Source: Segetibacter koreensis DSM 18137 (GTDB taxonomy: Bacteria > Bacteroidota > Bacteroidia > Chitinophagales > Chitinophagaceae). From it: 64,000 nucleotides of DNA. The notes under the pieces are model-generated. The model saw only the letters and a program-made list of their open reading frames with translations. It had not been told where the DNA came from and searched no databases. The stretch is taken from contig NZ_KB893315.1 in the NCBI RefSeq assembly GCF_000374045.1, positions 124,111 through 188,110 of the forward strand. Reading direction: 5' to 3'. Positions 1 through 64,000 of this stretch are shown here, one piece after another. Numbering within the stretch: position 1 is the first letter of the stretch; the number at the start of each line of letters is the position of its first letter. A program made the translations under genes and the position numbers.

Positions 1-1980
1 CCATGCAAAGGAAGAGCCTGTAATTGTAGCTGCAAGCGGTGCGCTGTTTCCATAACAAACAATAACATCGGGGCCTGCCGTTACACGCGGGTAGGGAACC
101 ACCTTTACTCTTACAGCATCTTTGGCCTCGCATTTACCAACGCTAGCGGTTACAGTGTATGTTGTTGTTGTATCGGGACGGGCTATAGGATTTTTAATAT
201 CAGCTCTGTTGATTATTCCACTTGTTGGAGCCCAGCTATACTTTAATCCCTCACTTTCAGCAAGCAAGGCAATGGTATCAGTGAGACAAATACTCGTGTC
301 CGCTCCTGCATTGACAGTTAAAGAGTCAAGTACATTAATTGTGACAGAATCTTTATTTATACATCCTCCCTCGCCTGTAACAGTTACAGAATAAGTGGTT
401 GTCTGTTTAGGAAAAACATAAGGATCAGAAGAGTTTAAATTTATAATGTTATAAGCAGGAGTCCATGCAAAAGTACCGTTCCCGATAGCCTGTAAGGCTA
501 AAGTATCTTTATTGCAAATCAGAGTATCTCTGAAGGGAAGAGACAATGCGGCAACATTTTTTACTTCAACTGGCTTTATGATTGAATCCACGCAACCTTT
601 AGTGCTGGTAACGACAAGTTTTACATTTCTTGTTCCTGAATCAGCATATGTATGAGTAGGATTTTGTATAGAAGACACGTCAGAAGCAGAGGAAGAATCA
701 CCGAAATTCCAGGCCCAACTATTTATTGTACCGTTATTTCCTGTGGTACTTTTATCTCTAAAATCAAAAGGCGTTTGAAAACAACTGCCGGTCACTTGAA
801 AATCGGGTTTAAAGCCAGGGTAAACACCTATTGTTGTTGAGTCTTCATCTATGCATCCTCCAGTACCATTAACTATAAGTTTTATTGTATAAACACCAGT
901 GTCAGGATAGGTATAAGAGGGAGCTGCTTCAGTTGATGTTGCACCAGGAACTCCAAAATCCCAGTGGTAACTTTTTATAGAAGAAGAATTATTATTATTA
1001 CTGAAATGAACAGAAGAATCTTTACACCAGGCTCCTGAAATTGGGAGCGGTTCAGCTGTGGCATAGTCACAATTGCCAACTTCAAGAATAAAATCTTTGT
1101 GATGTATATTAATCACTTTTCCGTTTCTCCATTCTGTTGCACATACATTTATTACATAACTCCCTGAGGCTGGAGCGATCCCTGTTATCTTCCCTGTAAC
1201 CGGGTTTATAGTTACTCCCGCACCTAATGGACTACTGCCACTAAATGGACTTTTATAAGGTAGAGAGGTTAAAGTTAACTGTTGGGGTAACCCTCCCCCA
1301 CCTTCGCTTCCAGGGTCGGGATTTAATACTGTTCCTCCTGAATATGCTTCGCAAAACGAATAACTTATAGAGTCCTTATCAGCGTCAGATGAACCAAAGT
1401 CGAGAACAAAACTTTTATTTTGACAAACAAGTGCCGTATCTTTTATAGCAAATTGAGGGCTGCTGTTGTGGCCAACGGGTAAAACCGATGTACCCGGTAT
1501 TGTGGTGGTAAAGGTAGCCCCAACGCCTGATGACACAGCCAAGTTCGCAATATTATTACGCCTGCAGCACCTTATCCATGACAAAAGATAACCGTCCGCA
1601 GAAGCTGGCAGTTCGACCTCAGCTGAAAAAACTCCTACCTGGAAACATACTTCAGGGGCACTGGTAAGGCAGGGTATTACCGCAGTATTTAATTTAATTT
1701 CTGGAATTGGTCGTATTAATTGTAACTGTACAGAAGATTGAAATGTCAGATCACTATTGTGATAAATGCCTACAACTACAACTTCACTTTCTAATGCCTG
1801 AGCCAGGGGATCTGCGGGATGACAGTCTCGAAACAAGCGCATGGTAATTTTATATTTGCTACTGTTTGCAGAAGTGCCAGGGCCGACATATTCATAAAAC
1901 AATTCTCCTCCTGATATATGACTGGCATAAACCGGTAAAAAATATAATAGCGTAATTATAAGTACTATGAATTTTTTCAT
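1..1980 (-). CDS. PKD-domain secreted surface protein (3' end outside window)
   Basis: The reading frame is open from an ATG at 1980 to the left edge, giving about 660 residues with no stop. A Sec signal peptide covers roughly residues 1-19 (MKKFIVLI...VYA). A Cys-containing N-terminal domain follows, then PKD-type Ig-like repeats whose WDFG/WNFG motifs lie near residues 335 and 423, then further repeats with evenly spaced cysteines. This architecture is typical of very large Bacteroidota surface proteins that end in a gliding-motility-associated or T9SS sorting domain. That C-terminus would lie outside the window, so secretion by T9SS is inference. No catalytic domain is visible in the part present. 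Confidence 0.85.
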   Translation of the reverse strand, partial: MKKFIVLIITLLYFLPVYASHISGGELFYEYVGPGTSANSSKYKITMRLFRDCHPADPLAQALESEVVVVGIYHNSDLTFQSSVQLQLIRPIPEIKLNTAVIPCLTSAPEVCFQVGVFSAEVELPASADGYLLSWIRCCRRNNIANLAVSSGVGATFTTTIPGTSVLPVGHNSSPQFAIKDTALVCQNKSFVLDFGSSDADKDSISYSFCEAYSGGTVLNPDPGSEGGGGLPQQLTLTSLPYKSPFSGSSPLGAGVTINPVTGKITGIAPASGSYVINVCATEWRNGKVINIHHKDFILEVGNCDYATAEPLPISGAWCKDSSVHFSNNNNSSSIKSYHWDFGVPGATSTEAAPSYTYPDTGVYTIKLIVNGTGGCIDEDSTTIGVYPGFKPDFQVTGSCFQTPFDFRDKSTTGNNGTINSWAWNFGDSSSASDVSSIQNPTHTYADSGTRNVKLVVTSTKGCVDSIIKPVEVKNVAALSLPFRDTLICNKDTLALQAIGNGTFAWTPAYNIINLNSSDPYVFPKQTTTYSVTVTGEGGCINKDSVTINVLDSLTVNAGADTSICLTDTIALLAESEGLKYSWAPTSGIINRADIKNPIARPDTTTTYTVTASVGKCEAKDAVRVKVVPYPRVTAGPDVIVCYGNSAPLAATITGSSFAW

Positions 1981-2253
1981 GAAGAGATGAGATACAAGTT
2001 ACTGAACCCATACCTATATAAAGGTGAATGTACGAAAACGTTTAAATATTCAGGTCGTTGTGAACTTTTGACAATCTACTATTTACAAAAGATTTAGCTA
2101 TCACTGATAACACTGTAGAAAAACACTTTGGTTTAGAAAAAAACGAACCTACTATGTCAATAATTTTCTGTTTAAGTGTAAAAAATGAGGCTTTATGAAT
2201 CCGGTTAAAACAAATATTGCAATTAATGCGATTTCTTTTACTATAAAAATTTA

Positions 2254-3051
2254 TCAGGCATTTATAATGAATTCCAGAAGATACTTATTAAGCTTCTCCG
2301 GCTCTTCCCACATGCTCATGTGTCCTACTCCGCGAATAATATGTACATACGAAGTTTTTGGTAAGGGAACCTGTTTTAGCACATCATCTACAGGTGCTGC
2401 TTTATCTTCAGAACCTATAATGAATAGTACCGGAACTTTGCTTTTTTTTAATACCTCGGTTCTGTCGGGGCGGTTCATCATTGCTGCATAATATTGTATT
2501 AATGCCTCCTTACTAAAATTTTTGCCTTGTTCAATCAATTCCGAAACTCTTTCCGGATGCTGTTTTTTATAGTTCTCAGAAAATAAATTTGGCGTGGTAT
2601 TTTTTAAAAAAGGAAAAACACCATATTCTTCCATCATTTTTATTCCTTTTTGCCGTGATGTTTTCTTTTCTTCATTGTCTGCAAATGCAGTTGAATGAAC
2701 AAAACCAAAGGCCGTAAGCTTCTGAGCAAACATCTCAGCAAAGGCGAGGGTAATATAGCCGCCCATGCTATGACCTAACAAAATGCATTTTTCAATATTT
2801 TCATTTTCAAGCAAAGCATTTATAAAGGTTGCATAACCTTCAATAGCTACGTTGTCTTTTTGCAACATGCCCGATTTGCCGCTGCCAGGCAAGTCAGGAA
2901 TTATAAGTTTACAATATTTCTGTAAAAAGCTGACCTGTTCACTCCAGATATTACCGTCTTCCGCAAAGCCATGCAACAAAACAACAGCTTTGCCTTCGCC
3001 TGACACGTTATAGTACATTTCTGTATTGAGGTATTGAAACTTTTTTTCCAT
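2254..3051 (-). CDS. alpha/beta hydrolase
   Basis: A 265-residue single-domain alpha/beta hydrolase with no signal peptide, so probably cytosolic. The oxyanion segment LLHGFAEDGNIW lies near residue 25. The nucleophile elbow GHSMGG puts the Ser near residue 94, the likely acid is the Asp of GSEDKAAP near 212, and the His is in GVGHMSMWEEP near 243. Length and motif order match the esterase/haloperoxidase-like branch of the superfamily. The substrate cannot be predicted. It lies on the same strand as lnt, about 140 bp downstream of it, and may be cotranscribed. Confidence 0.85.
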   Translation of the reverse strand: MEKKFQYLNTEMYYNVSGEGKAVVLLHGFAEDGNIWSEQVSFLQKYCKLIIPDLPGSGKSGMLQKDNVAIEGYATFINALLENENIEKCILLGHSMGGYITLAFAEMFAQKLTAFGFVHSTAFADNEEKKTSRQKGIKMMEEYGVFPFLKNTTPNLFSENYKKQHPERVSELIEQGKNFSKEALIQYYAAMMNRPDRTEVLKKSKVPVLFIIGSEDKAAPVDDVLKQVPLPKTSYVHIIRGVGHMSMWEEPEKLNKYLLEFIINA

Positions 3052-3194
3052 AGTTCAGCTTTAAAGAATAAAAATAAAATTTCTTGATTAATGAATAAAA
3101 AAAGGAAAGTACACGTAAAGTGATCTAACAATGTTTAATAAGTTTTCGAAGGCATATGCAACCAAAACTTCAACACGAAAAATGCTAATGATCC

Positions 3195-4781
3195 TTATGT
3201 GCTAAGTTCTCGTCTAAACCTTTTTTTCAAAACCATTACAAGGTGGTAGCCAAGCAGTACAACCATTAAAAATATAGCGAGTTTAAAAAGAATATCACCA
3301 TTGCGTACATAAAAAGTCTCACCTGCAAGCGTGGGAATGGCATATTTTATAGAAGACGCTTCATCCCATTTTCTGCTTTCTAAAATATCTCCATTGCTGT
3401 TTATTACGGCGGAAATACCTGTATTTGCGCTTCGCGCAATCCACTTGCGGGTTTCAATAGCCCTAAGTCTGGCATAATTCAAGTGTTGTTTATGGCCGGG
3501 TGTGTTGGCCCACCAGCCATCATTCGTCATAATGGTTAGCAGGTTTGCTCCTTTTTTAATATAGCTTGTAATATATTCTCCATAAATACTTTCATAGCAA
3601 ATTATAGGAGCAGTTATATATGGATTTCCCGCATCTTCAAATGCCAGCGCTGATTTGTCGTGCCCGTAGCCGCCTGTAGTCCCGCCAAATTTTTCAAAAA
3701 TAGCACCTAACCATATCAGGAAATCGGGCAGCGTTTCTACTCCGGGCACTAATTTACTTTTATTGTAAAATTGCAGCGGTTGGTTTGCTTTTATTATAAC
3801 TGCAGAATTAAATGCGTCGTAATAATTTCCATCTGACTCATTCAGCCGTGCAGTGTTCGTAGGCTTCTCTCTTCCATAATTTTTTAAAGACTCTACACCT
3901 GTTTGAAGCGTAATGTTGGGATGCCTGTTAACAAAATCAAAAACAGGTTTATAATACATGTTTTCCTGAACCTGGTTCTGAAATACGGCAACCGGCAAAG
4001 CAGTTTCTGGCCAAAGAACGAGGCGCGTATTAAAATCTATTTTTTCTTCAGACAGATGTATTAGTTTTTGGATTTGTTCCTCTGTTGAGGCTACATCAAA
4101 TTTTTCACTGTAAGGATCAATATTAGGTTGAACGATAACTACATTATTTATTGCTTTTTTTACATCGGCCTTTGCAGGGTGTATCAAATACGATAAGACA
4201 AAAGGCAAAAACAAGATGGCAATTGTTGCGGTAATAATTTTACTTCTATTTATGCTGTGCCTGTTTTTAAATGCGCTATAAACCATTATGTTTGCACTCA
4301 ATACCCAAAAGCTTCCACCCGACACTCCCGTATATTCGTACCATTGAACCCAGTCCGTTTGTGTGGCAAATACATTTCCTAATGTTAGCCATGGCCAGCT
4401 CAATTGCCAGTTAAGATGAATATATTCAAAACTCATCCAGAAGACTATCAGACTAATGTAACCTGCTTTATTGCTGTATTTCGTTTTAAAAATATGAAAT
4501 CCCCAAAGTGGAATAGTCATCAAAAAACTATTTGCTACAATAGCTCCTACGGCTCCTGCAGTAGTAGCATTCCCTATCCACCATGTAGTGCCTAAATTCC
4601 ATATAAACATGCTTAGTATTGCAAATACGAAAAATCGAATCCTGTTTTTTTCGTGGTCAGCAATTGATAATAACGGAACCCATGCAATAAAAATAAGAAA
4701 CGTAAAAGGCAAAACAGGCCATGCTAATACAAGCAGTAAACCAGATAAAAAACTTAATATGAGAGAAGAATATTTTTTCAA
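3195..4781 (-). CDS. lnt: apolipoprotein N-acyltransferase
   Basis: A 528-residue inner-membrane enzyme that adds the third acyl chain to the N-terminal Cys of lipoproteins. The N-terminal third has five to six hydrophobic segments, followed by a periplasmic nitrilase-like domain and a final C-terminal membrane helix. The catalytic triad is visible: Glu in LWPETALP near residue 256, Lys in YNKSKLVPG near 340, and Cys in IICYESIYGE near 394. Length agrees with the family. It is divergent from guaB, with about 200 bp between them that must hold both promoters. Confidence 0.93.
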   Translation of the reverse strand: MKKYSSLILSFLSGLLLVLAWPVLPFTFLIFIAWVPLLSIADHEKNRIRFFVFAILSMFIWNLGTTWWIGNATTAGAVGAIVANSFLMTIPLWGFHIFKTKYSNKAGYISLIVFWMSFEYIHLNWQLSWPWLTLGNVFATQTDWVQWYEYTGVSGGSFWVLSANIMVYSAFKNRHSINRSKIITATIAILFLPFVLSYLIHPAKADVKKAINNVVIVQPNIDPYSEKFDVASTEEQIQKLIHLSEEKIDFNTRLVLWPETALPVAVFQNQVQENMYYKPVFDFVNRHPNITLQTGVESLKNYGREKPTNTARLNESDGNYYDAFNSAVIIKANQPLQFYNKSKLVPGVETLPDFLIWLGAIFEKFGGTTGGYGHDKSALAFEDAGNPYITAPIICYESIYGEYITSYIKKGANLLTIMTNDGWWANTPGHKQHLNYARLRAIETRKWIARSANTGISAVINSNGDILESRKWDEASSIKYAIPTLAGETFYVRNGDILFKLAIFLMVVLLGYHLVMVLKKRFRRELST

Positions 4782-4950
4782 ATAAACATTTTTAAAATAA
4801 GGGCGGCAAGTTCGTTAAAAAAGGAATAGAAAGGCGAGGTTATAGAATAGTAAGGGTTAGGTATAAGATAAGGTATAGTTAAATTGAAAATCGCATCAAT
4901 TTTTTATACCTTAAACTTTGGCCCCAAAGCTTTAAACCCTTTCAGAATTA

Positions 4951-4983
4951 TTTGCCTCGTATTATTTCCTGCCTCTATCTTTG
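4951..4983 (+). promoter_or_regulatory. Bacteroidota-type promoter of guaB
   Basis: TTTG at 4951-4954 and TATCTTTG at 4976-4983 are separated by 21 bp, a full match to the Bacteroidetes primary sigma consensus (-33 TTTG, -7 TAnnTTTG). The -7 box ends three bases before the ATG at 4987. The mRNA therefore has almost no leader, and a TTG start at 4981 is excluded. Confidence 0.75.
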
Positions 4984-4986
4984 CAC

Positions 4987-6483
4987 ATGGCAACAAATTC
5001 CACCTTTAACAACAATATAGATTCCTCAAGATTTTTCGGCGAAGGTTTAACCTTCGATGATGTGTTATTACTACCTGGATATAGCCAGGTATTACCACGT
5101 GATGTAGATATTAGCAGCCAGCTTACAAAAAGTTTATCTTTAAAGATCCCTATGCTTTCTGCGGCTATGGACACTGTCACAGAAGCTAAACTGGCTATTG
5201 CCCTTGCCCGCGAAGGTGGTATAGGTATTCTTCATAAAAACATGAGTATTGACCAACAGGCCGAACAGGTGCGGAAGGTCAAAAGAAGCGAAAGCGCAAT
5301 GATTATCGACCCAATCACTTTAACTGTCGACTCCACAATTGGCGATGCAATGCGGCAAATGAGAGAAAACAGAATAGGAGGAATACCCATTGTTGACAAT
5401 TCAAACAAACTTGTAGGTATTCTTACAAACCGCGACCTGCGCTTTGAAAATAACAGGCAGCGTAAGGTTAGCGAATTAATGACAAAAGAAAATCTCGTGA
5501 CCGCCCCAGAGGGAACCGACCTTAAACAAGCTGAAGTTATTCTGCGCCAGCATAAAGTGGAAAAATTACCGGTGGTAGATAAAAGTGGAAAATTGGTGGG
5601 ATTAATAACTTTCAGAGATATTTTGCATTTGCGGAATTTTCCAAATGCTGGTAAAGATGTTTTCGGACGACTTTTGGTAGGTGCGGCCCTAGGTATTACA
5701 AGAGATATGCTTGATCGTGCAGCGGCATTGCAGCATCTTGCCGTAGATGTAGTAACACTTGACAGTGCCCACGGACATAGTAAAGGGGTAATTGATGCCT
5801 TAAAATCTTTAAAGAGCAATTTTAAAGATTTGCAGGTAATTGCAGGTAACGTGGGAACGGCCGAAGGAGCAAAAGCGCTGGCAGAAGCCGGGGCCGATGC
5901 AGTGAAAGTGGGCATAGGACCAGGCTCGATTTGCACCACGCGTATTGTAGCAGGCATCGGAGTTCCGCAATTAACTGCAATTATGGAAACCGCAAACGCA
6001 CTAAAAGGTACAGGTGTTTCATTGATAGCTGATGGAGGTATCCGTTATACAGGAGATATGGTAAAAGCCCTTGCCGCCGGAGCAAATTCAGTAATGATGG
6101 GAAGCATTTTTGCCGGAACAGAAGAAAGCCCCGGGGAAACCATCTTTTATGAAGGACGACAATTTAAAGAATATCGGGGAATGGGATCTTTAGGCGCCAT
6201 GGTAGATGGCAGTGGAGACCGTTACTTCCAGGATGTGGAAGAAGACATAAAAAAATATGTTCCCGAAGGTATTGAAGGTCGTATCTCATATAAAGGACGT
6301 GTAAATGAAGTTGTATACCAGTTCACAGGAGGGCTTCGTGCGGGTATGGGGTATTGTGGAGCAACAACGATACAAGATTTGCAAAAGGCACGCTTTGTAA
6401 AAATTTCTAATGCAGCAATGCGTGAAAGCCATGTACACGATGTAGTTATTACAAAGGAAGCACCCAATTACAGCCGCGGCTGA
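4987..6483 (+). CDS. guaB: IMP dehydrogenase
   Basis: Inosine-5'-monophosphate dehydrogenase, about 498 residues, catalyses the NAD-dependent oxidation of IMP to XMP, the committed step of GTP synthesis. The TIM barrel is interrupted by two CBS domains around residues 95-215. The catalytic Cys is in [11 protein letters not shown] near residue 316. The flap region with [12 protein letters not shown] and the C-terminal YKG...[11 protein letters not shown] are present. The ATG at 4987 is chosen because an in-frame TTG six bases upstream overlaps the promoter -7 box. It appears intact and housekeeping. Confidence 0.96.
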
Positions 6484-6546
6484 GTTATTATCGGTAGTAA
6501 CAAGTGATAATAAAAGCTTCGCACCATTTATTTTAATAGTTGAAAA

Positions 6547-6625
6547 GATTGAGAAAATTGTTTAAAGCAGAATTCAAATCAAAGTATATCTTAGTAAATC
6601 GACTTCTGCTTTAAACTTCTCAATC
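6547..6625. terminator. long inverted repeat downstream of guaB
   Basis: The arms 6547-6572 and 6604-6625 are complementary in two blocks (GATTGAGAA with TTCTCAATC, and TTTAAAGCAGAA with TTCTGCTTTAAA) around a 31-nt loop. No strong T run follows. It lies about 65 bp after the guaB stop and is most likely a bidirectional transcription end. Confidence 0.45.
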
Positions 6626-6775
6626 TGTTCTTATTCTTCCCCGTATTTTTTTCTTAAAAACGACAGCCACCGTTTTACCTGGTACCTGTTGTAAATAAAA
6701 CTTTTCTGAGACCTCTCGGTTAGCAAGAGAAGTAAAAGATATATTTACTACCTCATCAATTGCTATTCTCACCAT
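6620..6775 (-). CDS. possible 51-residue protein; rest of the guaB-TMEM220 gap is empty
   Basis: In the 490-bp gap between guaB and the next gene, the minus strand carries an ATG at 6775 and a stop at 6620, giving 51 residues. The peptide is basic at its C-terminus (VVFKKKIRGRIRTD), has no recognised domain, and ends inside the inverted repeat downstream of guaB. Its amino-acid composition looks plausible, but the length and lack of any homology I can name keep this tentative. I see nothing else in 6776-6971 apart from promoter-like AT-rich DNA. Confidence 0.25.
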   Translation of the reverse strand: MVRIAIDEVVNISFTSLANREVSEKFYLQQVPGKTVAVVFKKKIRGRIRTD

Positions 6776-6971
6776 TTCCGGAATGATGCAGCATTTACTT
6801 TTTTGAATAGTAATTCAAAAATAAAAGTACAACCAGCAGCGTGGTCTTTTGTTATAGAAACATGACGAAAATCACTTTTGCAAGTTGAAACTTTGAAAAT
6901 AATTATTGTTATTTTTACAATTCATAATAAATTAATTTCGTTTTAAAAGCAATTCTCATAAAAAGACTATT

Positions 6972-7340
6972 ATGTTCTTAAGTATTCTAAACGGTTTTTT
7001 CTGCATTGCATTTGTTTTGTTTGCCTATGTAAATCTCAATGATAAGGACTCATGGCTTTGGGTACCCATTTATATGGTCGCCGCTATTTGCTGCGGTCTT
7101 GCAGCATTCGGTAAATTTTACCCGGTCATATACCTTATTGCGATTGCCTTTTATCTTATTTACGCTATACAAATATTTTTTTCCAAAGACGGTGTGCGTG
7201 ACTGGGTATTAAAATATAATAGACCGAGCATTGTAGAAAGCATGCAGGCCACCAAGCCCTACATAGAAAAAACAAGAGAGTTTTTTGGATTGCTCATTAT
7301 AAGTGCCGCTTTAGCAATAAACTATTTTATAGCAAAATAA
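6972..7340 (+). CDS. TMEM220-family membrane protein
   Basis: A 122-residue integral membrane protein with four predicted helices (about residues 1-20, 27-45, 49-68 and 102-120) and a short polar stretch with KYNRPSIVES between helices 3 and 4. Length, helix spacing and the N-terminal FAYVNLND...LWVPIYM stretch fit the TMEM220 family, whose function is unknown. It ends 16 bp before eboA in the same direction, so it may be the first gene of the ebo transcript. Confidence 0.7.
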   Translation: MFLSILNGFFCIAFVLFAYVNLNDKDSWLWVPIYMVAAICCGLAAFGKFYPVIYLIAIAFYLIYAIQIFFSKDGVRDWVLKYNRPSIVESMQATKPYIEKTREFFGLLIISAALAINYFIAK

Positions 7341-7356
7341 ATTTATACCATTTACG

Positions 7357-8226
7357 ATGGATCTTGCAGAAAGGGAAGAATTTGATTCTGTGATTATTAC
7401 TATCATTCAGCAAAATGTAGCGCCAGAAGTGTTTAAGTGGCTCAGCGAAAAAGCCATTGTTATAAAGGAAGAAAAAGGAAGCACTCAATTAAATCTTGCT
7501 TTTGCTGCGGTTCCGAGAAAAACGGGGAGGCAATTAATTAAGCTTTCTGCGGAACAAAGAAAAATTATCGAAAAAGTTCATAAGGGATTTTCAATTGATG
7601 ATTGGACCATTGACAAGCTATGCAGAGTATGGCTTTTAATGCAAGTAGTCTCAGACGATAAGGAAGCCTATTGCGCTAAAATAGATAATCTTTTTACAGC
7701 AGCAGAAATGAATGAACTGGCTGCTTTATATTCTGCTTTATATTTTTTCAATCATCCTCAAGAGTGGCAAGGAAGATGTGCAGAAGGTATCCGAAGCAAT
7801 ATTGGCTTTGTGCTGGAAGCAATCATGTACAATAACCCCTACCCCTTTAAGTATCTGAAAGACCTTGCATGGAACCAGCTGGTGATGAAGGCTTTTTTTA
7901 CAGAAAAAAATGTAAATCGTATTATAGGATTAGACGAAAGAGCGAATAAAGAATTAGCATGGATATTGATCGATTATGCTAACGAACGCAGGGCAGCACA
8001 TCGGCAGATCAACCCGCAGTTGTGGCGTTTGGTTGCAAAATTTATTGATGAAGGCAATTTTAAAAATATAGAAGGAGCATTTAATGGGCCCGATGAGAGA
8101 GAAAAAGAAGGAGCTGCTTTAGCTTGTTTTCAAAGCAATTATACACCGGCAAAAGCATTGCTAAACGGGGAGCCTGATTTGAAATTGAAAATCGTTGAAA
8201 ATAAATTGAACTGGAATATGTTTTAA
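7357..8226 (+). CDS. eboA: EboA-domain protein
   Basis: A 289-residue soluble, alpha-rich protein without signal peptide. I assign it as EboA from the gene order EboA-TatD hydrolase-UbiA-DHQ synthase-EboE-phosphatase, which is the conserved order of the Ebo cluster of Bacteroidota, cyanobacteria and eustigmatophyte plastids. The sequence shows Trp-rich helical repeats (YNNPYPFKYLKDLAWNQLVMK near residues 150-170) but no catalytic motif that I recognise. In cyanobacteria the cluster is linked to moving scytonemin precursors to the periplasm; the product in Bacteroidota is not established. Confidence 0.8.
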   Translation: MDLAEREEFDSVIITIIQQNVAPEVFKWLSEKAIVIKEEKGSTQLNLAFAAVPRKTGRQLIKLSAEQRKIIEKVHKGFSIDDWTIDKLCRVWLLMQVVSDDKEAYCAKIDNLFTAAEMNELAALYSALYFFNHPQEWQGRCAEGIRSNIGFVLEAIMYNNPYPFKYLKDLAWNQLVMKAFFTEKNVNRIIGLDERANKELAWILIDYANERRAAHRQINPQLWRLVAKFIDEGNFKNIEGAFNGPDEREKEGAALACFQSNYTPAKALLNGEPDLKLKIVENKLNWNMF

Positions 8227-8267
8227 AAATTCCAGCAATCGTTAACTTATTTATCTATCGTTAATTT

Positions 8268-9254
8268 ATGTGTTGCAATAATCTGGATGAAGAAAAGGTA
8301 AAGGAAAAAGCAAGCTCTGCTCCTTTAGATTTAGAAAGTATTAAAGGAATGAAATTCTTTGATCCGCATGTGCATATGACGTCACGGACCACCGATGACT
8401 ACCAGGCCATGTACGATGCAGGTATTGTTGCACTCATAGAGCCTGCCTTCTGGCTTGGGCAGCCGAGAACCGGTATCGATAGTTTCCGTGATTATTACAG
8501 CAGTCTTATAGGGTGGGAAAGATTTCGCTCATCTCAATTTGGCATTAAGCATTATTGCACTATCGGACTCAATTCCCGTGAAGCAAATAATGAAAAGCTT
8601 GCCGAACAGGTTATGGAGATTCTGCCTTTATTTATTATGAAAGAAGGTGTTGTAGGAATTGGTGAAATTGGTTTTGATGACCAAACTCCTGCAGAAGAAA
8701 AATATTATCGACTGCAACTTGAATTAGCGAAAGAGACTGCGTTACCCGTACAAATTCATACTCCACACCGAGATAAGAAAAGGGGCACACGAAGAAGTAT
8801 GGACATTGCAATAGAGCATGGTCTTAGCCCTGATACTGTCATTGTAGATCACAATAATGAGGAAACCGTAAAAGAAGTGCTGGATAGAGGTTTTTGGGCT
8901 GCATTTACCATATATCCGTTTACAAAAATGGGAAATGAGCGCATGGTGGAAATTGTAAAAGAATATGGAACGGAACGTATTATGGTAAATTCTGCAGCCG
9001 ATTGGGGAATAAGCGATCCTTTGGCTGTACCTAAAACTGCAGTTTTAATGAAGGCCCGTGGCATTAGTGTAAAAGATATCGAAATGGTAACTTACAGAAA
9101 TGCCATTACTGCATTTGGCAAGAGTGGCCAGATAAATGAAACAGATTTTGTTGCAGCGAAAAATATAGACCAATCTGAGAAATTTGAAGGTAACACAGTA
9201 TTGCGCGGAGGACAGCAACCAAGAATCGATAAATCATCCATCATCATCAGTTAG
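8268..9254 (+). CDS. eboB: TatD-family metal-dependent hydrolase, EboB-like
   Basis: A 328-residue TIM-barrel amidohydrolase of the TatD type. The first metal motif DPHVHM lies near residue 30, the Glu of GIGEIGFDD near 135, His in IHTPHRDKK near 165, VDHNN near 190 and the terminal Asp in SAADWG near 245. No signal peptide is seen. The gene lies 41 bp after eboA and 11 bp before the prenyltransferase gene. The family acts on phosphoester or amide bonds; in this cluster the substrate is unknown. Confidence 0.82.
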   Translation: MCCNNLDEEKVKEKASSAPLDLESIKGMKFFDPHVHMTSRTTDDYQAMYDAGIVALIEPAFWLGQPRTGIDSFRDYYSSLIGWERFRSSQFGIKHYCTIGLNSREANNEKLAEQVMEILPLFIMKEGVVGIGEIGFDDQTPAEEKYYRLQLELAKETALPVQIHTPHRDKKRGTRRSMDIAIEHGLSPDTVIVDHNNEETVKEVLDRGFWAAFTIYPFTKMGNERMVEIVKEYGTERIMVNSAADWGISDPLAVPKTAVLMKARGISVKDIEMVTYRNAITAFGKSGQINETDFVAAKNIDQSEKFEGNTVLRGGQQPRIDKSSIIIS

Positions 9255-9265
9255 TTAAGCAAATC

Positions 9266-10156
9266 TTGAAAAAAACAACAGGTTACCTACGTTTAATGAG
9301 GCCTGCAAATATTGTCACCTCAGTGGCTGATGTTTTAGCTGGTATTGCAATTTCCGGTTATTTAGGCAATCAATCTTTTCAAATACAAAATCTGCTGCCA
9401 ATATTGCTACTGTGTTTTTCAACCATAGGTCTCTACGGTGGGGGCGTTGTTTTTAATGATGTTTTTGATGCCGCTCTTGATAGAATAGAACGACCAGAGC
9501 GTCCAATTCCCGTAGGGTTAATTACAATCAGGGAAGCAGCTACCCTGGGGGTGCTCATGTTAGTGGCAGGAATAATAGCAGCGGGCTTTACTTCTATTAC
9601 TTCAGCAATACTTGCTTTTTTAGTTGCTGTATCAGCTATTGTGTATGACAAGTGGGGCAAACATTATTCTTTCGCAGGTCCTGTAAACATGGGTTTGTGT
9701 CGTGGTTTCAATCTTTTACTAGGCATTAGCATTATCCCATCAGCAGTTATTGATTGGTGGTATCTTGCTTTAGTCCCTGTAATTTATATTGCATCAATAA
9801 CAATGATTAGCAGAGGCGAGGTACATGGCGGCAGTCGCACTACTTTATATACAGCATCTTTTTTATATGCAATTGTTATAAGCCTTATTCTCTATTTTGC
9901 ATTTGCAAAAGGAGGAATATGGCTTGCTCTTATTTTTCTGCTGCCTTTTACGTGGATGATTTTTAGACCCTTACTTAAAGCGATTAAGGAACCGGTTGGA
10001 AAAAACATTGGCAAAGCTGTAAAAGCGGGTGTTTTGGCGCTTATACTTATGAATGCAGCGTGGGCGGCAGCTTTCGGCGCGTTATACCTGGCCCTGGTAA
10101 TTATACTTTTATTACCCTTATCGTTAAAACTGGCTAAACTTTTCGCAGTTACCTAA
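9266..10156 (+). CDS. eboC: UbiA-family prenyltransferase, EboC-like
   Basis: A 296-residue membrane protein with eight to nine hydrophobic helices. The first Asp-rich motif NDVFDAALDRIERPERPIP lies near residue 66, and the second polar loop YDKWGKHY near 128, as expected for the UbiA superfamily that transfers polyprenyl groups to aromatic or polar acceptors. The start is uncertain: TTG at 9266 gives MKKTTGYLRL, while the first ATG (9296) would still keep the first helix. It is tightly coupled to eboB. Confidence 0.85.
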   Translation: MKKTTGYLRLMRPANIVTSVADVLAGIAISGYLGNQSFQIQNLLPILLLCFSTIGLYGGGVVFNDVFDAALDRIERPERPIPVGLITIREAATLGVLMLVAGIIAAGFTSITSAILAFLVAVSAIVYDKWGKHYSFAGPVNMGLCRGFNLLLGISIIPSAVIDWWYLALVPVIYIASITMISRGEVHGGSRTTLYTASFLYAIVISLILYFAFAKGGIWLALIFLLPFTWMIFRPLLKAIKEPVGKNIGKAVKAGVLALILMNAAWAAAFGALYLALVIILLLPLSLKLAKLFAVT

Positions 10157-10262
10157 TGTTTTCAACTGATTTTAAAAATCGAATAATATAACCGGCTCCA
10201 TGTAACTTTGTGAAGCCATCTAAAATTTAAAGACAAACAGTCAAGCTTGCTATCGTTCAATT

Positions 10263-11420
10263 ATGGGTTATTTACAACAATCTTTTGATATAAAATTTGA
10301 ATACAAAGTTCACTTCACCAGCGGGCTTTTTGATACTTCAAATACACTTTTAAAGAATTTCTTTATTGATCACAAAATAAAGGGTATCGAACAAAAAATT
10401 CTTTTTGTAGTCGATGAAGGCGTCCTTCATGCTCATCCTGATCTTTTAAACCAGATAAAAGATTATTTCGGCGCCTTCAAAGCTATTCATCCTGCAAGCG
10501 AAGTGATCGTAATCCCCGGAGGGGAAGCTGCTAAAAACGATGTAAATTTTCTCTTACGCATTGTCGATGCTGTGAACCAGTATGGAATAGATCGTCATTC
10601 TTATCTTGCTGCCATCGGTGGCGGTTCTTTGCTTGACCTTGCCGGATTTGCTGCATCCATTTCTCACAGAGGCATAAAACATATTCGAATTCCCACTACG
10701 GTTTTATCACAAAACGACTCTGGCGTAGGCGTAAAGAATGGAATAAATTATAAGGGGAAAAAGAATTTCCTTGGCTCATTTTCACCTCCTGTTGCTGTTT
10801 TCAATGACGACCGGTTTTTAACTACCCTTACTGATCGTGACTGGCGGTCAGGCATATCTGAAGCTATTAAGGTAGCTTTAATTAAGGATGCTGATTTTTT
10901 TGTGTGGCTAGAAGAGCATGCACTCCAGCTAAGCAACCGTGATTTAGATACAATGAAATATCTTATTCACCGCTGCGCAGATCTTCATCTTGAACATATT
11001 CGAAGTGGCGATCCTTTCGAAACAGGCTCTTCGCGTCCGCTCGATTTTGGACATTGGAGTGCGCACAAACTCGAACAGCTTACCAACTTTAAAGTTTTGC
11101 ATGGAGAAGCAGTAGCTATGGGTATAGCGTTAGATAGTGTGTATTCCGGGTTAAAAGGAAATCTGACTGATAATGAAGTAAATCGAATAATTTCTTTACT
11201 GCAAAATATTGGTTTTGAGATTACGCATCCGTTGATGGAAGTGAATGAAGAACACAGCCCTATCTTACTTGGATTGCAGGAATTCCGTGAGCACCTCGGC
11301 GGCCGTTTAACCATTACCCTGCTTACTTCTATCGGTAAAGGCAAGGAGGTACACGAGATAGACTGGAAACTTGTGAAAGTAGCGGCAGATAGATTAAAAC
11401 ATTTTCAGCCTGTTCTATAG
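10263..11420 (+). CDS. eboD: 3-dehydroquinate synthase-like cyclase, EboD
   Basis: A 385-residue member of the sugar-phosphate cyclase superfamily (3-dehydroquinate synthase, 2-epi-5-epi-valiolone synthase). The NAD-binding AAIGGGSLLDLAGF lies near residues 116-130, the active-site segment NDSGVGVKNGINYKGKKNF near 150, and metal-ligand histidines are in LDFGHWSAHKLE and LHGEAVAMG near residues 255-285. Placement between UbiA and EboE identifies it as the Ebo cluster cyclase rather than the housekeeping AroB. A cyclitol precursor as product is inference. Confidence 0.85.
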   Translation: MGYLQQSFDIKFEYKVHFTSGLFDTSNTLLKNFFIDHKIKGIEQKILFVVDEGVLHAHPDLLNQIKDYFGAFKAIHPASEVIVIPGGEAAKNDVNFLLRIVDAVNQYGIDRHSYLAAIGGGSLLDLAGFAASISHRGIKHIRIPTTVLSQNDSGVGVKNGINYKGKKNFLGSFSPPVAVFNDDRFLTTLTDRDWRSGISEAIKVALIKDADFFVWLEEHALQLSNRDLDTMKYLIHRCADLHLEHIRSGDPFETGSSRPLDFGHWSAHKLEQLTNFKVLHGEAVAMGIALDSVYSGLKGNLTDNEVNRIISLLQNIGFEITHPLMEVNEEHSPILLGLQEFREHLGGRLTITLLTSIGKGKEVHEIDWKLVKVAADRLKHFQPVL

Positions 11421-11602
11421 ATAAATAAAATAATACTGCCTACATTTATTTCTTAGCTTCAGGGCATTCGCTCTATGAGTACCATTGAACTGATAATGAA
11501 GTTATTGGTGTTGCATTATTTTCATCATGATAGCAAAACCAATTTCATCTTTCAGTAAGATTCCCCTAAAATTTAAACAACTTATTTCATAAGCAGAAAA
11601 AT

Positions 11603-12811
11603 ATGGAAACCTCTAAAAGTCATTTGACCTATTGCACCAACATTCATGCAGGTGAAAACTGGCCGCAACATTTTGCAGCCATACAACAAAATTTTCCTGC
11701 CATTAAACAAGAGGTGTTACCAAATGCACCTATGGGCATTGGACTGCGATTGTCAAATATTGCTTCACTTGAATTAGTGAAAAAAGAAGAATTGAAAGTT
11801 TTTAAGCAATGGCTGAAAGTAAATAATGCTTATGTTTTTACCATAAATGGATTTCCTTACGGCGGATTTCATCATACACGTGTTAAAGACCAGGTACACG
11901 TGCCCGATTGGACAACACGCGAGCGGGTAGACTACACCCTCCGCTTATTTAATATTCTTGCAGAATTACTTCCCGACAATATGGATGGTGGTGTTTCCAC
12001 ATCACCTCTTAGTTATAGGTATTGGTTTGATAACGCTGCAGAACTTGCTGCGGCAAGGCATACCGCAACACAAAATATTCTTGAAATAACCGAGCACTTA
12101 ATTAACATCTATAAAGCAACGGGTAAAATACTCCATCTTGATATTGAACCAGAACCAGATGGAATAATGGAAACAGGTGTTGAATTTATTGATTGGTTTC
12201 AAAAAGATTTACTGGTTGCAGGAACTAAGCGGATTGCCACAACATTTTCTGTGTCAGAGGATGAAGCAGAAAAGATGATAAAAACGCATGTTTGTTTATG
12301 TTATGATATCTGCCATTTTGCAATAGGCTACGAACCACATGCGGAAATAATAAAACAATTGGATCAACTCGGAATCAAAGTAGGTAAAATTCAAATAAGC
12401 GCTGCGTTAAAAGCGGTTTTAACAGATGACACCTCTTATCGCCTGAAAGTTAAATCTGCTTTTATAAAATTTAATGAACCGACCTACCTTCACCAGGTGG
12501 TGGCATGTAAAAAAGACTCATCATATTTGCGATACCGCGATCTTCCTGAAGCTTTGGAGGACGTGGAGAACCCCTCTGTAAAAGAATGGAGAGCGCATTT
12601 TCATGTACCGGTTTTTGAAAAAGATTTTGGATTATTACAATCAACACAAGGCGACATTTGTGAAGTGCTTAAAATTCAGAAAAAGCAAATGATAACGAGC
12701 CATCTGGAAGTGGAAACTTACACCTGGGAAGTGCTTCCCGAAGCACTAAAATTGCCAATGCAAAAATCTATCAGTCGCGAATTGCAATGGGTAGCGAACC
12801 AGTTATCTTAA
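11603..12811 (+). CDS. eboE: metabolite traffic protein EboE
   Basis: A 402-residue protein with a xylose-isomerase-like TIM barrel. It starts with LTYCTNIHAGENW, a motif typical of EboE. Acidic and His residues that could bind a metal are in HLDIEPEPDG near residue 180, CYDICHFAIGYE near 235 and the QISAALK strand near 265. No signal peptide. It is preceded by an untranslated gap of about 180 bp and followed after 19 bp by the last gene of the cluster. EboE is known from the cyanobacterial scytonemin clusters, but its reaction is not defined. Confidence 0.85.
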   Translation: METSKSHLTYCTNIHAGENWPQHFAAIQQNFPAIKQEVLPNAPMGIGLRLSNIASLELVKKEELKVFKQWLKVNNAYVFTINGFPYGGFHHTRVKDQVHVPDWTTRERVDYTLRLFNILAELLPDNMDGGVSTSPLSYRYWFDNAAELAAARHTATQNILEITEHLINIYKATGKILHLDIEPEPDGIMETGVEFIDWFQKDLLVAGTKRIATTFSVSEDEAEKMIKTHVCLCYDICHFAIGYEPHAEIIKQLDQLGIKVGKIQISAALKAVLTDDTSYRLKVKSAFIKFNEPTYLHQVVACKKDSSYLRYRDLPEALEDVENPSVKEWRAHFHVPVFEKDFGLLQSTQGDICEVLKIQKKQMITSHLEVETYTWEVLPEALKLPMQKSISRELQWVANQLS

Positions 12812-12830
12812 TAATAATTTTTGTAAAAAA

Positions 12831-14186
12831 ATGAATAAAACAGTTGTTATTGATATTGTTGGTCTTTCTACTTCTCTTATAGGAGAACATACTCCATTTC
12901 TTAAACAATACATTTCGCGTCGCAACCTTGCTACTATTCAACCGGTTTTGCCTGCAGTCACTACTGCAGTTCAATCAACATACGTAACGGGAAAATGGCC
13001 TTCTGATCATGGCATTGTGGGCAACGGATGGTACGACAGGGAAGATTGTGAAATTAAGTTCTGGAAACAGTCTAACAAATTGGTGAAGGCAGAAAAAATA
13101 TGGGACAAAGCTAAAAAAGAAGACCCGAATTTTACCTGCTCTACCATGTTTTGGTGGTACAACATGTATTCGACTGCGGATTATTCCGTTACTCCACGTC
13201 CGAATTACCTGGCTGATGGACGTAAAATGCCTGACTGCTATTCTGAACCTGCGGAATTGAGAGATGAACTACAAAATAAGTTGGGACAGTTTCCTTTGTT
13301 CCAGTTCTGGGGACCGGGTGCCAACATTAAGTCGACTGATTGGATTGCTGAAGCATCTATGTTTACAGATGACAAATACAATCCCACGCTTACGCTTATT
13401 TATCTTCCACATCTTGATTATTGTCTGCAAAAATTTGGTCCTGATTTTTCAAAAATATCTAAAGAATTACTCGAGATCGATAAGGAGGTAGAAAAGCTTG
13501 TTCGATTTTACGAAAAAAAACAGGCAAAAATCATTTTACTTTCAGAATATGGAATAGCTCCCGTAAACAATCCGATTCATCTAAACAGGGTATTGCGCGA
13601 AAATGGATTACTACAAATACGCATCGAAAGAGGATTAGAGCTGTTGGATGCCGGAGCATCAAAAGCTTTTGCAGTTGTAGATCACCAGGTTGCGCACATT
13701 TATATAAATGATCCTTCTGTAACTGAGAAAGTCAGAACACTGCTTGAAAAAGTCCCGGGAATCGAATTAATTCTTGACAAAGAGGCTCAAGCGGCTTATC
13801 ATATAAATAATGAGAGATCAGGTGAATTTGTAGTAATGGCTGATCAAAAAAGCTGGTTCACTTATTATTTCTGGTTAGATGATTCCAAAGCTCCGGACTA
13901 TGCGAGAGTTGTTGACATTCATAAAAAACCAGGGTATGATCCTGTCGAAATGTTTATGACATCAAAAGCACGTGCTGGATATAAGTTATTGCGAAAAAAA
14001 GCAGGCTTTCGTTATGTTATGGATGTGATCCCTTTAGATGCAACTCTTATAAAAGGTTCTCACGGCAGCATACATGTGCCTTCCCAGTTTCATCCTATAC
14101 TGGTAACAGACGAGAGGGCAAATGATAACAATACTATTGAGCCTACTGATGTTTACAATGTTATATGGAAACATTTGAAGAAATAG
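12831..14186 (+). CDS. eboF: alkaline phosphatase-superfamily phosphodiesterase, EboF-like
   Basis: A 451-residue enzyme of the alkaline phosphatase / type I nucleotide pyrophosphatase-phosphodiesterase superfamily. The nucleophile Thr lies in QPVLPAVTTAVQST near residue 45, where NPPs carry their catalytic Thr. Metal ligands are probably the Asp/His of LIYLPHLDYCLQ near 190, SEYGIAP near 243, and GSHGSIH near 408. No signal peptide is apparent. As last gene of the Ebo cluster it may remove a phosphate or nucleotide from the pathway intermediate; that step is inference. A bidirectional terminator follows. Confidence 0.85.
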   Translation: MNKTVVIDIVGLSTSLIGEHTPFLKQYISRRNLATIQPVLPAVTTAVQSTYVTGKWPSDHGIVGNGWYDREDCEIKFWKQSNKLVKAEKIWDKAKKEDPNFTCSTMFWWYNMYSTADYSVTPRPNYLADGRKMPDCYSEPAELRDELQNKLGQFPLFQFWGPGANIKSTDWIAEASMFTDDKYNPTLTLIYLPHLDYCLQKFGPDFSKISKELLEIDKEVEKLVRFYEKKQAKIILLSEYGIAPVNNPIHLNRVLRENGLLQIRIERGLELLDAGASKAFAVVDHQVAHIYINDPSVTEKVRTLLEKVPGIELILDKEAQAAYHINNERSGEFVVMADQKSWFTYYFWLDDSKAPDYARVVDIHKKPGYDPVEMFMTSKARAGYKLLRKKAGFRYVMDVIPLDATLIKGSHGSIHVPSQFHPILVTDERANDNNTIEPTDVYNVIWKHLKK

Positions 14187-14196
14187 AGTGCAATAA

Positions 14197-14233
14197 AAAA
14201 CTCAACCTTTATAAAATTAAAAGGTTGAGTTTT
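14197..14233. terminator. bidirectional terminator between eboF and the convergent OM-protein gene
   Basis: A perfect 14-bp stem (AAAACTCAACCTTT / AAAGGTTGAGTTTT) with a 9-nt loop. A and T runs on both flanks allow termination in both directions, and it lies between the two convergent stop codons. Confidence 0.85.
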
Positions 14234-14252
14234 AATGAATAAAAGCCAGGTA

Positions 14253-15368
14253 TTAAAATTTAAAAGCTGCTCCTACATTTATTGAATAATCAGCAAACGC
14301 TGCATCACCTCTAACAAATTTACCGCTCTTAGCACTATTCTCTTTATCAGTTACACTTTGCAAACGATTACGAACTATTGCCACAGGTACTGACGCAAAG
14401 AAATTGACATTTTTAAATCCATAGTTAACAGATGGCTCAATTGACCAAATATAACCGGGACGGCGAAAATCTCCACTTCCGCCAATAAGATCATGAACAG
14501 GAATACCCTCAATACGGGCACCTGCTGCTACTGATAAACCTTTTATGTGGTTGAACATGTAATTAAATCCGCCGCGTGCCATGTATTGGTCGGGCACACT
14601 CATAATAGCTTCATTTGCAAGAGCCGGACTTAATGTTTCCCTGTAAGTTCTTACCCCATTTTGCTCTCTTGGATTCGCGAGGTAGTAAAAGTTACCATAA
14701 ACACTAAAATTGTGAGTGAAATTGTAGAAAGTGTTTGCTTCTACGGTAAGCCCTGTACCACCATCACCTAATTGTATGGACTGATCTACCGTACGCAATT
14801 CTTTTGTTCCGTTCGGGCCTACATTGTACCAGTAATCCTGATAATTATAATCACCTGTTGGCAATTTAATGCCCAGCCCTAATTGAATGTTTCCTTTCAC
14901 GTATTTGGCCGGGTCAAGCAACCAACGGTAAACTGCTACCCTCACGTCTCCCAAACCAAAAGAATGGGTAGAGTGTCTTTCCTTTTTTATGTACGCGCCA
15001 TTTACCAGGCCATGCTCATATAAAGAGGAACGCGCATTTGATATTACAGGAGCATCTACTGTCATAGACCACCGATCATTAAAAATACGTGTGAGGGCAA
15101 GGTCAGTAATAAATGTATGATTTATAACCTCTGTACCTTGTATTAGCCTGTCCTTATTTTCTTCAGTTCCTGAAAAATGCCTGAAGGACTTGTAATACCT
15201 TTCGCTTGTACTAAATTGCCATCCCGCTTTATTTGTACTTTGGGGGTGGGCTAACATGCAGGTTGCACCGCTTCCTTTTATTGCGACACAGCCCTGCGCA
15301 TTAATGGTATTATTTGTAGCAATAATTATAATTAGTGTAGCAATAACAATTGATAAAATATTCTTCAT
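14253..15368 (-). CDS. outer-membrane beta-barrel protein, transporter-like
   Basis: A 371-residue protein with a signal peptide (about residues 1-24, cleaved after INAQ). Alternating hydrophobic/aromatic strands run to a C-terminal Phe (SINVGAAFKF), the hallmark of an outer-membrane beta barrel. It contains motifs like LGIKLPTGDYNYQDYW and LQLGDGGTG that are common in the phenol-degradation 'transporter' barrel family. It lies about 100 bp downstream of the haloperoxidase-like gene on the same strand, suggesting a joint role, but the substrate is unknown. Confidence 0.75.
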   Translation of the reverse strand: MKNILSIVIATLIIIIATNNTINAQGCVAIKGSGATCMLAHPQSTNKAGWQFSTSERYYKSFRHFSGTEENKDRLIQGTEVINHTFITDLALTRIFNDRWSMTVDAPVISNARSSLYEHGLVNGAYIKKERHSTHSFGLGDVRVAVYRWLLDPAKYVKGNIQLGLGIKLPTGDYNYQDYWYNVGPNGTKELRTVDQSIQLGDGGTGLTVEANTFYNFTHNFSVYGNFYYLANPREQNGVRTYRETLSPALANEAIMSVPDQYMARGGFNYMFNHIKGLSVAAGARIEGIPVHDLIGGSGDFRRPGYIWSIEPSVNYGFKNVNFFASVPVAIVRNRLQSVTDKENSAKSGKFVRGDAAFADYSINVGAAFKF

Positions 15369-15468
15369 AATAAGTTGTTTTTTTATTTTTTACCGATGGT
15401 TTTGGGGAAAGGATGAACTTAATAGGTTGCAATAACCCTATGAGCTCGGTTTGGTTTTAGTTTATTTT

Positions 15469-16788
15469 TTAGTTCTTCATATGTAAACGTTGTAAAACAA
15501 AAGTGCCTACTTTAATACCTTCATCGCGGCCTACATCGCAGGAATGTTTGAAATGAATACCGCCATATACCCTGGAAATAGCCGCCTCTTTAGCAGCTTC
15601 CCTGACAGATGTAAAGGAACGGTTAGGAACGCCAAATTCCAGTTCTGAAGAATCTGTATAGTGCACATTATCACCAAAGTAATGGGTCATTACTTCTGCT
15701 GCCGCTGCTGATATAACGGCATGACCGCTCGAATACTCTGGAAACGGTGGTGTTTGAATGTAAGGTTGCCATTCTGGATTTACATATTTGTTTATTACTG
15801 TTTCGGGTCTTATATAATTGCTCCTGAATTTTTCATCCCAACAACTGATAAACGCTTCAAAGAGTGCGATAGATGTTTGAGTATAGGCAGAAACGGTAGT
15901 ATTGAAATCAGCTTTCTTATTAGCCGCAATAATGCCTACAATATTCATCCAGTGGCCTGCGGGTGAAAACTTTTTAGTAGCGTACATTACGTGTCCGTTC
16001 ACATTCAGCTTAAATGAATTGTCATCCCAGAAATCAGCGATATGTTTTTGCTCTGGAGTTAAACTGTCCACGCAATTTTTGACCAGCATCATTGCACTAT
16101 AAAATGCACTTGACTTATTTGTAGGTTCATACTTTGGTGGACGAACTGGCTTGAACTGCGAACAGGAATCCATCACCAGCGTTCTTATTTCCATCCAGTG
16201 CGGCTCTACTGCCTGGGCATACATAGGCGGGGTGGGAACCCATCTGCCTTCCTCATTGGTTACAGAAAACTTGCTGGCGCTTCGTATTTTTGCATAATTA
16301 TCATTTTTGCTCCAGCTCATTATACTGTCAGCTACCAGGTTTGCATATTTCACACTGCCATCAAATACGTCAGTAGGCATACCTGCATCTTTTACCTGGT
16401 CTTTTAATGCATCAACATAAGTATCCATACTGCCCTCAGGAAAGGTAACTGCATTGCCAACCTTACAAAAGGCAATTAATGCAGCAAAAGGAAAGTCTAT
16501 TTTATCTTTCTTATCAGGCTTTGGTATCGGATTCAACTCATGAATTTGCCCTGCGAGCGATGTATAATTCTTATCTCCCGCAGCAATCACTTCGTAAGCG
16601 GCAATGTTTGCATAAGCATAGTTACGGGCAGCAATCATAGGTGGAAAATTATTTTCCAACACTATGTCATTCAGCTTCTTTACCGTTTTACTATACAACA
16701 ACGGGTCATGTGTTACTTTTACATAATCACCTTTTTTACACCCATACAACAGCACTGTTATTACAAAAGCAACAATCAATTTATTCAT
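15469..16788 (-). CDS. vanadium-dependent haloperoxidase / PAP2-type lipoprotein
   Basis: A 439-residue protein of the vanadium haloperoxidase/PAP2 superfamily. It begins with a lipoprotein signal (IVAFVITVLLYGC, lipobox Cys at about residue 16). The phosphate/vanadate-binding motifs PFPEYSSGHAV near residue 350 and YGGIHFKHSCDVGRDEG near 410 provide the catalytic His and Arg residues. The family includes halogenating enzymes and acid phosphatases; the sequence alone does not decide between them. It is probably cotranscribed with the downstream barrel protein. Confidence 0.85.
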   Translation of the reverse strand: MNKLIVAFVITVLLYGCKKGDYVKVTHDPLLYSKTVKKLNDIVLENNFPPMIAARNYAYANIAAYEVIAAGDKNYTSLAGQIHELNPIPKPDKKDKIDFPFAALIAFCKVGNAVTFPEGSMDTYVDALKDQVKDAGMPTDVFDGSVKYANLVADSIMSWSKNDNYAKIRSASKFSVTNEEGRWVPTPPMYAQAVEPHWMEIRTLVMDSCSQFKPVRPPKYEPTNKSSAFYSAMMLVKNCVDSLTPEQKHIADFWDDNSFKLNVNGHVMYATKKFSPAGHWMNIVGIIAANKKADFNTTVSAYTQTSIALFEAFISCWDEKFRSNYIRPETVINKYVNPEWQPYIQTPPFPEYSSGHAVISAAAAEVMTHYFGDNVHYTDSSELEFGVPNRSFTSVREAAKEAAISRVYGGIHFKHSCDVGRDEGIKVGTFVLQRLHMKN

Positions 16789-17101
16789 AGTACATTAATG
16801 AAAAAAGTTCTCATTTTAATGAAATCATTTTTTGTAATCATGTGGAAATTTTCACAGCAACAGCGATGGCTCCAACTATAATTTTTGTCAAGCTTTTTAA
16901 TTCAAATCTCTTGATAAGCGCTAATAATGCATTGAAGCAGTTGTTGAAAAAGTTGTTTAAACCAACATTTACTTTGTTGTTGCAGAAATGGATTCTACAG
17001 TACAAGAGTGCGACGCAAGACAAGATTAATAGCGGCACTAAAGCCCGGTACAAAAGATTACTTTAAAGCGCAATTGCCATAAAAAATCCCCCAATGAGAG
17101 A
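16789..17101. other. intergenic, no supported gene
   Basis: Both strands are open here for about 70 codons, on the same bases. Neither peptide has a recognisable domain, and each would overlap the other completely. I see no terminator hairpin of note. Treated as non-coding. Confidence 0.5.
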
Positions 17102-17662
17102 TTAAATTATCTCAGGTGGTTGTTCTGGTAACCGGGAATGAGAAGAAGGTAGAAAGTTAGATTGTGAAGGAACCGTGTAAGTATGTTGAATACGCCGGGT
17201 GGCATATACATATTCATAAGTATTTATGTTATACTCTGTTTGAAGATTTTTAAATACACCGGCCTTTGTGTTGCCTGATTTCTTTGATTGGTTGTTTTGA
17301 ACCAAATCATTCGCATATTTAAAAAATTCGTCTTTTGCAGACTCAATTCTCATTTTATCATGGTCTGGCAAACACAACAAAATTAGATTACCATTAGAGA
17401 TTTTACGTTTAACGTATTTTAATATTTTTCCGTTAACGGTTATTTCACCGTCTACACGTTCAAAACTTTGTTGATTATTAACATACGGCAGAGAGAGCGG
17501 AACTTTGATTGTAACCAAATCGGCATCATTATAATCCTGTTTGTCAAGCGAGGCTTCAAGTCTTATATCTGATTGCTGCTGCTCATAATTAAACAGTATT
17601 CTGTATCCAAAAAGGTTAAACAGGAATAATACAGTTAGTAATATGGCAGATAGCTTTTTCAC
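17102..17662 (-). CDS. hypothetical membrane-anchored protein
   Basis: A 186-residue protein with one N-terminal hydrophobic segment (LSAILLTVLFLFNLFGYRIL, about residues 4-23) that is a signal anchor or uncleaved signal peptide. The rest is polar and includes a beta-rich part around residues 30-95 (SLPYVNNQQSFERVDGEITV) and a Pro-rich C-terminus. It has no Cys that would make it a lipoprotein and no recognised domain. It lies about 150 bp from the peptidase gene on the same strand. The function is unknown. Confidence 0.6.
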   Translation of the reverse strand: MKKLSAILLTVLFLFNLFGYRILFNYEQQQSDIRLEASLDKQDYNDADLVTIKVPLSLPYVNNQQSFERVDGEITVNGKILKYVKRKISNGNLILLCLPDHDKMRIESAKDEFFKYANDLVQNNQSKKSGNTKAGVFKNLQTEYNINTYEYVYATRRIQHTYTVPSQSNFLPSSHSRLPEQPPEII

Positions 17663-17814
17663 AAATCGAGGTGGAAAATAGTACTAAATTTATTTACAGC
17701 AAAAATTAAAATATGAAAAAATGCATTTAATTGTTCTTACAGACAATTTTCTTGTTTAAATCGCTGCTTATCGGTTTTTTGAAACTTTTGATAATTTGTA
17801 AAAAGCTTTGCCTA

Positions 17815-19317
17815 TTATTTCAAATCATTCATCTTTTGCTTCAAATAATTCACAAACACGGTACTATCCAATTTTTTACCAGTTACCTTACTGCACAATT
17901 CGTCACTAGTGTAGTATCTGCCGTGCGCATGCACATTCTTTCTAAGCCAATTAAGTAACAAAGCTGTATTGCCTTCATTAACAATATGACTCTCCAAACC
18001 TGGAATATCAGCTTTTGCCTGCTCCCAGAATTGCGCCGCATAAAAACTTCCGAGGCTGTAGGTGGCAAAGTATCCAAAACTTCCATGGCTCCAGTGTACA
18101 TCCTGCAGGCAACCTTGTTTGTCATCGGTAACCTCTACTCCTAATAAAGATTTATACTGGTCATTCCAGTATAAGGGAATTTCTTTCACCTGCAAAGAAC
18201 CTTCTATCAAATGCTTTTCAAGCTCGTAACGTACCATAACATGAAAATGATAGGTAAGTTCATCTGCTTCAGTTCTTATCAACGAGGGTTGCACCTTATT
18301 AACTGCCCTTAGAAATTGCTCTTTTGAAATATTATTAAACTGATCAGGAAAATATTGCTGCAGCTTGGGATAATAATATTGCCAAAAAGCCCCTCCCCTT
18401 CCTACACAGTTTTCCCACAATCGAGACTGAGATTCATGTATGCCTAAAGAAGCATATTCACCTAATGGCAAGCCGTATTCCTCTGCGGGTAACCCTTGCT
18501 CATACAACGCATGACCTACTTCGTGTATGGTGCTCCAGGTCATGTTAGCGAAATCATTTTCATCTATTCGTGTAGTAATTCTTACATCGTGGCTACTAAA
18601 GTTGGTGGTAAAAGGATGTTCCGATATATCTTGCCGGCCTGCGGCAAAGTCAAAACCAAGTTGCTTCGCGAGGTATGTACCCCACTCCCATTGTTGCTGC
18701 GTGGGAAAATGCTGGCGAAGAAAGTAATCTTCTGCGACCAATTTTTCGGTTACCTCATATAAAAGGTCAAGTAACGGATTTTTTATATCTGAGAAAACCT
18801 TGTCTAACATTTGCACCGTAGCTCCTTTTTCATACTCGTTCATTAGCGCATTGTACGGATGACCTTCATACCCCAGCAATTCGGCTTCCTGTCTTTTTAA
18901 ATCGACTAATATAGTAAGCGAAGGCTCAAATATTGAAAAATTGTTTTGTTTTCGTGCCTCTATCCATGCGTGAAACGCTGCGGATACTGCCTCACTCATT
19001 TTTCTTACAAATGCAGGTGATAGCTTTTTCAGTCGGTTATAATCTTCTAGTGTAAGCTCTGCATTTCGTCTTTGTCTTTCCGTCAATTCCCGGGAGAGCA
19101 ACTCCTTTAAAAGATTGCCAATATTTTCACCAGTAAACATTTGGTGTGCCATTTCACTTAAAGTAGCTATTTGCCTTCCCCGAAAACCTGCTCCTTTTGG
19201 GGGCAAATACGTTTCCTGGTCCCACTGCAATACTGCTGCCGAATATTTTACATCTGCAATTTTCTGCAACTCATCCCTGTATTGACTGTACAACGCATCA
19301 GAAGAATATGTCCTCAT
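17815..19317 (-). CDS. M32 family metallocarboxypeptidase
   Basis: A 500-residue thermostable-carboxypeptidase-1 type zinc peptidase that removes C-terminal amino acids. The HEXXH zinc motif HEVGH is at residues 265-269, and the third ligand Glu sits in the family motif GIHESQSRLWEN near 295. The N-terminal LQWDQETYLPPKGAGFRG and the C-terminal DVHWSHGSFGYFATYSLGS signatures are intact, and the length is the usual one. No signal peptide, so cytosolic. Its 5' end faces the tRNA gene, with about 160 bp between. Confidence 0.94.
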   Translation of the reverse strand: MRTYSSDALYSQYRDELQKIADVKYSAAVLQWDQETYLPPKGAGFRGRQIATLSEMAHQMFTGENIGNLLKELLSRELTERQRRNAELTLEDYNRLKKLSPAFVRKMSEAVSAAFHAWIEARKQNNFSIFEPSLTILVDLKRQEAELLGYEGHPYNALMNEYEKGATVQMLDKVFSDIKNPLLDLLYEVTEKLVAEDYFLRQHFPTQQQWEWGTYLAKQLGFDFAAGRQDISEHPFTTNFSSHDVRITTRIDENDFANMTWSTIHEVGHALYEQGLPAEEYGLPLGEYASLGIHESQSRLWENCVGRGGAFWQYYYPKLQQYFPDQFNNISKEQFLRAVNKVQPSLIRTEADELTYHFHVMVRYELEKHLIEGSLQVKEIPLYWNDQYKSLLGVEVTDDKQGCLQDVHWSHGSFGYFATYSLGSFYAAQFWEQAKADIPGLESHIVNEGNTALLLNWLRKNVHAHGRYYTSDELCSKVTGKKLDSTVFVNYLKQKMNDLK

Positions 19318-19457
19318 ATATTTATTTTACCGCTTCGTAAAGAAGTAAAGATACTTACAAGTTTGGCGGAGAAAGGTTTGTAACCTCCAAAAGCTATCTG
19401 TAAAGCATTATAAATAGCAATACTGCAAAAAACACTTTTTTTAAAGAAAAAGAGACC

Positions 19458-19465
19458 TATATTTG
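19458..19465 (+). promoter_or_regulatory. -7 box of the tRNA promoter
   Basis: TATATTTG sits 11 bp before the mature tRNA 5' end and matches the Bacteroidota -7 consensus TAnnTTTG. A T-rich stretch lies at the expected -33 distance but without a clear TTG. Confidence 0.5.
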
Positions 19466-19476
19466 CACCCCGAAAT

Positions 19477-19550
19477 GGCGAGGTAGCTCAGCTGGTTAGA
19501 GCATCGGATTCATAACCCGAAGGTCGGCAGTTCAAGTCTGCTCCTCGCTA
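19477..19550 (+). tRNA. tRNA with CAT anticodon (Met)
   Basis: A 74-nt cloverleaf. The acceptor stem GGCGAGG pairs with CCTCGCT with a G-T first pair, the D-loop carries AGCTGGTTAGA, the anticodon loop is TTCATAA and the T-arm carries GTTCAAGTC. The CAT anticodon means elongator Met, initiator Met or lysidine-modified Ile; the absence of a GGG/CCC anticodon stem argues against the initiator. The CCA end is not encoded. The 3' part from 19490 serves as attachment site for the genomic island. Confidence 0.9.
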
Positions 19551-19551
19551 C
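19490..19551 (+). repeat. left attachment repeat (attL), 62 bp, within the tRNA gene
   Basis: The 62 bases from the D-loop to one base past the discriminator recur without a mismatch at 56329-56390. The copy at this end remains part of a complete tRNA, the normal outcome of integration by a tRNA-specific tyrosine recombinase. Confidence 0.92.
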
Positions 19552-19560
19552 TTGTTGAGG

Positions 19561-19587
19561 CCCTGGTTTTTATACCGGGGTTTTTTT
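19561..19587 (+). terminator. terminator supplied to the tRNA by the island
   Basis: A CCCTGG/CCGGGG stem (one G-T pair), an 8-nt loop and seven Ts start ten bases after the tRNA. The original tRNA terminator seems to be the one now downstream of attR (56395-56428). Confidence 0.75.
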
Positions 19588-19701
19588 ATTGAAGTGCAAT
19601 ATGGATAAGGGTTTTAACAAAGTATGTGTAATGAAAAATACCACTGAAATTATCGTCCGTTAAAAATTATTTTCTCCTAATATACATAAAAAGTCTCGTT
19701 A

Positions 19702-19726
19702 AGTGACGCATATAGTGGCGCACTTT
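19702..19726 (+). repeat. 25-bp subterminal repeat, left copy
   Basis: A 25-bp sequence with AGTGACGCATATA and GGCGCACTTT halves that recurs at 56266-56290 in the same orientation with one mismatch. The outer bases GTGACGC and GCGCAC are nearly inverted. It lies 150 bp inside the left end. It could be an arm-type recombinase or excisionase site. Confidence 0.6.
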
Positions 19727-19831
19727 TTTGTAAAGCCTACGCTAGTAAGTGTAAAACTTAAATCTTTTTTCTTATTTACTATTTAACATCACAAATGATG
19801 AGGCAAGTGAAATGCTTTAAAACAGGAGGGT

Positions 19832-19969
19832 GTAAGTCTAGATTTTATTCAGGAAGCTTTAGGTCATGGTAGTCCTGCTGTGACAGAGCACTATTTAAAT
19901 GCATTCGAAGATCCGGTTTCATACAAGCATATCGATAAACTAAACCAATATTTTAAGGGGTCAAATTAA
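19832..19969 (+). pseudogene. C-terminal remnant of a tyrosine recombinase
   Basis: This frame encodes 45 residues with the typical end of a Bacteroidota integrase: SLDFIQEALGHGSPAVTEHY, in which the catalytic His of LGH and the nucleophile Tyr are kept, then a polar tail and a stop at 19969. Upstream of 19832 related residues (ASEML, KNRRV) can be found only by changing frame, and no start codon or other catalytic motif exists. It is a decayed fragment, left by an earlier element or by recombination between integrase genes. Confidence 0.75.
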
Positions 19970-20450
19970 CTCCTAGTGTTTCCCTCACCACAATTCTTTT
20001 TTTTACTTTTTGAGATATTAATATTTGTAGTGTTTGAATTTTTTTTTGTCCTTTTTTTTAATTTTTGCAAAGTTTCTTTTACTTTTGTGTTGTATTAATA
20101 AGAGCAAATTCTTGTTATTTATTCATATCAGAGAGCTTTCTAAAGCACTCTTAGGACCCCAAATATATTTCGTTTTAGAACTGTTGATAGCGTTCATTAC
20201 TTAGCTATTACATGCATCACGTAGTGCAAGTAGGAATTCAACTTTCTGAAGCAACTAGATTACCTCTATTGTATAAATTTAATTGTAAGATTAGCAGAAG
20301 TAATCTATAGTAATCTTTTGCTTTTTTTAATGATCATGCGTTAACGTATCGACATTACAGTATTATGGCTGTTTACAATCAATGGATTTGTGTGTAGATA
20401 GTAATTTAATTGCAAATAGTACACTGATTATTTAACTAAAAAGTTATAAA
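19970..20450. other. AT-rich intergenic region, no gene seen
   Basis: About 480 bp with long T runs. A TACTTTTG box near 20080-20095 matches the Bacteroidota -7 element, but no TTG stands at the proper distance. No ORF of plausible composition is seen. Confidence 0.45.
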
Positions 20451-20831
20451 ATGTTATACAGCGAACAAATATTTTCAACTATTACTTCAGATAACACCTT
20501 CTACAGTTATAGGAAAATTGAGCAGTTTCTGAACAAGGCGTCGAACAGTCAAAGAGCATGGTTCTTTGCAGGGCAGGAAGCCGGCCTTTTTGAAAAGGAC
20601 GACTATTCGAAAAAGCACGAATATTTAATTTGTGAAGATGCCAAGCATATGTTTCATTGTATAAGAAACGGCGTTGTTACTCCAGGGGACGATGAGAGCG
20701 TAAATGACGCTCCACTTAGTATTGACGAGGTAGTGGTAACGCCTGAAAACTTTTACAAAATCTGCTGCATAATTCTGAGTGAAGTAGCACGGCAGGATCG
20801 TGAAAAGTACATGTTATACTTCGAGGAATAA
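20451..20831 (+). CDS. hypothetical protein
   Basis: A 126-residue acidic soluble protein without signal peptide or transmembrane segment. The N-terminal half is helical (YRKIEQFLNKASNSQRAWFF), and the middle has a DDESVND acidic patch. I do not recognise a family. It is the first intact gene of the island, upstream of the KilAC-like and AAA ATPase genes, and might be an accessory or regulatory protein of that module. Confidence 0.5.
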   Translation: MLYSEQIFSTITSDNTFYSYRKIEQFLNKASNSQRAWFFAGQEAGLFEKDDYSKKHEYLICEDAKHMFHCIRNGVVTPGDDESVNDAPLSIDEVVVTPENFYKICCIILSEVARQDREKYMLYFEE

Positions 20832-20999
20832 GTAAAGCGTTTAAGAGAAACAAATAATAAACTAGTCATATTTAAAAACCAAATAAAGTCATGTAAAAAA
20901 AACAGTCATATTTATTGTAAGCAAAGTCATAAGGTGAGATTTATGGGCTTAGCAGTGTACATCAACTACTGAAATAGAATTAATTAACGGGCAGCTTGT

Positions 21000-21422
21000 A
21001 TGGAATTTACCGCAGGGTGCTTAAAAACAGTTAGTATGGTGGTGATAACAAAACAAACACGCCCGGCCAATGGTTGGCGAATTAAAGAATGCATGCGGAT
21101 TTTGAGAAATAAATATGAAATTAAGTTCGGCCGTAGACAAATCTTAAGGCTGCTACGCCTAACCGACGTTATTGATGAAGATAATAATGTTTTAGGGGGT
21201 TATAGGAGTTTGATGTTATTTCAACATCAAGCTATTTACGTAGCCAAGGAGTCGCTAAGAGTGGTTGCAGGTTATAGAGAGTTATTTTTAACTAAAAGAG
21301 GAATTGTGTTCGTTGGCAGATTGTTACAAATGCTTCCAAATGTTCCTTTGACACAAGAATTTTGCGACTTTCTTAAAAAGTATAGGTTATTAGCGGTAAG
21401 AAAGGAGGTAAAAGATCAATAA
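21000..21422 (+). CDS. KilAC-like antirepressor-type protein
   Basis: A 140-residue basic protein. From about residue 40 the pattern FGRRQILRLLRLTDVIDED followed by a variable loop, a beta stretch and LTKRGIVFVGRLLQ resembles the C-terminal KilAC domain of phage antirepressors, which binds DNA or other regulators. The resemblance is from pattern alone, and the first 30 residues are not recognisable. The stop overlaps the region where the AAA ATPase gene begins, suggesting translational coupling. Confidence 0.45.
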   Translation: MEFTAGCLKTVSMVVITKQTRPANGWRIKECMRILRNKYEIKFGRRQILRLLRLTDVIDEDNNVLGGYRSLMLFQHQAIYVAKESLRVVAGYRELFLTKRGIVFVGRLLQMLPNVPLTQEFCDFLKKYRLLAVRKEVKDQ

Positions 21423-21441
21423 GGAAAGTACAAATAATTTA

Positions 21442-22536
21442 TTGGAGGTTGGAATTGATTGTGAAAAAGATGGATCACAATCAGATGTAGAAAAAAAGAA
21501 GTTCTTTGAAATTGACGACGAAGTTGCAACGGATGCAAAAACTGGAAAGGTAGATAGTGAAGCAATTATTAAGGAAAAGCCAAGTTATGTTTTTTGTGCG
21601 TCAGAGCTAATAGCAAAACAGGTAAGTGAAATGCCGACATTATTAAAGCCATTTCTGCCTCAGGTAGGAATTGCAGTTATGGCGGGCTCAAGTGATACAG
21701 GCAAATCAGCGTGGTTGAGACAACTAGCAACTGCGATAGTTTTAAATCAGGCAGAATTTATAAGTTTTAAACTTACTGCTACACATCATTCAGCAATTTA
21801 TGTATCCACCGAAGATGATGAAAATTCGATTGCATATTTACTAAAGAAACAAAATGGTGAACAGCTAACACCGGAGAAATTTAAGGGCTTGCGTTTTATA
21901 TTCGAGACTGATAACCTTTTAAAAAGGTTAAATTTAGAGTTATCGAGAATGCCAGCGGATATTGTAATAGTTGATACCCTCACTGATGTATTTGGTTCGA
22001 ATGATTTTAATAATGCATTAGTAGTGCGTAGTTTTTTACAACAGTACCAAAAGTTAGCATTAAAACATCAGTGTTTGGTTGTTTTCAACCACCATCTTGC
22101 AAAAGCCAAAGAATATTCTGTGCCAAGTAAAAACGCAGTATTGGGTTCGATGGCTATTGAAAGCAAGGCACGAATACTGCTGGAGTTAAGAAAAGACCGG
22201 TTTGATAATAACCTAAGGCATCTTATAGCATTAAAAGGTAACTACCTGCCTGCTAAAGACAAGCAAGCTTCGACTGTTTTGCAATTTAACGAACAAATGG
22301 TATTTACTAATACAGGTAAAACTGTAGTAATTGAAGAGTTAGCCGGGAGCAGAAATTGTAATGAAACAGGAGAACTTAAAGCAAAAGCGGCTGAACTAAA
22401 AAAGAAGGGTGAAAGCGTGAGAGATATAGCAAAAATGCTAGAGAAAGAATTTAATGTTCCGGTAGGTAAAAGTACAGTGGGAGAATGGGTTAAAGGTGTA
22501 GCCTCGGAAGAACCTGCTAAACCAGGAGTAGATTAA
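21442..22536 (+). CDS. RepA-like AAA ATPase with C-terminal HTH
   Basis: About 364 residues. The Walker A motif AGSSDTGKSAW lies near residue 80 and Walker B VIVDTLTDVFG near 177. The NHHLAK motif near 205 is typical of the RepA/AAA_25 hexameric helicase group of plasmids and integrative elements. Residues 315-355 form a helix-turn-helix (ESVRDIAKMLEKEFNVPVG). No ATG exists before the ATPase core: the choices are TTG at 21442 or a rare ATC at 21415 that follows a strong AAAGGAGGT (21401-21409) inside the preceding gene. A frame stop at 21409-21411 limits the N-terminus. It probably initiates replication or unwinding of the excised island. Confidence 0.75.
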   Translation: MEVGIDCEKDGSQSDVEKKKFFEIDDEVATDAKTGKVDSEAIIKEKPSYVFCASELIAKQVSEMPTLLKPFLPQVGIAVMAGSSDTGKSAWLRQLATAIVLNQAEFISFKLTATHHSAIYVSTEDDENSIAYLLKKQNGEQLTPEKFKGLRFIFETDNLLKRLNLELSRMPADIVIVDTLTDVFGSNDFNNALVVRSFLQQYQKLALKHQCLVVFNHHLAKAKEYSVPSKNAVLGSMAIESKARILLELRKDRFDNNLRHLIALKGNYLPAKDKQASTVLQFNEQMVFTNTGKTVVIEELAGSRNCNETGELKAKAAELKKKGESVRDIAKMLEKEFNVPVGKSTVGEWVKGVASEEPAKPGVD

Positions 22537-22583
22537 ATTTAGGAGTTATTAAAACTTCCATTGGTTTCTTACCAAGAACATAC

Positions 22584-22623
22584 TGTCCGCGTGCATATAC
22601 TAAGTGAAATGGACGGACGGACA
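22584..22623. repeat. island palindrome, copy 1
   Basis: TGTCCG at the left pairs with CGGACA at the right, the right arm being extended by an extra GGAC unit. It lies 48 bp after the AAA ATPase stop. Confidence 0.7.
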
Positions 22624-22687
22624 ACAGGAGGGGGAAAGGTTATCATGTTCCCCCTCATTTTTTAAACTTTTATAAAATACTTATTAT

Positions 22688-23116
22688 ATGAATTTAAATG
22701 AAAATTCAGATGAAATTGACGAAACAAACAAAGATTTTAATCCAACCACAGTCTTAACTTTTTATAATGTAATGGATTTACTAGTAAATGAATATGAGAT
22801 TGAACCAGTATGCGCTCCCTTTTTCTGGGATTTTTTAGGCATCTTATTTCACATTGACCCCTCGCTAGAACCTATTATTTTTAAAGAGGGTGATATGGCA
22901 AGTACATTTGAAACGAAAGAACTTCTGGGTGAAGATAATATTTATTTAACAGGAGAAGTACCGGTTTTTACTGAGAATATGGTGCGAGCACTTGCTATCG
23001 AAATTAAAAAACATGATTTGCTGTATAAGGAATTCTGTCGACACGGTTTTATTTCATTCTTGGATGGAAGCTATAGAGTAGGAGGAGCTTTTGGGAAAGA
23101 TTATAAAGAAAACTAG
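22688..23116 (+). CDS. hypothetical acidic protein
   Basis: A 142-residue strongly acidic soluble protein (ENSDEIDETNKDF at the start) with aromatic-rich stretches such as CAPFFWDFLGILFHIDP. No signal peptide, transmembrane helix or known domain is seen. It starts 65 bp after palindrome copy 1. The acidic character would fit a DNA-mimic or phage early protein, but that is speculation. Confidence 0.5.
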   Translation: MNLNENSDEIDETNKDFNPTTVLTFYNVMDLLVNEYEIEPVCAPFFWDFLGILFHIDPSLEPIIFKEGDMASTFETKELLGEDNIYLTGEVPVFTENMVRALAIEIKKHDLLYKEFCRHGFISFLDGSYRVGGAFGKDYKEN

Positions 23117-23208
23117 ATTATCATGCAACCAACTGTTAAATATAAATAAAGGCAACAATTGGTTCATTTATTTCTTATTTCCCTTAACGGCCATGACAAT
23201 AGCGAAGG

Positions 23209-23247
23209 TGTCCGTCCACAATACTCCTAGGGATAGCTGGACGGACA
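23209..23247. repeat. island palindrome, copy 2
   Basis: A perfect 10-bp stem, TGTCCGTCCA / TGGACGGACA, with a 19-nt loop containing CTCCTAGGGAT. Confidence 0.8.
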
Positions 23248-23459
23248 TTTTTAAAACAATTATCTCATACCTCACTGATTATATACTAATAGCTATTTTT
23301 TGCAATAGTGTAGGTTATACTAGTTTGTCCTATATACTTAAGTATATCTTCCTCGTTCTTCTTCCTGATAAAATTTCGATGGGTGAAAAATTGAAAGCGT
23401 TGTTATAAACCTAGCTTCATGGTTATACCGCATCGATCATAAGATTAAATTTTTATATA

Positions 23460-24170
23460 ATGGCATTATCAAATATAGAGTGGACACAGATGACTTGGAA
23501 TCCAACAACCGGATGTACCAAAGTTTCTGCAGGTTGTAAATACTGTTATGCAGAAGGACTTTCCTTACGACTGCAAACAGATAAAGTAAATAAATATCGT
23601 AATGGTTTTAAGGTTACACTACATGAATATGAATTAGCAACTCCTTATAAGTGGAAAACACCTCAGCTTGTTTTTGTAAATTCTATGAGCGATTTATTTC
23701 ATCCGGATATTCCTACTGATTTTATCGAACGAGTTTTTAACGTAATGAATGAAACACCACAACACACCTACCAAATACTGACGAAAAGAGATGAAAGACT
23801 GCTACAAGTATGTGCAGAATTAAACTGGACTCAGAATATATGGATGGGAGTTTCTGTGGAGGATGAAAGAGTAATTTCCAGAATTGATTCATTAAGAAAA
23901 ACAAATGCAGCAGTAAAATTCCTATCCTGTGAACCACTAATAGGGCCATTGCCAAATCTAAACTTGGAAAATATTGATTGGGTAATTGTAGGTGGAGAGA
24001 GTGGACTTACACCGAGACCTATGCAGAAAGAATGGGTTTTGGATATTTTCCGGAAATGCCGAGCATCAAGCATTCCCTTTTTCTTCAAACAATGGGGTGG
24101 CAAAGATAAAAAGGCAGCTGGTAGGTTACTTAATGGTAGGACTTACGACGAGATGCCTGAAATAAGTTGA
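23460..24170 (+). CDS. DUF5131 / phage Gp37-Gp68 family protein
   Basis: A 236-residue protein with the family start [20 protein letters not shown] and a radical-SAM-like CxxxxxxxCxYC cluster (Cys in [16 protein letters not shown], residues 19-30). [33 protein letters not shown] and GGESG motifs follow in the usual order, and the C-terminal FFFKQWGG is present. The length is the usual one. The family occurs in phages and genomic islands; a radical SAM-type reaction has been suggested for it but the substrate is unknown. In other genomes it often neighbours a three-Cys-motif partner gene; the next gene here does not look like one. Confidence 0.85.
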
Positions 24171-24306
24171 TTAAGTGCTTCTAAAGATCAAACGGGTGGT
24201 TGTATTCCTCTATTTTTTGCAAAAGTAAACTCAGTAAACATATTTATAGAGGAGTATAGCCATTTGTTTAATGAGACACGAATTGTAAATTTTAAAACAA
24301 TATGTT

Positions 24307-24816
24307 ATGACAGATATAAATATACCGCTAACTGATAAAGTATTAGCAAAAGCAAAAGAACTTAAGATTACTCCAAAATTATTATATATAATGATTGGTG
24401 GTGCAGCAGAAACATTTTTAAATAAATGGAATTGGGAGGAGCAGGAAGATAAAATTTTAAAATGTTATTTCAAATCTTTAAAGCAAGATTTGTGGAATAC
24501 AGCACAGGAGCAACTGAAGCACAAAAGGGAATCAATGAGAGAGGCAGGGATTGTGGCACATTCAAAGTTTAATATGGAGGAATTATACATGTATAAAAAT
24601 GTAACAGAAAAAGACATATCTCGATTTGCGGAAGGAATAGAAGTTACTTATGTGGTTATTGGAGCTATAGAGTACATGAATAAAGAAATAAAAAAAATGA
24701 AAGCCAAATACCGAATTAACAATTTAGTTAAGTTAGCTCAATACTTATGTCCAGATGAAGTTAAGCAAATGGAAAAGCTTGCTGTTATCATGCACAATGA
24801 TTTTAAATATAATTAA
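24307..24816 (+). CDS. hypothetical alpha-helical protein
   Basis: A 169-residue, Lys-rich, mostly helical cytosolic protein (LTDKVLAKAKELKITPKLLY at the N-terminus, which could form a helix-turn-helix). No domain I can name. It stands between the DUF5131 gene and the restriction operon, followed after 37 bp by palindrome copy 3. Confidence 0.5.
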   Translation: MTDINIPLTDKVLAKAKELKITPKLLYIMIGGAAETFLNKWNWEEQEDKILKCYFKSLKQDLWNTAQEQLKHKRESMREAGIVAHSKFNMEELYMYKNVTEKDISRFAEGIEVTYVVIGAIEYMNKEIKKMKAKYRINNLVKLAQYLCPDEVKQMEKLAVIMHNDFKYN

Positions 24817-24852
24817 GTTATAACGGTTTTAAGATAGACTTCTTCTTGAGCT

Positions 24853-24896
24853 AACGTCCGTCCAGAATATTCTATAAGGATAAAATGGACGGACGT
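24853..24896. repeat. island palindrome, copy 3 (terminator-like)
   Basis: A perfect 12-bp stem, AACGTCCGTCCA / TGGACGGACGTT, followed by a T run. It separates the left module from the restriction operon and can act as a terminator. Confidence 0.85.
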
Positions 24897-25027
24897 TTTT
24901 ATTTTACATACAGTCGTAATCTAATAATCTTAAATTCCCCTACTTATTTTTTATTGCACTCCGTTGCTTTTGTTTACTTTTTCCAATTATTTTTACCCAT
25001 ATTGCCATAAAAAGTGCAGAATTTACT

Positions 25028-27103
25028 ATGTTGGATAAGCTAACCTTACAATCTCCAGACCTTGTTTCTGAGAATATACAAAAGATTGCCACCCTTTTCC
25101 CTAACTGTGTTACAGAAACAGCCAATGGAAAAGCAATTGACTTTGACCAACTACGCCAAGAGTTGAATCCAGATATTGTTGAAAGCACTAAAGAACGTTA
25201 CCGTTTGGAATGGCCGGGCAAGCGGGAAGCTATTGTAACAGCAAACTTACCTACTACTAAAACCTTACGGCCGATTAAAGAAGAAAGTGTTGACTTTGAC
25301 AACACTCAGAACCTATACATTGAAGGAGACAATTTAGAAGTATTAAAACTGTTGCAGGAGAGCTATTTGGGCAAAATAAAAATGATTTATATAGACCCGC
25401 CCTACAACACCGGAAATGACTTTATATACAAGGATAATTTCGTGCAAGACAAAGCACAATTTGAATTTGATAGTGGATTAAAAGACGAATACAACCAGAG
25501 GCTTGTTCCTAATTCGGAATCGAATGGCAGATACCATAGCGATTGGCTTACGATGATATATCCTCGGCTCAAGTTAGCAAGGAATTTATTGAAGGATGAT
25601 GGGGTTCTTTTTATAAGCATTGATGATAATGAAGTTCATAATCTTAAAAAGGTATGTGATGAAATCTATGGGGAAATAAATTTTGTGGCAGATATATGTG
25701 TGGTAAATAACTTGAAAGGAAGAAATGATAAGAGATATATTGCAACAGCGAATGAACGTTTGCTAATGTATGTGAAAACGGATTTTTATGAAGAAGTGGG
25801 TCTTAGGTTGCCTGATACCAGAATAAATGAATTTAATAACGAAGATAATATTGGTAAATACCGAGAGCTCGGTTTAAGGAAAAGAGGGGGTGCAGATACA
25901 AGGCAAGCTCGTCCGAACATGTTTTTTCCACTTTTTGTAAATCCAAAAACTGGCGAGGTTAGTGTTGAAAAATCGGATAGCTTTTCAAAAGAAGTTCTTC
26001 CAAGAAAATCTGATAATTCTGATGGGTGTTGGCGATGGGGAAAAGAGACGGCCAGACTAAAAATTAAAACACTAATTGGTAGAGCAGTAAGTGGTGGATC
26101 AAAATGGGATGTTTTCGAGAAAGATTATCTCGAAACAGATGGCGAGTTAAGGAAGATAAAACCAAAATCAGTTTTTTCCGGTACAAGCTATTCGACGGAT
26201 CGAGCAACAAAAGAATATAGGAGTTTATTAAGTGAAGCAGAATTTAGCAGCCCAAAATCAGTTTCAATGCTATCGGATTTAATTGAATACGCTGTACCAA
26301 ATATAAATAGTGAAATAATTTTGGACTTCTTTTCTGGTTCTGCTACTACTGCACACGCAACTCTTAAGTTAAACGCTGAGGATAATGGTGACAGAAGATT
26401 TATTATGGTTCAACTACCAGAAAGTGTTGACATGTCAAGTAACACTTATAAAGCAGGTTTTAAGAACATTTGTGAGATTGGTAAAGAACGTATTCGTCGT
26501 GCAGGCATCTCAATTTCGAATGAATTGAAAGAGGAAGTACAACGTTTAGGACAAGAAAAAGAAAAATTAATTGCTGAAATTGATGAGGAACGATCTGAAA
26601 TTCTGCCAAGCATTGAAAAAATTGATGAATTAAATACAAGGATTGAAATTATTAGTACAAGCATTGATTTCAAAAATAATACTCTTTCTCATTTAGATAC
26701 TGGTTTCCGGGTATTCCGGGAAGACAGTAGTAATATGCAGGATGTTTATTACAAACCACAGGATTACAACCAACAAAACCTTGACCTTTTTGCTAATAAT
26801 ATAAAACCTGATAGAACACCGCAGGACTTATTAGCTCAAATCATGTTAATTTGGGGTTTGCCTTTACATTACTGTATAGAAACTTTAAGCATCCAGGATA
26901 AAAAGGTATTTAAAATAGCAGAAAACAGCCTTTTTGCCTGCTTTAATGATGGCATTGATGAAGCATTCGCCAAAGAAATTGCTACCTACCATCCATTGCG
27001 TATTGTGTTTAATGATGCCAGTTTTAAAGACGATACGGCTAAAGAAAATGTAAAACAATTGCTAAAGCAATTGTCACCTTTAACAGAAATGAAAGTAATA
27101 TAA
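25028..27103 (+). CDS. mod: type III restriction system DNA methyltransferase (Mod)
   Basis: A 691-residue adenine-N6 methyltransferase of the beta class: the catalytic DPPYNTG motif IDPPYNTGNDF lies near residue 120, the SAM-binding motif DFFSGSATTAHA near 434, and the target-recognition region between them. A coiled-coil segment (about 495-550) precedes a C-terminal domain. Such enzymes methylate one strand of a short asymmetric site and form the Mod2Res complex. The stop is three bases before the res start, so the operon is coupled. Intact by length and motifs; the recognition sequence cannot be read from sequence alone. Confidence 0.92.
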   Translation: MLDKLTLQSPDLVSENIQKIATLFPNCVTETANGKAIDFDQLRQELNPDIVESTKERYRLEWPGKREAIVTANLPTTKTLRPIKEESVDFDNTQNLYIEGDNLEVLKLLQESYLGKIKMIYIDPPYNTGNDFIYKDNFVQDKAQFEFDSGLKDEYNQRLVPNSESNGRYHSDWLTMIYPRLKLARNLLKDDGVLFISIDDNEVHNLKKVCDEIYGEINFVADICVVNNLKGRNDKRYIATANERLLMYVKTDFYEEVGLRLPDTRINEFNNEDNIGKYRELGLRKRGGADTRQARPNMFFPLFVNPKTGEVSVEKSDSFSKEVLPRKSDNSDGCWRWGKETARLKIKTLIGRAVSGGSKWDVFEKDYLETDGELRKIKPKSVFSGTSYSTDRATKEYRSLLSEAEFSSPKSVSMLSDLIEYAVPNINSEIILDFFSGSATTAHATLKLNAEDNGDRRFIMVQLPESVDMSSNTYKAGFKNICEIGKERIRRAGISISNELKEEVQRLGQEKEKLIAEIDEERSEILPSIEKIDELNTRIEIISTSIDFKNNTLSHLDTGFRVFREDSSNMQDVYYKPQDYNQQNLDLFANNIKPDRTPQDLLAQIMLIWGLPLHYCIETLSIQDKKVFKIAENSLFACFNDGIDEAFAKEIATYHPLRIVFNDASFKDDTAKENVKQLLKQLSPLTEMKVI

Positions 27104-27106
27104 AGG

Positions 27107-30100
27107 ATGCAATTACAATTTAAAGAACAACAGTTTCAATTAGATGCCGTTAATGCAGTAGTAAACTGTTTTGTGGGACAGTTGCCTAAAGAAAACCACT
27201 ATACGTTAGAATTAAGTACTGCTTTAATGCGTAAAACAAAGGAAGCTGCATTGGGCGTTAAAACCTTGGAATTTGATACTGAAATACAAACAGCGATTGG
27301 TTATAGAAATGCTGAAATAAAAATATCTGATGAACAATTGCTTATAAATGATCAGGTTCAAAAAGATAATGAAATCTCGGAGAGTAAACAATTAGAACGT
27401 ACAAAAGGCGTTAATAAAGGGTATAACCTTACTATAGAAATGGAAACAGGTACAGGTAAAACATATACCTACATCCGAACTATGTACGAGTTACATAAAA
27501 AGTACGGCTGGAGCAAGTTTATTATTATTGTACCAAGCATTGCCATCCGTGAGGGTGTATATAAATCGTTTGAAATTACTCAAACTCATTTCCAGGAAAT
27601 TTACAACCATAAGATAGTTCCCTTTATTTATAATTCTAGCCGTCCACAGGATATAGAAAACTTTGCGTCGGATAGCCGTATCAGTGTTATGATTATTAAT
27701 ACCCAGGCTTTTGCTTCAAGAGGTGCTGATGCAAGACGTATTTATTTTGAATTGGACCAGTTTGGAAGCAGAAGACCAATTGAAATAATTGCACAAACAA
27801 ACCCTATCATCATTATTGATGAACCGCAAAGCGTAGATGGTGAAGCAACTCTAAAGAGTATGCAAGATTTCAACCCATTGCTCACACTTCGTTACTCTGC
27901 CACCCATAAAGTCGAGTATAATAAAATCTTTAGGTTAGATGCTTTGGATGCTTACAATAAAAAGTTAGTTAAGAAAATTCAGGTAAAAGGTATCAGTTTA
28001 AAAGGTACAACCGGCACAAATGGTTACCTATACCTGGAACAGATAATATTAAGTAAAACAAAACCACCGGTAGCATTAATTGAGTATGAAAAACGAAGTG
28101 TCAATAACGAACCTAAAAGAGTGAGAGAGAGGTTAGAGAAGGGTGCAAACATATTTCAGCTTAGTGGCAATATGCAGCAGTACCAGCAATACACTATTCA
28201 GGAGATAGATGGATACCATAATAAAATTGTCATCAATGGTCAGGATATTTTCGCGGGTGAGGTGGTTGGAGACTATTATGAAAAAGACTTCCGGAGGATA
28301 CAAATCAGGGAAACAATTCTATCTCATCTTACAAAGGAGAAGCAGTTGTTTGATAAAGGCATAAAGGTTTTATCATTATTCTTTATTGATTCTGTTGACA
28401 AATACCGGGTGTACGATAAAGATGGTAATGAAGGAGTTGGTGAATATGCTAAAATATTTGAAGAAGAATATAACAAAGTGCGTAACGATTTCATGGATAT
28501 GTTTCATCAGGAATACAACGACTTCTTGCAAGAAACCGACCTCGGAAAAGTCCACAAAGGTTACTTACCGACCAATTATGCAAAGTATTTAGTACGGGAT
28601 GAAGCAGACAAAATTCACAACGGGTATTTCTCAATCGATAAGAGAAAAAAATTAATCGACCCTACAGTAAAACGTGGCAGTGATGATACAGATGATATAT
28701 CAGCATACGACCTTATAATGAAAGACAAAGAACGCTTACTTAGTTTTTCTGAACCTACTCGTTTCATCTTCTCACACTCTGCATTAAAGGAAGGGTGGGA
28801 TAATCCAAATGTCTTCCAGATTTGTGCATTAAAACATTCCGATGCTACAATTAGAAGGCGGCAGGAAGTAGGGCGAGGTATGCGTTTATGTGTTAATGAA
28901 GATGGTATTAGATTAGACTATGATACCATTGGCGAACAGGTACACGAAATAAATAAACTTACAGTTATTGCATCCGAAAGTTACGAGGCATTTGCAAAGG
29001 GCTTGCAAGATGAAATAGCAGCCGCACTGCAAAACCGACCTCAAAAAATAGAAGTAAAACTCTTCTTAGGCAAAGTATTGACGAATGAAAAAGGCGAACA
29101 ATTACGTCTAAATGATGCACAGGCAAACCTTTTAAACAATACACTCTTATATGAAAGAATAGCTGATATTAATGGTAAAATAACAGATACGGGCAAAACG
29201 CTAATAGAACAAAACAAAGTGCCGCTACCAGCTAACTTAGAGCCGTTTAGGAGTGATATTAATAAGTTGCTAACCTCAATATACACCGGCGAGCCCTTTG
29301 GAATTGATAATGACAGAAATATCAAAACAATAGCAATTAACTCGAATTTTTACAAGAAAGAGTTTCAGGCACTTTGGGAGAAAATTAACATTAAATCTAT
29401 ATACGAAGTCCGGTTTGATACAGCGAAATTGATTGAGGATAGCAGAAACAGAATTAATGCGGATTTAAATATAGCTGATAGAAGCTACGAAGTGAAGGAA
29501 GGTGTATTAGAACAGACGACAAAAGAAAAGATTGAAAACAACGAAGCCATTACAGTAATAGACAGGACCAACAAAAAACTAAGCACTGATATTTATACTA
29601 ATACTTTATACGATATAATTGGGGAAATAGTAGCTATTACTAATTTGAAAAGACAAACAATAGCAGACATATTAAAAAAAATTAGCCCTGTAAAATTCTT
29701 ATTAATTAGAAAGAACCCGGAGGAATTTATTGCAAAAAGTAGTAAGCTAATCAATGAAGTAAAGGCAAGTCTGATTTACAACAACATCGTATACCACAAG
29801 GTAGAAGATACATTTGATGCAAAAACTGTTTTTACCAATACCAAAGAGGCGCTGCGTAACGCTGAGATGCTTAAAAAGCATATTTACGATTACATTATAA
29901 CTGATAGTAAAATAGAAACAGCATTTGCCAAATCTTTAGACAATAGTACGGAAGTATCGGTTTACGCAAAATTGCCTAAGAACTTCTACATAACAACACC
30001 TGTTGCAAACTACAGTCCTGATTGGGTAATTGTATTTGATAAAGAAAAGGTAAGACACATCTATTTTGTTGCAGAAACGAAAGGCTCAGATTCGGACTTA

Positions 30101-30232
30101 GAGTTAAGAGAGATAGAAAAGTTGAAACTGCATTGCGCGGATGAACATTTTAAAGCAATCAGTAATACAGAGGTAGTATTTAAGAAAGTAAATAGCTACG
30201 AAAAGTTATTAGAAGTAGTACAATTAAAATAG
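27107..30232 (+). CDS. res: type III restriction endonuclease subunit (Res)
   Basis: A 1041-residue SF2 helicase-nuclease: Walker A METGTGKTYTYIR near residue 111, DEPQ box IIIIDEPQSVDG near 238, SATHK near 265, motif VI region RRRQEVGRGMRLCV near 584. A C-terminal PD-(D/E)xK-type nuclease has PDWVIVF near 970 and AETKG near 990. With Mod it would cut DNA lacking methylation after ATP-driven contact of two sites. Its last codon overlaps the start region of the following helicase gene. Confidence 0.92.
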   Translation: MQLQFKEQQFQLDAVNAVVNCFVGQLPKENHYTLELSTALMRKTKEAALGVKTLEFDTEIQTAIGYRNAEIKISDEQLLINDQVQKDNEISESKQLERTKGVNKGYNLTIEMETGTGKTYTYIRTMYELHKKYGWSKFIIIVPSIAIREGVYKSFEITQTHFQEIYNHKIVPFIYNSSRPQDIENFASDSRISVMIINTQAFASRGADARRIYFELDQFGSRRPIEIIAQTNPIIIIDEPQSVDGEATLKSMQDFNPLLTLRYSATHKVEYNKIFRLDALDAYNKKLVKKIQVKGISLKGTTGTNGYLYLEQIILSKTKPPVALIEYEKRSVNNEPKRVRERLEKGANIFQLSGNMQQYQQYTIQEIDGYHNKIVINGQDIFAGEVVGDYYEKDFRRIQIRETILSHLTKEKQLFDKGIKVLSLFFIDSVDKYRVYDKDGNEGVGEYAKIFEEEYNKVRNDFMDMFHQEYNDFLQETDLGKVHKGYLPTNYAKYLVRDEADKIHNGYFSIDKRKKLIDPTVKRGSDDTDDISAYDLIMKDKERLLSFSEPTRFIFSHSALKEGWDNPNVFQICALKHSDATIRRRQEVGRGMRLCVNEDGIRLDYDTIGEQVHEINKLTVIASESYEAFAKGLQDEIAAALQNRPQKIEVKLFLGKVLTNEKGEQLRLNDAQANLLNNTLLYERIADINGKITDTGKTLIEQNKVPLPANLEPFRSDINKLLTSIYTGEPFGIDNDRNIKTIAINSNFYKKEFQALWEKINIKSIYEVRFDTAKLIEDSRNRINADLNIADRSYEVKEGVLEQTTKEKIENNEAITVIDRTNKKLSTDIYTNTLYDIIGEIVAITNLKRQTIADILKKISPVKFLLIRKNPEEFIAKSSKLINEVKASLIYNNIVYHKVEDTFDAKTVFTNTKEALRNAEMLKKHIYDYIITDSKIETAFAKSLDNSTEVSVYAKLPKNFYITTPVANYSPDWVIVFDKEKVRHIYFVAETKGSDSDLELREIEKLKLHCADEHFKAISNTEVVFKKVNSYEKLLEVVQLK

Positions 30233-33200
30233 TGATGAAGTTAATAGACAACATAAATACCAGGCTAAATGACGACTTAAAACTTGAAATAAAAAAAGGC
30301 TCAAAGTTATCTATAGCTGCATCTTCGTTTTCGATTTACGCTTATGAGGCTTTAAAAAAAGAACTTAGGCACACCGAAGAATTGCGTTTCATTTTCACGT
30401 CACCTACTTTTATAGAAGAAACATTTCAAAAGCAATCAAGAGAATTTTATATTCCTCATATTGTAAATGAAAGTCAATTATGCGGTGGTGAATTTGAGCT
30501 AAGGCTGAAGAATGAATTGAACCAGAGGGCAATTGCAAAAGAATGTAGCAAATGGATAAAAGATAAGGCAACATTCAAATCAAATAAACATTCAAACATT
30601 CCTTTAAATGGTGTTATAAACGTCGATAATGAGGCATCCGGGGCAGCTTATGCAAATATTACCGGTTTTACATCTTCTGATTTAGGATTAACACATAAGC
30701 CGGGTTTTCCAACTTTAATTCAGAAGGTTGAATTTCCGCAGAGTAAGGCATACATCGATTGGTTTAATCAAATATGGAAAAATGATGAAAACCTGCAAGA
30801 TGTAACAACATTTGTGCAGGAATATTTTGAAAATGCCTATAAAGAAAATAGCCCGGAGTTTATTTATTTTATCACGCTCTACAACATATTCAACGACTTC
30901 TTAGATGATATTGCTTCTGATACCATACCTAACGACGAAATAGGGTTTAAAGAAACAGTAATCTGGAACCAATTATTTAATTTTCAGAAAGATGCTGTAA
31001 TAGGCGCTATCAACAAGTTAGAAAAATACAATGGTTGCATAATTGCTGATAGTGTAGGCTTAGGTAAAACCTTTTCTGCTTTAGGTGTTATCAAGTATTA
31101 TGAAAAGCGTAATAAAGACGTTTTAGTACTTTGTCCGAAGAAGTTAGAAGCCAACTGGAATACATATCGCCAGAATGATAAAAACAACATTTTAGCAAAG
31201 GATAAATTCAATTATGATGTCCTGTTTCATACAGACCTTTCACGGGACAGGGGTATGAGTAATGGCCGTAATCTGGAATTGGTAAATTGGGGTAATTATG
31301 GATTGATTGTAATAGATGAATCGCATAACTTCAGAAACAACAATGCAAATGCTGGCAGGGAAAACAGGTATCAAAGCCTTCTAAGAAAGATTGTACAGGA
31401 GGGAATTGAAACGAAAGTTTTAATGCTTTCAGCTACTCCTGTTAATAACAGGTTCAACGATTTGAAAAATCAGTTAGCACTTGCTTACGAAGGTTCTCCC
31501 CAGCAGATTGACAGTAAATTAAATACACAACAAGGAATTGATTTAATTTTTAAAAAAGCACAGCAGGCCTTCAATATCTGGACAAAATTGTCCAACGATG
31601 AAAGGACCACGGAAAAGCTGTTGGGTATGCTTGACTTTGATTTCTTTGAAATCTTAGACAGCCTTACCATTGCCCGTTCAAGAAAGCATATAACTACTTA
31701 TTACGACACCAAAGACATTGGTAAGTTTCCTACAAGAAACAAACCTATTTCAATTCACTGTCGATTATCCGCCACTAAAATAAATTTTAAGGACATAGCG
31801 GAACGATTGGCGTTGCTGAATTTATCGGTGTATTCTCCCTTGAAATATATTCTACCAAGTAGAGTAGAATTATATAAACTGAAATATGATAAAAAAGTAA
31901 AGTCAGGTACAGGCACTTTCACGCAAACTGATAGGGAAAGAAGTTTGCAAATTTTAATGAAGATTAACCTGCTAAAGAGAATTGAAAGTTCAGTGGATTC
32001 ATTCAGGTTGACTTTAGTAGACATTATAAACCAAATAAAACATACAATAGGTTCACTTAACAATGACGAAGAGGCTGTTTCAGGGGTTCATTTTGATGTT
32101 AATTCAGAAGAAATTGACTGGGAAGCAGATTGGGGTGATGAAGAAAACGTAATAGGTACTAAAGTAAAAGTTCGGGTAGAAGATTTAGATAAAGTAAGGT
32201 GGACGGAAGACCTGTCAGCAGACTTGTTAGAGTTAGAAACATTATACACCGCGGTATTCGATGTAAACGTCACAAAAGATATCAAACTGCAAAAGCTGAA
32301 AGAGGTAATCGCGGAAAAAATAAACAACCCATTAAATCCAGGCAACAAAAAAATTCTAATTTTCTCTGCTTTTGCCGATACTGTAAATTATCTCTATAAC
32401 AGTCTAAAAGATGAATTGTCAAAAGACTTTGGTCTTAACACGGCATTAATTACCGGTTCAAGACGACTATCCTCAAATAAAAATATACCAACAGACTTAA
32501 ACACATTACTTACCTGCTTCTCACCTCGTTCTAAAAGTAAGCAAGAGTTATTTCCTAACCTGCATGAAAGCATTGATATTTTGATAGCAACAGATTGTAT
32601 CTCTGAAGGCCAGAATTTACAGGACTGCGATTTTCTTATAAATTACGATATACATTGGAACCCCGTCCGTATTATTCAGAGGTTTGGTAGAATTGATAGA
32701 ATAGGCTCAATCAATTCAAGCATTACAATGGTCAACTTTTGGCCGGATGTTACATTGGACACTTATATCAACTTAAAGCAAAGAGTGGAAGATCGTATGC
32801 TTATCAGCAATATGGCGAGCACCGGAGATGACAACATTCTTAATACAGATGATAAAGATTTGGAGTATAGGAAGATTCAACTAAAGAAGTTGCAGGAAGA
32901 GGTTGTTGACCTGGAAGATTTGAGAGAAGGGGTAAGTATAACCGATTTAGGTTTAAATGATTTCAGAGTGGATTTATCGAACTTTTTCAAGAAGTATGGA
33001 ACATTGAAGAACATTCCCGAAGGTTTGTACGCAGTAGCTAAAGCAAATACCGGCTTACAAAAAGGCGTCATTTTCGCTCTCAAGAACATCAATAATGAAG
33101 TCAATAGTGATAAGCAAAACAGGTTGCATCCTTTTTATTTAGTCCATATTAAAAGTGACGGTACAATTCTTCAAACTTATTTTGAATCTAAAAAAATATT

Positions 33201-33459
33201 AGATACGCTTCGCTTATTAACTAAAGGCATTACTGAACCTCTTACAGAGTTATGTGAAGAGTTTAATGCAGAAACGGATGATTTTAAAAAGATGGATTTT
33301 TATTCCGGATTATTAAAAAAAGCGATTAGTTCCATAGTAAAAACGGATGAAGATAAAGATGTCAAAAGTTTGTTCAGATCGGGCGGCACAACAGCACTAA
33401 CCGGGAAAGTAAAAGGGTTTGAAGATTTTAAACTTATTTCATTCATTATAATAAAATGA
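30232..33459 (+). CDS. PLD-like/SNF2 helicase associated with the type III system
   Basis: A 1075-residue protein. Residues 1-130 look like a phospholipase-D-like domain (SKLSIAASSFSIYAYEALKK, then LRFIFTSPTF), followed by an SNF2-type helicase: DSVGLGKTFSALG near 271, VIDESHNFRN near 360, LSATPVNN near 400, and the C-terminal lobe with FSAFADTVNYL and QRFGRIDRIG near 820. The start may be GTG 30232 or ATG 30235. Translation is coupled to res upstream and to the DUF4391 gene downstream. It is likely an accessory translocase of the defence operon, comparable in layout to helicases of DISARM-like systems. Confidence 0.85.
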   Translation: MMKLIDNINTRLNDDLKLEIKKGSKLSIAASSFSIYAYEALKKELRHTEELRFIFTSPTFIEETFQKQSREFYIPHIVNESQLCGGEFELRLKNELNQRAIAKECSKWIKDKATFKSNKHSNIPLNGVINVDNEASGAAYANITGFTSSDLGLTHKPGFPTLIQKVEFPQSKAYIDWFNQIWKNDENLQDVTTFVQEYFENAYKENSPEFIYFITLYNIFNDFLDDIASDTIPNDEIGFKETVIWNQLFNFQKDAVIGAINKLEKYNGCIIADSVGLGKTFSALGVIKYYEKRNKDVLVLCPKKLEANWNTYRQNDKNNILAKDKFNYDVLFHTDLSRDRGMSNGRNLELVNWGNYGLIVIDESHNFRNNNANAGRENRYQSLLRKIVQEGIETKVLMLSATPVNNRFNDLKNQLALAYEGSPQQIDSKLNTQQGIDLIFKKAQQAFNIWTKLSNDERTTEKLLGMLDFDFFEILDSLTIARSRKHITTYYDTKDIGKFPTRNKPISIHCRLSATKINFKDIAERLALLNLSVYSPLKYILPSRVELYKLKYDKKVKSGTGTFTQTDRERSLQILMKINLLKRIESSVDSFRLTLVDIINQIKHTIGSLNNDEEAVSGVHFDVNSEEIDWEADWGDEENVIGTKVKVRVEDLDKVRWTEDLSADLLELETLYTAVFDVNVTKDIKLQKLKEVIAEKINNPLNPGNKKILIFSAFADTVNYLYNSLKDELSKDFGLNTALITGSRRLSSNKNIPTDLNTLLTCFSPRSKSKQELFPNLHESIDILIATDCISEGQNLQDCDFLINYDIHWNPVRIIQRFGRIDRIGSINSSITMVNFWPDVTLDTYINLKQRVEDRMLISNMASTGDDNILNTDDKDLEYRKIQLKKLQEEVVDLEDLREGVSITDLGLNDFRVDLSNFFKKYGTLKNIPEGLYAVAKANTGLQKGVIFALKNINNEVNSDKQNRLHPFYLVHIKSDGTILQTYFESKKILDTLRLLTKGITEPLTELCEEFNAETDDFKKMDFYSGLLKKAISSIVKTDEDKDVKSLFRSGGTTALTGKVKGFEDFKLISFIIIK

Positions 33460-34142
33460 ATTATTTTAATCTGCCTGCATCAACTATTGTTAATCGCTTT
33501 GTACCAAAAAATGCTTTTGATGAATTTATAAATAGTAAGCAAAAGAAGAAGTTTGCGGACGTAATAGATAAAATCACCTGGTTAAATAAGTTATCAAAGG
33601 AAACAATCAATCTTACTGGTAATGAAACAAGTGAAGTTCAGATTTTTGAAGTAAGGTTAAAAGAAGCAGTTTATCCTAAAGACTTACTTGATATTATTGA
33701 TAAAGCCATTCCGTACCAGATAGTATTTGTTTTATCATATAAGGAGGTAGCATTAATAAGTACCTCAAAAAAACATCATCATCCTTTAAACGAGGATAAA
33801 GCAGTTGTTGATTGGTCATTTTCTACCACCTGGTTTAATTCATCCGATAACAATTATCAATTCAATTTAAAGATCAGCATTGACTTTGTATATGCTGATT
33901 TCTGCTCACAGCTATCAAACTATGCAAGGGAACAGAAAGACCTCTCTGATCTTATTGAGTATGATAAAAAGATAAAGGAACTAAAAACACGGATTTCTGC
34001 GATGCAAAGTGCTATTAAGAATGAAAAACAGTTCAACAGAAAAGTAGAATTAAATTTACAATTAAACCAAGCAAGGAGGAAGTTAAGCGAGTTACTTAAC
34101 TTAGATACGAACGACTTGACAGTACAGGGAAGCATATCATAA
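33456..34142 (+). CDS. DUF4391 protein
   Basis: A 228-residue protein with the DUF4391 start (FNLPASTIVNRFVPKNAF) and the ITWLNKLS and VYPKDLLDIIDKAIPYQIVF segments. A C-terminal coiled coil (residues 165-215) follows. ATG overlaps the stop of the helicase gene by four bases (ATGA), which shows an operon. DUF4391 genes are commonly found next to type III restriction or helicase genes, but the biochemical role is not established. Confidence 0.8.
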   Translation: MNYFNLPASTIVNRFVPKNAFDEFINSKQKKKFADVIDKITWLNKLSKETINLTGNETSEVQIFEVRLKEAVYPKDLLDIIDKAIPYQIVFVLSYKEVALISTSKKHHHPLNEDKAVVDWSFSTTWFNSSDNNYQFNLKISIDFVYADFCSQLSNYAREQKDLSDLIEYDKKIKELKTRISAMQSAIKNEKQFNRKVELNLQLNQARRKLSELLNLDTNDLTVQGSIS

Positions 34143-34946
34143 ACCTATGATAATCTTTATCCATTGTTTAGGGATCTGATGCTCCAAACGTTGATTTAAT
34201 TGCAAAATTTCCATCAGCTCTTTTGAGTAGTGTTCTTTAGTTGAAGACATTATGAGTTGCCTTTTGTTTCTAATTTTAGGAGAAGTAATATAATCGAAAA
34301 TCTTTTGCAATTGCGTGTCATAATCTCGTTTTGCACAGGTAAAGATGTAGGTAGCCTTTTTTTCGACCACACTTTCCCAAATAATATTTATGAAATCGCC
34401 CTTATTAATGGCAAAAAGAAAAGAACTTTCCATCTGGACAATATTACCTTTTTCATTTAATATGACTTCAGGCACAGGAACGACTTTAAATTTATCATCA
34501 TGGACGTCAATAAGTAAATCAAAGTATACTGATTTTTTATACAACTTATAAATGTTGCAAACCACTTGCTTTTTTAAATTCAGCTTAGAAAGTCTTATTG
34601 CTTGGCCAAGTGAGGCACTGTTACACTCAAAATAGATATAGCTTTCTATTGCTAAAATTTCAAGCATATTGTTTAATTGGTCAACATTTTGTACCCTTAT
34701 TGGATTCTCATACTCGAAGTCAACAATGAGCGAATAAAGTTGCTTCCTGAAAAAATATTTTTTCAAGTAATTGTAAGACTCTTTGCATCCTTTAAAAAAA
34801 AACTTATTTGAAAAATATTTATCGCATATCTTAAATGATATTTTGTCATTATAAAAATGAACATTTTCCCAATTAATACTTAAGGTATATCTCTTATTTT
34901 TAAAATCTATGGGACTAATCGGTACATTCAATTTTAGATTTCTCAT
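34137..34946 (-). CDS. hypothetical protein convergent with the restriction operon
   Basis: A 269-residue basic soluble protein, no signal peptide. It has aromatic-rich beta segments (LSINWENVHFYNDKISFKIC) and a C-terminal helical part with RDYDTQLQKIFDYITSPKIRN. No family recognised. Its 3' end overlaps that of the DUF4391 gene by six bases, with no terminator between. It might be a defence accessory or a separate effector. Confidence 0.6.
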   Translation of the reverse strand: MRNLKLNVPISPIDFKNKRYTLSINWENVHFYNDKISFKICDKYFSNKFFFKGCKESYNYLKKYFFRKQLYSLIVDFEYENPIRVQNVDQLNNMLEILAIESYIYFECNSASLGQAIRLSKLNLKKQVVCNIYKLYKKSVYFDLLIDVHDDKFKVVPVPEVILNEKGNIVQMESSFLFAINKGDFINIIWESVVEKKATYIFTCAKRDYDTQLQKIFDYITSPKIRNKRQLIMSSTKEHYSKELMEILQLNQRLEHQIPKQWIKIIIGL

Positions 34947-35734
34947 TGAAGGCTTTTTGCTTTTTTAAAGTGAGATAAACGGTAGGTTTTTCCTACAATC
35001 CTTCCTCTTTATGTAATAAAATCCTGCAAAAGTATTTATTATTGAAAAGCCTACAGCCCGAATTAGCTATTCTTAAATACTAATAGTTTTAGAAGTGAAA
35101 ATATCATAAAGGGCTTTAATCAAAAAAGGTTACGGAACATAAAGCCGCAATTACAAGAAATACATCTGCTGTATTGTTATGAATTATTTTAAGAAAAGAA
35201 CCAACTATTGTAAAGCAAATCAAAGCTATAAAACTTGTTATGATAATAACGCCAGTTTTCCTAGTTGATATTTCATAATACATATTACAGGTATTATTTT
35301 AATATGAAGCTAAGAAATTTCTCAAAAGAAGTTTTTATAGTTTTTAATTTTTTTTCCCTAAAAAGTTGAATAAGTTTTAAAGAAACGTTTATATCCCCTA
35401 AATCAACCCCCATACTTGCAACTATCACCACTACCCCCCTTATTTTTTAAGGCAATGAGTTACCTATTAGCTATACCATAATAAATTTTTACCTCCAACT
35501 CATAAAACCCTTACTGCTTCTAAATTCTATAAAAAGTTACAAACATAATGATACAATTTGTGGGTGTTGTAAGTATAGATGTATTAGTAGTTGCGAGTGT
35601 GTTCTGGTATGTCTTATTTATCTCATTAGTACTGATCTCTTATCCCTCTTTACTCTTCTCATTCTTCTTCCTCAGTTAATACTCAACCCCTTCTTAAGTG
35701 TGATATAACTATTATTTCATTTAAATCAACTATT
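34947..35734. other. AT-rich 790-bp gap without a gene
   Basis: No frame longer than about 50 codons with plausible composition on either strand. Long A/T tracts and several short inverted repeats are present, but no copy of the island palindrome. It holds the divergent promoters of the genes at 34946 and 35735. Confidence 0.5.
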
Positions 35735-36619
35735 ATGGAGTTAAGAACAGCAGAACGAAAAAGAGCTAAAATAAAGATGGCTCTTCAAGGCCCAAGTGGG
35801 TCAGGTAAAACATTTAGTGCATTACTACTTGCTTATGGATTGTGTAATAACTGGCAAAAGGTTGCAGTAATTGATACAGAAAATCATAGTGCAGAATTGT
35901 TTGCACATGTAGGTAATTTTCAGGTGGTAGCACTCACAGCACCATTCACACCTGAGAGATACATAGAGGCTATTAATTTGTGCTTAAAGAAAGGTATGGA
36001 GGTTATTATCATTGACAGCATTTCTCATGAGTGGGAAGGCTTAGGAGGTATTCTTGACATTCATTCTTCAATGACAGGGAACAGCTACACCAACTGGAGT
36101 AAACTTACTCCCAGGCACAATGCATTTATTCAAACACTTCTTCAAAGCCCTGTTCATGTAATTGGTAATATCCGAAGCAAGCAGGATTATGTACTTGTGG
36201 AAAAGAATGGTAAGCAAGTACCTGAAAAGGTAGGCATGAAGGGAGTTCAAAGGGATGGGTTAGATTATGAATTTACTATAGTACTTGAGCTGGATATGAA
36301 GCATTATGCTACTGCTAGTAAAGACAGGACTTCTTTATTTATGGATCAACCTGAGTTTAAAATTACTTCTGAAACAGGTATAAAAATTCTTAATTGGTGC
36401 AATGAAGGTGCAGTACCAAATGAGCAGGAACAGTTAGCTATTACTACAAGAATAGGTGCTTGTAAAACAATTGGTGAGTTAATGGAGGTTTATAATCTTA
36501 ATCCCATGTACCAACAAACTCTTATGCCTCAGTTTATTAAAAGAAGGCAGGAGATTACACCTAACCCTTCACAAAATGGTAATTCTTCACACACTAAAAC
36601 TTCAACAACATGGAACTAG
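35735..36619 (+). CDS. Sak4-like RecA-fold ATPase
   Basis: A 294-residue P-loop ATPase. Walker A ALQGPSGSGKTFSALLLAYG lies near residues 15-35, Walker B VIIIDSISHEWEG near 92, IGNIRSKQDYV near 148. This pattern matches the AAA_24/Sak4-type phage nucleotide-binding proteins involved in single-strand annealing or replication. The last residues are Ser/Thr-rich. Its end overlaps the DUF3871 start by ten bases. The pair forms a small recombination or replication module. Confidence 0.8.
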   Translation: MELRTAERKRAKIKMALQGPSGSGKTFSALLLAYGLCNNWQKVAVIDTENHSAELFAHVGNFQVVALTAPFTPERYIEAINLCLKKGMEVIIIDSISHEWEGLGGILDIHSSMTGNSYTNWSKLTPRHNAFIQTLLQSPVHVIGNIRSKQDYVLVEKNGKQVPEKVGMKGVQRDGLDYEFTIVLELDMKHYATASKDRTSLFMDQPEFKITSETGIKILNWCNEGAVPNEQEQLAITTRIGACKTIGELMEVYNLNPMYQQTLMPQFIKRRQEITPNPSQNGNSSHTKTSTTWN

Positions 36620-37617
36620 TACTTGCAGATAACAGGACATTCAAAACAAAATTTATTGAAGAAGTTCCTTTCTTACCTGATTATGAAATAGCTGTCTCAA
36701 CAGCAAAACCTTTTATAGAAGCAAACACTATTGAAACCTCATTAAAGGATATACAGGAGCAACACATAATACCAGTATATGTTAAAGATAATGAACCTGT
36801 CATTAGTCATGCAGAATTCATTGAGGCAACTCACAGAACTCTTTTAAATGTATATGCTGGACAAACCTTTTGTAAGCCCAATATAAGAGTATCACATCCT
36901 ATTAAGGGAAGAGTGCCAGAAGCAAGGAATAAGCCAGCCAATGAGCTTAATGAGCATGAGAAGACCATATACTACGAAAGGATGGCTTTTGTTATTGAAA
37001 TACCTTCTATAAGTCAGGAAATTGATGGTAACACTCTTCATTTAGTAGCTGGTGGTGTTAAGTCTTATAACCTGGATAATCTTTATGCTAAAAAAGGAGC
37101 ATTGGAGAGCTTTAAAGTATTTATTGGTTTTCAAAACAGAGTTTGTACAAATTTATGTGTCTGGACAGATGGTTATATGGGAGACTTAAAAGTTAATAGC
37201 TTAGGCCAACTTACAGCAAGCATCAAAAGTTTATTTGAAAGTTATAATGGAAATCTTCACCTGCATCAGTTGCAACAGTTTTCAAATTACAGTTTAACTG
37301 AACAGCAATTTGCTCATTTGATTGGAAGATGTAGAATGTATCCACACCTACCTAAGAACTTGCAAAGCCATATTTCTCCTCTGCTTTTTGGTGATACTCA
37401 GCTTGGCATGGTATGTAAAGACTATTACAAGGATAACAGTTTTTGCAGGGATGCAGATGGTAATATTAACCTCTGGAGGCTATATAACCTTTTTACAGGT
37501 GCAAACAAGACCAGCTATATAGATACATTCTTAGACCGGAGTGTTAATGCATTCACCTTCGTCAATGAGATAAGAAGGGGATTGGAACACAGGCAAAGCA
37601 ACTGGTTTTTAAGTTAA
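36610..37617 (+). CDS. DUF3871 family protein
   Basis: A 335-residue protein with family signatures VSHPIKGRVPEARNKPANEL near residue 98, TIYYERMAFVIEIPSI near 119, GGVKSYNLDNLY near 148, and FIGFQNRVCTNLCVWTDG near 172. DUF3871 is restricted largely to Bacteroidota mobile elements and phages; the function is not known, though it often stands beside single-strand DNA processing genes. Here it is translationally coupled to the Sak4-like ATPase. Confidence 0.85.
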   Translation: MELVLADNRTFKTKFIEEVPFLPDYEIAVSTAKPFIEANTIETSLKDIQEQHIIPVYVKDNEPVISHAEFIEATHRTLLNVYAGQTFCKPNIRVSHPIKGRVPEARNKPANELNEHEKTIYYERMAFVIEIPSISQEIDGNTLHLVAGGVKSYNLDNLYAKKGALESFKVFIGFQNRVCTNLCVWTDGYMGDLKVNSLGQLTASIKSLFESYNGNLHLHQLQQFSNYSLTEQQFAHLIGRCRMYPHLPKNLQSHISPLLFGDTQLGMVCKDYYKDNSFCRDADGNINLWRLYNLFTGANKTSYIDTFLDRSVNAFTFVNEIRRGLEHRQSNWFLS

Positions 37618-37637
37618 TAATCTAAACAACAATACCT

Positions 37638-37805
37638 ATGCTTTCAGTATATCAATTTCTCTTCAAAATACTAATCCTTTGCTTTATAATGGCTTTATTA
37701 GCTACTATTGTCAAATTTGTTTTAACTCACATCTACTTACTTGCAATAGTTATTATAATACTATTATTCTTGTTATATAATATGAGTAAAAGTATTGGAA
37801 AATAA
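37638..37805 (+). CDS. small two-helix membrane protein
   Basis: A 55-residue ORF starting 20 bp after the DUF3871 stop in the same direction. Two hydrophobic stretches (about residues 9-25 and 30-46) form a helical hairpin, with a short basic tail. No homologue that I can name. A plausible small holin- or toxin-like membrane peptide, but this rests only on hydrophobicity and position. Confidence 0.4.
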   Translation: MLSVYQFLFKILILCFIMALLATIVKFVLTHIYLLAIVIIILLFLLYNMSKSIGK

Positions 37806-37810
37806 AAAAG

Positions 37811-37852
37811 TGTCCTGTCCACTATCTTACTATAGGTAGTGGACACCGGACA
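37811..37852. repeat. island palindrome, divergent copy 9
   Basis: TGTCCTGTCCACTA and TAGTGGACACCGGACA arms with a short loop. This copy has a T for G in the left arm and overlaps the 3' end of the minus-strand gene beginning at 38420, where it can act as terminator. Confidence 0.65.
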
Positions 37853-38420
37853 ACAATAATTCCTCCGATGTAGGATTAGCTAACAACTGCCAACCCTCAT
37901 TTTTATAAATATATCCTTTCCACTGAAAATTATTTTCATAGCCAAAAATTATTAAGAAGCTTTCTCTGTCAGCTATGTTTTGAGATTGTGGAACTCCTTT
38001 AATTACTGCATGAAGTTTATCTAATTCCATTTTTTCATCTCCATTGCGATAAGTAACTAAAACTCTCATCTTGCAATTTGTAATTAAAAGATGGCTTACT
38101 TCCTGATACAAGCCACTACCGAAAAAATTTTCATGCTCAAAAGCAATTTGTATATTTCTGAACCAATATGAATTAGGTGGTCTACAAGGGACTAAATCGT
38201 CATCAGTATAAAAAATAGCATCTAAAGAATAATAATTTTTAGTGTAACAGTTCATTTCAAGTTTGTCAGCTATCTTTTTTAGAACTGCTTCTTCAGAATG
38301 AAAAATTAAGTTTGTAAAGCCGGTATTATTTCTAAAACTATTAAGTAAAAGCTCTTTTTGAGCCTCCGTAGTTTCGTACCATAAATTGTAAAAGTTTGAA
38401 GCAGTAATTTCTAGGTTCAT
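37830..38420 (-). CDS. hypothetical protein with PD-(D/E)xK-like pattern
   Basis: A 196-residue soluble protein. Residues 60-130 follow the core of the PD-(D/E)xK nuclease fold: YYSLDAIFY (possible Asp), IQIAFEHENFF (Glu-x-Glu), a helix with SHLLI, then CKMRVLVTYRNGDE on a strand. The catalytic Lys is not obvious. The pattern is suggestive, not proof. Its stop lies inside palindrome copy 9. It is flanked by small membrane-protein genes. Confidence 0.55.
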   Translation of the reverse strand: MNLEITASNFYNLWYETTEAQKELLLNSFRNNTGFTNLIFHSEEAVLKKIADKLEMNCYTKNYYSLDAIFYTDDDLVPCRPPNSYWFRNIQIAFEHENFFGSGLYQEVSHLLITNCKMRVLVTYRNGDEKMELDKLHAVIKGVPQSQNIADRESFLIIFGYENNFQWKGYIYKNEGWQLLANPTSEELLLSGVHYL

Positions 38421-38627
38421 TTAAATATTTATTTTAATGGTTAAAATGGGAAGTGAAATATACTTAGGGATTTTAAAAACAAAAAATACTCTTAAAAACA
38501 CTAGCCCTAAACCTTCTGATAAAAAAATCTATGATTTTAGTATATCTAAAGTATTTCTTGTGAATCTTGTTTCTTAATGTAAATCTTTATAAATCAAGCC
38601 CTGTTTGTATGTTAAAACCGATACTAT

Positions 38628-39167
38628 ATGTTATACTCTGTGTTGTATTTCCTCTGCACTTTATTAAACTTTGCTCTTATTATTTATTTTATAGTTCGGT
38701 GTTTTAGGGCTGCAAAATTGATTAAAGAAAAACATGGACTATTAGTATCTGTATTTTTTATAATAGGTCTTTTTTCTGTAATGGCGAGACCTGTTGAAAG
38801 CAACATAAACCACTCAAATAAGCTTTTAAATCTTTCTGAAGAGGACGTCGATCACACTAAAATAAATAGTTATAAATATATTATAGTTGACAAGATGGGG
38901 TTACGCGGTTTTAAGCTTTTAATTTCATATGGTTATTTTAAAGGCTCAAATGATATACTACCATATGCTGCATCTACATCAATTATAGGGTTAGTGGGTG
39001 GACATACATGGAAACCAACAATTATAGTTAATAAGACTTCTCAACCTAGCCATTTCCAATACTATGCAGATGGTGTGCTTGATTGGAATTACTTGGCATC
39101 AGAATCTATACTCAACCAAAATCATACACTGGATTTTTTGATGTTTCATAACTATACAATGAGTTGA
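38628..39167 (+). CDS. hypothetical membrane protein
   Basis: A 179-residue protein with two N-terminal hydrophobic helices (about residues 1-22 and 38-55) and an otherwise polar C-terminal part containing GLVGGHTWKPT and a DWNYLAS motif. No recognised domain. Divergent from the gene ending at 37830. Confidence 0.5.
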   Translation: MLYSVLYFLCTLLNFALIIYFIVRCFRAAKLIKEKHGLLVSVFFIIGLFSVMARPVESNINHSNKLLNLSEEDVDHTKINSYKYIIVDKMGLRGFKLLISYGYFKGSNDILPYAASTSIIGLVGGHTWKPTIIVNKTSQPSHFQYYADGVLDWNYLASESILNQNHTLDFLMFHNYTMS

Positions 39168-39201
39168 AAATAAAGTAACAGTATCTAAAACAATTGAATT
39201 A

Positions 39202-39435
39202 ATGAAAGCAAGGCATTTTATACCATCAAACTTAACTCAAAGAATACTTCAAGTATTGATAGTTGGATATGGCTGTTTTTTAATTTGTGATGCTATTAAA
39301 AACTATCTAACTAATACAGAAAAGTTTTACATAACTGGTCTCCTTGACATAATGCTTGGTTTATTTTTTACTATTGGAGGTATCTATAACTTCATAAAAC
39401 TATCTCCTAAAAAGAATAAGTCGTTATTAAAATAA
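39202..39435 (+). CDS. small membrane protein
   Basis: A 77-residue protein with two hydrophobic helices (about residues 15-32 and 45-65) and a Lys-rich C-terminus. It begins 34 bp after the preceding gene and is probably cotranscribed. Function unknown. Confidence 0.45.
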   Translation: MKARHFIPSNLTQRILQVLIVGYGCFLICDAIKNYLTNTEKFYITGLLDIMLGLFFTIGGIYNFIKLSPKKNKSLLK

Positions 39436-39457
39436 CCTTTTATTCGCTGTATAAATA

Positions 39458-39832
39458 TTAGTTACCTATAGAAATATTCGCTGCAATAAGTCCTCCATAT
39501 AATACTACTATTATGAAGAATGGCAGCCACAAAGACTTGCTTTCAAAACCATCCACTTCTGCTAAGTACATATCCCATATAGGAAAACTTAAGATAATTC
39601 CTGCAATAGCATTAGGTACTAGTAACCTGACTAAACTATCTGATGTTACATTTTTTATAACTTGAAACATAATTCCATCTATAATAAGTGTTATTATAAC
39701 TAATGGAACAATAATTTTTCTTTTGCCAACTTCTCTAAGATTATGTGATAACATCAAAGCTCCACAAAACCCTGTTAGAAGTAAACTAAAAACTAGTATC
39801 GAGATTCTATTATATAGGACATGGTTCTTCAT
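39458..39832 (-). CDS. hypothetical four-helix membrane protein
   Basis: A 124-residue integral membrane protein with four predicted helices (about residues 8-28, 38-56, 70-86 and 100-120). No charged motif or family is recognised. Convergent with the small membrane-protein gene, 22 bp apart. Confidence 0.5.
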   Translation of the reverse strand: MKNHVLYNRISILVFSLLLTGFCGALMLSHNLREVGKRKIIVPLVIITLIIDGIMFQVIKNVTSDSLVRLLVPNAIAGIILSFPIWDMYLAEVDGFESKSLWLPFFIIVVLYGGLIAANISIGN

Positions 39833-40468
39833 CGGATTACTTTTAGAATTTGGTTAATTATAAACTACTATTTTTTACAAATATTGTAAGGAGTATAAAA
39901 AATGATTACGCAAAAACTATTATATATACTTTCAAGTCTTACTCCTTAACCCCTTCCCTGTATCGGTAAAGTAGATAGCCCTTTTTACATCTGTATATGC
40001 ATTGTGCCTTGAGCAGCATTCCTTCGTAGTACAGAATGAATTGACACAATACCAGGAGTTATGGTGTATTTTCTTTACTGCTGTCAACCAGTTGTAATTA
40101 TAGGGAATTGGACGGACGGACAGTAGGTTTCTTTCGATATGGTTTAGCTCCTGAACTTAAAAACCAATGAGAGGAAAAGGGTCTATGCCTAATTTTTGTT
40201 TCTTGAGTTAGTCGAAGCAACATATTCTTCGTGAAAGATGATGGCGCTTAACTCGATAAAGAAACAATCAATTCGGAGAAGCTCTTTGCGAGTATATGTT
40301 ATCGAATTCGCATTGACTAATTAAGAAGTGGACAAATCTATTCTGAAATAGTAAACTAACTCAACGTTTTAGTTACTTATTATTTTTGCAAGTCCCGCAA
40401 AAAATAGGAATATTTTACTTAGTTTACATCAATTAAAATGAAAGTGGAACAGCACTCATTAAATACCG
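39833..40468. other. intergenic, contains one palindrome copy, no gene
   Basis: 635 bp without a plausible coding frame. A degenerate copy of the island palindrome is at 40081-40123. The rest shows no repeat or hairpin of note. Confidence 0.5.
40081..40123. repeat. island palindrome, degenerate copy 4
   Basis: Left arm CTGTCAACCA, right arm TGGACGGACGGACAG. The outer five pairs and inner CCA/TGG remain while the middle of the left arm has diverged. Confidence 0.6.
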
Positions 40469-41101
40469 TTATTTTTTCAGGTCATTCAAATTAGCCAGTG
40501 TCACTTCACTAAGTAATGCAGCTAAGCCCTCGGCACGATTTCCTTGTAAATCTTTTATGTCTTTGTAAATAGTCCACCCCGATCCTATGAAATCTATCGG
40601 GCTAATTGAACTTAAATCGATAGATATTGGTGCTGCAGGCATGCGAGGATGACCTATTTTCTTATTATTACTAAGGGTAATTGGATCAAGTAAAAATAAT
40701 TTGGCGTTTCTGAAATAGTCTTTAATCTCAGAAACAAAAGCGTTCAATTGAATATATTTATAAGTAGTTGTTTCAAACTGGTCATTTAAGAATGCACAGT
40801 TTATTTGATTGAATTTCTTAGCTAACTTATTTTTGTTATTAATCTCATATCTAAGCTGTAAGACCGCCCCTTCTACTTGTGCTTTAAGCACTTGGTAATT
40901 CTTCGATATATTTATTTTGTCGCTTTTTGATATTGTTGCATCATTAATCTTTTGACTCGCAACATTTTCAATAGCGCTTTTCCAAACTGACAGTTGAAAA
41001 ATCGCGCCTTTATTTTTTAAACTTATGTCATTAAACTGTGAGAAAGCATGAACGCCAAGCGTTAGTAATAGAATCGCTGTAAGTAACGGTTTCAAAGTCA
41101 T
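40469..41101 (-). CDS. hypothetical secreted protein
   Basis: A 210-residue protein with a Sec signal peptide (about residues 1-21, TAILLLTLGVHAFSQ) and a helical, Lys/Asn-rich mature part (residues 25-120) ending in a more hydrophobic tail. No lipobox, no known domain. It is divergent from the peptide locus that starts 316 bp away, so a functional link is possible but not shown. Confidence 0.55.
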   Translation of the reverse strand: MTLKPLLTAILLLTLGVHAFSQFNDISLKNKGAIFQLSVWKSAIENVASQKINDATISKSDKINISKNYQVLKAQVEGAVLQLRYEINNKNKLAKKFNQINCAFLNDQFETTTYKYIQLNAFVSEIKDYFRNAKLFLLDPITLSNNKKIGHPRMPAAPISIDLSSISPIDFIGSGWTIYKDIKDLQGNRAEGLAALLSEVTLANLNDLKK

Positions 41102-41398
41102 AGTTTTATTTTAAAACAATATATACACTAAACCTAATATGCCCTAAATACTCTCAAATTTTTTTGCTTAATCTACCTTAGCTAAACCAACGCGCACATT
41201 AGATAATAGCGATCTTCGGCTTCCCTGCACAACTGACTTTCGTAGTCTCACGGCATTTGCGTTCGCTACCCCTGTTTCCCCACCAGCAGAACTGCAAGAG
41301 CGGGTAAATAGACGCTTTTATTAGATACGTTAGGGAGGCCGTAAAAAAAAAATTTAGGAAAAGGCCCAAATTGTTTTAAATATTAACAAACCTTTTTT
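41102..41398. other. leader region of the peptide locus with a GC-richer patch
   Basis: Bases about 41190-41310 are clearly richer in G and C than the surrounding island and contain no ORF with a start codon of plausible length. TTG at 41371 followed 19 bp later by a T-rich stretch could be a weak promoter for the first precursor gene. Confidence 0.4.
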
Positions 41399-41501
41399 AT
41401 TTTTAAATCAAAATCTATGGCAGAAAACAAAATTTTCACTCTTCGTTTACCAGAAGGAGTAGATGTAAAAATTGAATTTGTTCAACCCCCAGAATCTGGG
41501 C
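41399..41501 (+). repeat. leader repeat, copy 1 (103 bp, identical to copy 2)
   Basis: 103 bases comprising 18 untranslated bases and the first 28 codons of the first precursor gene are identical to 41665-41767. Downstream sequence is recognisably related but strongly diverged. The period between copies is 266 bp. Confidence 0.9.
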
Positions 41502-41563
41502 TAAATGGATTAAAGGTCTTTCCGGATGTAAGGATAGCTGTTGACGATTTACGGATGGATTAA
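41417..41563 (+). CDS. peptide precursor 1, core-less
   Basis: A 48-residue peptide starting MAENKIFTLRLPEGVDVK and ending at VDDLRMD. The first 28 residues are identical to precursor 2, the next 20 are related (FPDVRIAVDDL against NPDVKLAVEDL). It stops where precursor 2 continues into its Cys/Gly-rich end. Bases after the stop still contain TTGTGGATGTGG, as in the other core, but out of frame by one. It is either a degenerate precursor or a leader-only decoy. Confidence 0.65.
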   Translation: MAENKIFTLRLPEGVDVKIEFVQPPESGLNGLKVFPDVRIAVDDLRMD

Positions 41564-41664
41564 TATGTAACGGCATGCTTGTGGATGTGGAAATAGTCAA
41601 TAGGTTTATTGAGGTTAGAGGAGGAAATATTAAAATTTGCAGACAACTTGTTAGTATATTTTTC

Positions 41665-41767
41665 ATTTTTAAATCAAAATCTATGGCAGAAAACAAAATT
41701 TTCACTCTTCGTTTACCAGAAGGAGTAGATGTAAAAATTGAATTTGTTCAACCCCCAGAATCTGGGC
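41665..41767 (+). repeat. leader repeat, copy 2
   Basis: Identical to 41399-41501 over 103 bases including the untranslated bases before the ATG. Such identity next to diverged flanks points to recent gene conversion or duplication. Confidence 0.9.
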
Positions 41768-41880
41768 CAGGCGGAGACATCAAAGTTAATCCCGACGTAA
41801 AATTGGCGGTTGAAGATCTGGGGATGGGGAATATGAAATGGGATGGTTGTGGATGTGGAGGCGGTAACTGCTCATGTTAA
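41683..41880 (+). CDS. ribosomal peptide precursor with Cys/Gly-rich core
   Basis: A 65-residue precursor. The leader (residues 1-45) is beta-strand-like and acidic: KIFTLRLPEGVDVKIEF, PPESGPGGD and VKLAVEDL. The C-terminal core is MKWDGCGCGGGNCSC with four Cys in two CxC pairs spaced by Gly-rich residues. The frame is open upstream to 41575, but the ATG at 41683 is chosen because the duplicated block starts just before it. A radical SAM/SPASM gene follows 63 bp downstream, so thioether or other radical crosslinks on the core are likely. No similarity to a named precursor family is claimed. Confidence 0.8.
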   Translation: MAENKIFTLRLPEGVDVKIEFVQPPESGPGGDIKVNPDVKLAVEDLGMGNMKWDGCGCGGGNCSC

Positions 41881-41902
41881 AGTGATGCGTTTTGTAACCT
41901 AT

Positions 41903-41931
41903 AAATAGGGGTTATTTGCCCCTATTTTTTT
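41903..41931 (+). terminator. attenuator/terminator between precursor and maturase
   Basis: A perfect 9-bp stem AAATAGGGG / CCCCTATTT with a 7-nt loop and a T run to 41931. It lies 22 bp after the precursor stop and 12 bp before the radical SAM gene. In RiPP clusters such a site sets high precursor and low enzyme expression. Confidence 0.8.
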
Positions 41932-41943
41932 ATCAAATACTTT

Positions 41944-43329
41944 ATGAACAAACTTTCCAAATATGTTGTCTTTTCTGACTTATTTACTGATCCTACTGAC
42001 AATTCAGAAAAGGTTATAGTTTATAGCACGAGAACAAACGAAATGAGTGTACTTACTCGGGACGAGTTCCGATTTGTTAAGGGTAATACGTTGCATGCAA
42101 TAAGTTCTTGTTTAACTGATAAGTTAGCTGAAAGTAAAGTCTTGGTACCGGAGGATGAAAATGAATTAGAAATTGTTATAAGGGAAAACCTGGAGGCAAT
42201 TAAACATGACCAAACCCTTTTTATATCGATCCAACCCACGGCTAGTTGTCAATTGGGGTGTGACTATTGTGCACAAAAGCATACAGCTAAAAAGCTAGAC
42301 CAGGAACTTGAAGAAAAGATAGTTGATAGAATTATCAATAAGTTGATTAAAGGCGGGTACAAAAGTTTGGAATTGGCCTGGTTTGGTGCAGAACCCTTAA
42401 CGGCTTTGAGTTCGATTAGGAGAATCAGCAACAAAATTTTTGATTTTATTGATGAAAATAGTATAAGTTATAATTCAAGAATAGTAACTAATGGGATTAA
42501 TCTTACAAATAAAATAGCAAAGGAATTATTTTCGGAATTAAGAATTGAATACGCAGAAATTACCTTAGATGGAATAGCCGAGTATCATAACAAAAGACGG
42601 ATGTATAAAAAAGGCGAAGGCACCTTTGATATTATTCTAAATAATATTGAAGCAGTCGTAAATGATCCTTTTTGCTGCTTAAAAATAAGTATCAGATGTA
42701 ATGTCGATAAAAGAAATAAAGATGCCGTTATCCCTTTATTGGACTTATTAGCATTAAAAGGATTGGATAAGAAAGTTGATAACTTTTATGTCGCTCCTAT
42801 TCGATCTTGGGGAAATGATGTATCTTCTATCGTTGCTGATATGGAAAGTTTTGGAAACTGGGAAATAGAATGGTTTGCAGAATTAAAAAGGAGAGGTATG
42901 AAATTTACCCTATTGCCTAAGAGAAAAAAAATTTTATGTATGGCTGTAAGAAAGGGAGCGGAATTATTTGACTCATATGGGGATATTTATAACTGTTCAG
43001 AAGTCAGTTACATTCCCCAGTACGAAGAGGTTATTGACGGGCAGAAAGTCAATAAGTACTCTATAGGACATATTAATAAGGGTATGAAAATGGAAAATGA
43101 GATCATGATTAAGGATTTTTATTCTAAAATTTTTGATGGGAATTATAATTGTAATAATTGTGAAATGCTTCCGACTTGTGGAGGCTCGTGTCCAAAATCA
43201 TGGCTGGAAGGGGAAATACCTTGCCCTCCTGCAAAATTCAACATCAAAAACCGGCTATTATTATCTTATTTCTTAAATAAAGAAGTATTACACATTCAAA
43301 ATGAAAAATCAGGAGGATGTCAGGGATAA
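41944..43329 (+). CDS. radical SAM/SPASM peptide maturase
   Basis: A 461-residue enzyme. Residues 1-95 hold an N-terminal region with the look of a small peptide-binding domain. The radical SAM cluster motif CxxxCxxC is C102, C106 and C109 in CQLGCDYC, followed by AWFGAEPL (GGEP-type motif) near 148 and VTNGINL near 180. The C-terminal SPASM-type cluster has CMAVRKG, YNCSEV, CNNCEMLPTCGGSC and a final IPCPP, enough ligands for two auxiliary Fe-S clusters. It most likely modifies the Cys-rich core of the upstream precursor. It overlaps the next gene by 29 bp, so the operon is coupled. Confidence 0.88.
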   Translation: MNKLSKYVVFSDLFTDPTDNSEKVIVYSTRTNEMSVLTRDEFRFVKGNTLHAISSCLTDKLAESKVLVPEDENELEIVIRENLEAIKHDQTLFISIQPTASCQLGCDYCAQKHTAKKLDQELEEKIVDRIINKLIKGGYKSLELAWFGAEPLTALSSIRRISNKIFDFIDENSISYNSRIVTNGINLTNKIAKELFSELRIEYAEITLDGIAEYHNKRRMYKKGEGTFDIILNNIEAVVNDPFCCLKISIRCNVDKRNKDAVIPLLDLLALKGLDKKVDNFYVAPIRSWGNDVSSIVADMESFGNWEIEWFAELKRRGMKFTLLPKRKKILCMAVRKGAELFDSYGDIYNCSEVSYIPQYEEVIDGQKVNKYSIGHINKGMKMENEIMIKDFYSKIFDGNYNCNNCEMLPTCGGSCPKSWLEGEIPCPPAKFNIKNRLLLSYFLNKEVLHIQNEKSGGCQG

Positions 43330-44293
43330 TATTTTTCGTTTCTTTTTTGAAGAAAGAGTAGGTGTGCAACTGATTGAGCCGGAAGCGAAAGGAGACTTAT
43401 TTGAAACAATCCTGCTCAAGGAACTCGGTAATAGGTTCGCGGAAGATGAATTGGTTCAATTTACAAGATTTAGGAGCTTTCTATTCAGCAGTATTACAGC
43501 AGCTCGGGAAAACCGAGTTCTGACAGCGACTACAATCATAAATAATGCCGCATTGGATTTTTTTAGTAATACTAAAAATGAGAAACTGAAAATTATTGGT
43601 AGTACGTTTTACTTATCGGCAAAAGCGTATTTGGAATATAAAAAGAATGATTTCCAACAGGCTTTTAATGATGTTCAAAAAGCTCTTAAAATAGATGAAT
43701 TATTGATTAAAGATGATAAAATAGGAGTATTCATTTTTCATTCCATACAATTAATACACAATTTAATTCGATTACAAAGCTCTACTGACAATAAAAACGC
43801 TGGTATGCAACTTTGTATTTCTACTATACAATTTCTTCAGTCAAGAACTACCGATCTATACTTTTTATCCCAAAAAGAAAAATTTGTGATGCTTGACTAT
43901 CCAAGGGAATTGAAACTAGCATTATTAGCTCAAGTTTTGCTTGAATTAGTTGATTTGATTATATTAGACAGTGCTGACATATATACTACCATTAAGAAGC
44001 AGGTTTCGCCAATGCTGTTTGATGAATTGCAGATAGTTGAGAAGTTTTTTGAGACAGAATCAATACCTGGATCACCATACTATTTCAGCTTCGTCTATGA
44101 AGTGCTGCAATGTGATAAAGCCTTTGGAGCATGTAGGATGTTTTGGTATTATCAAATCTATAGAATGATACTTAACAAAAGCCATGAGAAAGATACTGAA
44201 ACTTTCAAAAGTTTCACAACTAAATTCCTTGAATTACCTTTTGTACAAAAATTAGAAAAGAGAAAAAAGATAGAAAAATTTAAATATGCCTGA
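43301..44293 (+). CDS. hypothetical helical protein of the peptide operon
   Basis: A 330-residue cytosolic protein made almost entirely of helices. Residues 95-135 (FYLSAKAYLEYKKNDFQQAF and on) match the spacing of a TPR-like pair, suggesting a superhelical protein-binding scaffold. No catalytic motif. It starts inside the maturase gene and ends eight bases into the peptidase gene, so all three are produced together. A role as partner, chaperone or leader-binding protein is inferred from context only. Confidence 0.65.
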   Translation: MKNQEDVRDNIFRFFFEERVGVQLIEPEAKGDLFETILLKELGNRFAEDELVQFTRFRSFLFSSITAARENRVLTATTIINNAALDFFSNTKNEKLKIIGSTFYLSAKAYLEYKKNDFQQAFNDVQKALKIDELLIKDDKIGVFIFHSIQLIHNLIRLQSSTDNKNAGMQLCISTIQFLQSRTTDLYFLSQKEKFVMLDYPRELKLALLAQVLLELVDLIILDSADIYTTIKKQVSPMLFDELQIVEKFFETESIPGSPYYFSFVYEVLQCDKAFGACRMFWYYQIYRMILNKSHEKDTETFKSFTTKFLELPFVQKLEKRKKIEKFKYA

Positions 44294-45386
44294 CAAAGAC
44301 GTTGTTTTTCATGCGAATCGATGGATAATACCCTTTTTAAAGGAAGAAGCAGAAGGTGGCGAACAAGGAATTGACGACTGGAGTATATTTAATTTGCCCG
44401 AAGCCGGAGAGGGTGAGTTTGTTTTTACTGAAAAAAACGTTCAAGAAATTTATGACATCAATGAAAACCTTTTATTTGTCGATTTCGTCGCACTTATGCA
44501 GAATAATAAAGAGGTTAGGTGTAGGGTAAACATAGCAGATTTATCTTTCCCTAAAGTTATTTCTTACGGAGTTAATTCCCCCTTACAAATACAAAGTAAA
44601 GTTGACGAAGCCTTAAAAAAGGCTGGTGAACAGTATTTGACGGGAGATGAAAAAGAGACAAGAATTTATGCTTATGCTTATCCAAAATTAGGGATTAAAG
44701 TAAAAGATAAATCAGGAAACGAATTTGTTATGGATATAGGAGATAAAACTATTATTCCTCTCGAAACACGGCCAATAGGATCGACTGAATATATTGGTAT
44801 TTATTCTATGATCAATTTGATCGACGCAGTTGAAAAAGATTTATCTAAAGAACTTTACAATTCTTCAAAATTACCTAACTATCCAGATCTATTTATAGAT
44901 GTAGCTAGCAACGTTCGTAATGACTCCGATCTTACTCTTGAAAAAAAAATTTCAGGCTTTACTTTAATCCCGCAGCAAAAAAGTAATTACTGCGCTGTTG
45001 CGGTAGGTGAAATGATATTAAAGTTTTTTCAGTTTTCCTATGAACAGGACAGGATTGCGGAAGTGATGCGGGTCCAAGAAACCGGGGCACTTAATGATGA
45101 TCAAATAAGAGCATTGAGGGAACTTTCTAATAATACCCTAACATGTTTATTAGATTTATCCCCCTCTTTCAATGAAGCAGTTATGAACATTAATATTCTT
45201 CGTCCCTTAAAAAGTGGTATCCCCAGACACGCAAGAGCCATTGCTGGATGGAAAACGATTAAGGCGGAAAATAATCTTACAGAATGGGTTTATGTTTATG
45301 ATCCATGGCCCGTAAATGAAGGGAACATATACTGGGAAGACTGGACTTCGGTAAGGCATACCAACTATATTCTACTACCAGATTGA
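44286..45386 (+). CDS. C39/papain-like cysteine peptidase of the peptide operon
   Basis: A 366-residue protein. Residues 1-215 are beta-rich and not recognised. The C-terminal part is a C39-like (papain-fold) peptidase: oxyanion Gln in IPQQKSNYCAVAVG with the nucleophile Cys at residue 236, His at 315 in PRHARAIAGW, and Asp at 339 in VYDPWPV. There is no ABC transporter domain and no membrane helix, so it is not a bifunctional exporter peptidase. It probably removes the precursor leader in the cytosol. A GG-type cleavage site is not evident in the precursor, so the cut position is open. Confidence 0.75.
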   Translation: MPDKDVVFHANRWIIPFLKEEAEGGEQGIDDWSIFNLPEAGEGEFVFTEKNVQEIYDINENLLFVDFVALMQNNKEVRCRVNIADLSFPKVISYGVNSPLQIQSKVDEALKKAGEQYLTGDEKETRIYAYAYPKLGIKVKDKSGNEFVMDIGDKTIIPLETRPIGSTEYIGIYSMINLIDAVEKDLSKELYNSSKLPNYPDLFIDVASNVRNDSDLTLEKKISGFTLIPQQKSNYCAVAVGEMILKFFQFSYEQDRIAEVMRVQETGALNDDQIRALRELSNNTLTCLLDLSPSFNEAVMNINILRPLKSGIPRHARAIAGWKTIKAENNLTEWVYVYDPWPVNEGNIYWEDWTSVRHTNYILLPD

Positions 45387-45872
45387 AGTTTCAAAGAAGC
45401 TAAAGAAAAGGTACTGCTAATGGGAAGCAAGTAATTTCAAAGAAGGAAAAAGACGTATTTTACTTTACTGTCTAGCGGATTCAAAGTCCATTGCTCTTTC
45501 AAGGTTAAGGCTCATACAGATTTATTCGTTTCCATTCGTACTATAAAGAACGAACCATGAAACAAAGGTAAGTTGTGGTCTAGGTATGCTCTTGAATTCA
45601 AATAAATTACGTTAAATGTCGAGCCGGTGTCCAGCTTGGGATGGTAGGGTTTTTTACGATAGCTGCCAGAGCCGAAGCCTAATTGAAAACCCGTGATAAA
45701 GATAATGACTAAAAGCGTATTGTCAAGGTCAGTGCTGGGGAGAATTGAAGTTGCAGATTAAAGCCCCAAACGCGAATTCTAGCATTTTTTTACGTTGCTT
45801 GCATTTGCCAATAAGTACCCACAGATGTTTGGCACCAACCTTTACCCGTGTTTTTCCAGCTTACTTTTCAAC
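45387..45872. other. intergenic between peptidase and methyltransferase genes
   Basis: About 490 bp with no supported gene on either strand and no obvious terminator. Bases about 45610-45780 are richer in G and C than the island average. I looked for a small separate precursor gene here and found none. Confidence 0.5.
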
Positions 45873-45903
45873 TTGCTTTAGTTGCAAAAAAAACCTACTT
45901 TTA
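45873..45903 (+). promoter_or_regulatory. promoter of the borosin-type methyltransferase gene
   Basis: TTG at 45873-45875 and TACTTTTA at 45896-45903 are separated by 20 bp and match the Bacteroidota consensus except the last base. The predicted transcript starts after the in-frame ATG at 45882, so the ATG at 45921 is the usable start. The untranslated stretch (AACCT, T-run, TTTTAAATC) resembles the one before the precursor genes. Confidence 0.55.
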
Positions 45904-45920
45904 TTTTAAATCTCTTCAAT

Positions 45921-47168
45921 ATGGAAAATGTTGTTTCGAGTAACACGCCAAATAAGAAAACAACAAATAGTGACTTTAATTATCCTTTTACTGACTTCAT
46001 TATTTCTCTCGCAGACAGTGCAAATTTTAAGAATTATCTTAACAATGATGAACAGTATATGACAGACGTAGGCCTAAGTGAGGAGCAGAAATTGTCTGTT
46101 AAAGCCAAAGAATTTTACAGAGTTAGGGGTTTTCTTGCAAGAGAAATGGCAAACGATTCAATTCATGCTAGACTTCTAAATGAATTCATTGAATCTTTTA
46201 ATAAATATTCTAAAAATGATGAATTCACACATTTAACTGCTGATGTTGATGTTGACTTAGCACCTAATCATGATGTTGACCACGACGTCGATCATGGAGC
46301 AGAAGCGGAAAGCCATGTTTTACAAAAGAATTATTACAATTATTTATTTAAAAATTGGCAGAGGTTACACACTAACGAGGTGATTTTTATAGGTACTGGA
46401 ATAAAAGGCGCTAATCATATATCGGCAGAAGCGGACGCTTATATTGCAAATGCGTCTAAAGTATTGTATTGTGTCGCTGACTTAGCGGTTGAAAGGAAAA
46501 TTTTGTTATTAAATCAGAATTCAGAAGATCTGTATATATATTATGGCGACAATAAACCAAGAAGAGAAACTTATGAACAAATGGTGGATAGGATTTTGGA
46601 GGTAATAAAAACAGAAAAGCTAGTTTGTGTTGTGTTTTATGGGCATCCAGGAATTTTTGTTTGGCCTTCATATCAGGCTATAGAAAAAGCAAGAGGAATG
46701 GGGTATAAAGCTTCCATGCTACCCGCAATATCCTCGTTGGATTGCCTATTTGCTGATATAGGTTTCGATCCCTCGCGCTACAGTTGCCAAATAGTTGAAG
46801 CTACGGATCTTCTTATTAGATCTCGGAACCTAGATGTTTCTGCGTCCGTCATCATTTTTCAAATAGGATTAGTTGGAGATTTGGGTTACAGTTCAAAAGG
46901 ATTTGATGGAAGAAATGTTCCTATTCTTGCTGATTACTTATCCTCGTTTTATGGAGATGATTACGAAGTAATTATTTATGAAGCTGCTCAATATCCGATT
47001 TTTGAACCTAAGATTCAATTAATTAAGATTAATGAGCTTTCAAAAGCCAAGTTAACAGGCATAAGCACGATGTACATACCTCCGAAAGTCTCAAGAGCGA
47101 CAAATCAGGAGATGATTTCAAAATTGGGAATTAAACAATCAGCAAACAGCACGCAAAAAACCCATTAA
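45921..47168 (+). CDS. borosin-type peptide backbone N-methyltransferase with fused N-terminal binding domain
   Basis: 415 residues from ATG 45921. Residues about 152-390 are a tetrapyrrole-methylase fold of the borosin class: VIFIGTGIKG, LYCVADLAVERK, the RRETYEQM segment whose Arg and Tyr align with the catalytic R72 and Y76 of fungal OphMA, FYGHPGIFVWPS, MLPAISSLDCLFADIGFDP, VVIIYEA-like VIIYEAAQYP and a C-terminal ISTMYIPPK. Residues about 23-62 (FTDFIISLADSANFKNYL, then VGLSEEQK) resemble the borosin-binding domain of the bacterial precursor SonA. The linker 107-130 is rich in Asp, Val and His. The layout fits a self-methylating or precursor-fused borosin enzyme using S-adenosylmethionine; the actual core is unproven. 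Confidence 0.88.
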   Translation: MENVVSSNTPNKKTTNSDFNYPFTDFIISLADSANFKNYLNNDEQYMTDVGLSEEQKLSVKAKEFYRVRGFLAREMANDSIHARLLNEFIESFNKYSKNDEFTHLTADVDVDLAPNHDVDHDVDHGAEAESHVLQKNYYNYLFKNWQRLHTNEVIFIGTGIKGANHISAEADAYIANASKVLYCVADLAVERKILLLNQNSEDLYIYYGDNKPRRETYEQMVDRILEVIKTEKLVCVVFYGHPGIFVWPSYQAIEKARGMGYKASMLPAISSLDCLFADIGFDPSRYSCQIVEATDLLIRSRNLDVSASVIIFQIGLVGDLGYSSKGFDGRNVPILADYLSSFYGDDYEVIIYEAAQYPIFEPKIQLIKINELSKAKLTGISTMYIPPKVSRATNQEMISKLGIKQSANSTQKTH

Positions 47169-47445
47169 TATAAGCAGTAAAGCTGCACTTTCTGTTTGAA
47201 CAATAGAATAAACATAACAATATTCCTAAATTTAAGCGACAACCGCATTATCATTTCTTTTAAAAAAGAGATTTAGACCTCACTAGTTTAATATTCTCGC
47301 AAAAAGTTGCCATCGTTATTAATCTGGCAATATAGTATAGTTGTTAATTTAACTATTTATAAATTAATTTTATTTTGGAGCCAGAATAATGTCTTTTCTT
47401 CTCATATTTACGCCTGTTGTACTTTAGAATTGGCTTTCTCGTGAT

Positions 47446-48609
47446 TTACTTGGGTCCACCTGGACTTGGACCTACCAGAGGCATTACGAAAATTGGTCCT
47501 CCAAGTTTTCTACGACCTTCTTCTATTATTTTCTTTATATCTTTTTTTCCAAAAACGGCTACAGTAATATTTGGAGTACATTGGGCCTCTGTTGTTAATG
47601 CTAACGGGTCGTTACATGGGGTGGCATTTTCTCCCGCCTTCGGAGGTCTTAAGTAATATTTATATAATGTTCCTTGAACCGCAAAGTCACGACATGGCTC
47701 TTCTCCAGGAACCGGTTTTTTATATTTTTGACACATAACAAAAACAACCCTTTTTATAGTCTTCTCATCCATGGCCGGCATTTTGCAATTTACCTCCCCG
47801 TCAGGTATTGGATCAGTGACAAGAGGATCTCCACATTTTTCCATACGCTTCAGATACAATCGGCATACAGGATCTCGCCAACCATTTTGATTGCACTGAG
47901 CAACAAATTCATTAACGGTATTGCAAGCGTTTTGGGCGTCAGGGTCTATTTTAGCAAGTCCCGTCCCATTCTTATTTGGATCATTATCATCGCCGCTGGC
48001 TACACTTGGCCTAAAACTTTTTATTTCTTGCTCTGTTTTTTCAACTTCTTTCATAATCTTATCAAGCTCAGCTTTTGCCGCCGCATCATTCTTTGGATCC
48101 GAATCACCTAATGCCTCGAAATATTTTTTCAATGCATCCTCACAACTTTTCCATTCTTGTTCATATTTTTCCAATAATTGTTGATACTCCTTCCATTGTC
48201 GATTATATTCTATCTGTTTATCATGACTTTCTTGTTTATAATAACTCGGTCCATTTAAAGACCCTAATCTCGGATCAGTACTCGTTGTTTTACAATCCAT
48301 AGATTCTACCCCAGTACTATTCTCTCCAAATGCTCCAAATGGACCATATGGATCACGATAATCACCTAAATTCAGCTTGTTGTAAAAACCGCATGAATTG
48401 ATGGCATCTTTTAAACTGATACCTTGAGATGTATACGACAGAATACAACCGCGCAAGGTTGGCTGGTCTATTGAAAAACCAGGGCTAACTATAACAAAAC
48501 TTGGGTTCTTCGCAATTCTGCAACTTGCAAGAGACAATAAGGTAGTTATTGCTAAAATCCTAATACCTTTCAAACTACTTATTAGCTTTCTAAAAAAGAT
48601 GCCAATCAT
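47446..48609 (-). CDS. hypothetical cysteine-rich lipoprotein
   Basis: A 387-residue protein. After a hydrophobic stretch, the lipobox LSLASC places the acylated Cys near residue 30. About 14 further Cys are spread over the mature part, so several disulfides are likely in the periplasm or at the surface. Residues 125-200 form a helical, charged coiled-coil-like segment. A Gly/Pro-rich C-terminus follows (VGPSPGGPK). No domain recognised. It is convergent with the methyltransferase gene. Confidence 0.6.
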   Translation of the reverse strand: MIGIFFRKLISSLKGIRILAITTLLSLASCRIAKNPSFVIVSPGFSIDQPTLRGCILSYTSQGISLKDAINSCGFYNKLNLGDYRDPYGPFGAFGENSTGVESMDCKTTSTDPRLGSLNGPSYYKQESHDKQIEYNRQWKEYQQLLEKYEQEWKSCEDALKKYFEALGDSDPKNDAAAKAELDKIMKEVEKTEQEIKSFRPSVASGDDNDPNKNGTGLAKIDPDAQNACNTVNEFVAQCNQNGWRDPVCRLYLKRMEKCGDPLVTDPIPDGEVNCKMPAMDEKTIKRVVFVMCQKYKKPVPGEEPCRDFAVQGTLYKYYLRPPKAGENATPCNDPLALTTEAQCTPNITVAVFGKKDIKKIIEEGRRKLGGPIFVMPLVGPSPGGPK

Positions 48610-49254
48610 ACCGATAAAGTTAAGATTAAACGAATGTAAAATGTATACGCGAACCGTTTGTTAGTAAGCAGAAGAATTGATTGAGAAAGTAGTGGTTTCA
48701 TGTGTGCCACTAAGCGTAAATCGGCTATCATGTGTAGTGATTTAGTTAGAAATACATGTGCACTCAATACTATTTAGAATAGGAGCTAAAAGTAATAATG
48801 TTTGTGGTAAGTCACAATAGCAGGCATATAAATCTCCTTATTTGCAACCGGAATGCAATAATTCTCTTTCCAAGATGGTTTTATAAGGGGTTCCACTAAT
48901 TTCGGGTTACTTTTCATCGTTGTTAGCCTGTTGTTGTCCGTAACAGGCTTTCTCATTTTGTGATTAACCTTATTTTGTTAAAACAAAGAAAAATGATTGA
49001 CCCTTGGAAATTGACAATAGGATCACTACTAAAACATCAAGGAAATTATTGTCAGGTGATAATCACACACCACCAAAGTTGAGTGATTTTTTTCGCTCTT
49101 AGTTATGGTTAAGTTTTACTTGAATAAAATTGTTTTGTTGATTTTGAATGTTTAAATCTGGGGCAGAACTTTTCTTAGCGTAAAAAGTTTCATTTAAGGT
49201 TGTAGTTGAAAAACAAGAGCATACACTAAGTAAGTAAACCCGCGAATTATTAGC

Positions 49255-49293
49255 GTCCGTACAAATGTTTCTTATAAAGGAACCCGGACGGAC
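49255..49293. repeat. island palindrome, copy 5
   Basis: GTCCGT at the left pairs with ACGGAC at the right. The loop contains a second inverted repeat, GTTTCTTATAAAGGAAC. Confidence 0.65.
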
Positions 49294-49503
49294 AATTAGG
49301 CAGATGCTTCATACAAGATCTTATAGTCTTTGTAGCTATGCGAAGTCAAATTTTTTCAACAGTATTTGCAGTTTTAGACAACGTAGTAATCCACATAATA
49401 AAAATTAGTCGTAATAAATAAAAAAATGTCTCCACCCTAAAAATCGGTTTTCCTAGCCATTTTATAATAAGTATATAAACTTAGTGGAGAAAGAGTGCCC
49501 TTC

Positions 49504-49543
49504 TGTCCGTCCATAACTTTGCTATATTATTGGCCGTCCGGAG
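49504..49543. repeat. island palindrome, degenerate copy 6
   Basis: The left arm TGTCCGTCCA is complete. The right arm has become TGGCCGTCCGG, so only the inner part of the stem is conserved. Confidence 0.55.
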
Positions 49544-49772
49544 ATACTTCTACTATGGGCTTTTATGATATCTTCCTTTAAGTACATCTTAGCCTTTTTT
49601 CAACTAATATATTACAATTAAAATTTATAATATTGCTGCCATATTGCAACAAACATTTGTGGCCAAGACTGGAACAATACTATTATCATAACAACTGGAC
49701 AACCAATAGTTTTTACATTTTTTGTTTTTGCAGTAACAAGACACAAGTTGGTGAAAAGTTAAAACAAGTAGC

Positions 49773-50843
49773 TCAATTTAACGGAAGGATAGAGGGTTTA
49801 AAATCGTTGAAAGCATGCATCATTGAGTCCACCTCTGTCTTACCTTTTCCATGATGAAAAAAATATCTGCTGCAAATGTATTCAAAGGAAGTTCTACTCG
49901 GTTTGTCTTTATACAAGTAAAAATAGAAGGCACGAATATTTTTTTTAATTCCAATTACCTTTTTATGAACAAATAAATTTATGATGTTTTGAGAAATCAT
50001 CTTACTAGTTTGAGGTGCCAACATAACTACGTGCGACCTTTCTTTAATATACGGATACAGATCCAACGGCTTTAGTTTATCCCTTAGGCCGTAAATCCAT
50101 TCTTTGGAACTTTTTATACATTTTTCAGCTTCATAAAGTTGAAACACCCATTTTCCCGTCAACAGGTAATATGGAATTCTTGAATGGTGTAACACTATAA
50201 AATTATTACTATTGTCTTCGCCTTCAGGCGCGAAAAAAGCCGATGAGATAATTGGAAATTTATTAGGAACACTAATTTGTTCGGTAGACCTTATCGTCTT
50301 AAAACCGAGAGATGAAAAAGCGAGCCTTATGTTCTCTTCAATTTTTTTTTCTACATCTGAGGGAAGTTTAAAACCTTTAAAGCGGCCAATTGAACACCTA
50401 TAGAAAATAGATTGGATTGATAATTCGAACAGGGAAGAAGCGTAATTATTATCAATAAAAATTGAATTTCCATTTATAGTGATTGTATTTTTACTGTCGT
50501 ATTCTGATGTCAACCTTTTATTGCTAAATCGGGAAGCAAAAATGGCTTCAATCCTTGAAAACTTACTTTCACATTCAGAACAAATTATATTATTTCTACT
50601 GTACGGGTTTTCTTTTTCTTTTTGCAGATCATTTAATTCGCCAAACTCTTCAATTTTCTCTGGCAAAATACTTCTACCTGCATATATTTTTGTAAACCCG
50701 TCTAAACTTATTGAAAAAGATAATTCCCTATCTCTTTCACCAGTGCCTCCTTCTGTAATATAATTTTTTATTAAAAACCAAGGTATAAGATGAACATTCT
50801 TTTTATCGGCATCATTAGTTTTACAAATCGGACACTTTTCCAC
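49773..50843 (-). CDS. hypothetical zinc-binding protein, HNH-like N-terminus
   Basis: A 356-residue soluble protein. The N-terminus has a CPIC pair at residues 4-7, HLIPWFL near 18 and an IICSECESKF pair near 92, the arrangement of a zinc-ribbon/HNH-like fold (CxxC, H-x-x-P, CxxC). The remaining 240 residues are not recognised and have no membrane helix. An HNH nuclease role is possible, but the typical Asn and second His are not clear. Similar Cys-pair proteins of unknown role occur in defence islands. Confidence 0.55.
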   Translation of the reverse strand: MEKCPICKTNDADKKNVHLIPWFLIKNYITEGGTGERDRELSFSISLDGFTKIYAGRSILPEKIEEFGELNDLQKEKENPYSRNNIICSECESKFSRIEAIFASRFSNKRLTSEYDSKNTITINGNSIFIDNNYASSLFELSIQSIFYRCSIGRFKGFKLPSDVEKKIEENIRLAFSSLGFKTIRSTEQISVPNKFPIISSAFFAPEGEDNSNNFIVLHHSRIPYYLLTGKWVFQLYEAEKCIKSSKEWIYGLRDKLKPLDLYPYIKERSHVVMLAPQTSKMISQNIINLFVHKKVIGIKKNIRAFYFYLYKDKPSRTSFEYICSRYFFHHGKGKTEVDSMMHAFNDFKPSILPLN

Positions 50844-50948
50844 TAACTTCTTTTAATTTGAAGCAATTTAACCTTTTTACGCCTTTGCTTTCTTTCCTTA
50901 CTTCAATTTCATACTTTTATCGGCTTAATGCAAGAAATTACCAAATAA

Positions 50949-51137
50949 TCAGTACTAACGGGTTTTCAGGAACACAAGCAAATCTCCTGGGATGATTTTA
51001 CAGAAAAGGAAATATTCTTTGATATTGGCTGGGAAAGCAAAAGATCAATTCAATTGAGAAATGTTCTTGCAGAATTCATTAAGGAAGGTTTAATAATACC
51101 AGTGCGAGGCATCCGGCCAGGCTGTGTGATAGGATAA
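50949..51137 (+). pseudogene. small winged-helix-like fragment without start codon
   Basis: A 62-codon open stretch that encodes KQISWDDFTEKEIFFDIG and IQLRNVLAEFIKEGLIIPVR, which reads like a folded DNA-binding or regulatory protein. No ATG, GTG or TTG lies in a suitable position, and the stop at 50946 closes the frame. Probably the 3' remnant of a gene. Confidence 0.35.
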
Positions 51138-51436
51138 TAGTAAAGGGAGCCAACCGATGTTTGACTCTGACTCAAAAACCTCCTTCTCCTCATGCTTTCA
51201 ACATACTTGTGTCATACACTACTGAGTTGGGGACATCATAATAAAAAACGTTACTTTATCGTTTAAAATAAAAGCAATTTTAACAACTTTTATTACCTGT
51301 TCATATCAAAACGTTAACTGCTCAAGGAAACGTCTTAGCCGACCAGTCTCGGTAGGCGAAGAGGGAAATAATCTAATAGGGAATTTTTAAAATGAGCGTG
51401 TTTAATCATAACAGAAAAAATTAATTTAGATTCGCT

Positions 51437-51997
51437 ATGTTAGCAAGAGCAACAATCACATACTACAAATTTAAGTTCAAACCAATAAGGCTAAAAGATC
51501 CAGAGACATACAAGGTGTACCACCAAATTCTTTCAGCTAATCCCGACGTTAATCTCAAATTTCTCATATTTGCCGGCAAGACCTTTTCTGAAAAGAATAG
51601 ATATCTTCCAGCCTTGGCCGATAATTATTTAACGTCAAAAGGAGCAACACCAAATCAGAAAGAGTATGTAGTAAAACTGCTAACATTTATTTTTTTACCT
51701 TTTATAATAATTATGTTGATGGCCCTAATTCCTTCACATGATCTCAATGGTGACATCGGTTCTTTTTTGGGGTTTTGCGTCATAGCGCTATTCATCGGTA
51801 GTATTAGTATCTCAATTACCCTAAAAAACTTCTTAAGTTATTTGGATGAGGAGCAACACTTTTACGACAGAATGAAACAGCATATCTTCCTTTTCGATAA
51901 CATTTACGACTTTCTTTTTTATAGGGGCGAAGAGGATTCTATGCCGGCATATAACTGGCAAGCGTGGGAGCAATCTAAAGCGAAGGATAAAGATTAG
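51437..51997 (+). CDS. hypothetical membrane protein
   Basis: A 186-residue protein with a basic N-terminal part (residues 1-75), two adjacent membrane helices (about 79-98 and 108-128), and a charged C-terminus with YNWQAWEQSKAKDKD. Both termini are probably cytosolic. No family recognised. About 180 bp after its stop a complete island palindrome occurs. Confidence 0.55.
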   Translation: MLARATITYYKFKFKPIRLKDPETYKVYHQILSANPDVNLKFLIFAGKTFSEKNRYLPALADNYLTSKGATPNQKEYVVKLLTFIFLPFIIIMLMALIPSHDLNGDIGSFLGFCVIALFIGSISISITLKNFLSYLDEEQHFYDRMKQHIFLFDNIYDFLFYRGEEDSMPAYNWQAWEQSKAKDKD

Positions 51998-52801
51998 TTA
52001 GAACATCGATTAGCTGTTTTAAAGCTGATTATATATAAAGGCGAAGAATTAAATTTTCAGCCTAAACTGCTAGTATTTATATGTAGCCACAAAATACAGG
52101 TAGATATAAATGATCAAGAAGTTATGTTTGAACGGCAGGAAGAAAGAGATCACTTATCGATGTAAAATTTACTGGTGTCCGTCCAATTATTCCTCCAGTA
52201 TTATTTGGACGGACAATGAGCAATCTTACTTACGATTTATGTAACCTTAACAACTGGATCCGAGTAGTCATTGCTGATAGATTCAAATCTTCTTTACTCA
52301 ATAAGGTTAATGTCCTGTTTAAGTGTAACCAAGGCAATTTTAAATACGATTTAAAGACACTTGTTTCAAGAATTAATTGGGACGTGCAAGTCGTTTTATA
52401 GAAAGAATTGTGTTAACCAAGATAAAAAAAATTGAAATATTATTCTTCGGACATTTTTTAATTTAAGAAAAAACAGTCTAAAAATTAATTATCTAAGGGC
52501 AAGACTTTTAGTTTGTAAATGCAGTAGCAATTAGTTCTGGGCTACCCATATTAGCAACTATATTTACAGAAGTAGTTTTTTGAGAAAGTATTGCTTTCAG
52601 TATATTTAAATGTGGTTTTAAGAAGTTAACAGGAAGTATCAATAGCGGTATATACAGCTTGAGTAATTTTTCAGAGTGAAGCATGAGTTTAACGGAGTAG
52701 GCGTCATTTGGTCGAGTACATTACAATGTACAATAACCTAAGTAATTGGATAATAAGATTAGTATAAAATTTTTAACTTCTGCCGGCCAGTTGGCGATAC
52801 T
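51998..52801. other. intergenic, one palindrome copy, no gene
   Basis: About 800 bp. An open frame from 52216 to 52401 (61 codons) begins at the palindrome edge but shows no coding signature, so I do not call it. No other structure seen. Confidence 0.45.
52176..52215. repeat. island palindrome, copy 7
   Basis: A perfect 11-bp stem TGTCCGTCCAA / TTGGACGGACA with an 18-nt loop containing ATTCCTCCAGTAT. Confidence 0.8.
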
Positions 52802-53557
52802 TTAATCGTTTTTGCTGTTTAGTTTTACTATCTTCAGGTAATCATCCGCGCGGTGCACCTTGGGCTTAGTAGACCTGTAGTATTTCATATACACATTGGT
52901 GTTTTTTGATAAAGCTACTACTGAAAAAAAAGCGTTAAGCCATACCTTATTTTGTATTTCTACTGTTTCTTTAGGATAATATACGGATTTCTCCACTTCT
53001 AACTTGTACTGTTGAATTGTATCATGAACAGCAATCCAATCTCTAAACATATATTTTTGGGATGCTAAAAATCGATTATTTAGCTGCGTTGATAATATGG
53101 CGTCGACCTTCTCTAAAAAAACGGCTCTTTCTTCTAAATTTAAATTTAATAGATTGCTAGTATGATTCACGACTTCTATTAAAGTCATATCCAGACGTTG
53201 AGCGGAAAAGTAAAAATTTCCTTCGTTGCTAAGATGTTCTAGCTGTGCATTTTCGTTAGCTGTTTTTTGTTGTTTTTCTAGTAGAGATAATTGGTTAGTG
53301 AGCTCTCTTATTACAGTATCAGTTTTACCTAATAGTAGACTAAATTGGTCAATATTTATAGAAGTAGAATCTTGTTTTTCAGATAATTTAAGCTGGGACC
53401 TTGAAAGCTGATACATTTTTTCATTCAACTCATTACTTGAAGTGGTTAAAAAAATTCCCCATAAACCAAAAATTAAAGTCATTAAAATTGAGGATAAACC
53501 TAAAATTTTATCAACACTAATTGATCTTAATTTACTAAAGTGCATAATACCAGCCAA
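52802..53557 (-). CDS. hypothetical membrane-anchored coiled-coil protein
   Basis: A 251-residue protein with one membrane helix near residues 18-38 (GLSSILMTLIFGLWGIFL), then a long helical, Gln/Ser/Leu-rich region (residues 40-115) with heptad-like spacing, and a polar C-terminal half. No enzymatic motif. It is upstream of, and on the same strand as, the integrase but separated from the EVE/HNH gene by about 145 bp. Confidence 0.55.
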   Translation of the reverse strand: MAGIMHFSKLRSISVDKILGLSSILMTLIFGLWGIFLTTSSNELNEKMYQLSRSQLKLSEKQDSTSINIDQFSLLLGKTDTVIRELTNQLSLLEKQQKTANENAQLEHLSNEGNFYFSAQRLDMTLIEVVNHTSNLLNLNLEERAVFLEKVDAILSTQLNNRFLASQKYMFRDWIAVHDTIQQYKLEVEKSVYYPKETVEIQNKVWLNAFFSVVALSKNTNVYMKYYRSTKPKVHRADDYLKIVKLNSKND

Positions 53558-53701
53558 GAGTCTTACTGCCTATTGTTTTTATTTTTCTCATCGGGTTGCC
53601 GCTGTTCCCGCATATCTATGCAACCGTTTATTTGCTATTAACCTCGTTTCACAAATCTTCTAACTTTTGTAGTTGCTGACGTTCTTTACAAAAATTTGCT
53701 C

Positions 53702-54649
53702 TTAGGAGCGGTTTAATTTATCAAATGTTTCAGATTTGTGATACTTTAAAAACTCTTGGTTAGGACGAAAATGTTTACTAGACGGAAGCTTAATTTTCTT
53801 ACCCTCATAATCTGTTATTAGGCTATATAGCACTTCATCATTTTTTGCAGCCTCATTAATGAGTATTTTAAAGTCGCTATCGACTGTTATAAATCCCTTG
53901 TCAAAAAGTTGATCCCAAAAAACAGATAATAATAGCCCATTTGTAGGATTTAATCTAGTTTCTTTATTCTTACTCCAAGGAATAATATGTGAGCCTCTCA
54001 GCATTGATACAGTCGTAATACCTGAAATACAACATTCATTATTATATATCTCTTTTAATTTATTACTAAATACTTTCTGAGCCGCACCTCTTATTTTAGT
54101 TATTCCAGTTTTGTCATCAATCATAAAGTTCCCTTTATCATACTGCTCATTCAATTCGACCTCTAACTTGTTAGTTTCAGCTTTCTCGAAGCTATCATCA
54201 ATGCCTAGACTACATAAGTTTATAAAATCTTCTTTTGGAATTTTATTCATTCCATAGTTACTAAAAAACTGCTCATATGAATGATTCCTTTTCTCCTTCC
54301 AGATCCAGTTATAATCTAAAATATCACTTTGATACACATTGTTGTCAAAAAGAATAGGTTTAGTAATTTTTGCTCTTACTCTTGTATTGCCTTCAACTTT
54401 CTCATCATACTCTATGTTTGATATTTGACCGCAGCCAAAAAAGAAAAACTGATTATTGTGAGAGTATTTTTGTGGGCGCCTGTATATAAATAAGTCCCCT
54501 TCTTTGGGAAGGTTATACCTCTCCTTAGTATATCCATACTGAATGAAATCAACATCGCCATGACCTTCGCCAATAGTATCAAAAATGAAATATTGTACTA
54601 TTTGATCATTGAACTCGCGGGAATACTGGTTTTGTAAAAAATTATTCAT
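53702..54649 (-). CDS. HNH endonuclease with EVE/PUA-like N-terminus
   Basis: A 315-residue protein. Residues 30-110 (GDLFIYRRPQKYSHN, FFFGCGQISNI) read like an EVE or PUA-type domain that binds modified bases. Residues 200-260 form an HNH nuclease: CCISGI, SHIIPWSKNKETRLNPTNGL with the catalytic His and Asn, then WDQLFDKGFITV. This is the layout of modification-dependent (type IV) restriction enzymes. The substrate modification cannot be predicted. It sits near the integrase end of the island, as defence genes often do. Confidence 0.75.
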   Translation of the reverse strand: MNNFLQNQYSREFNDQIVQYFIFDTIGEGHGDVDFIQYGYTKERYNLPKEGDLFIYRRPQKYSHNNQFFFFGCGQISNIEYDEKVEGNTRVRAKITKPILFDNNVYQSDILDYNWIWKEKRNHSYEQFFSNYGMNKIPKEDFINLCSLGIDDSFEKAETNKLEVELNEQYDKGNFMIDDKTGITKIRGAAQKVFSNKLKEIYNNECCISGITTVSMLRGSHIIPWSKNKETRLNPTNGLLLSVFWDQLFDKGFITVDSDFKILINEAAKNDEVLYSLITDYEGKKIKLPSSKHFRPNQEFLKYHKSETFDKLNRS

Positions 54650-54964
54650 TTGAAATAATGTATTATGGAATTAAGTAATGCAAGATTTTCAACCTGTTTT
54701 TTTCGGGATGACAATATAAGGAGTAATTGGAAATAAATACCTTTAGTTTCTACCTTCTTTATTTTTTGGTAAAGGTTGTTTCTGACGTTACTGGCGGTAA
54801 TCCGGCACATCTTTGCCATTCTAAAACTTATATAAGTTACTAAAAACATGTTTCATCCGGTAAGACAAACGGTTCCCCCGCAAGTAATTGTGTTACTCCT
54901 TCAGACCATTGTGGATTAGCTGCCATATCTCCCTTTTTGGAATGAAACACAGTATTTTTTCAAA

Positions 54965-55006
54965 CTGTCCGTCCGACCATTTACTATAGTTATTCTGTCT
55001 GGACAG
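54965..55006. repeat. island palindrome, degenerate copy 8
   Basis: CTGTCC and GGACAG outer arms with a 30-nt inner region that contains ACTATAGT. The inner part of the stem has diverged. Confidence 0.6.
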
Positions 55007-55126
55007 CGTTTCTCGTTGATTCAGAAGAAAACTTTTGATATTACTTATCCACACAACGTAATGGAGAAAGTCCCATTGATAAATATTATAGTTTGATTAA
55101 GGAGATAGATATAACTTTTACACCAT

Positions 55127-56254
55127 TTATAATTCTGGAGCATCATCATTATACGAATTATCACCTAAACCCAAACTCCTAAGATAGGTAAGGGTTACTG
55201 ATAAAGTGGAATGACCCATTGCTTTTTGTACCCGGAATGGATCTTTTGTTTTCAAATATACCTCTACTGCAGCCGTATGACGAAAACTATAAATGGTCTG
55301 GTTTTCTTTTAACAAACCTTCACCCATCAACAGACGTCTTATTCTCCCCCAAGCTGTTTTAAAGTAGTCCTTGTTAAACTTATCTTCTGTTCCGGTAAAA
55401 ATGTAGGTATTAAGGCCAAAAGACGAAACGTCTCGCTTTAAAAGTTCCTCCTGTACGTAGGAAGGTACTCTTATAATACGTATGCGCTTACCTTTGTTTT
55501 CATCCCCGCCTAAAGTGATGATACTGCAATTGTCATCCAAATGTTTACGTTTCAATAGTCGCACTTCTCGATGAGGACGTAGAAAACATCCGTACATTAG
55601 TAGAGTACATAGATGTAAATTTGGATGGTGTATTTTCAAAAAGTTTATAAGTGCCTTAAGCTGTTCTTTAGTATAAACGCTATTAAGCAGAGGTACAACC
55701 TTTTTCCTGCTTGTTTTTCTGACGGGATTGTCAGTTATCATTCCCTTTTGAACTATTCGCGTAAATATGCCTGACAGAGTGCTACGCTTAGTCATATAAT
55801 ATGCTGCAGATGACATATAAGATTTAAGAAAGTCATTAATGAGTATATGGTCAACGGCTTGGATAGAAACGTTAGTAAGCTTCTTGTCTCTACTAAACTG
55901 ATCAAACTCTTTACATATTCGTTGTAAGTCACTACGGTATCTATCGCTAATATCTTCATTTACAATTTCTTTCCTGATAAGATTAATACTTTCTTTGAGG
56001 GTGAGTGATTGTAACTTGTATTTATTCGTTTCATGTTCTGGATTCCAACCCTTTTCCAGCTTCTTTTTAAGTTCGTACTGCAGCTGTTTTAAAAGCCGAA
56101 GCTTCTCTACAGTATTTCCTGCTCTGTTGGGAAAACAGTGTATGTTGAGAAGGTTACCATTGTAAAATCGGTGTCGTGCACCTGAGATAAATACTTTTAC
56201 ATATGCCCTCGTAGCGGGATTACCTGTAAAGACAATTTCTGGATCTGTGTACAT
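55127..56254 (-). CDS. int: tyrosine recombinase (island integrase)
   Basis: A 375-residue site-specific recombinase. The N-terminal arm-binding and SAM-like domains cover about residues 1-180. The catalytic domain has Arg in FLRPHREVRLLK near 222, NKGKR near 250, the YSFRHTAAV segment near 320, MGHSTLSVTLTYL with His near 346 and the nucleophile Tyr near 354. The gene reads away from attR, with its start only about 75 bp from the repeat and a 25-bp subterminal repeat in between. It is intact and therefore the likely driver of integration at the tRNA. Confidence 0.92.
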   Translation of the reverse strand: MYTDPEIVFTGNPATRAYVKVFISGARHRFYNGNLLNIHCFPNRAGNTVEKLRLLKQLQYELKKKLEKGWNPEHETNKYKLQSLTLKESINLIRKEIVNEDISDRYRSDLQRICKEFDQFSRDKKLTNVSIQAVDHILINDFLKSYMSSAAYYMTKRSTLSGIFTRIVQKGMITDNPVRKTSRKKVVPLLNSVYTKEQLKALINFLKIHHPNLHLCTLLMYGCFLRPHREVRLLKRKHLDDNCSIITLGGDENKGKRIRIIRVPSYVQEELLKRDVSSFGLNTYIFTGTEDKFNKDYFKTAWGRIRRLLMGEGLLKENQTIYSFRHTAAVEVYLKTKDPFRVQKAMGHSTLSVTLTYLRSLGLGDNSYNDDAPEL

Positions 56255-56265
56255 AAGTGAAGATT

Positions 56266-56290
56266 AGTGACGCATATAATGGCGCACTTT
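56266..56290 (+). repeat. 25-bp subterminal repeat, right copy
   Basis: One mismatch to 19702-19726, same orientation. It lies between the integrase start and attR, a position expected for a recombinase arm site or for autoregulation of int. Confidence 0.6.
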
Positions 56291-56328
56291 CTTACACAAT
56301 TTCTAAAACTCCTATCTAGCAAGGCTTG

Positions 56329-56390
56329 AGCTGGTTAGAGCATCGGATTCATAACCCGAAGGTCGGCAGTTCAAGTCTGCTCCTCGCTAC
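56329..56390 (+). repeat. right attachment repeat (attR), 62 bp
   Basis: Identical to 19490-19551. The sequence before it diverges from the tRNA at the D-stem, so no functional tRNA is formed here. Confidence 0.92.
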
Positions 56391-56394
56391 AAAA

Positions 56395-56428
56395 GCTCAA
56401 GATTGATTTCAATTACTTGGGCTTTTTT
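56395..56428 (+). terminator. original terminator of the tRNA gene
   Basis: GCTCAAG / CTTGGGC stem (one T-G pair), a 14-nt loop and six Ts, starting five bases after attR. It would follow the tRNA directly if the island were excised. Confidence 0.7.
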
Positions 56429-56498
56429 GTTTATAGTCATTGCTGGTAGTAAATCCACAACCCGGAACACTTTCCGGAACACCTAAATTACTACCACC

Positions 56499-57696
56499 AT
56501 GATTTCCCTACCGAACAACTGTTATTGCTCTGAATTAAAAGTCAATCCAAAAAACTGGAGAACATTAAAGAAGATAGCTAATGACTGGCTTATATACTAT
56601 AGATTCTACGGTCAGGATGCACGACATCGAGAACTGTATCCGAAAGGAAAATTAGTCAGAGTGCAGGGTATGAACCATTTCAAAACTTTACTGGACAGAA
56701 GAAGAGCAACCTTGCAGCTTCTTGAGGATGAGGTTAAAAAATTACAGCAGGGATTCAACCCTATCGTTGGGGATATTGCAGCACCTGTTAATATTAATAC
56801 TGTTGACCCCACTACTCCCTTTCTGCAGGCCCTAGAATTTTTTAGTTCCACCATATCCGCATCTCCATCTACAAAAAGAGAACTTAAAAGTATTTTAGGT
56901 TTTGTGAGTTCAGCAGCTGCACAGCCGCAATTTGACAATCTTAATATAGGTGTAATTAGCCGAAAGCACCTAAAATTATTGCTGGCACAGATTGAGAAGA
57001 CTCCGAGTGGAGAAAGTTATCACAGGTATAATAAAATCCGCAGCTACTTAATGATCTTATTTTAAGGAACTGGTGGAGCTGGAAGCAATTGACTATAATC
57101 CAGTCAGGGAAGTATCAAAGAAGAATGGAGTTAAATTGTTACGAAACGTTTTAACCTTAGAGGAAAGGGCTGTAATTGACAATTATCTGCGGGAACATGA
57201 CAAGGCCTTTTGGGTGTTCACACATATTTTCTTTCAATCAGGGGCAAGGCTCACTGAGCTTATGAAAGTCCGCCTTGATGATGTAAATATAGCTAAGCAG
57301 ACTTTTAAGGTTATTGTTATCAAAGGCAGGTCAAAAAAAGAGGTTTTAAAGCCCATTAAAAACGTTGCTCTTCCCTTTTGGATTGAAGCGATTAAAAACG
57401 CTGCTCCTGGCCAGTATATTTTTTCTGAAGGATTAATCCCCGGAGATGAGCCTATAAGAACAGATCAGGTAACCAAGAGGTGGTCGAGGCATATTAAAAA
57501 GAAACTGAAGATAAAAGGGGATTTTTACTCGCTAAAGCATTCAAACCTTGACGAAACTGCAGCACTCCTTTCCTTAGCTGATGCTTCGGCTATGGCTTCA
57601 CATACGTCTGTAAACGTTACCAGAAAATTTTACGCTGTGGGAGAGCAGGAACGCCAGAACGAAAGACTAAAGAATCTGGATAATACATTATCTTAA
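56499..57696 (+). pseudogene. tyrosine recombinase disrupted by a one-base frameshift
   Basis: The first frame (56499-57065) encodes 188 residues of an integrase N-terminal region with the start of the core-binding domain. One extra T in the run at 57060-57063 then produces TAA. The second frame (to 57696) continues without gap: VELEAIDYNPVREVSKKN, then Arg in GARLTELMKV, the YSLKHSNLDE box, ASHTS and the Tyr in RKFYAVGEQ. All catalytic boxes are kept, so the frameshift looks recent. It is unrelated in detail to the island integrase and probably belonged to an older element at the same tRNA. Confidence 0.85.
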
Positions 57697-57701
57697 TATA
57701 C

Positions 57702-58019
57702 TTAGGCGGCATATCGTAAACTGGTAATATTGGGCCTGCGTCCATTCAAATAGTTTTTACAAGTGCTATAGGGAATTGAGCGGGCTTGTGCCGCCTCTTT
57801 TACGCTTTGAAATGTTTCCCCTGTGCACCTGTCTACTACGATTTTCATCTGGCTCTTTTTGCTTATTAAACCAGTTCTATAGGCATGAAGCACATTTTCC
57901 TGATGAGTGCTCCATTCCAAATTCTCGGGTCTTATATCGGTCTTTATTTCGTTAATATGATTAACATAAGGCTTCCCGTCGGGATTTGGCACATAGGCTA
58001 ATGCAAGAAGACGATGCAC
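57702..58019 (-). pseudogene. HNH homing-type endonuclease, N-terminally truncated
   Basis: Residues beginning MHRLLALAYVPNPDGKPYVN, then HINEIKTDIRPENLEWSTHQ, match the HNH core of phage-type NUMOD/HNH endonucleases, followed by a small helical DNA-binding repeat (FQSVKEAAQARSIPYSTCKN). The family normally has 40-60 residues before this point. In-frame homologous residues (VRSTLLVHRL) continue only a few codons upstream until a stop. It may be an inactive fragment. Confidence 0.65.
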
Positions 58020-58155
58020 AAGCAGAGTACTTCTGACTAACGTAAAAACTTTTTATTGATTTTCAATGTCTTATTGTTTTTAAATTTTTCGTATCTCCAG
58101 TTAACTTAGGAATTTATTTTCACGAAAAAAAGAGGGAATGACACACAACGTGGTT

Positions 58156-58326
58156 GCATTAGCGAAGGCGGGGCAATTGATGAGGTCCCGACAGGAGCCA
58201 CTGCTTATTGAAAATTTGTTGTTGAAGTTAACAACTAAAAGCTACATTAACCATGTCCTGCTGAAACAAATGTTGATGTTGATCCATAGCTGATATTTCA
58301 TCCCTCTGCCCCGCTTTTGCTAATGC
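58156..58326. repeat. attC-like inverted repeat at the 3' end of the small membrane-protein gene
   Basis: Arms 58156-58175 and 58307-58326 (GCATTAGC...GCGGGGCA and TGCCCCGC...GCTAATGC) are complementary over 20 bp with two mismatches, enclosing about 130 bp. On the minus strand the outer bases read GGCTAAC on one side and ACGTTGTGTGTCA on the other, recalling the AAC/GTT ends of integron attC sites. The right arm overlaps the last codons of the gene at 58298. Confidence 0.5.
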
Positions 58327-58837
58327 AGATGTTAGCCGCTACAATGTCACTCTTAACTTCAGCTTTCAATTTTTTGTTGATGATTTCAAAAGTTGTCCAC
58401 TCTCCTTTATGCCTGACGTTTACAGTAGCTGGATATTCAGCCAACCAGTTGGCTTTTGTTATGTCAAAATCTGTAATGTCAATAAGATCAAACTGTATGG
58501 AATAAGGTTTGAGAAAATGCGTCAGATAAGTAATGGTTAATTTTTTATTGTCAATTCGAAACTCTGTTAGATACCTTCTTCTAGCAAAAAATATTCTTAT
58601 AATACCTGGGAGGGTAAGTAAAATGCAATACAATATATTAAGTGTCGTGTTGTGTGTGAATAGTACAACAAAGAAAGCTATACAAAATATGATTGGAGCA
58701 ACAAATGTATAAAAGAAAATCTTTGCCTTTATATTTAACAATCTTGAAGAAGTATTTGAAGCAATAAATGTATCAACTATCGTCCCAAAGAATGTGTATA
58801 GTAGCATAGCGAAAAGTAAAAGATAAATAGTTCTCAT
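58298..58837 (-). CDS. hypothetical membrane protein
   Basis: A 179-residue protein with three N-terminal membrane helices (about residues 3-26, 38-59 and 68-86), then a beta-rich soluble part of about 90 residues (RIDNKKLTITYLTHFLKPYS) that recalls a PH-like membrane-protein domain. No family is assigned. The gene is flanked on both sides by palindromes, so it may sit in a gene-cassette-like unit. The coding end runs into the right arm of the attC-like repeat. Confidence 0.55.
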   Translation of the reverse strand: MRTIYLLLFAMLLYTFFGTIVDTFIASNTSSRLLNIKAKIFFYTFVAPIIFCIAFFVVLFTHNTTLNILYCILLTLPGIIRIFFARRRYLTEFRIDNKKLTITYLTHFLKPYSIQFDLIDITDFDITKANWLAEYPATVNVRHKGEWTTFEIINKKLKAEVKSDIVAANICISKSGAEG

Positions 58838-58867
58838 TGTTTTATTGCTAATTTAGATGTGTCGTTT

Positions 58868-58902
58868 GTTGGGGCTAACGCTCCTATTGCCGCAACCCCA
58901 AC
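58868..58902. repeat. palindrome upstream of the small membrane-protein gene
   Basis: GTTGGGG and CCCCAAC arms (7 bp, perfect) around a 21-nt centre with GCTAACG and TTGCCGC. Its GCTAAC and GTTAGC motifs echo those at the other end of the gene. Confidence 0.5.
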
Positions 58903-59196
58903 CTAAGAAGCTCATGATAATCAATCTCCTTCTTTTGGCTTCTTCAAATTGTAGCTGCGCAAAGCGTGATGAAATATACTTTTAATATTTCTACTTTCAA
59001 AGCATTCTAATACATAATATTCCTTTGTCCTGCCGAGGACTCATTTCAGCGCGCCTAAGTGCCAAGACCGGCTGATCTATATGTTAATCTGAGTGATGAC
59101 CGACTTGATGCTTCTAATGATAGCATCCGATTTTTCCCCCATGGCTCCAGCGTACTATCCATTGCCTATCACCTTGTTTCCTATCGAGAGCAGGAT

Positions 59197-59640
59197 TTAT
59201 AGATGGCCTGTTGTTTCTTTAAATCTTAGCTCAGCTACCAGTTTATTCGCCACTTCCATCACGTCTCGCACAAGAGCCTCTTTGAGCGCTTCTTTGTCAG
59301 CTAAAGCCCGTGGAGCAACACCTGCATAATACCGTCTTAAATAAGCATCATAGATGTGGGAGGATGGGAACTCGTGCTCTCCCTTAATACTTTCTAAATA
59401 AATCCGTGACTGATTGTACTCAGGCAAGTATTCCGGATTAATATTTTCTTTGAACCATCTTTTGAATTTAGGCTTCCAATATGATGCAACCGGATCGCCC
59501 CAGCTATTCGTTAAATAATAGCCGTTACCAAAGCTGAAATATTTATGGGTGAGAGACCAATAGAATAGCGTGCGGGGAAATCTTTATGCAACTGCTTCAT
59601 CCCTACAGTCCTGCCCTGGTTTTCATATCAGTAGCAACCT
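59197..59640 (-). pseudogene. remnant of an unidentified protein gene
   Basis: On the minus strand, a coding-like stretch of about 125 codons ends at 59197: FPRTLFYWSLTHKYFSFGNG, then SWGDPVASYW, and SRIYLESIKGEHEFPSSHIY near the C-terminus. It has a stop at its 5' side at about 59583, beyond which the likely continuation (TVGMKQLHKD) is found in a neighbouring frame. The protein family is not recognised. Aromatic-rich, well-composed residues make this a broken gene rather than chance. Confidence 0.45.
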
Positions 59641-60105
59641 GGCTCTGGTAGCAGGAGAAGACCTTGTACGTGTAGGGATCAGCTTTCCTATCGAAAATAC
59701 CGCCTATACAGGACGAGAAGGACTTTAGCACGGTTAGTATATGGACAAGGTTGACAAAACAGGCGATTCATGAACAATGGCCAGTATAAAAAAAGCCCGA
59801 AAAGAGCGGGATGTGCAACCATCTCGCTTTACTTCTTTAAAGATAATACATTTCTCAAATTGCAAAACCAATTAACTCAGCAAGTCAGTGATTCCAATAA
59901 AATGGAAACATAATATCCATGGACATTAATTGATAACGATATGACGTTCCCTTTCCAAAACTTTTTCCTACCCGGGGGAGCTGGAGTTCAAGTCGTTGTT
60001 TGGTATATGTATTGGTTGCTCCAGCGTACCAGAGTTAACTTTCTAAGCCTTAGGGCTTTTTTTTGACATTGTTTTTCCAATTAAATGAAGTAATTTCTTT
60101 TCAGC
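59641..60105. other. boundary region with two hairpins, no gene
   Basis: A GC-rich stem (GCCCG...CGGG, 59797-59812) is followed by T residues only on the minus strand. A second weak hairpin near 60043-60064 (AAGCCTTAGGGCTTTTTTT) ends with seven Ts on the plus strand. No gene is seen. Confidence 0.4.
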
Positions 60106-60113
60106 TACCTTTG
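60106..60113 (+). promoter_or_regulatory. -7 box upstream of the small Cys-rich protein gene
   Basis: TACCTTTG, an exact match to TAnnTTTG, seven bases before the ATG at 60121. No clear TTG lies at the right distance, so the promoter may need an activator. Confidence 0.45.
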
Positions 60114-60120
60114 CGCCCGA

Positions 60121-60429
60121 ATGAAAAAGAGGTTAACATTTCTTTTGCTATTAGTCACCATGGCTGCAACGTTCTATCCTTGCTGTAGCAAGGACGATGG
60201 CTGCAACGACCAATTCGCCGCCAATACAGCTAATCACAACAATCATAAATCAGAAGGCAACTGTTCACCTTTCGTTACCTGTGGCACTTGCTTCGGCTTT
60301 ATCGAGGCAGCTAAAGTGATTGAAATTCCATTAATCACTTTAGCAAAGCCAGTACATCGTTCCAGGGTAATTTCATTAACGCTTTCTACTTACACACCTT
60401 CCCAGTTACAGCCCCCACGAGTTGCTTAA
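60121..60429 (+). CDS. small Cys/His-rich exported protein preceding a TonB receptor
   Basis: A 102-residue protein with a signal peptide (residues 1-20, LLLLVTMAATFYPCC) and a short mature part in which DDGCNDQ, NHNNHKSEGNC and VTCGTCFGF give five Cys and two His. Short proteins of this form precede metal-type TonB receptors in Bacteroidota and may bind a metal in the periplasm. The gene stands 55 bp upstream of the receptor gene. The role is inference. Confidence 0.6.
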   Translation: MKKRLTFLLLLVTMAATFYPCCSKDDGCNDQFAANTANHNNHKSEGNCSPFVTCGTCFGFIEAAKVIEIPLITLAKPVHRSRVISLTLSTYTPSQLQPPRVA

Positions 60430-60483
60430 TATTTCATATTATGGTCAACTATTCATTTATTTTTTTCATTTCTCAATAGAATT

Positions 60484-62640
60484 ATGAAGCATATACTATC
60501 ATTATGTATGCTGCTAATTGCCAGTACCGGCATTTATGCAAAACATACAATCAGACTATCAATAAAAAGCAGGGAAGAAAAGCAGCCACTTGCAGGAGCT
60601 ACAGCAATAATAAAATCAATCAATAAAACAGCACTTGCAGACAGCGCAGGGATTGCAACGTTTGCAAATCTTGCAGCAGGTACATTTAAGGTTACAATAT
60701 CTTATGTAGGGTTAGCAGAAAAAGAGATTTCCGTAACAGTTCCAACACCAACAGAAGCACCATTAGAAGTATTATTACAGGAAGGCGAAGAACATGAACA
60801 TGAAGTTGTGGTAACTGCAACAAGAACAAGCCGGACCATTAGCGACATTCCTACAAGAGTAGAAACGATTTCAGGAGAAGAATTAGCAGAAAAAGGAAAC
60901 ATGAAGCCCGGAGATATAAGAATGTTACTTAATGAAAGTACGGGCATTCAAACACAGCAAACTTCCGCAACATCTTATAATTCCAGTATAAGAATACAAG
61001 GTTTAGATGGCAGGTACACACAAATACTAAGAGACGGTTTTCCACTTTATTCAGGCTTTTCAGGAGGTTTAAGTTTAATGCAGGTAACACCACTTGATTT
61101 AAAGCAGATTGAAGTTATAAAAGGCTCATCATCTACTTTATACGGTGGTGGAGCAATCGCAGGTTTAGTAAACCTTGTTTCAAAGACACCAACTGCCAAA
61201 AAAGAATTAACGTTCTTAGGCAATGGTACTTCAGCAGGGGGGCTTGACCTTAGTGGTTTTTACAGCCAGAAGTTTGAGAAGATTGGCATAACTGTTTTTG
61301 GTTCAAGAAACACAGGAAGACCGTACGACCCGGCTAAAATTGGGTTAACAGCTATCCCAAAATTTGACCGTTATACAATTAATCCAAGACTGTTTATTTA
61401 CGGAGATAAGACAACCGCAAACATTGGTTTTAGTTACATCTCAGAAGACCGTTTAGGTGGCAGCACGGATTACATTAAGAAAGGTTCAACTGGTTATTTT
61501 GAAAAGAACAATACAGAACGCTTTACTACCCAGGCTCAATTAACACATAAGATAAATGATAAGGCACAAATGAATTTTAAGAACAGCTATAGCAGGTTCA
61601 ATCGCTTTATTCAAATTCCATCTTATGCTTTTAAAGGTTTACAGCAATCCACATATTCAGAAGCTACCTATAGCAACGAAGGAGAAAAAGCACAATGGGT
61701 TATCGGAGCAAACTTGTTGACAGATGATTTTGCAGAAGACAAACAAAGCAACAATGCTTTAAGAAACTATCACTACAATACAATAGGAGCATTCGTACAA
61801 AACACCTGGTTACCAACAAAGCAATTTACTTTAGAGACAGGATTAAGAGGAGATTATGTAAAGCAATATAGTTTTGAACTGCTGCCCAGAGTTTCAGCTA
61901 TGCTTAAAGTAACCCCAAAACTTACAGCAAGGTTAGGAGGTGGTTTAGGTTACAAAACACCGACAGTATTTAATGAAGATGCAGAAAAAATACAGTTTCA
62001 AAACATTCTGCCAATCAATCAAAATACAGCAAGCAACGAACGTTCGGCAGGTGGAAACTTTGATATAAATTATCGTACAAAAATTGGTGAAGTAGGTTTA
62101 GCAGCTAATCAACTTTTTTTCTATACAAGATTAAACAGACCCTTAGTATTAACCACTACACCTACCAATCAGTATGAGTTTATAAACACGAATGGTCATA
62201 TAGACACCAAGGGAATGGAAACAAACCTTCGGTTTACTTACGATGATTTGAAACTGTTTATCGGTTATACTTATGCAGATGTAAACAGCCATTTCAATAA
62301 CACCAAAAGCTGGTTTCCGTTAACAGCAAAGCACAGGCTTAATAATGTGTTGATGTACGAGAAAGAAGGCAAATTAAAGATAGGTGCAGAAGGCTATTTC
62401 TTCAGTCCTCAAAAACTAAATGATGGTGCTATTGGTAAATCTTACTGGACTTTTGGTTTAATGGGTGAAAAGACCTGGAAACACTTCGCCTTGTTCGTCA
62501 ACTTAGAAAACATTACAGATACAAGGCAGACAAAGTTTGATACCATCTACACCGGCACAATTACGAACCCAACATTCAGAGACATATATGCACCTGTTGA
62601 CGGGTTTGTAGTAAACGGTGGTATAAAAATTAGATTGTAA
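60484..62640 (+). CDS. TonB-dependent receptor, probably for a metal chelate
   Basis: A 718-residue outer-membrane receptor with a signal peptide (about 1-19), a carboxypeptidase-regulatory-like domain (about 20-95: GATAIIKSINKTALADSAGI), the TonB box EVVVTATRTSR near residue 107, a plug domain with IRIQGLDGRYTQILRDGFPL near 165 and VIKGSSSTLYGGGAI near 212, then a 22-strand-type barrel with a C-terminal hydrophobic Leu. HEHE at the box region and the Cys/His-rich neighbour suggest a metal substrate. Intact. Confidence 0.9.
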   Translation: MKHILSLCMLLIASTGIYAKHTIRLSIKSREEKQPLAGATAIIKSINKTALADSAGIATFANLAAGTFKVTISYVGLAEKEISVTVPTPTEAPLEVLLQEGEEHEHEVVVTATRTSRTISDIPTRVETISGEELAEKGNMKPGDIRMLLNESTGIQTQQTSATSYNSSIRIQGLDGRYTQILRDGFPLYSGFSGGLSLMQVTPLDLKQIEVIKGSSSTLYGGGAIAGLVNLVSKTPTAKKELTFLGNGTSAGGLDLSGFYSQKFEKIGITVFGSRNTGRPYDPAKIGLTAIPKFDRYTINPRLFIYGDKTTANIGFSYISEDRLGGSTDYIKKGSTGYFEKNNTERFTTQAQLTHKINDKAQMNFKNSYSRFNRFIQIPSYAFKGLQQSTYSEATYSNEGEKAQWVIGANLLTDDFAEDKQSNNALRNYHYNTIGAFVQNTWLPTKQFTLETGLRGDYVKQYSFELLPRVSAMLKVTPKLTARLGGGLGYKTPTVFNEDAEKIQFQNILPINQNTASNERSAGGNFDINYRTKIGEVGLAANQLFFYTRLNRPLVLTTTPTNQYEFINTNGHIDTKGMETNLRFTYDDLKLFIGYTYADVNSHFNNTKSWFPLTAKHRLNNVLMYEKEGKLKIGAEGYFFSPQKLNDGAIGKSYWTFGLMGEKTWKHFALFVNLENITDTRQTKFDTIYTGTITNPTFRDIYAPVDGFVVNGGIKIRL

Positions 62641-62652
62641 ACAACTAATAGA

Positions 62653-62811
62653 ATGTACTCAATCATTACAGGCAGTTTAATTATCGGTTTACTTCATGCA
62701 GTAATACCTAATCATTGGCTGCCTGTAATTGCTATTGGTTGAAAAGAACAATGGACAATAGCAGAGGTTACTAAAGTAGCCTTTACCTGTACTTTGGCAC
62801 GGAGTAAGTAA
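62653..62811 (+). pseudogene. broken small permease gene, UreH/SafE-like
   Basis: Starts MYSIITGSLIIGLLHAVIPN (motif LHAxxPNHWLP of metal-transport-type UreH/TauE-SafE proteins) but a TGA stands where a Trp is expected after residue 29. Homology goes on with KEQWTIAEVTKVAFTCTLA and is lost after a further frame change near 62805. The remaining three-quarters of the gene are missing. It lies 12 bp after the receptor, so it was once part of that operon. Confidence 0.65.
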
Positions 62812-62981
62812 AGTCCTCCGGTGAATACCACTTCTTATACGCTGGTCGTATAACCACATGCCTTTTGCTTTGCCTCATCTGCCATCCTTCTTGCTGCATC
62901 TGTTAACATGAATACTAAAAATATTAGCAAAGGTAAGGAAAGTAAACTAATTTGAATAGTGGCACACCTAAAAAACAAAAA

Positions 62982-63011
62982 AGGGCCAGGATAGAAATCC
63001 AGCCCTGTTTT
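62982..63011. terminator. terminator between the broken permease gene and the GH20 gene
   Basis: AGGGCCAGGAT and ATCCAGCCCT arms with a 4-nt loop and one bulge each, with T runs on both strands. It can stop transcription from both sides. Confidence 0.65.
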
Positions 63012-63085
63012 TAATCCAATATTCTATGAAAAACCAATTACATAGAGTGTATATTTAATTGAAAAGTTGCAACAGCCGCTTTTTA

Positions 63086-64000
63086 CTACTCGCTCTTTTT
63101 ATCTGCTCTCTGTTGCAGGTCCTTAATTTGTAGTGTCATCATGCGACCAACCGGCTTATCGCCTTTGTAGGTTATTACTCTCAGCATAACTGCATCTTTC
63201 GGCGGAGTCAAGGCTTCGGTGTATTTAGGATAAAACCTGTCAGGAAAAGAATTATCGAAAGTATAATAGATATCAAGTCCTTTTACCTCTGTACTTAATT
63301 CAATTTTAATTTGCTTATCTGCAGCGCTGCTTACATTAACAATAGGGTCGTACATGCTGGGAGCATATTTTATTTCAGCTTCATCCAGCCTGCCAAAATG
63401 CTTTTCTACTTTCTGAGAGAAATTGTCCCAGTTTTTCTTTGCTTTGGGAGACCAGACAGACTCTGATATTGCAAGAGCTCTTGGGTAGGTCATATATTCC
63501 GCATGACGCATATTGTACACTTGTTCTGTCCACAGGTTTGCTTGCCCACCTATTATGTATTTCGCATCTACACTATCAGGAACAGGTTCAAACTGGTAAG
63601 CTTTACTCAGACGAAGTGTTGCATAAATACGCGGCTCAATGGCAGGATCCCCGTTCATATAATCGAGGTAAGCAAAAGTGGTTGGGCTCATTACAACATT
63701 ATGTTTCATTTTAGCTGCTTCTGCTCCGCCTTTCATTCCTCTCCAGCTCATAACCGCAGCACTTGGTGCCAGGCCACCTTCCAGTATTTCATCCCACCCA
63801 ATAAATTTTTTGCCTTTTGAAGTCACGATTTTTTCAAGTCTTTTTTCAAAATAACTTTGCACTTCTTCCATATTTTTCAATCCTTCCTTTTGCATTAAAG
63901 CTTTAATCGCATCACTTTTTTCCCAAAAGTTTTTAGGACATTCGTCGCCGCCAAGATGCATGTATTCAAAAGGGAAAAGTTGTGCCAGTTGTGTCACTAC
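63086..64000 (-). CDS. GH20 beta-N-acetylhexosaminidase, C-terminal part (5' end outside window)
   Basis: The frame is open to the right edge; about 304 residues are visible. The catalytic pair is in HLGGDECPKNFW (Asp-Glu), followed by GWDEILEGGL, WRG and NLWTE motifs of glycoside hydrolase family 20. After the barrel a domain with DIYYTFDNSFPDRFYPKYTE and YKGDKPVGR forms the C-terminal chitobiase-like region. It hydrolyses terminal N-acetylglucosamine or N-acetylgalactosamine from glycans or chitin oligomers. The signal peptide and first barrel strands would lie beyond the window. Confidence 0.92.
   Translation of the reverse strand, partial: VVTQLAQLFPFEYMHLGGDECPKNFWEKSDAIKALMQKEGLKNMEEVQSYFEKRLEKIVTSKGKKFIGWDEILEGGLAPSAAVMSWRGMKGGAEAAKMKHNVVMSPTTFAYLDYMNGDPAIEPRIYATLRLSKAYQFEPVPDSVDAKYIIGGQANLWTEQVYNMRHAEYMTYPRALAISESVWSPKAKKNWDNFSQKVEKHFGRLDEAEIKYAPSMYDPIVNVSSAADKQIKIELSTEVKGLDIYYTFDNSFPDRFYPKYTEALTPPKDAVMLRVITYKGDKPVGRMMTLQIKDLQQRADKKSE

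Follow-up and report, generated by a model that had tools for sequence, protein, structure and literature searches.

A fused borosin-type methyltransferase of probable type 0 layout in a tRNA-Met island of Segetibacter koreensis

The window analyzed here, a stretch of 64,000 nucleotides from Segetibacter koreensis, contains a segment of 36,901 bp (19490-56390) that reads as an integrated island because 62-bp repeats lie at tRNA-Met and at its far end, an integrase gene is present, and the GC content shifts (Table 1). The left copy of the repeat forms the 3′ end of tRNA-Met, and GC content in 2-kb windows is 0.29-0.36 inside these computationally placed borders and 0.36-0.41 outside them. The flank at 14253-20000 was matched in all 10 genomes of the genus (the window's own included), with pieces on different contigs in several of them, and the borosin gene was found in one of the 10, that of the window. 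At 25028 and 27107 the island has, by PADLOC models, a type III restriction system; an HKD/SNF2 helicase-type gene is found at 30232 and an HNH gene at 53702. It also holds two peptide-modifying gene sets, namely the borosin gene and a radical-SAM cassette located upstream of it on the same strand. The borosin and the three adjoining cassette proteins belong to no PADLOC family, except that the radical-SAM enzyme weakly matches pVip. Two further ORFs lie just beyond the right repeat, within 56499-57696; the second (57073-57696) matches a phage integrase, the first resembles by eye the N-terminal half of an integrase, and the pair is perhaps the remnant of another element.

Table 1. Coordinates of the island borders, the radical-SAM cassette, and the borosin gene with its parts in the window.
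Feature	Coordinates	Strand	Basis
Left copy of 62-bp perfect repeat, att-like, inside tRNA-Met (19477-19551)	19490..19551	+	Repeat and tRNA searches
65-aa Cys-rich peptide, candidate precursor of the radical-SAM cassette	41683..41880	+	Translation
Radical-SAM/SPASM peptide maturase	41944..43329	+	Nearest model TIGR04463, E 2.6e-70, under cut-off
TPR-like protein	43301..44293	+	Sub-threshold TPR; homolog beside G1329 radical-SAM gene, E 6e-8, 90 residues
C39-peptidase-like protein	44286..45386	+	Sub-threshold Peptidase_C39_2, E 0.0016
Fused borosin protein, 415 aa: probable binding domain, core-like linker, α-N-methyltransferase	45921..47168	+	ORF, PDB and Pfam matches, structure model
Probable SonA/LigA-like borosin-binding domain, residues 22-77, five predicted helices	45984..46151	+	Profile and sub-threshold Pfam matches, model
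Asp/Val/His-rich linker, candidate core peptide, residues about 99-136	46215..46328	+	Low-confidence model stretch, alternation test, fast evolution
Methyltransferase domain, residues 152-405; Y208, R214, Y218 at OphMA active-site positions	46374..47135	+	Pfam, PDB sequence and fold matches, alignment
Tyrosine integrase adjoining right repeat	55127..56254	-	PF00589, E 1.1e-11
Right copy of 62-bp perfect repeat, att-like	56329..56390	+	Repeat search

The borosin gene begins with an ATG at 45921 and ends with its stop at 47168, with an in-frame TTG at 45882, and a promoter and terminator scan gave scores no better than those of shuffles. The original prediction had delimited this ORF correctly, and the motifs quoted there are present in the translation. 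It had also called the product a borosin-type peptide N-methyltransferase, an assignment borne out by homology. With the 415-aa protein as the query, each of the 25 PDB sequences listed at E ≤ 1 belongs to a borosin enzyme, and residues 152-405 match dbOphM (E 5e-60), OphMA (2e-57), and SonM (6e-44). The 50 fold matches listed, out of 880 at E ≤ 10, are all OphA, dbOphMA, SonM, and MroMA entries, and they cover about 255-272 columns, which is the size of the methylase part. Diphthine, corrin, and rRNA methylases, named beforehand as the nearest homologs that would speak against the call, head neither list. Y208, R214, and Y218 align with the Tyr, Arg, and Tyr of dbOphM, each being kept in 27 of the 28 relatives, and their spacing equals that of the OphA mutants Y66F, R72A, and Y76F given in PDB titles. 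In SonM, activity drops on mutation of Y58, R67, or Y71 (PMC8429565, in excerpt), while in KchMA the R79A and Y83F variants are strongly reduced and Y73F retains most activity (PMC11395268, in excerpt). On these homologies, the protein is a member of the borosin α-N-methyltransferase family, for which peptide methylation is predicted. A search for a second borosin in the window's genome gave a weak partial match (E 0.11).

Three relatives are built in the same way. These are L005 from Pseudomonas laurentiana (NZ_BMQU01000057.1; 47% identity over residues 22-403), L011 from an IMG/VR contig (48% over 22-408), and one in G1329 (L021/L031; 34% over 17-409), a genome from the family group of the L007 genome, Trinickia dinghuensis (Burkholderiaceae by label). 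In a tree with 28 other methylase rows, the window protein clusters with L005 and L011 (support 98/98), and the layout of binding domain, linker, and methylase was read by eye in 3 of those 28 rows. The methylase nearest to the window's outside this trio belongs to a split relative in G1247 (L022/L033), with 53% identity. Its separate precursor of 122 aa has an N-terminal domain similar to that of the window protein (36% over 39 residues, E 0.009-0.010) and continues from there into an alternating stretch. The precursor gene (5808-6176) overlaps the methylase gene (6173-7024) by 4 bp, and because so close a split relative has adjacent, overlapping precursor and methylase genes, the window protein reads as a fusion of the two. 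At the same locus (L033, 5808-7647), the split pair is followed by an ORF that resembles by eye a 2-oxoglutarate-type dioxygenase.

The distribution of borosin genes is sporadic. Methylase matches were found in 1 of 10 genomes of the window's genus (its own), in 2 of 294 of its family, and in 2 of 395 of its phylum, its own genome being included in each count; elsewhere they occur in 10 of 369 genomes of the class of G680 (E ≤ 1e-20) and 9 of 299 of the family of G681 (E ≤ 1e-40). The plasmid search matched 13 records, none over 80% of the query, and the matches begin at residue 152 or later; the same picture was seen with the L005 protein among the 10 of 13 rows listed. The L011 protein had no match in phage GenBank records, nor did the L005 DNA in E. 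coli genomes, and a second scan of viral contigs recovered the L011 contig again (as L030).

Ahead of the enzyme, the Pfam model LigA matches residues 25-65 under its cut-off (E 0.0074 with the full protein, 0.0004 with residues 1-120 alone), and a sub-threshold LigA match recurs in all three like-built relatives (L005, E 0.0025; L011, 0.011; G1329, 0.0023). The separate precursor of L008, 83 aa long, gave no LigA match in the Pfam search. SonA chains are named LigA-domain proteins in the PDB. As a single query, the N-terminal sequence of the window protein finds no SonA match in the PDB, but a three-row profile of the binding domain has SonA as its best match, at E 0.02 (7 of the 11 rows listed), and a five-row profile, whose added rows include the separate SonA-like precursor of L008, reaches SonA at 2.6e-5. 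Chance resemblance is unlikely, since the profiles match SonA and the LigA match recurs in three relatives. Residues 22-77 are probably a SonA/LigA-type borosin-binding domain, the support being weak but repeated; the SonA-like domain of the original prediction is in this way upheld by profiles and recurrence, although not by the single sequence. The binding domain of SonA is a five-helix bundle, and its relatives cap dioxygenases (PMC8429565, in excerpt). An earlier structure model built on a two-row alignment was poor (mean pLDDT 42). The model built on the five-row alignment is modest (mean pLDDT 61, pTM 0.52) and shows five helices at residues 22-77 and low confidence over 76-143, ahead of the methylase. 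The structural comparison proposed for the N-terminal region has thus been answered in part, with five helices at modest confidence, whereas the fold matches listed are of methylase size.

Between the two domains lies the acidic linker, for which the original prediction had offered the alternatives of a methylated segment or a hinge. Residues 97-136 show polar/aliphatic alternation over 10 positions (p 0.011) and nine acid-aliphatic steps (p 0.009) against 20,000 shuffles; the stretches for these tests were picked by eye and all p-values are uncorrected. The longest-run test is not significant for the other proteins (L005, p 0.22; L011, 0.31; L021, 0.18; L033 precursor, 0.09), and the acid-aliphatic step test gives p 0.044, 0.013, 0.089, and 0.0066 in the same order. 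Between L005 and L011, dN/dS is 0.48 in the linker, 0.12 in the binding domain, 0.02 in the bridge that follows the linker, and 0.09 in the methylase. Type III borosin cores have acidic residues alternating with others, and KchMA prefers aliphatic residues, with some methylation of Asp (PMC11395268, in excerpt). The evidence leans towards the linker being a core peptide instead of a hinge, with methylation predicted: the linker is present at about residues 99-136 and is core-like in its alternation and dN/dS, but its fast evolution and acidity would also be compatible with a disordered hinge.

Repetitive ORFs were also seen beside other borosin genes. In genome G077, from the window's family, a 737-aa protein containing a borosin methylase domain is directly preceded by an ORF in which a long (DV)n run occurs (L004, 1-1342); this ORF is likely a separate precursor. 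On a Burkholderia arboris plasmid (L034, 6360-7286), an ORF with (TEV)n repeats lies just 3′ of a borosin methylase gene, and the repeats are possibly core repeats.

The window protein is likely to be a fused, self-modifying borosin with the published type 0 layout. In the proposed mechanism, the SonA-like N-terminal domain would dock on the methyltransferase and lead the Asp/Val/His-rich stretch (~99-136), which a short conserved bridge connects to the enzyme, into the active site. Backbone amides of the linker would then be methylated in a SAM-dependent reaction, with aliphatic positions the likeliest targets. As with OphMA and SonM, a dimer would be expected, in which methylation may occur in cis or by the partner subunit, and the core would later be released by a protease. 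Computation supports the methylase family with its active-site residues, the recurrence of the layout in three relatives, and the borders of the island; docking, methylation of the linker, protease release, and any joint action with the radical-SAM cassette are inferred.

Alternatively, binding domain and methylase may be fused while the core is a separate peptide, an arrangement described as "class 2" in a figure legend of PMC11395268, so that the Asp-rich linker would be a hinge and the Cys-rich peptide upstream would be the candidate substrate in trans. The evolution of the linker between L005 and L011 does resemble that of disordered sequence, and the Cys-rich peptide, whose cassette adjoins the borosin gene, has a seven-residue polar/aliphatic alternation of its own (p 0.042). 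However, the stretch common to L005 and L011 at E ≤ 1e-3 comprises the gene and ~250 bp upstream without a common peptide gene, the split relative L033 bears its core on the binding-domain protein, and the small ORFs in 45387-45925 include no convincing extra precursor. This arrangement is regarded as unlikely. A tetrapyrrole-type methylase acting on a small molecule or another non-peptide substrate was also considered, as Pfam TP_methylase matches the 415-aa protein at E 1.2e-14; the YabN and CbiE models match it far under their own cut-offs. This candidate was rejected as highly improbable, given that the PDB and fold matches listed are borosin enzymes throughout and that the active-site Tyr-Arg-Tyr is intact.

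The borosin protein and the neighboring cassette may also act on one hybrid peptide, which would then be both N-methylated on its backbone and altered by the radical-SAM pathway. The radical-SAM enzyme has a homolog in G1329 (38%, E 1.4e-104) that lies about 1.4 kb from the like-built borosin gene of that genome, with a homologous TPR gene next to it; this radical-SAM family is rare in the family group of G1329 (1 of 298 genomes). An aKG-HExxH peptide hydroxylase (TIGR04267, over its cut-off) likewise stands beside the G1329 borosin. On the other side, the radical-SAM and borosin genes of G1329 are divergent, the small peptides encoded at the two loci do not resemble each other, and no radical-SAM gene is present on the 3.6-kb contig of L005 or in the 11.2 kb examined of L011. 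The radical-SAM family was found in 2 of 22 borosin-bearing genomes, G1329 and G000, the latter being the window's own and the source of the query. In the window's family, 6 of 288 genomes have the radical-SAM gene, and the other five gave no borosin match (their inclusion in the borosin search being inferred); around the radical-SAM genes of those five, no borosin gene was seen, one of the stretches stopping at a contig end. The association of cassette and borosin is suggestive and rests on one independent case, and a shared hybrid product is considered improbable. The Cys-rich peptide (residues 2-65) matched no family. Radical-SAM relatives at three other loci (L047, 3750-5309; L048, 3117-8119; L049, 6348-7971) lie near small Cys-containing peptides, with no borosin in the stretch examined.

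The relative on the viral contig bears on the possible role of such proteins. The genes of L011 run in the order replication nickase, ParA, repressor, PDC-S59, borosin, portal, large terminase, and scaffold. PDC-S59 (2879-4192, minus strand), a phage-defense candidate by PADLOC (E 5.8e-187), adjoins the borosin gene. Across the portal-terminase stretch, identity is 72-73% to the Burkholderia P2-like phages heading a list of 271 matching records. At the DNA level, L005 and L011 have one common stretch at E ≤ 1e-3, with 85% identity, and the surroundings of the two genes are otherwise different. In E. coli P2-like phages, the gpA-gpQ interval is described as a hotspot in which anti-phage systems occur, as do partition genes and a toxin (PMC9122126, in excerpt). 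Judged from its neighbors, the L011 borosin occupies the replication-portal place of a P2-like prophage, which is this described antiviral hotspot. Such an address is no proof of a defense role, because partition genes and a toxin occur there too.

It has nevertheless been considered that mobile elements carry self-methylating borosins, encoded by one gene, for use in conflicts between phages or bacteria, because L011 lies in a prophage hotspot beside PDC-S59 and the window copy in an island with restriction and helicase genes. The methylated core might then act as an effector or signal that resists proteases, and the radical-SAM pathway would perhaps co-modify it in the window. This proposal is improbable, and in the excerpts of borosin literature searched no role of borosins in phage or bacterial conflict was met.

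A product or a purpose is known for few bacterial borosins. Being small and encoded by a single gene, a borosin that occurs in an island of Bacteroidota type, in a Pseudomonas genome, and in a prophage of P2-like kind would be a simple test object for the role of backbone-methylated peptides, and the phage location makes phage-competition assays an obvious first test. That two distant lineages pair it with a radical-SAM cassette suggests that peptides bearing both modifications are possible. With its core held between the putative docking domain and the conserved bridge, the protein might also act as a compact scaffold that N-methylates inserted sequences. The added interest of the window protein lies in its setting, namely an island at a tRNA gene, the neighboring radical-SAM cassette and its distant counterpart, and a relative in a phage hotspot.

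Borosins have been sorted into types 0 to XI, of which type 0 has the core at the N-terminus and the methyltransferase at the C-terminus of one protein (after Lee et al. 2024, ACS Chem Biol 19:1116; PMC11395268, in excerpt). FpeAM and SkoAM are named among the proteins with a C-terminal methyltransferase, and type XI (XulAM) has its methyltransferase at the C-terminus as well, together with an N-terminal domain of unknown function (PMC11395268, in excerpt). The original prediction had implied a novel architecture; this was rejected, as the fused type 0 layout and type XI, both with a C-terminal methyltransferase, are already in print (PMC11395268, in excerpt). The window protein, with its methyltransferase at residues 152-405 of 415, is probably a type 0 member, placed by the published description of the layout, and it is a new member instead of a new architecture because the order of binding domain or core followed by methylase has been published as type 0.

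Compared by description alone, the window protein resembles FpeAM and SkoAM in its N-terminal candidate core and C-terminal methyltransferase, and XulAM in the C-terminal methyltransferase, whereas the N-terminal domain of type XI is of unknown function and that of the window protein looks SonA-type. SonM-SonA, of type IV, is likened to it through the methylase (6e-44) and the probable SonA-like binding domain, but is a pair of separate proteins, in contrast to the single fused protein of the window (PMC8429565, in excerpt). The binding domain occupies residues 1-53 in SonA, its probable counterpart residues 22-77 in the window protein, and the SonA core is short (62-71), whereas the linker is longer and acidic (PMC8429565, in excerpt). 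The fungal, fused OphMA and dbOphMA are the nearest solved methyltransferase sequences (2e-57 and 5e-60); in both, the clasp and core follow the enzyme, whereas the domain and linker of the window protein precede it.
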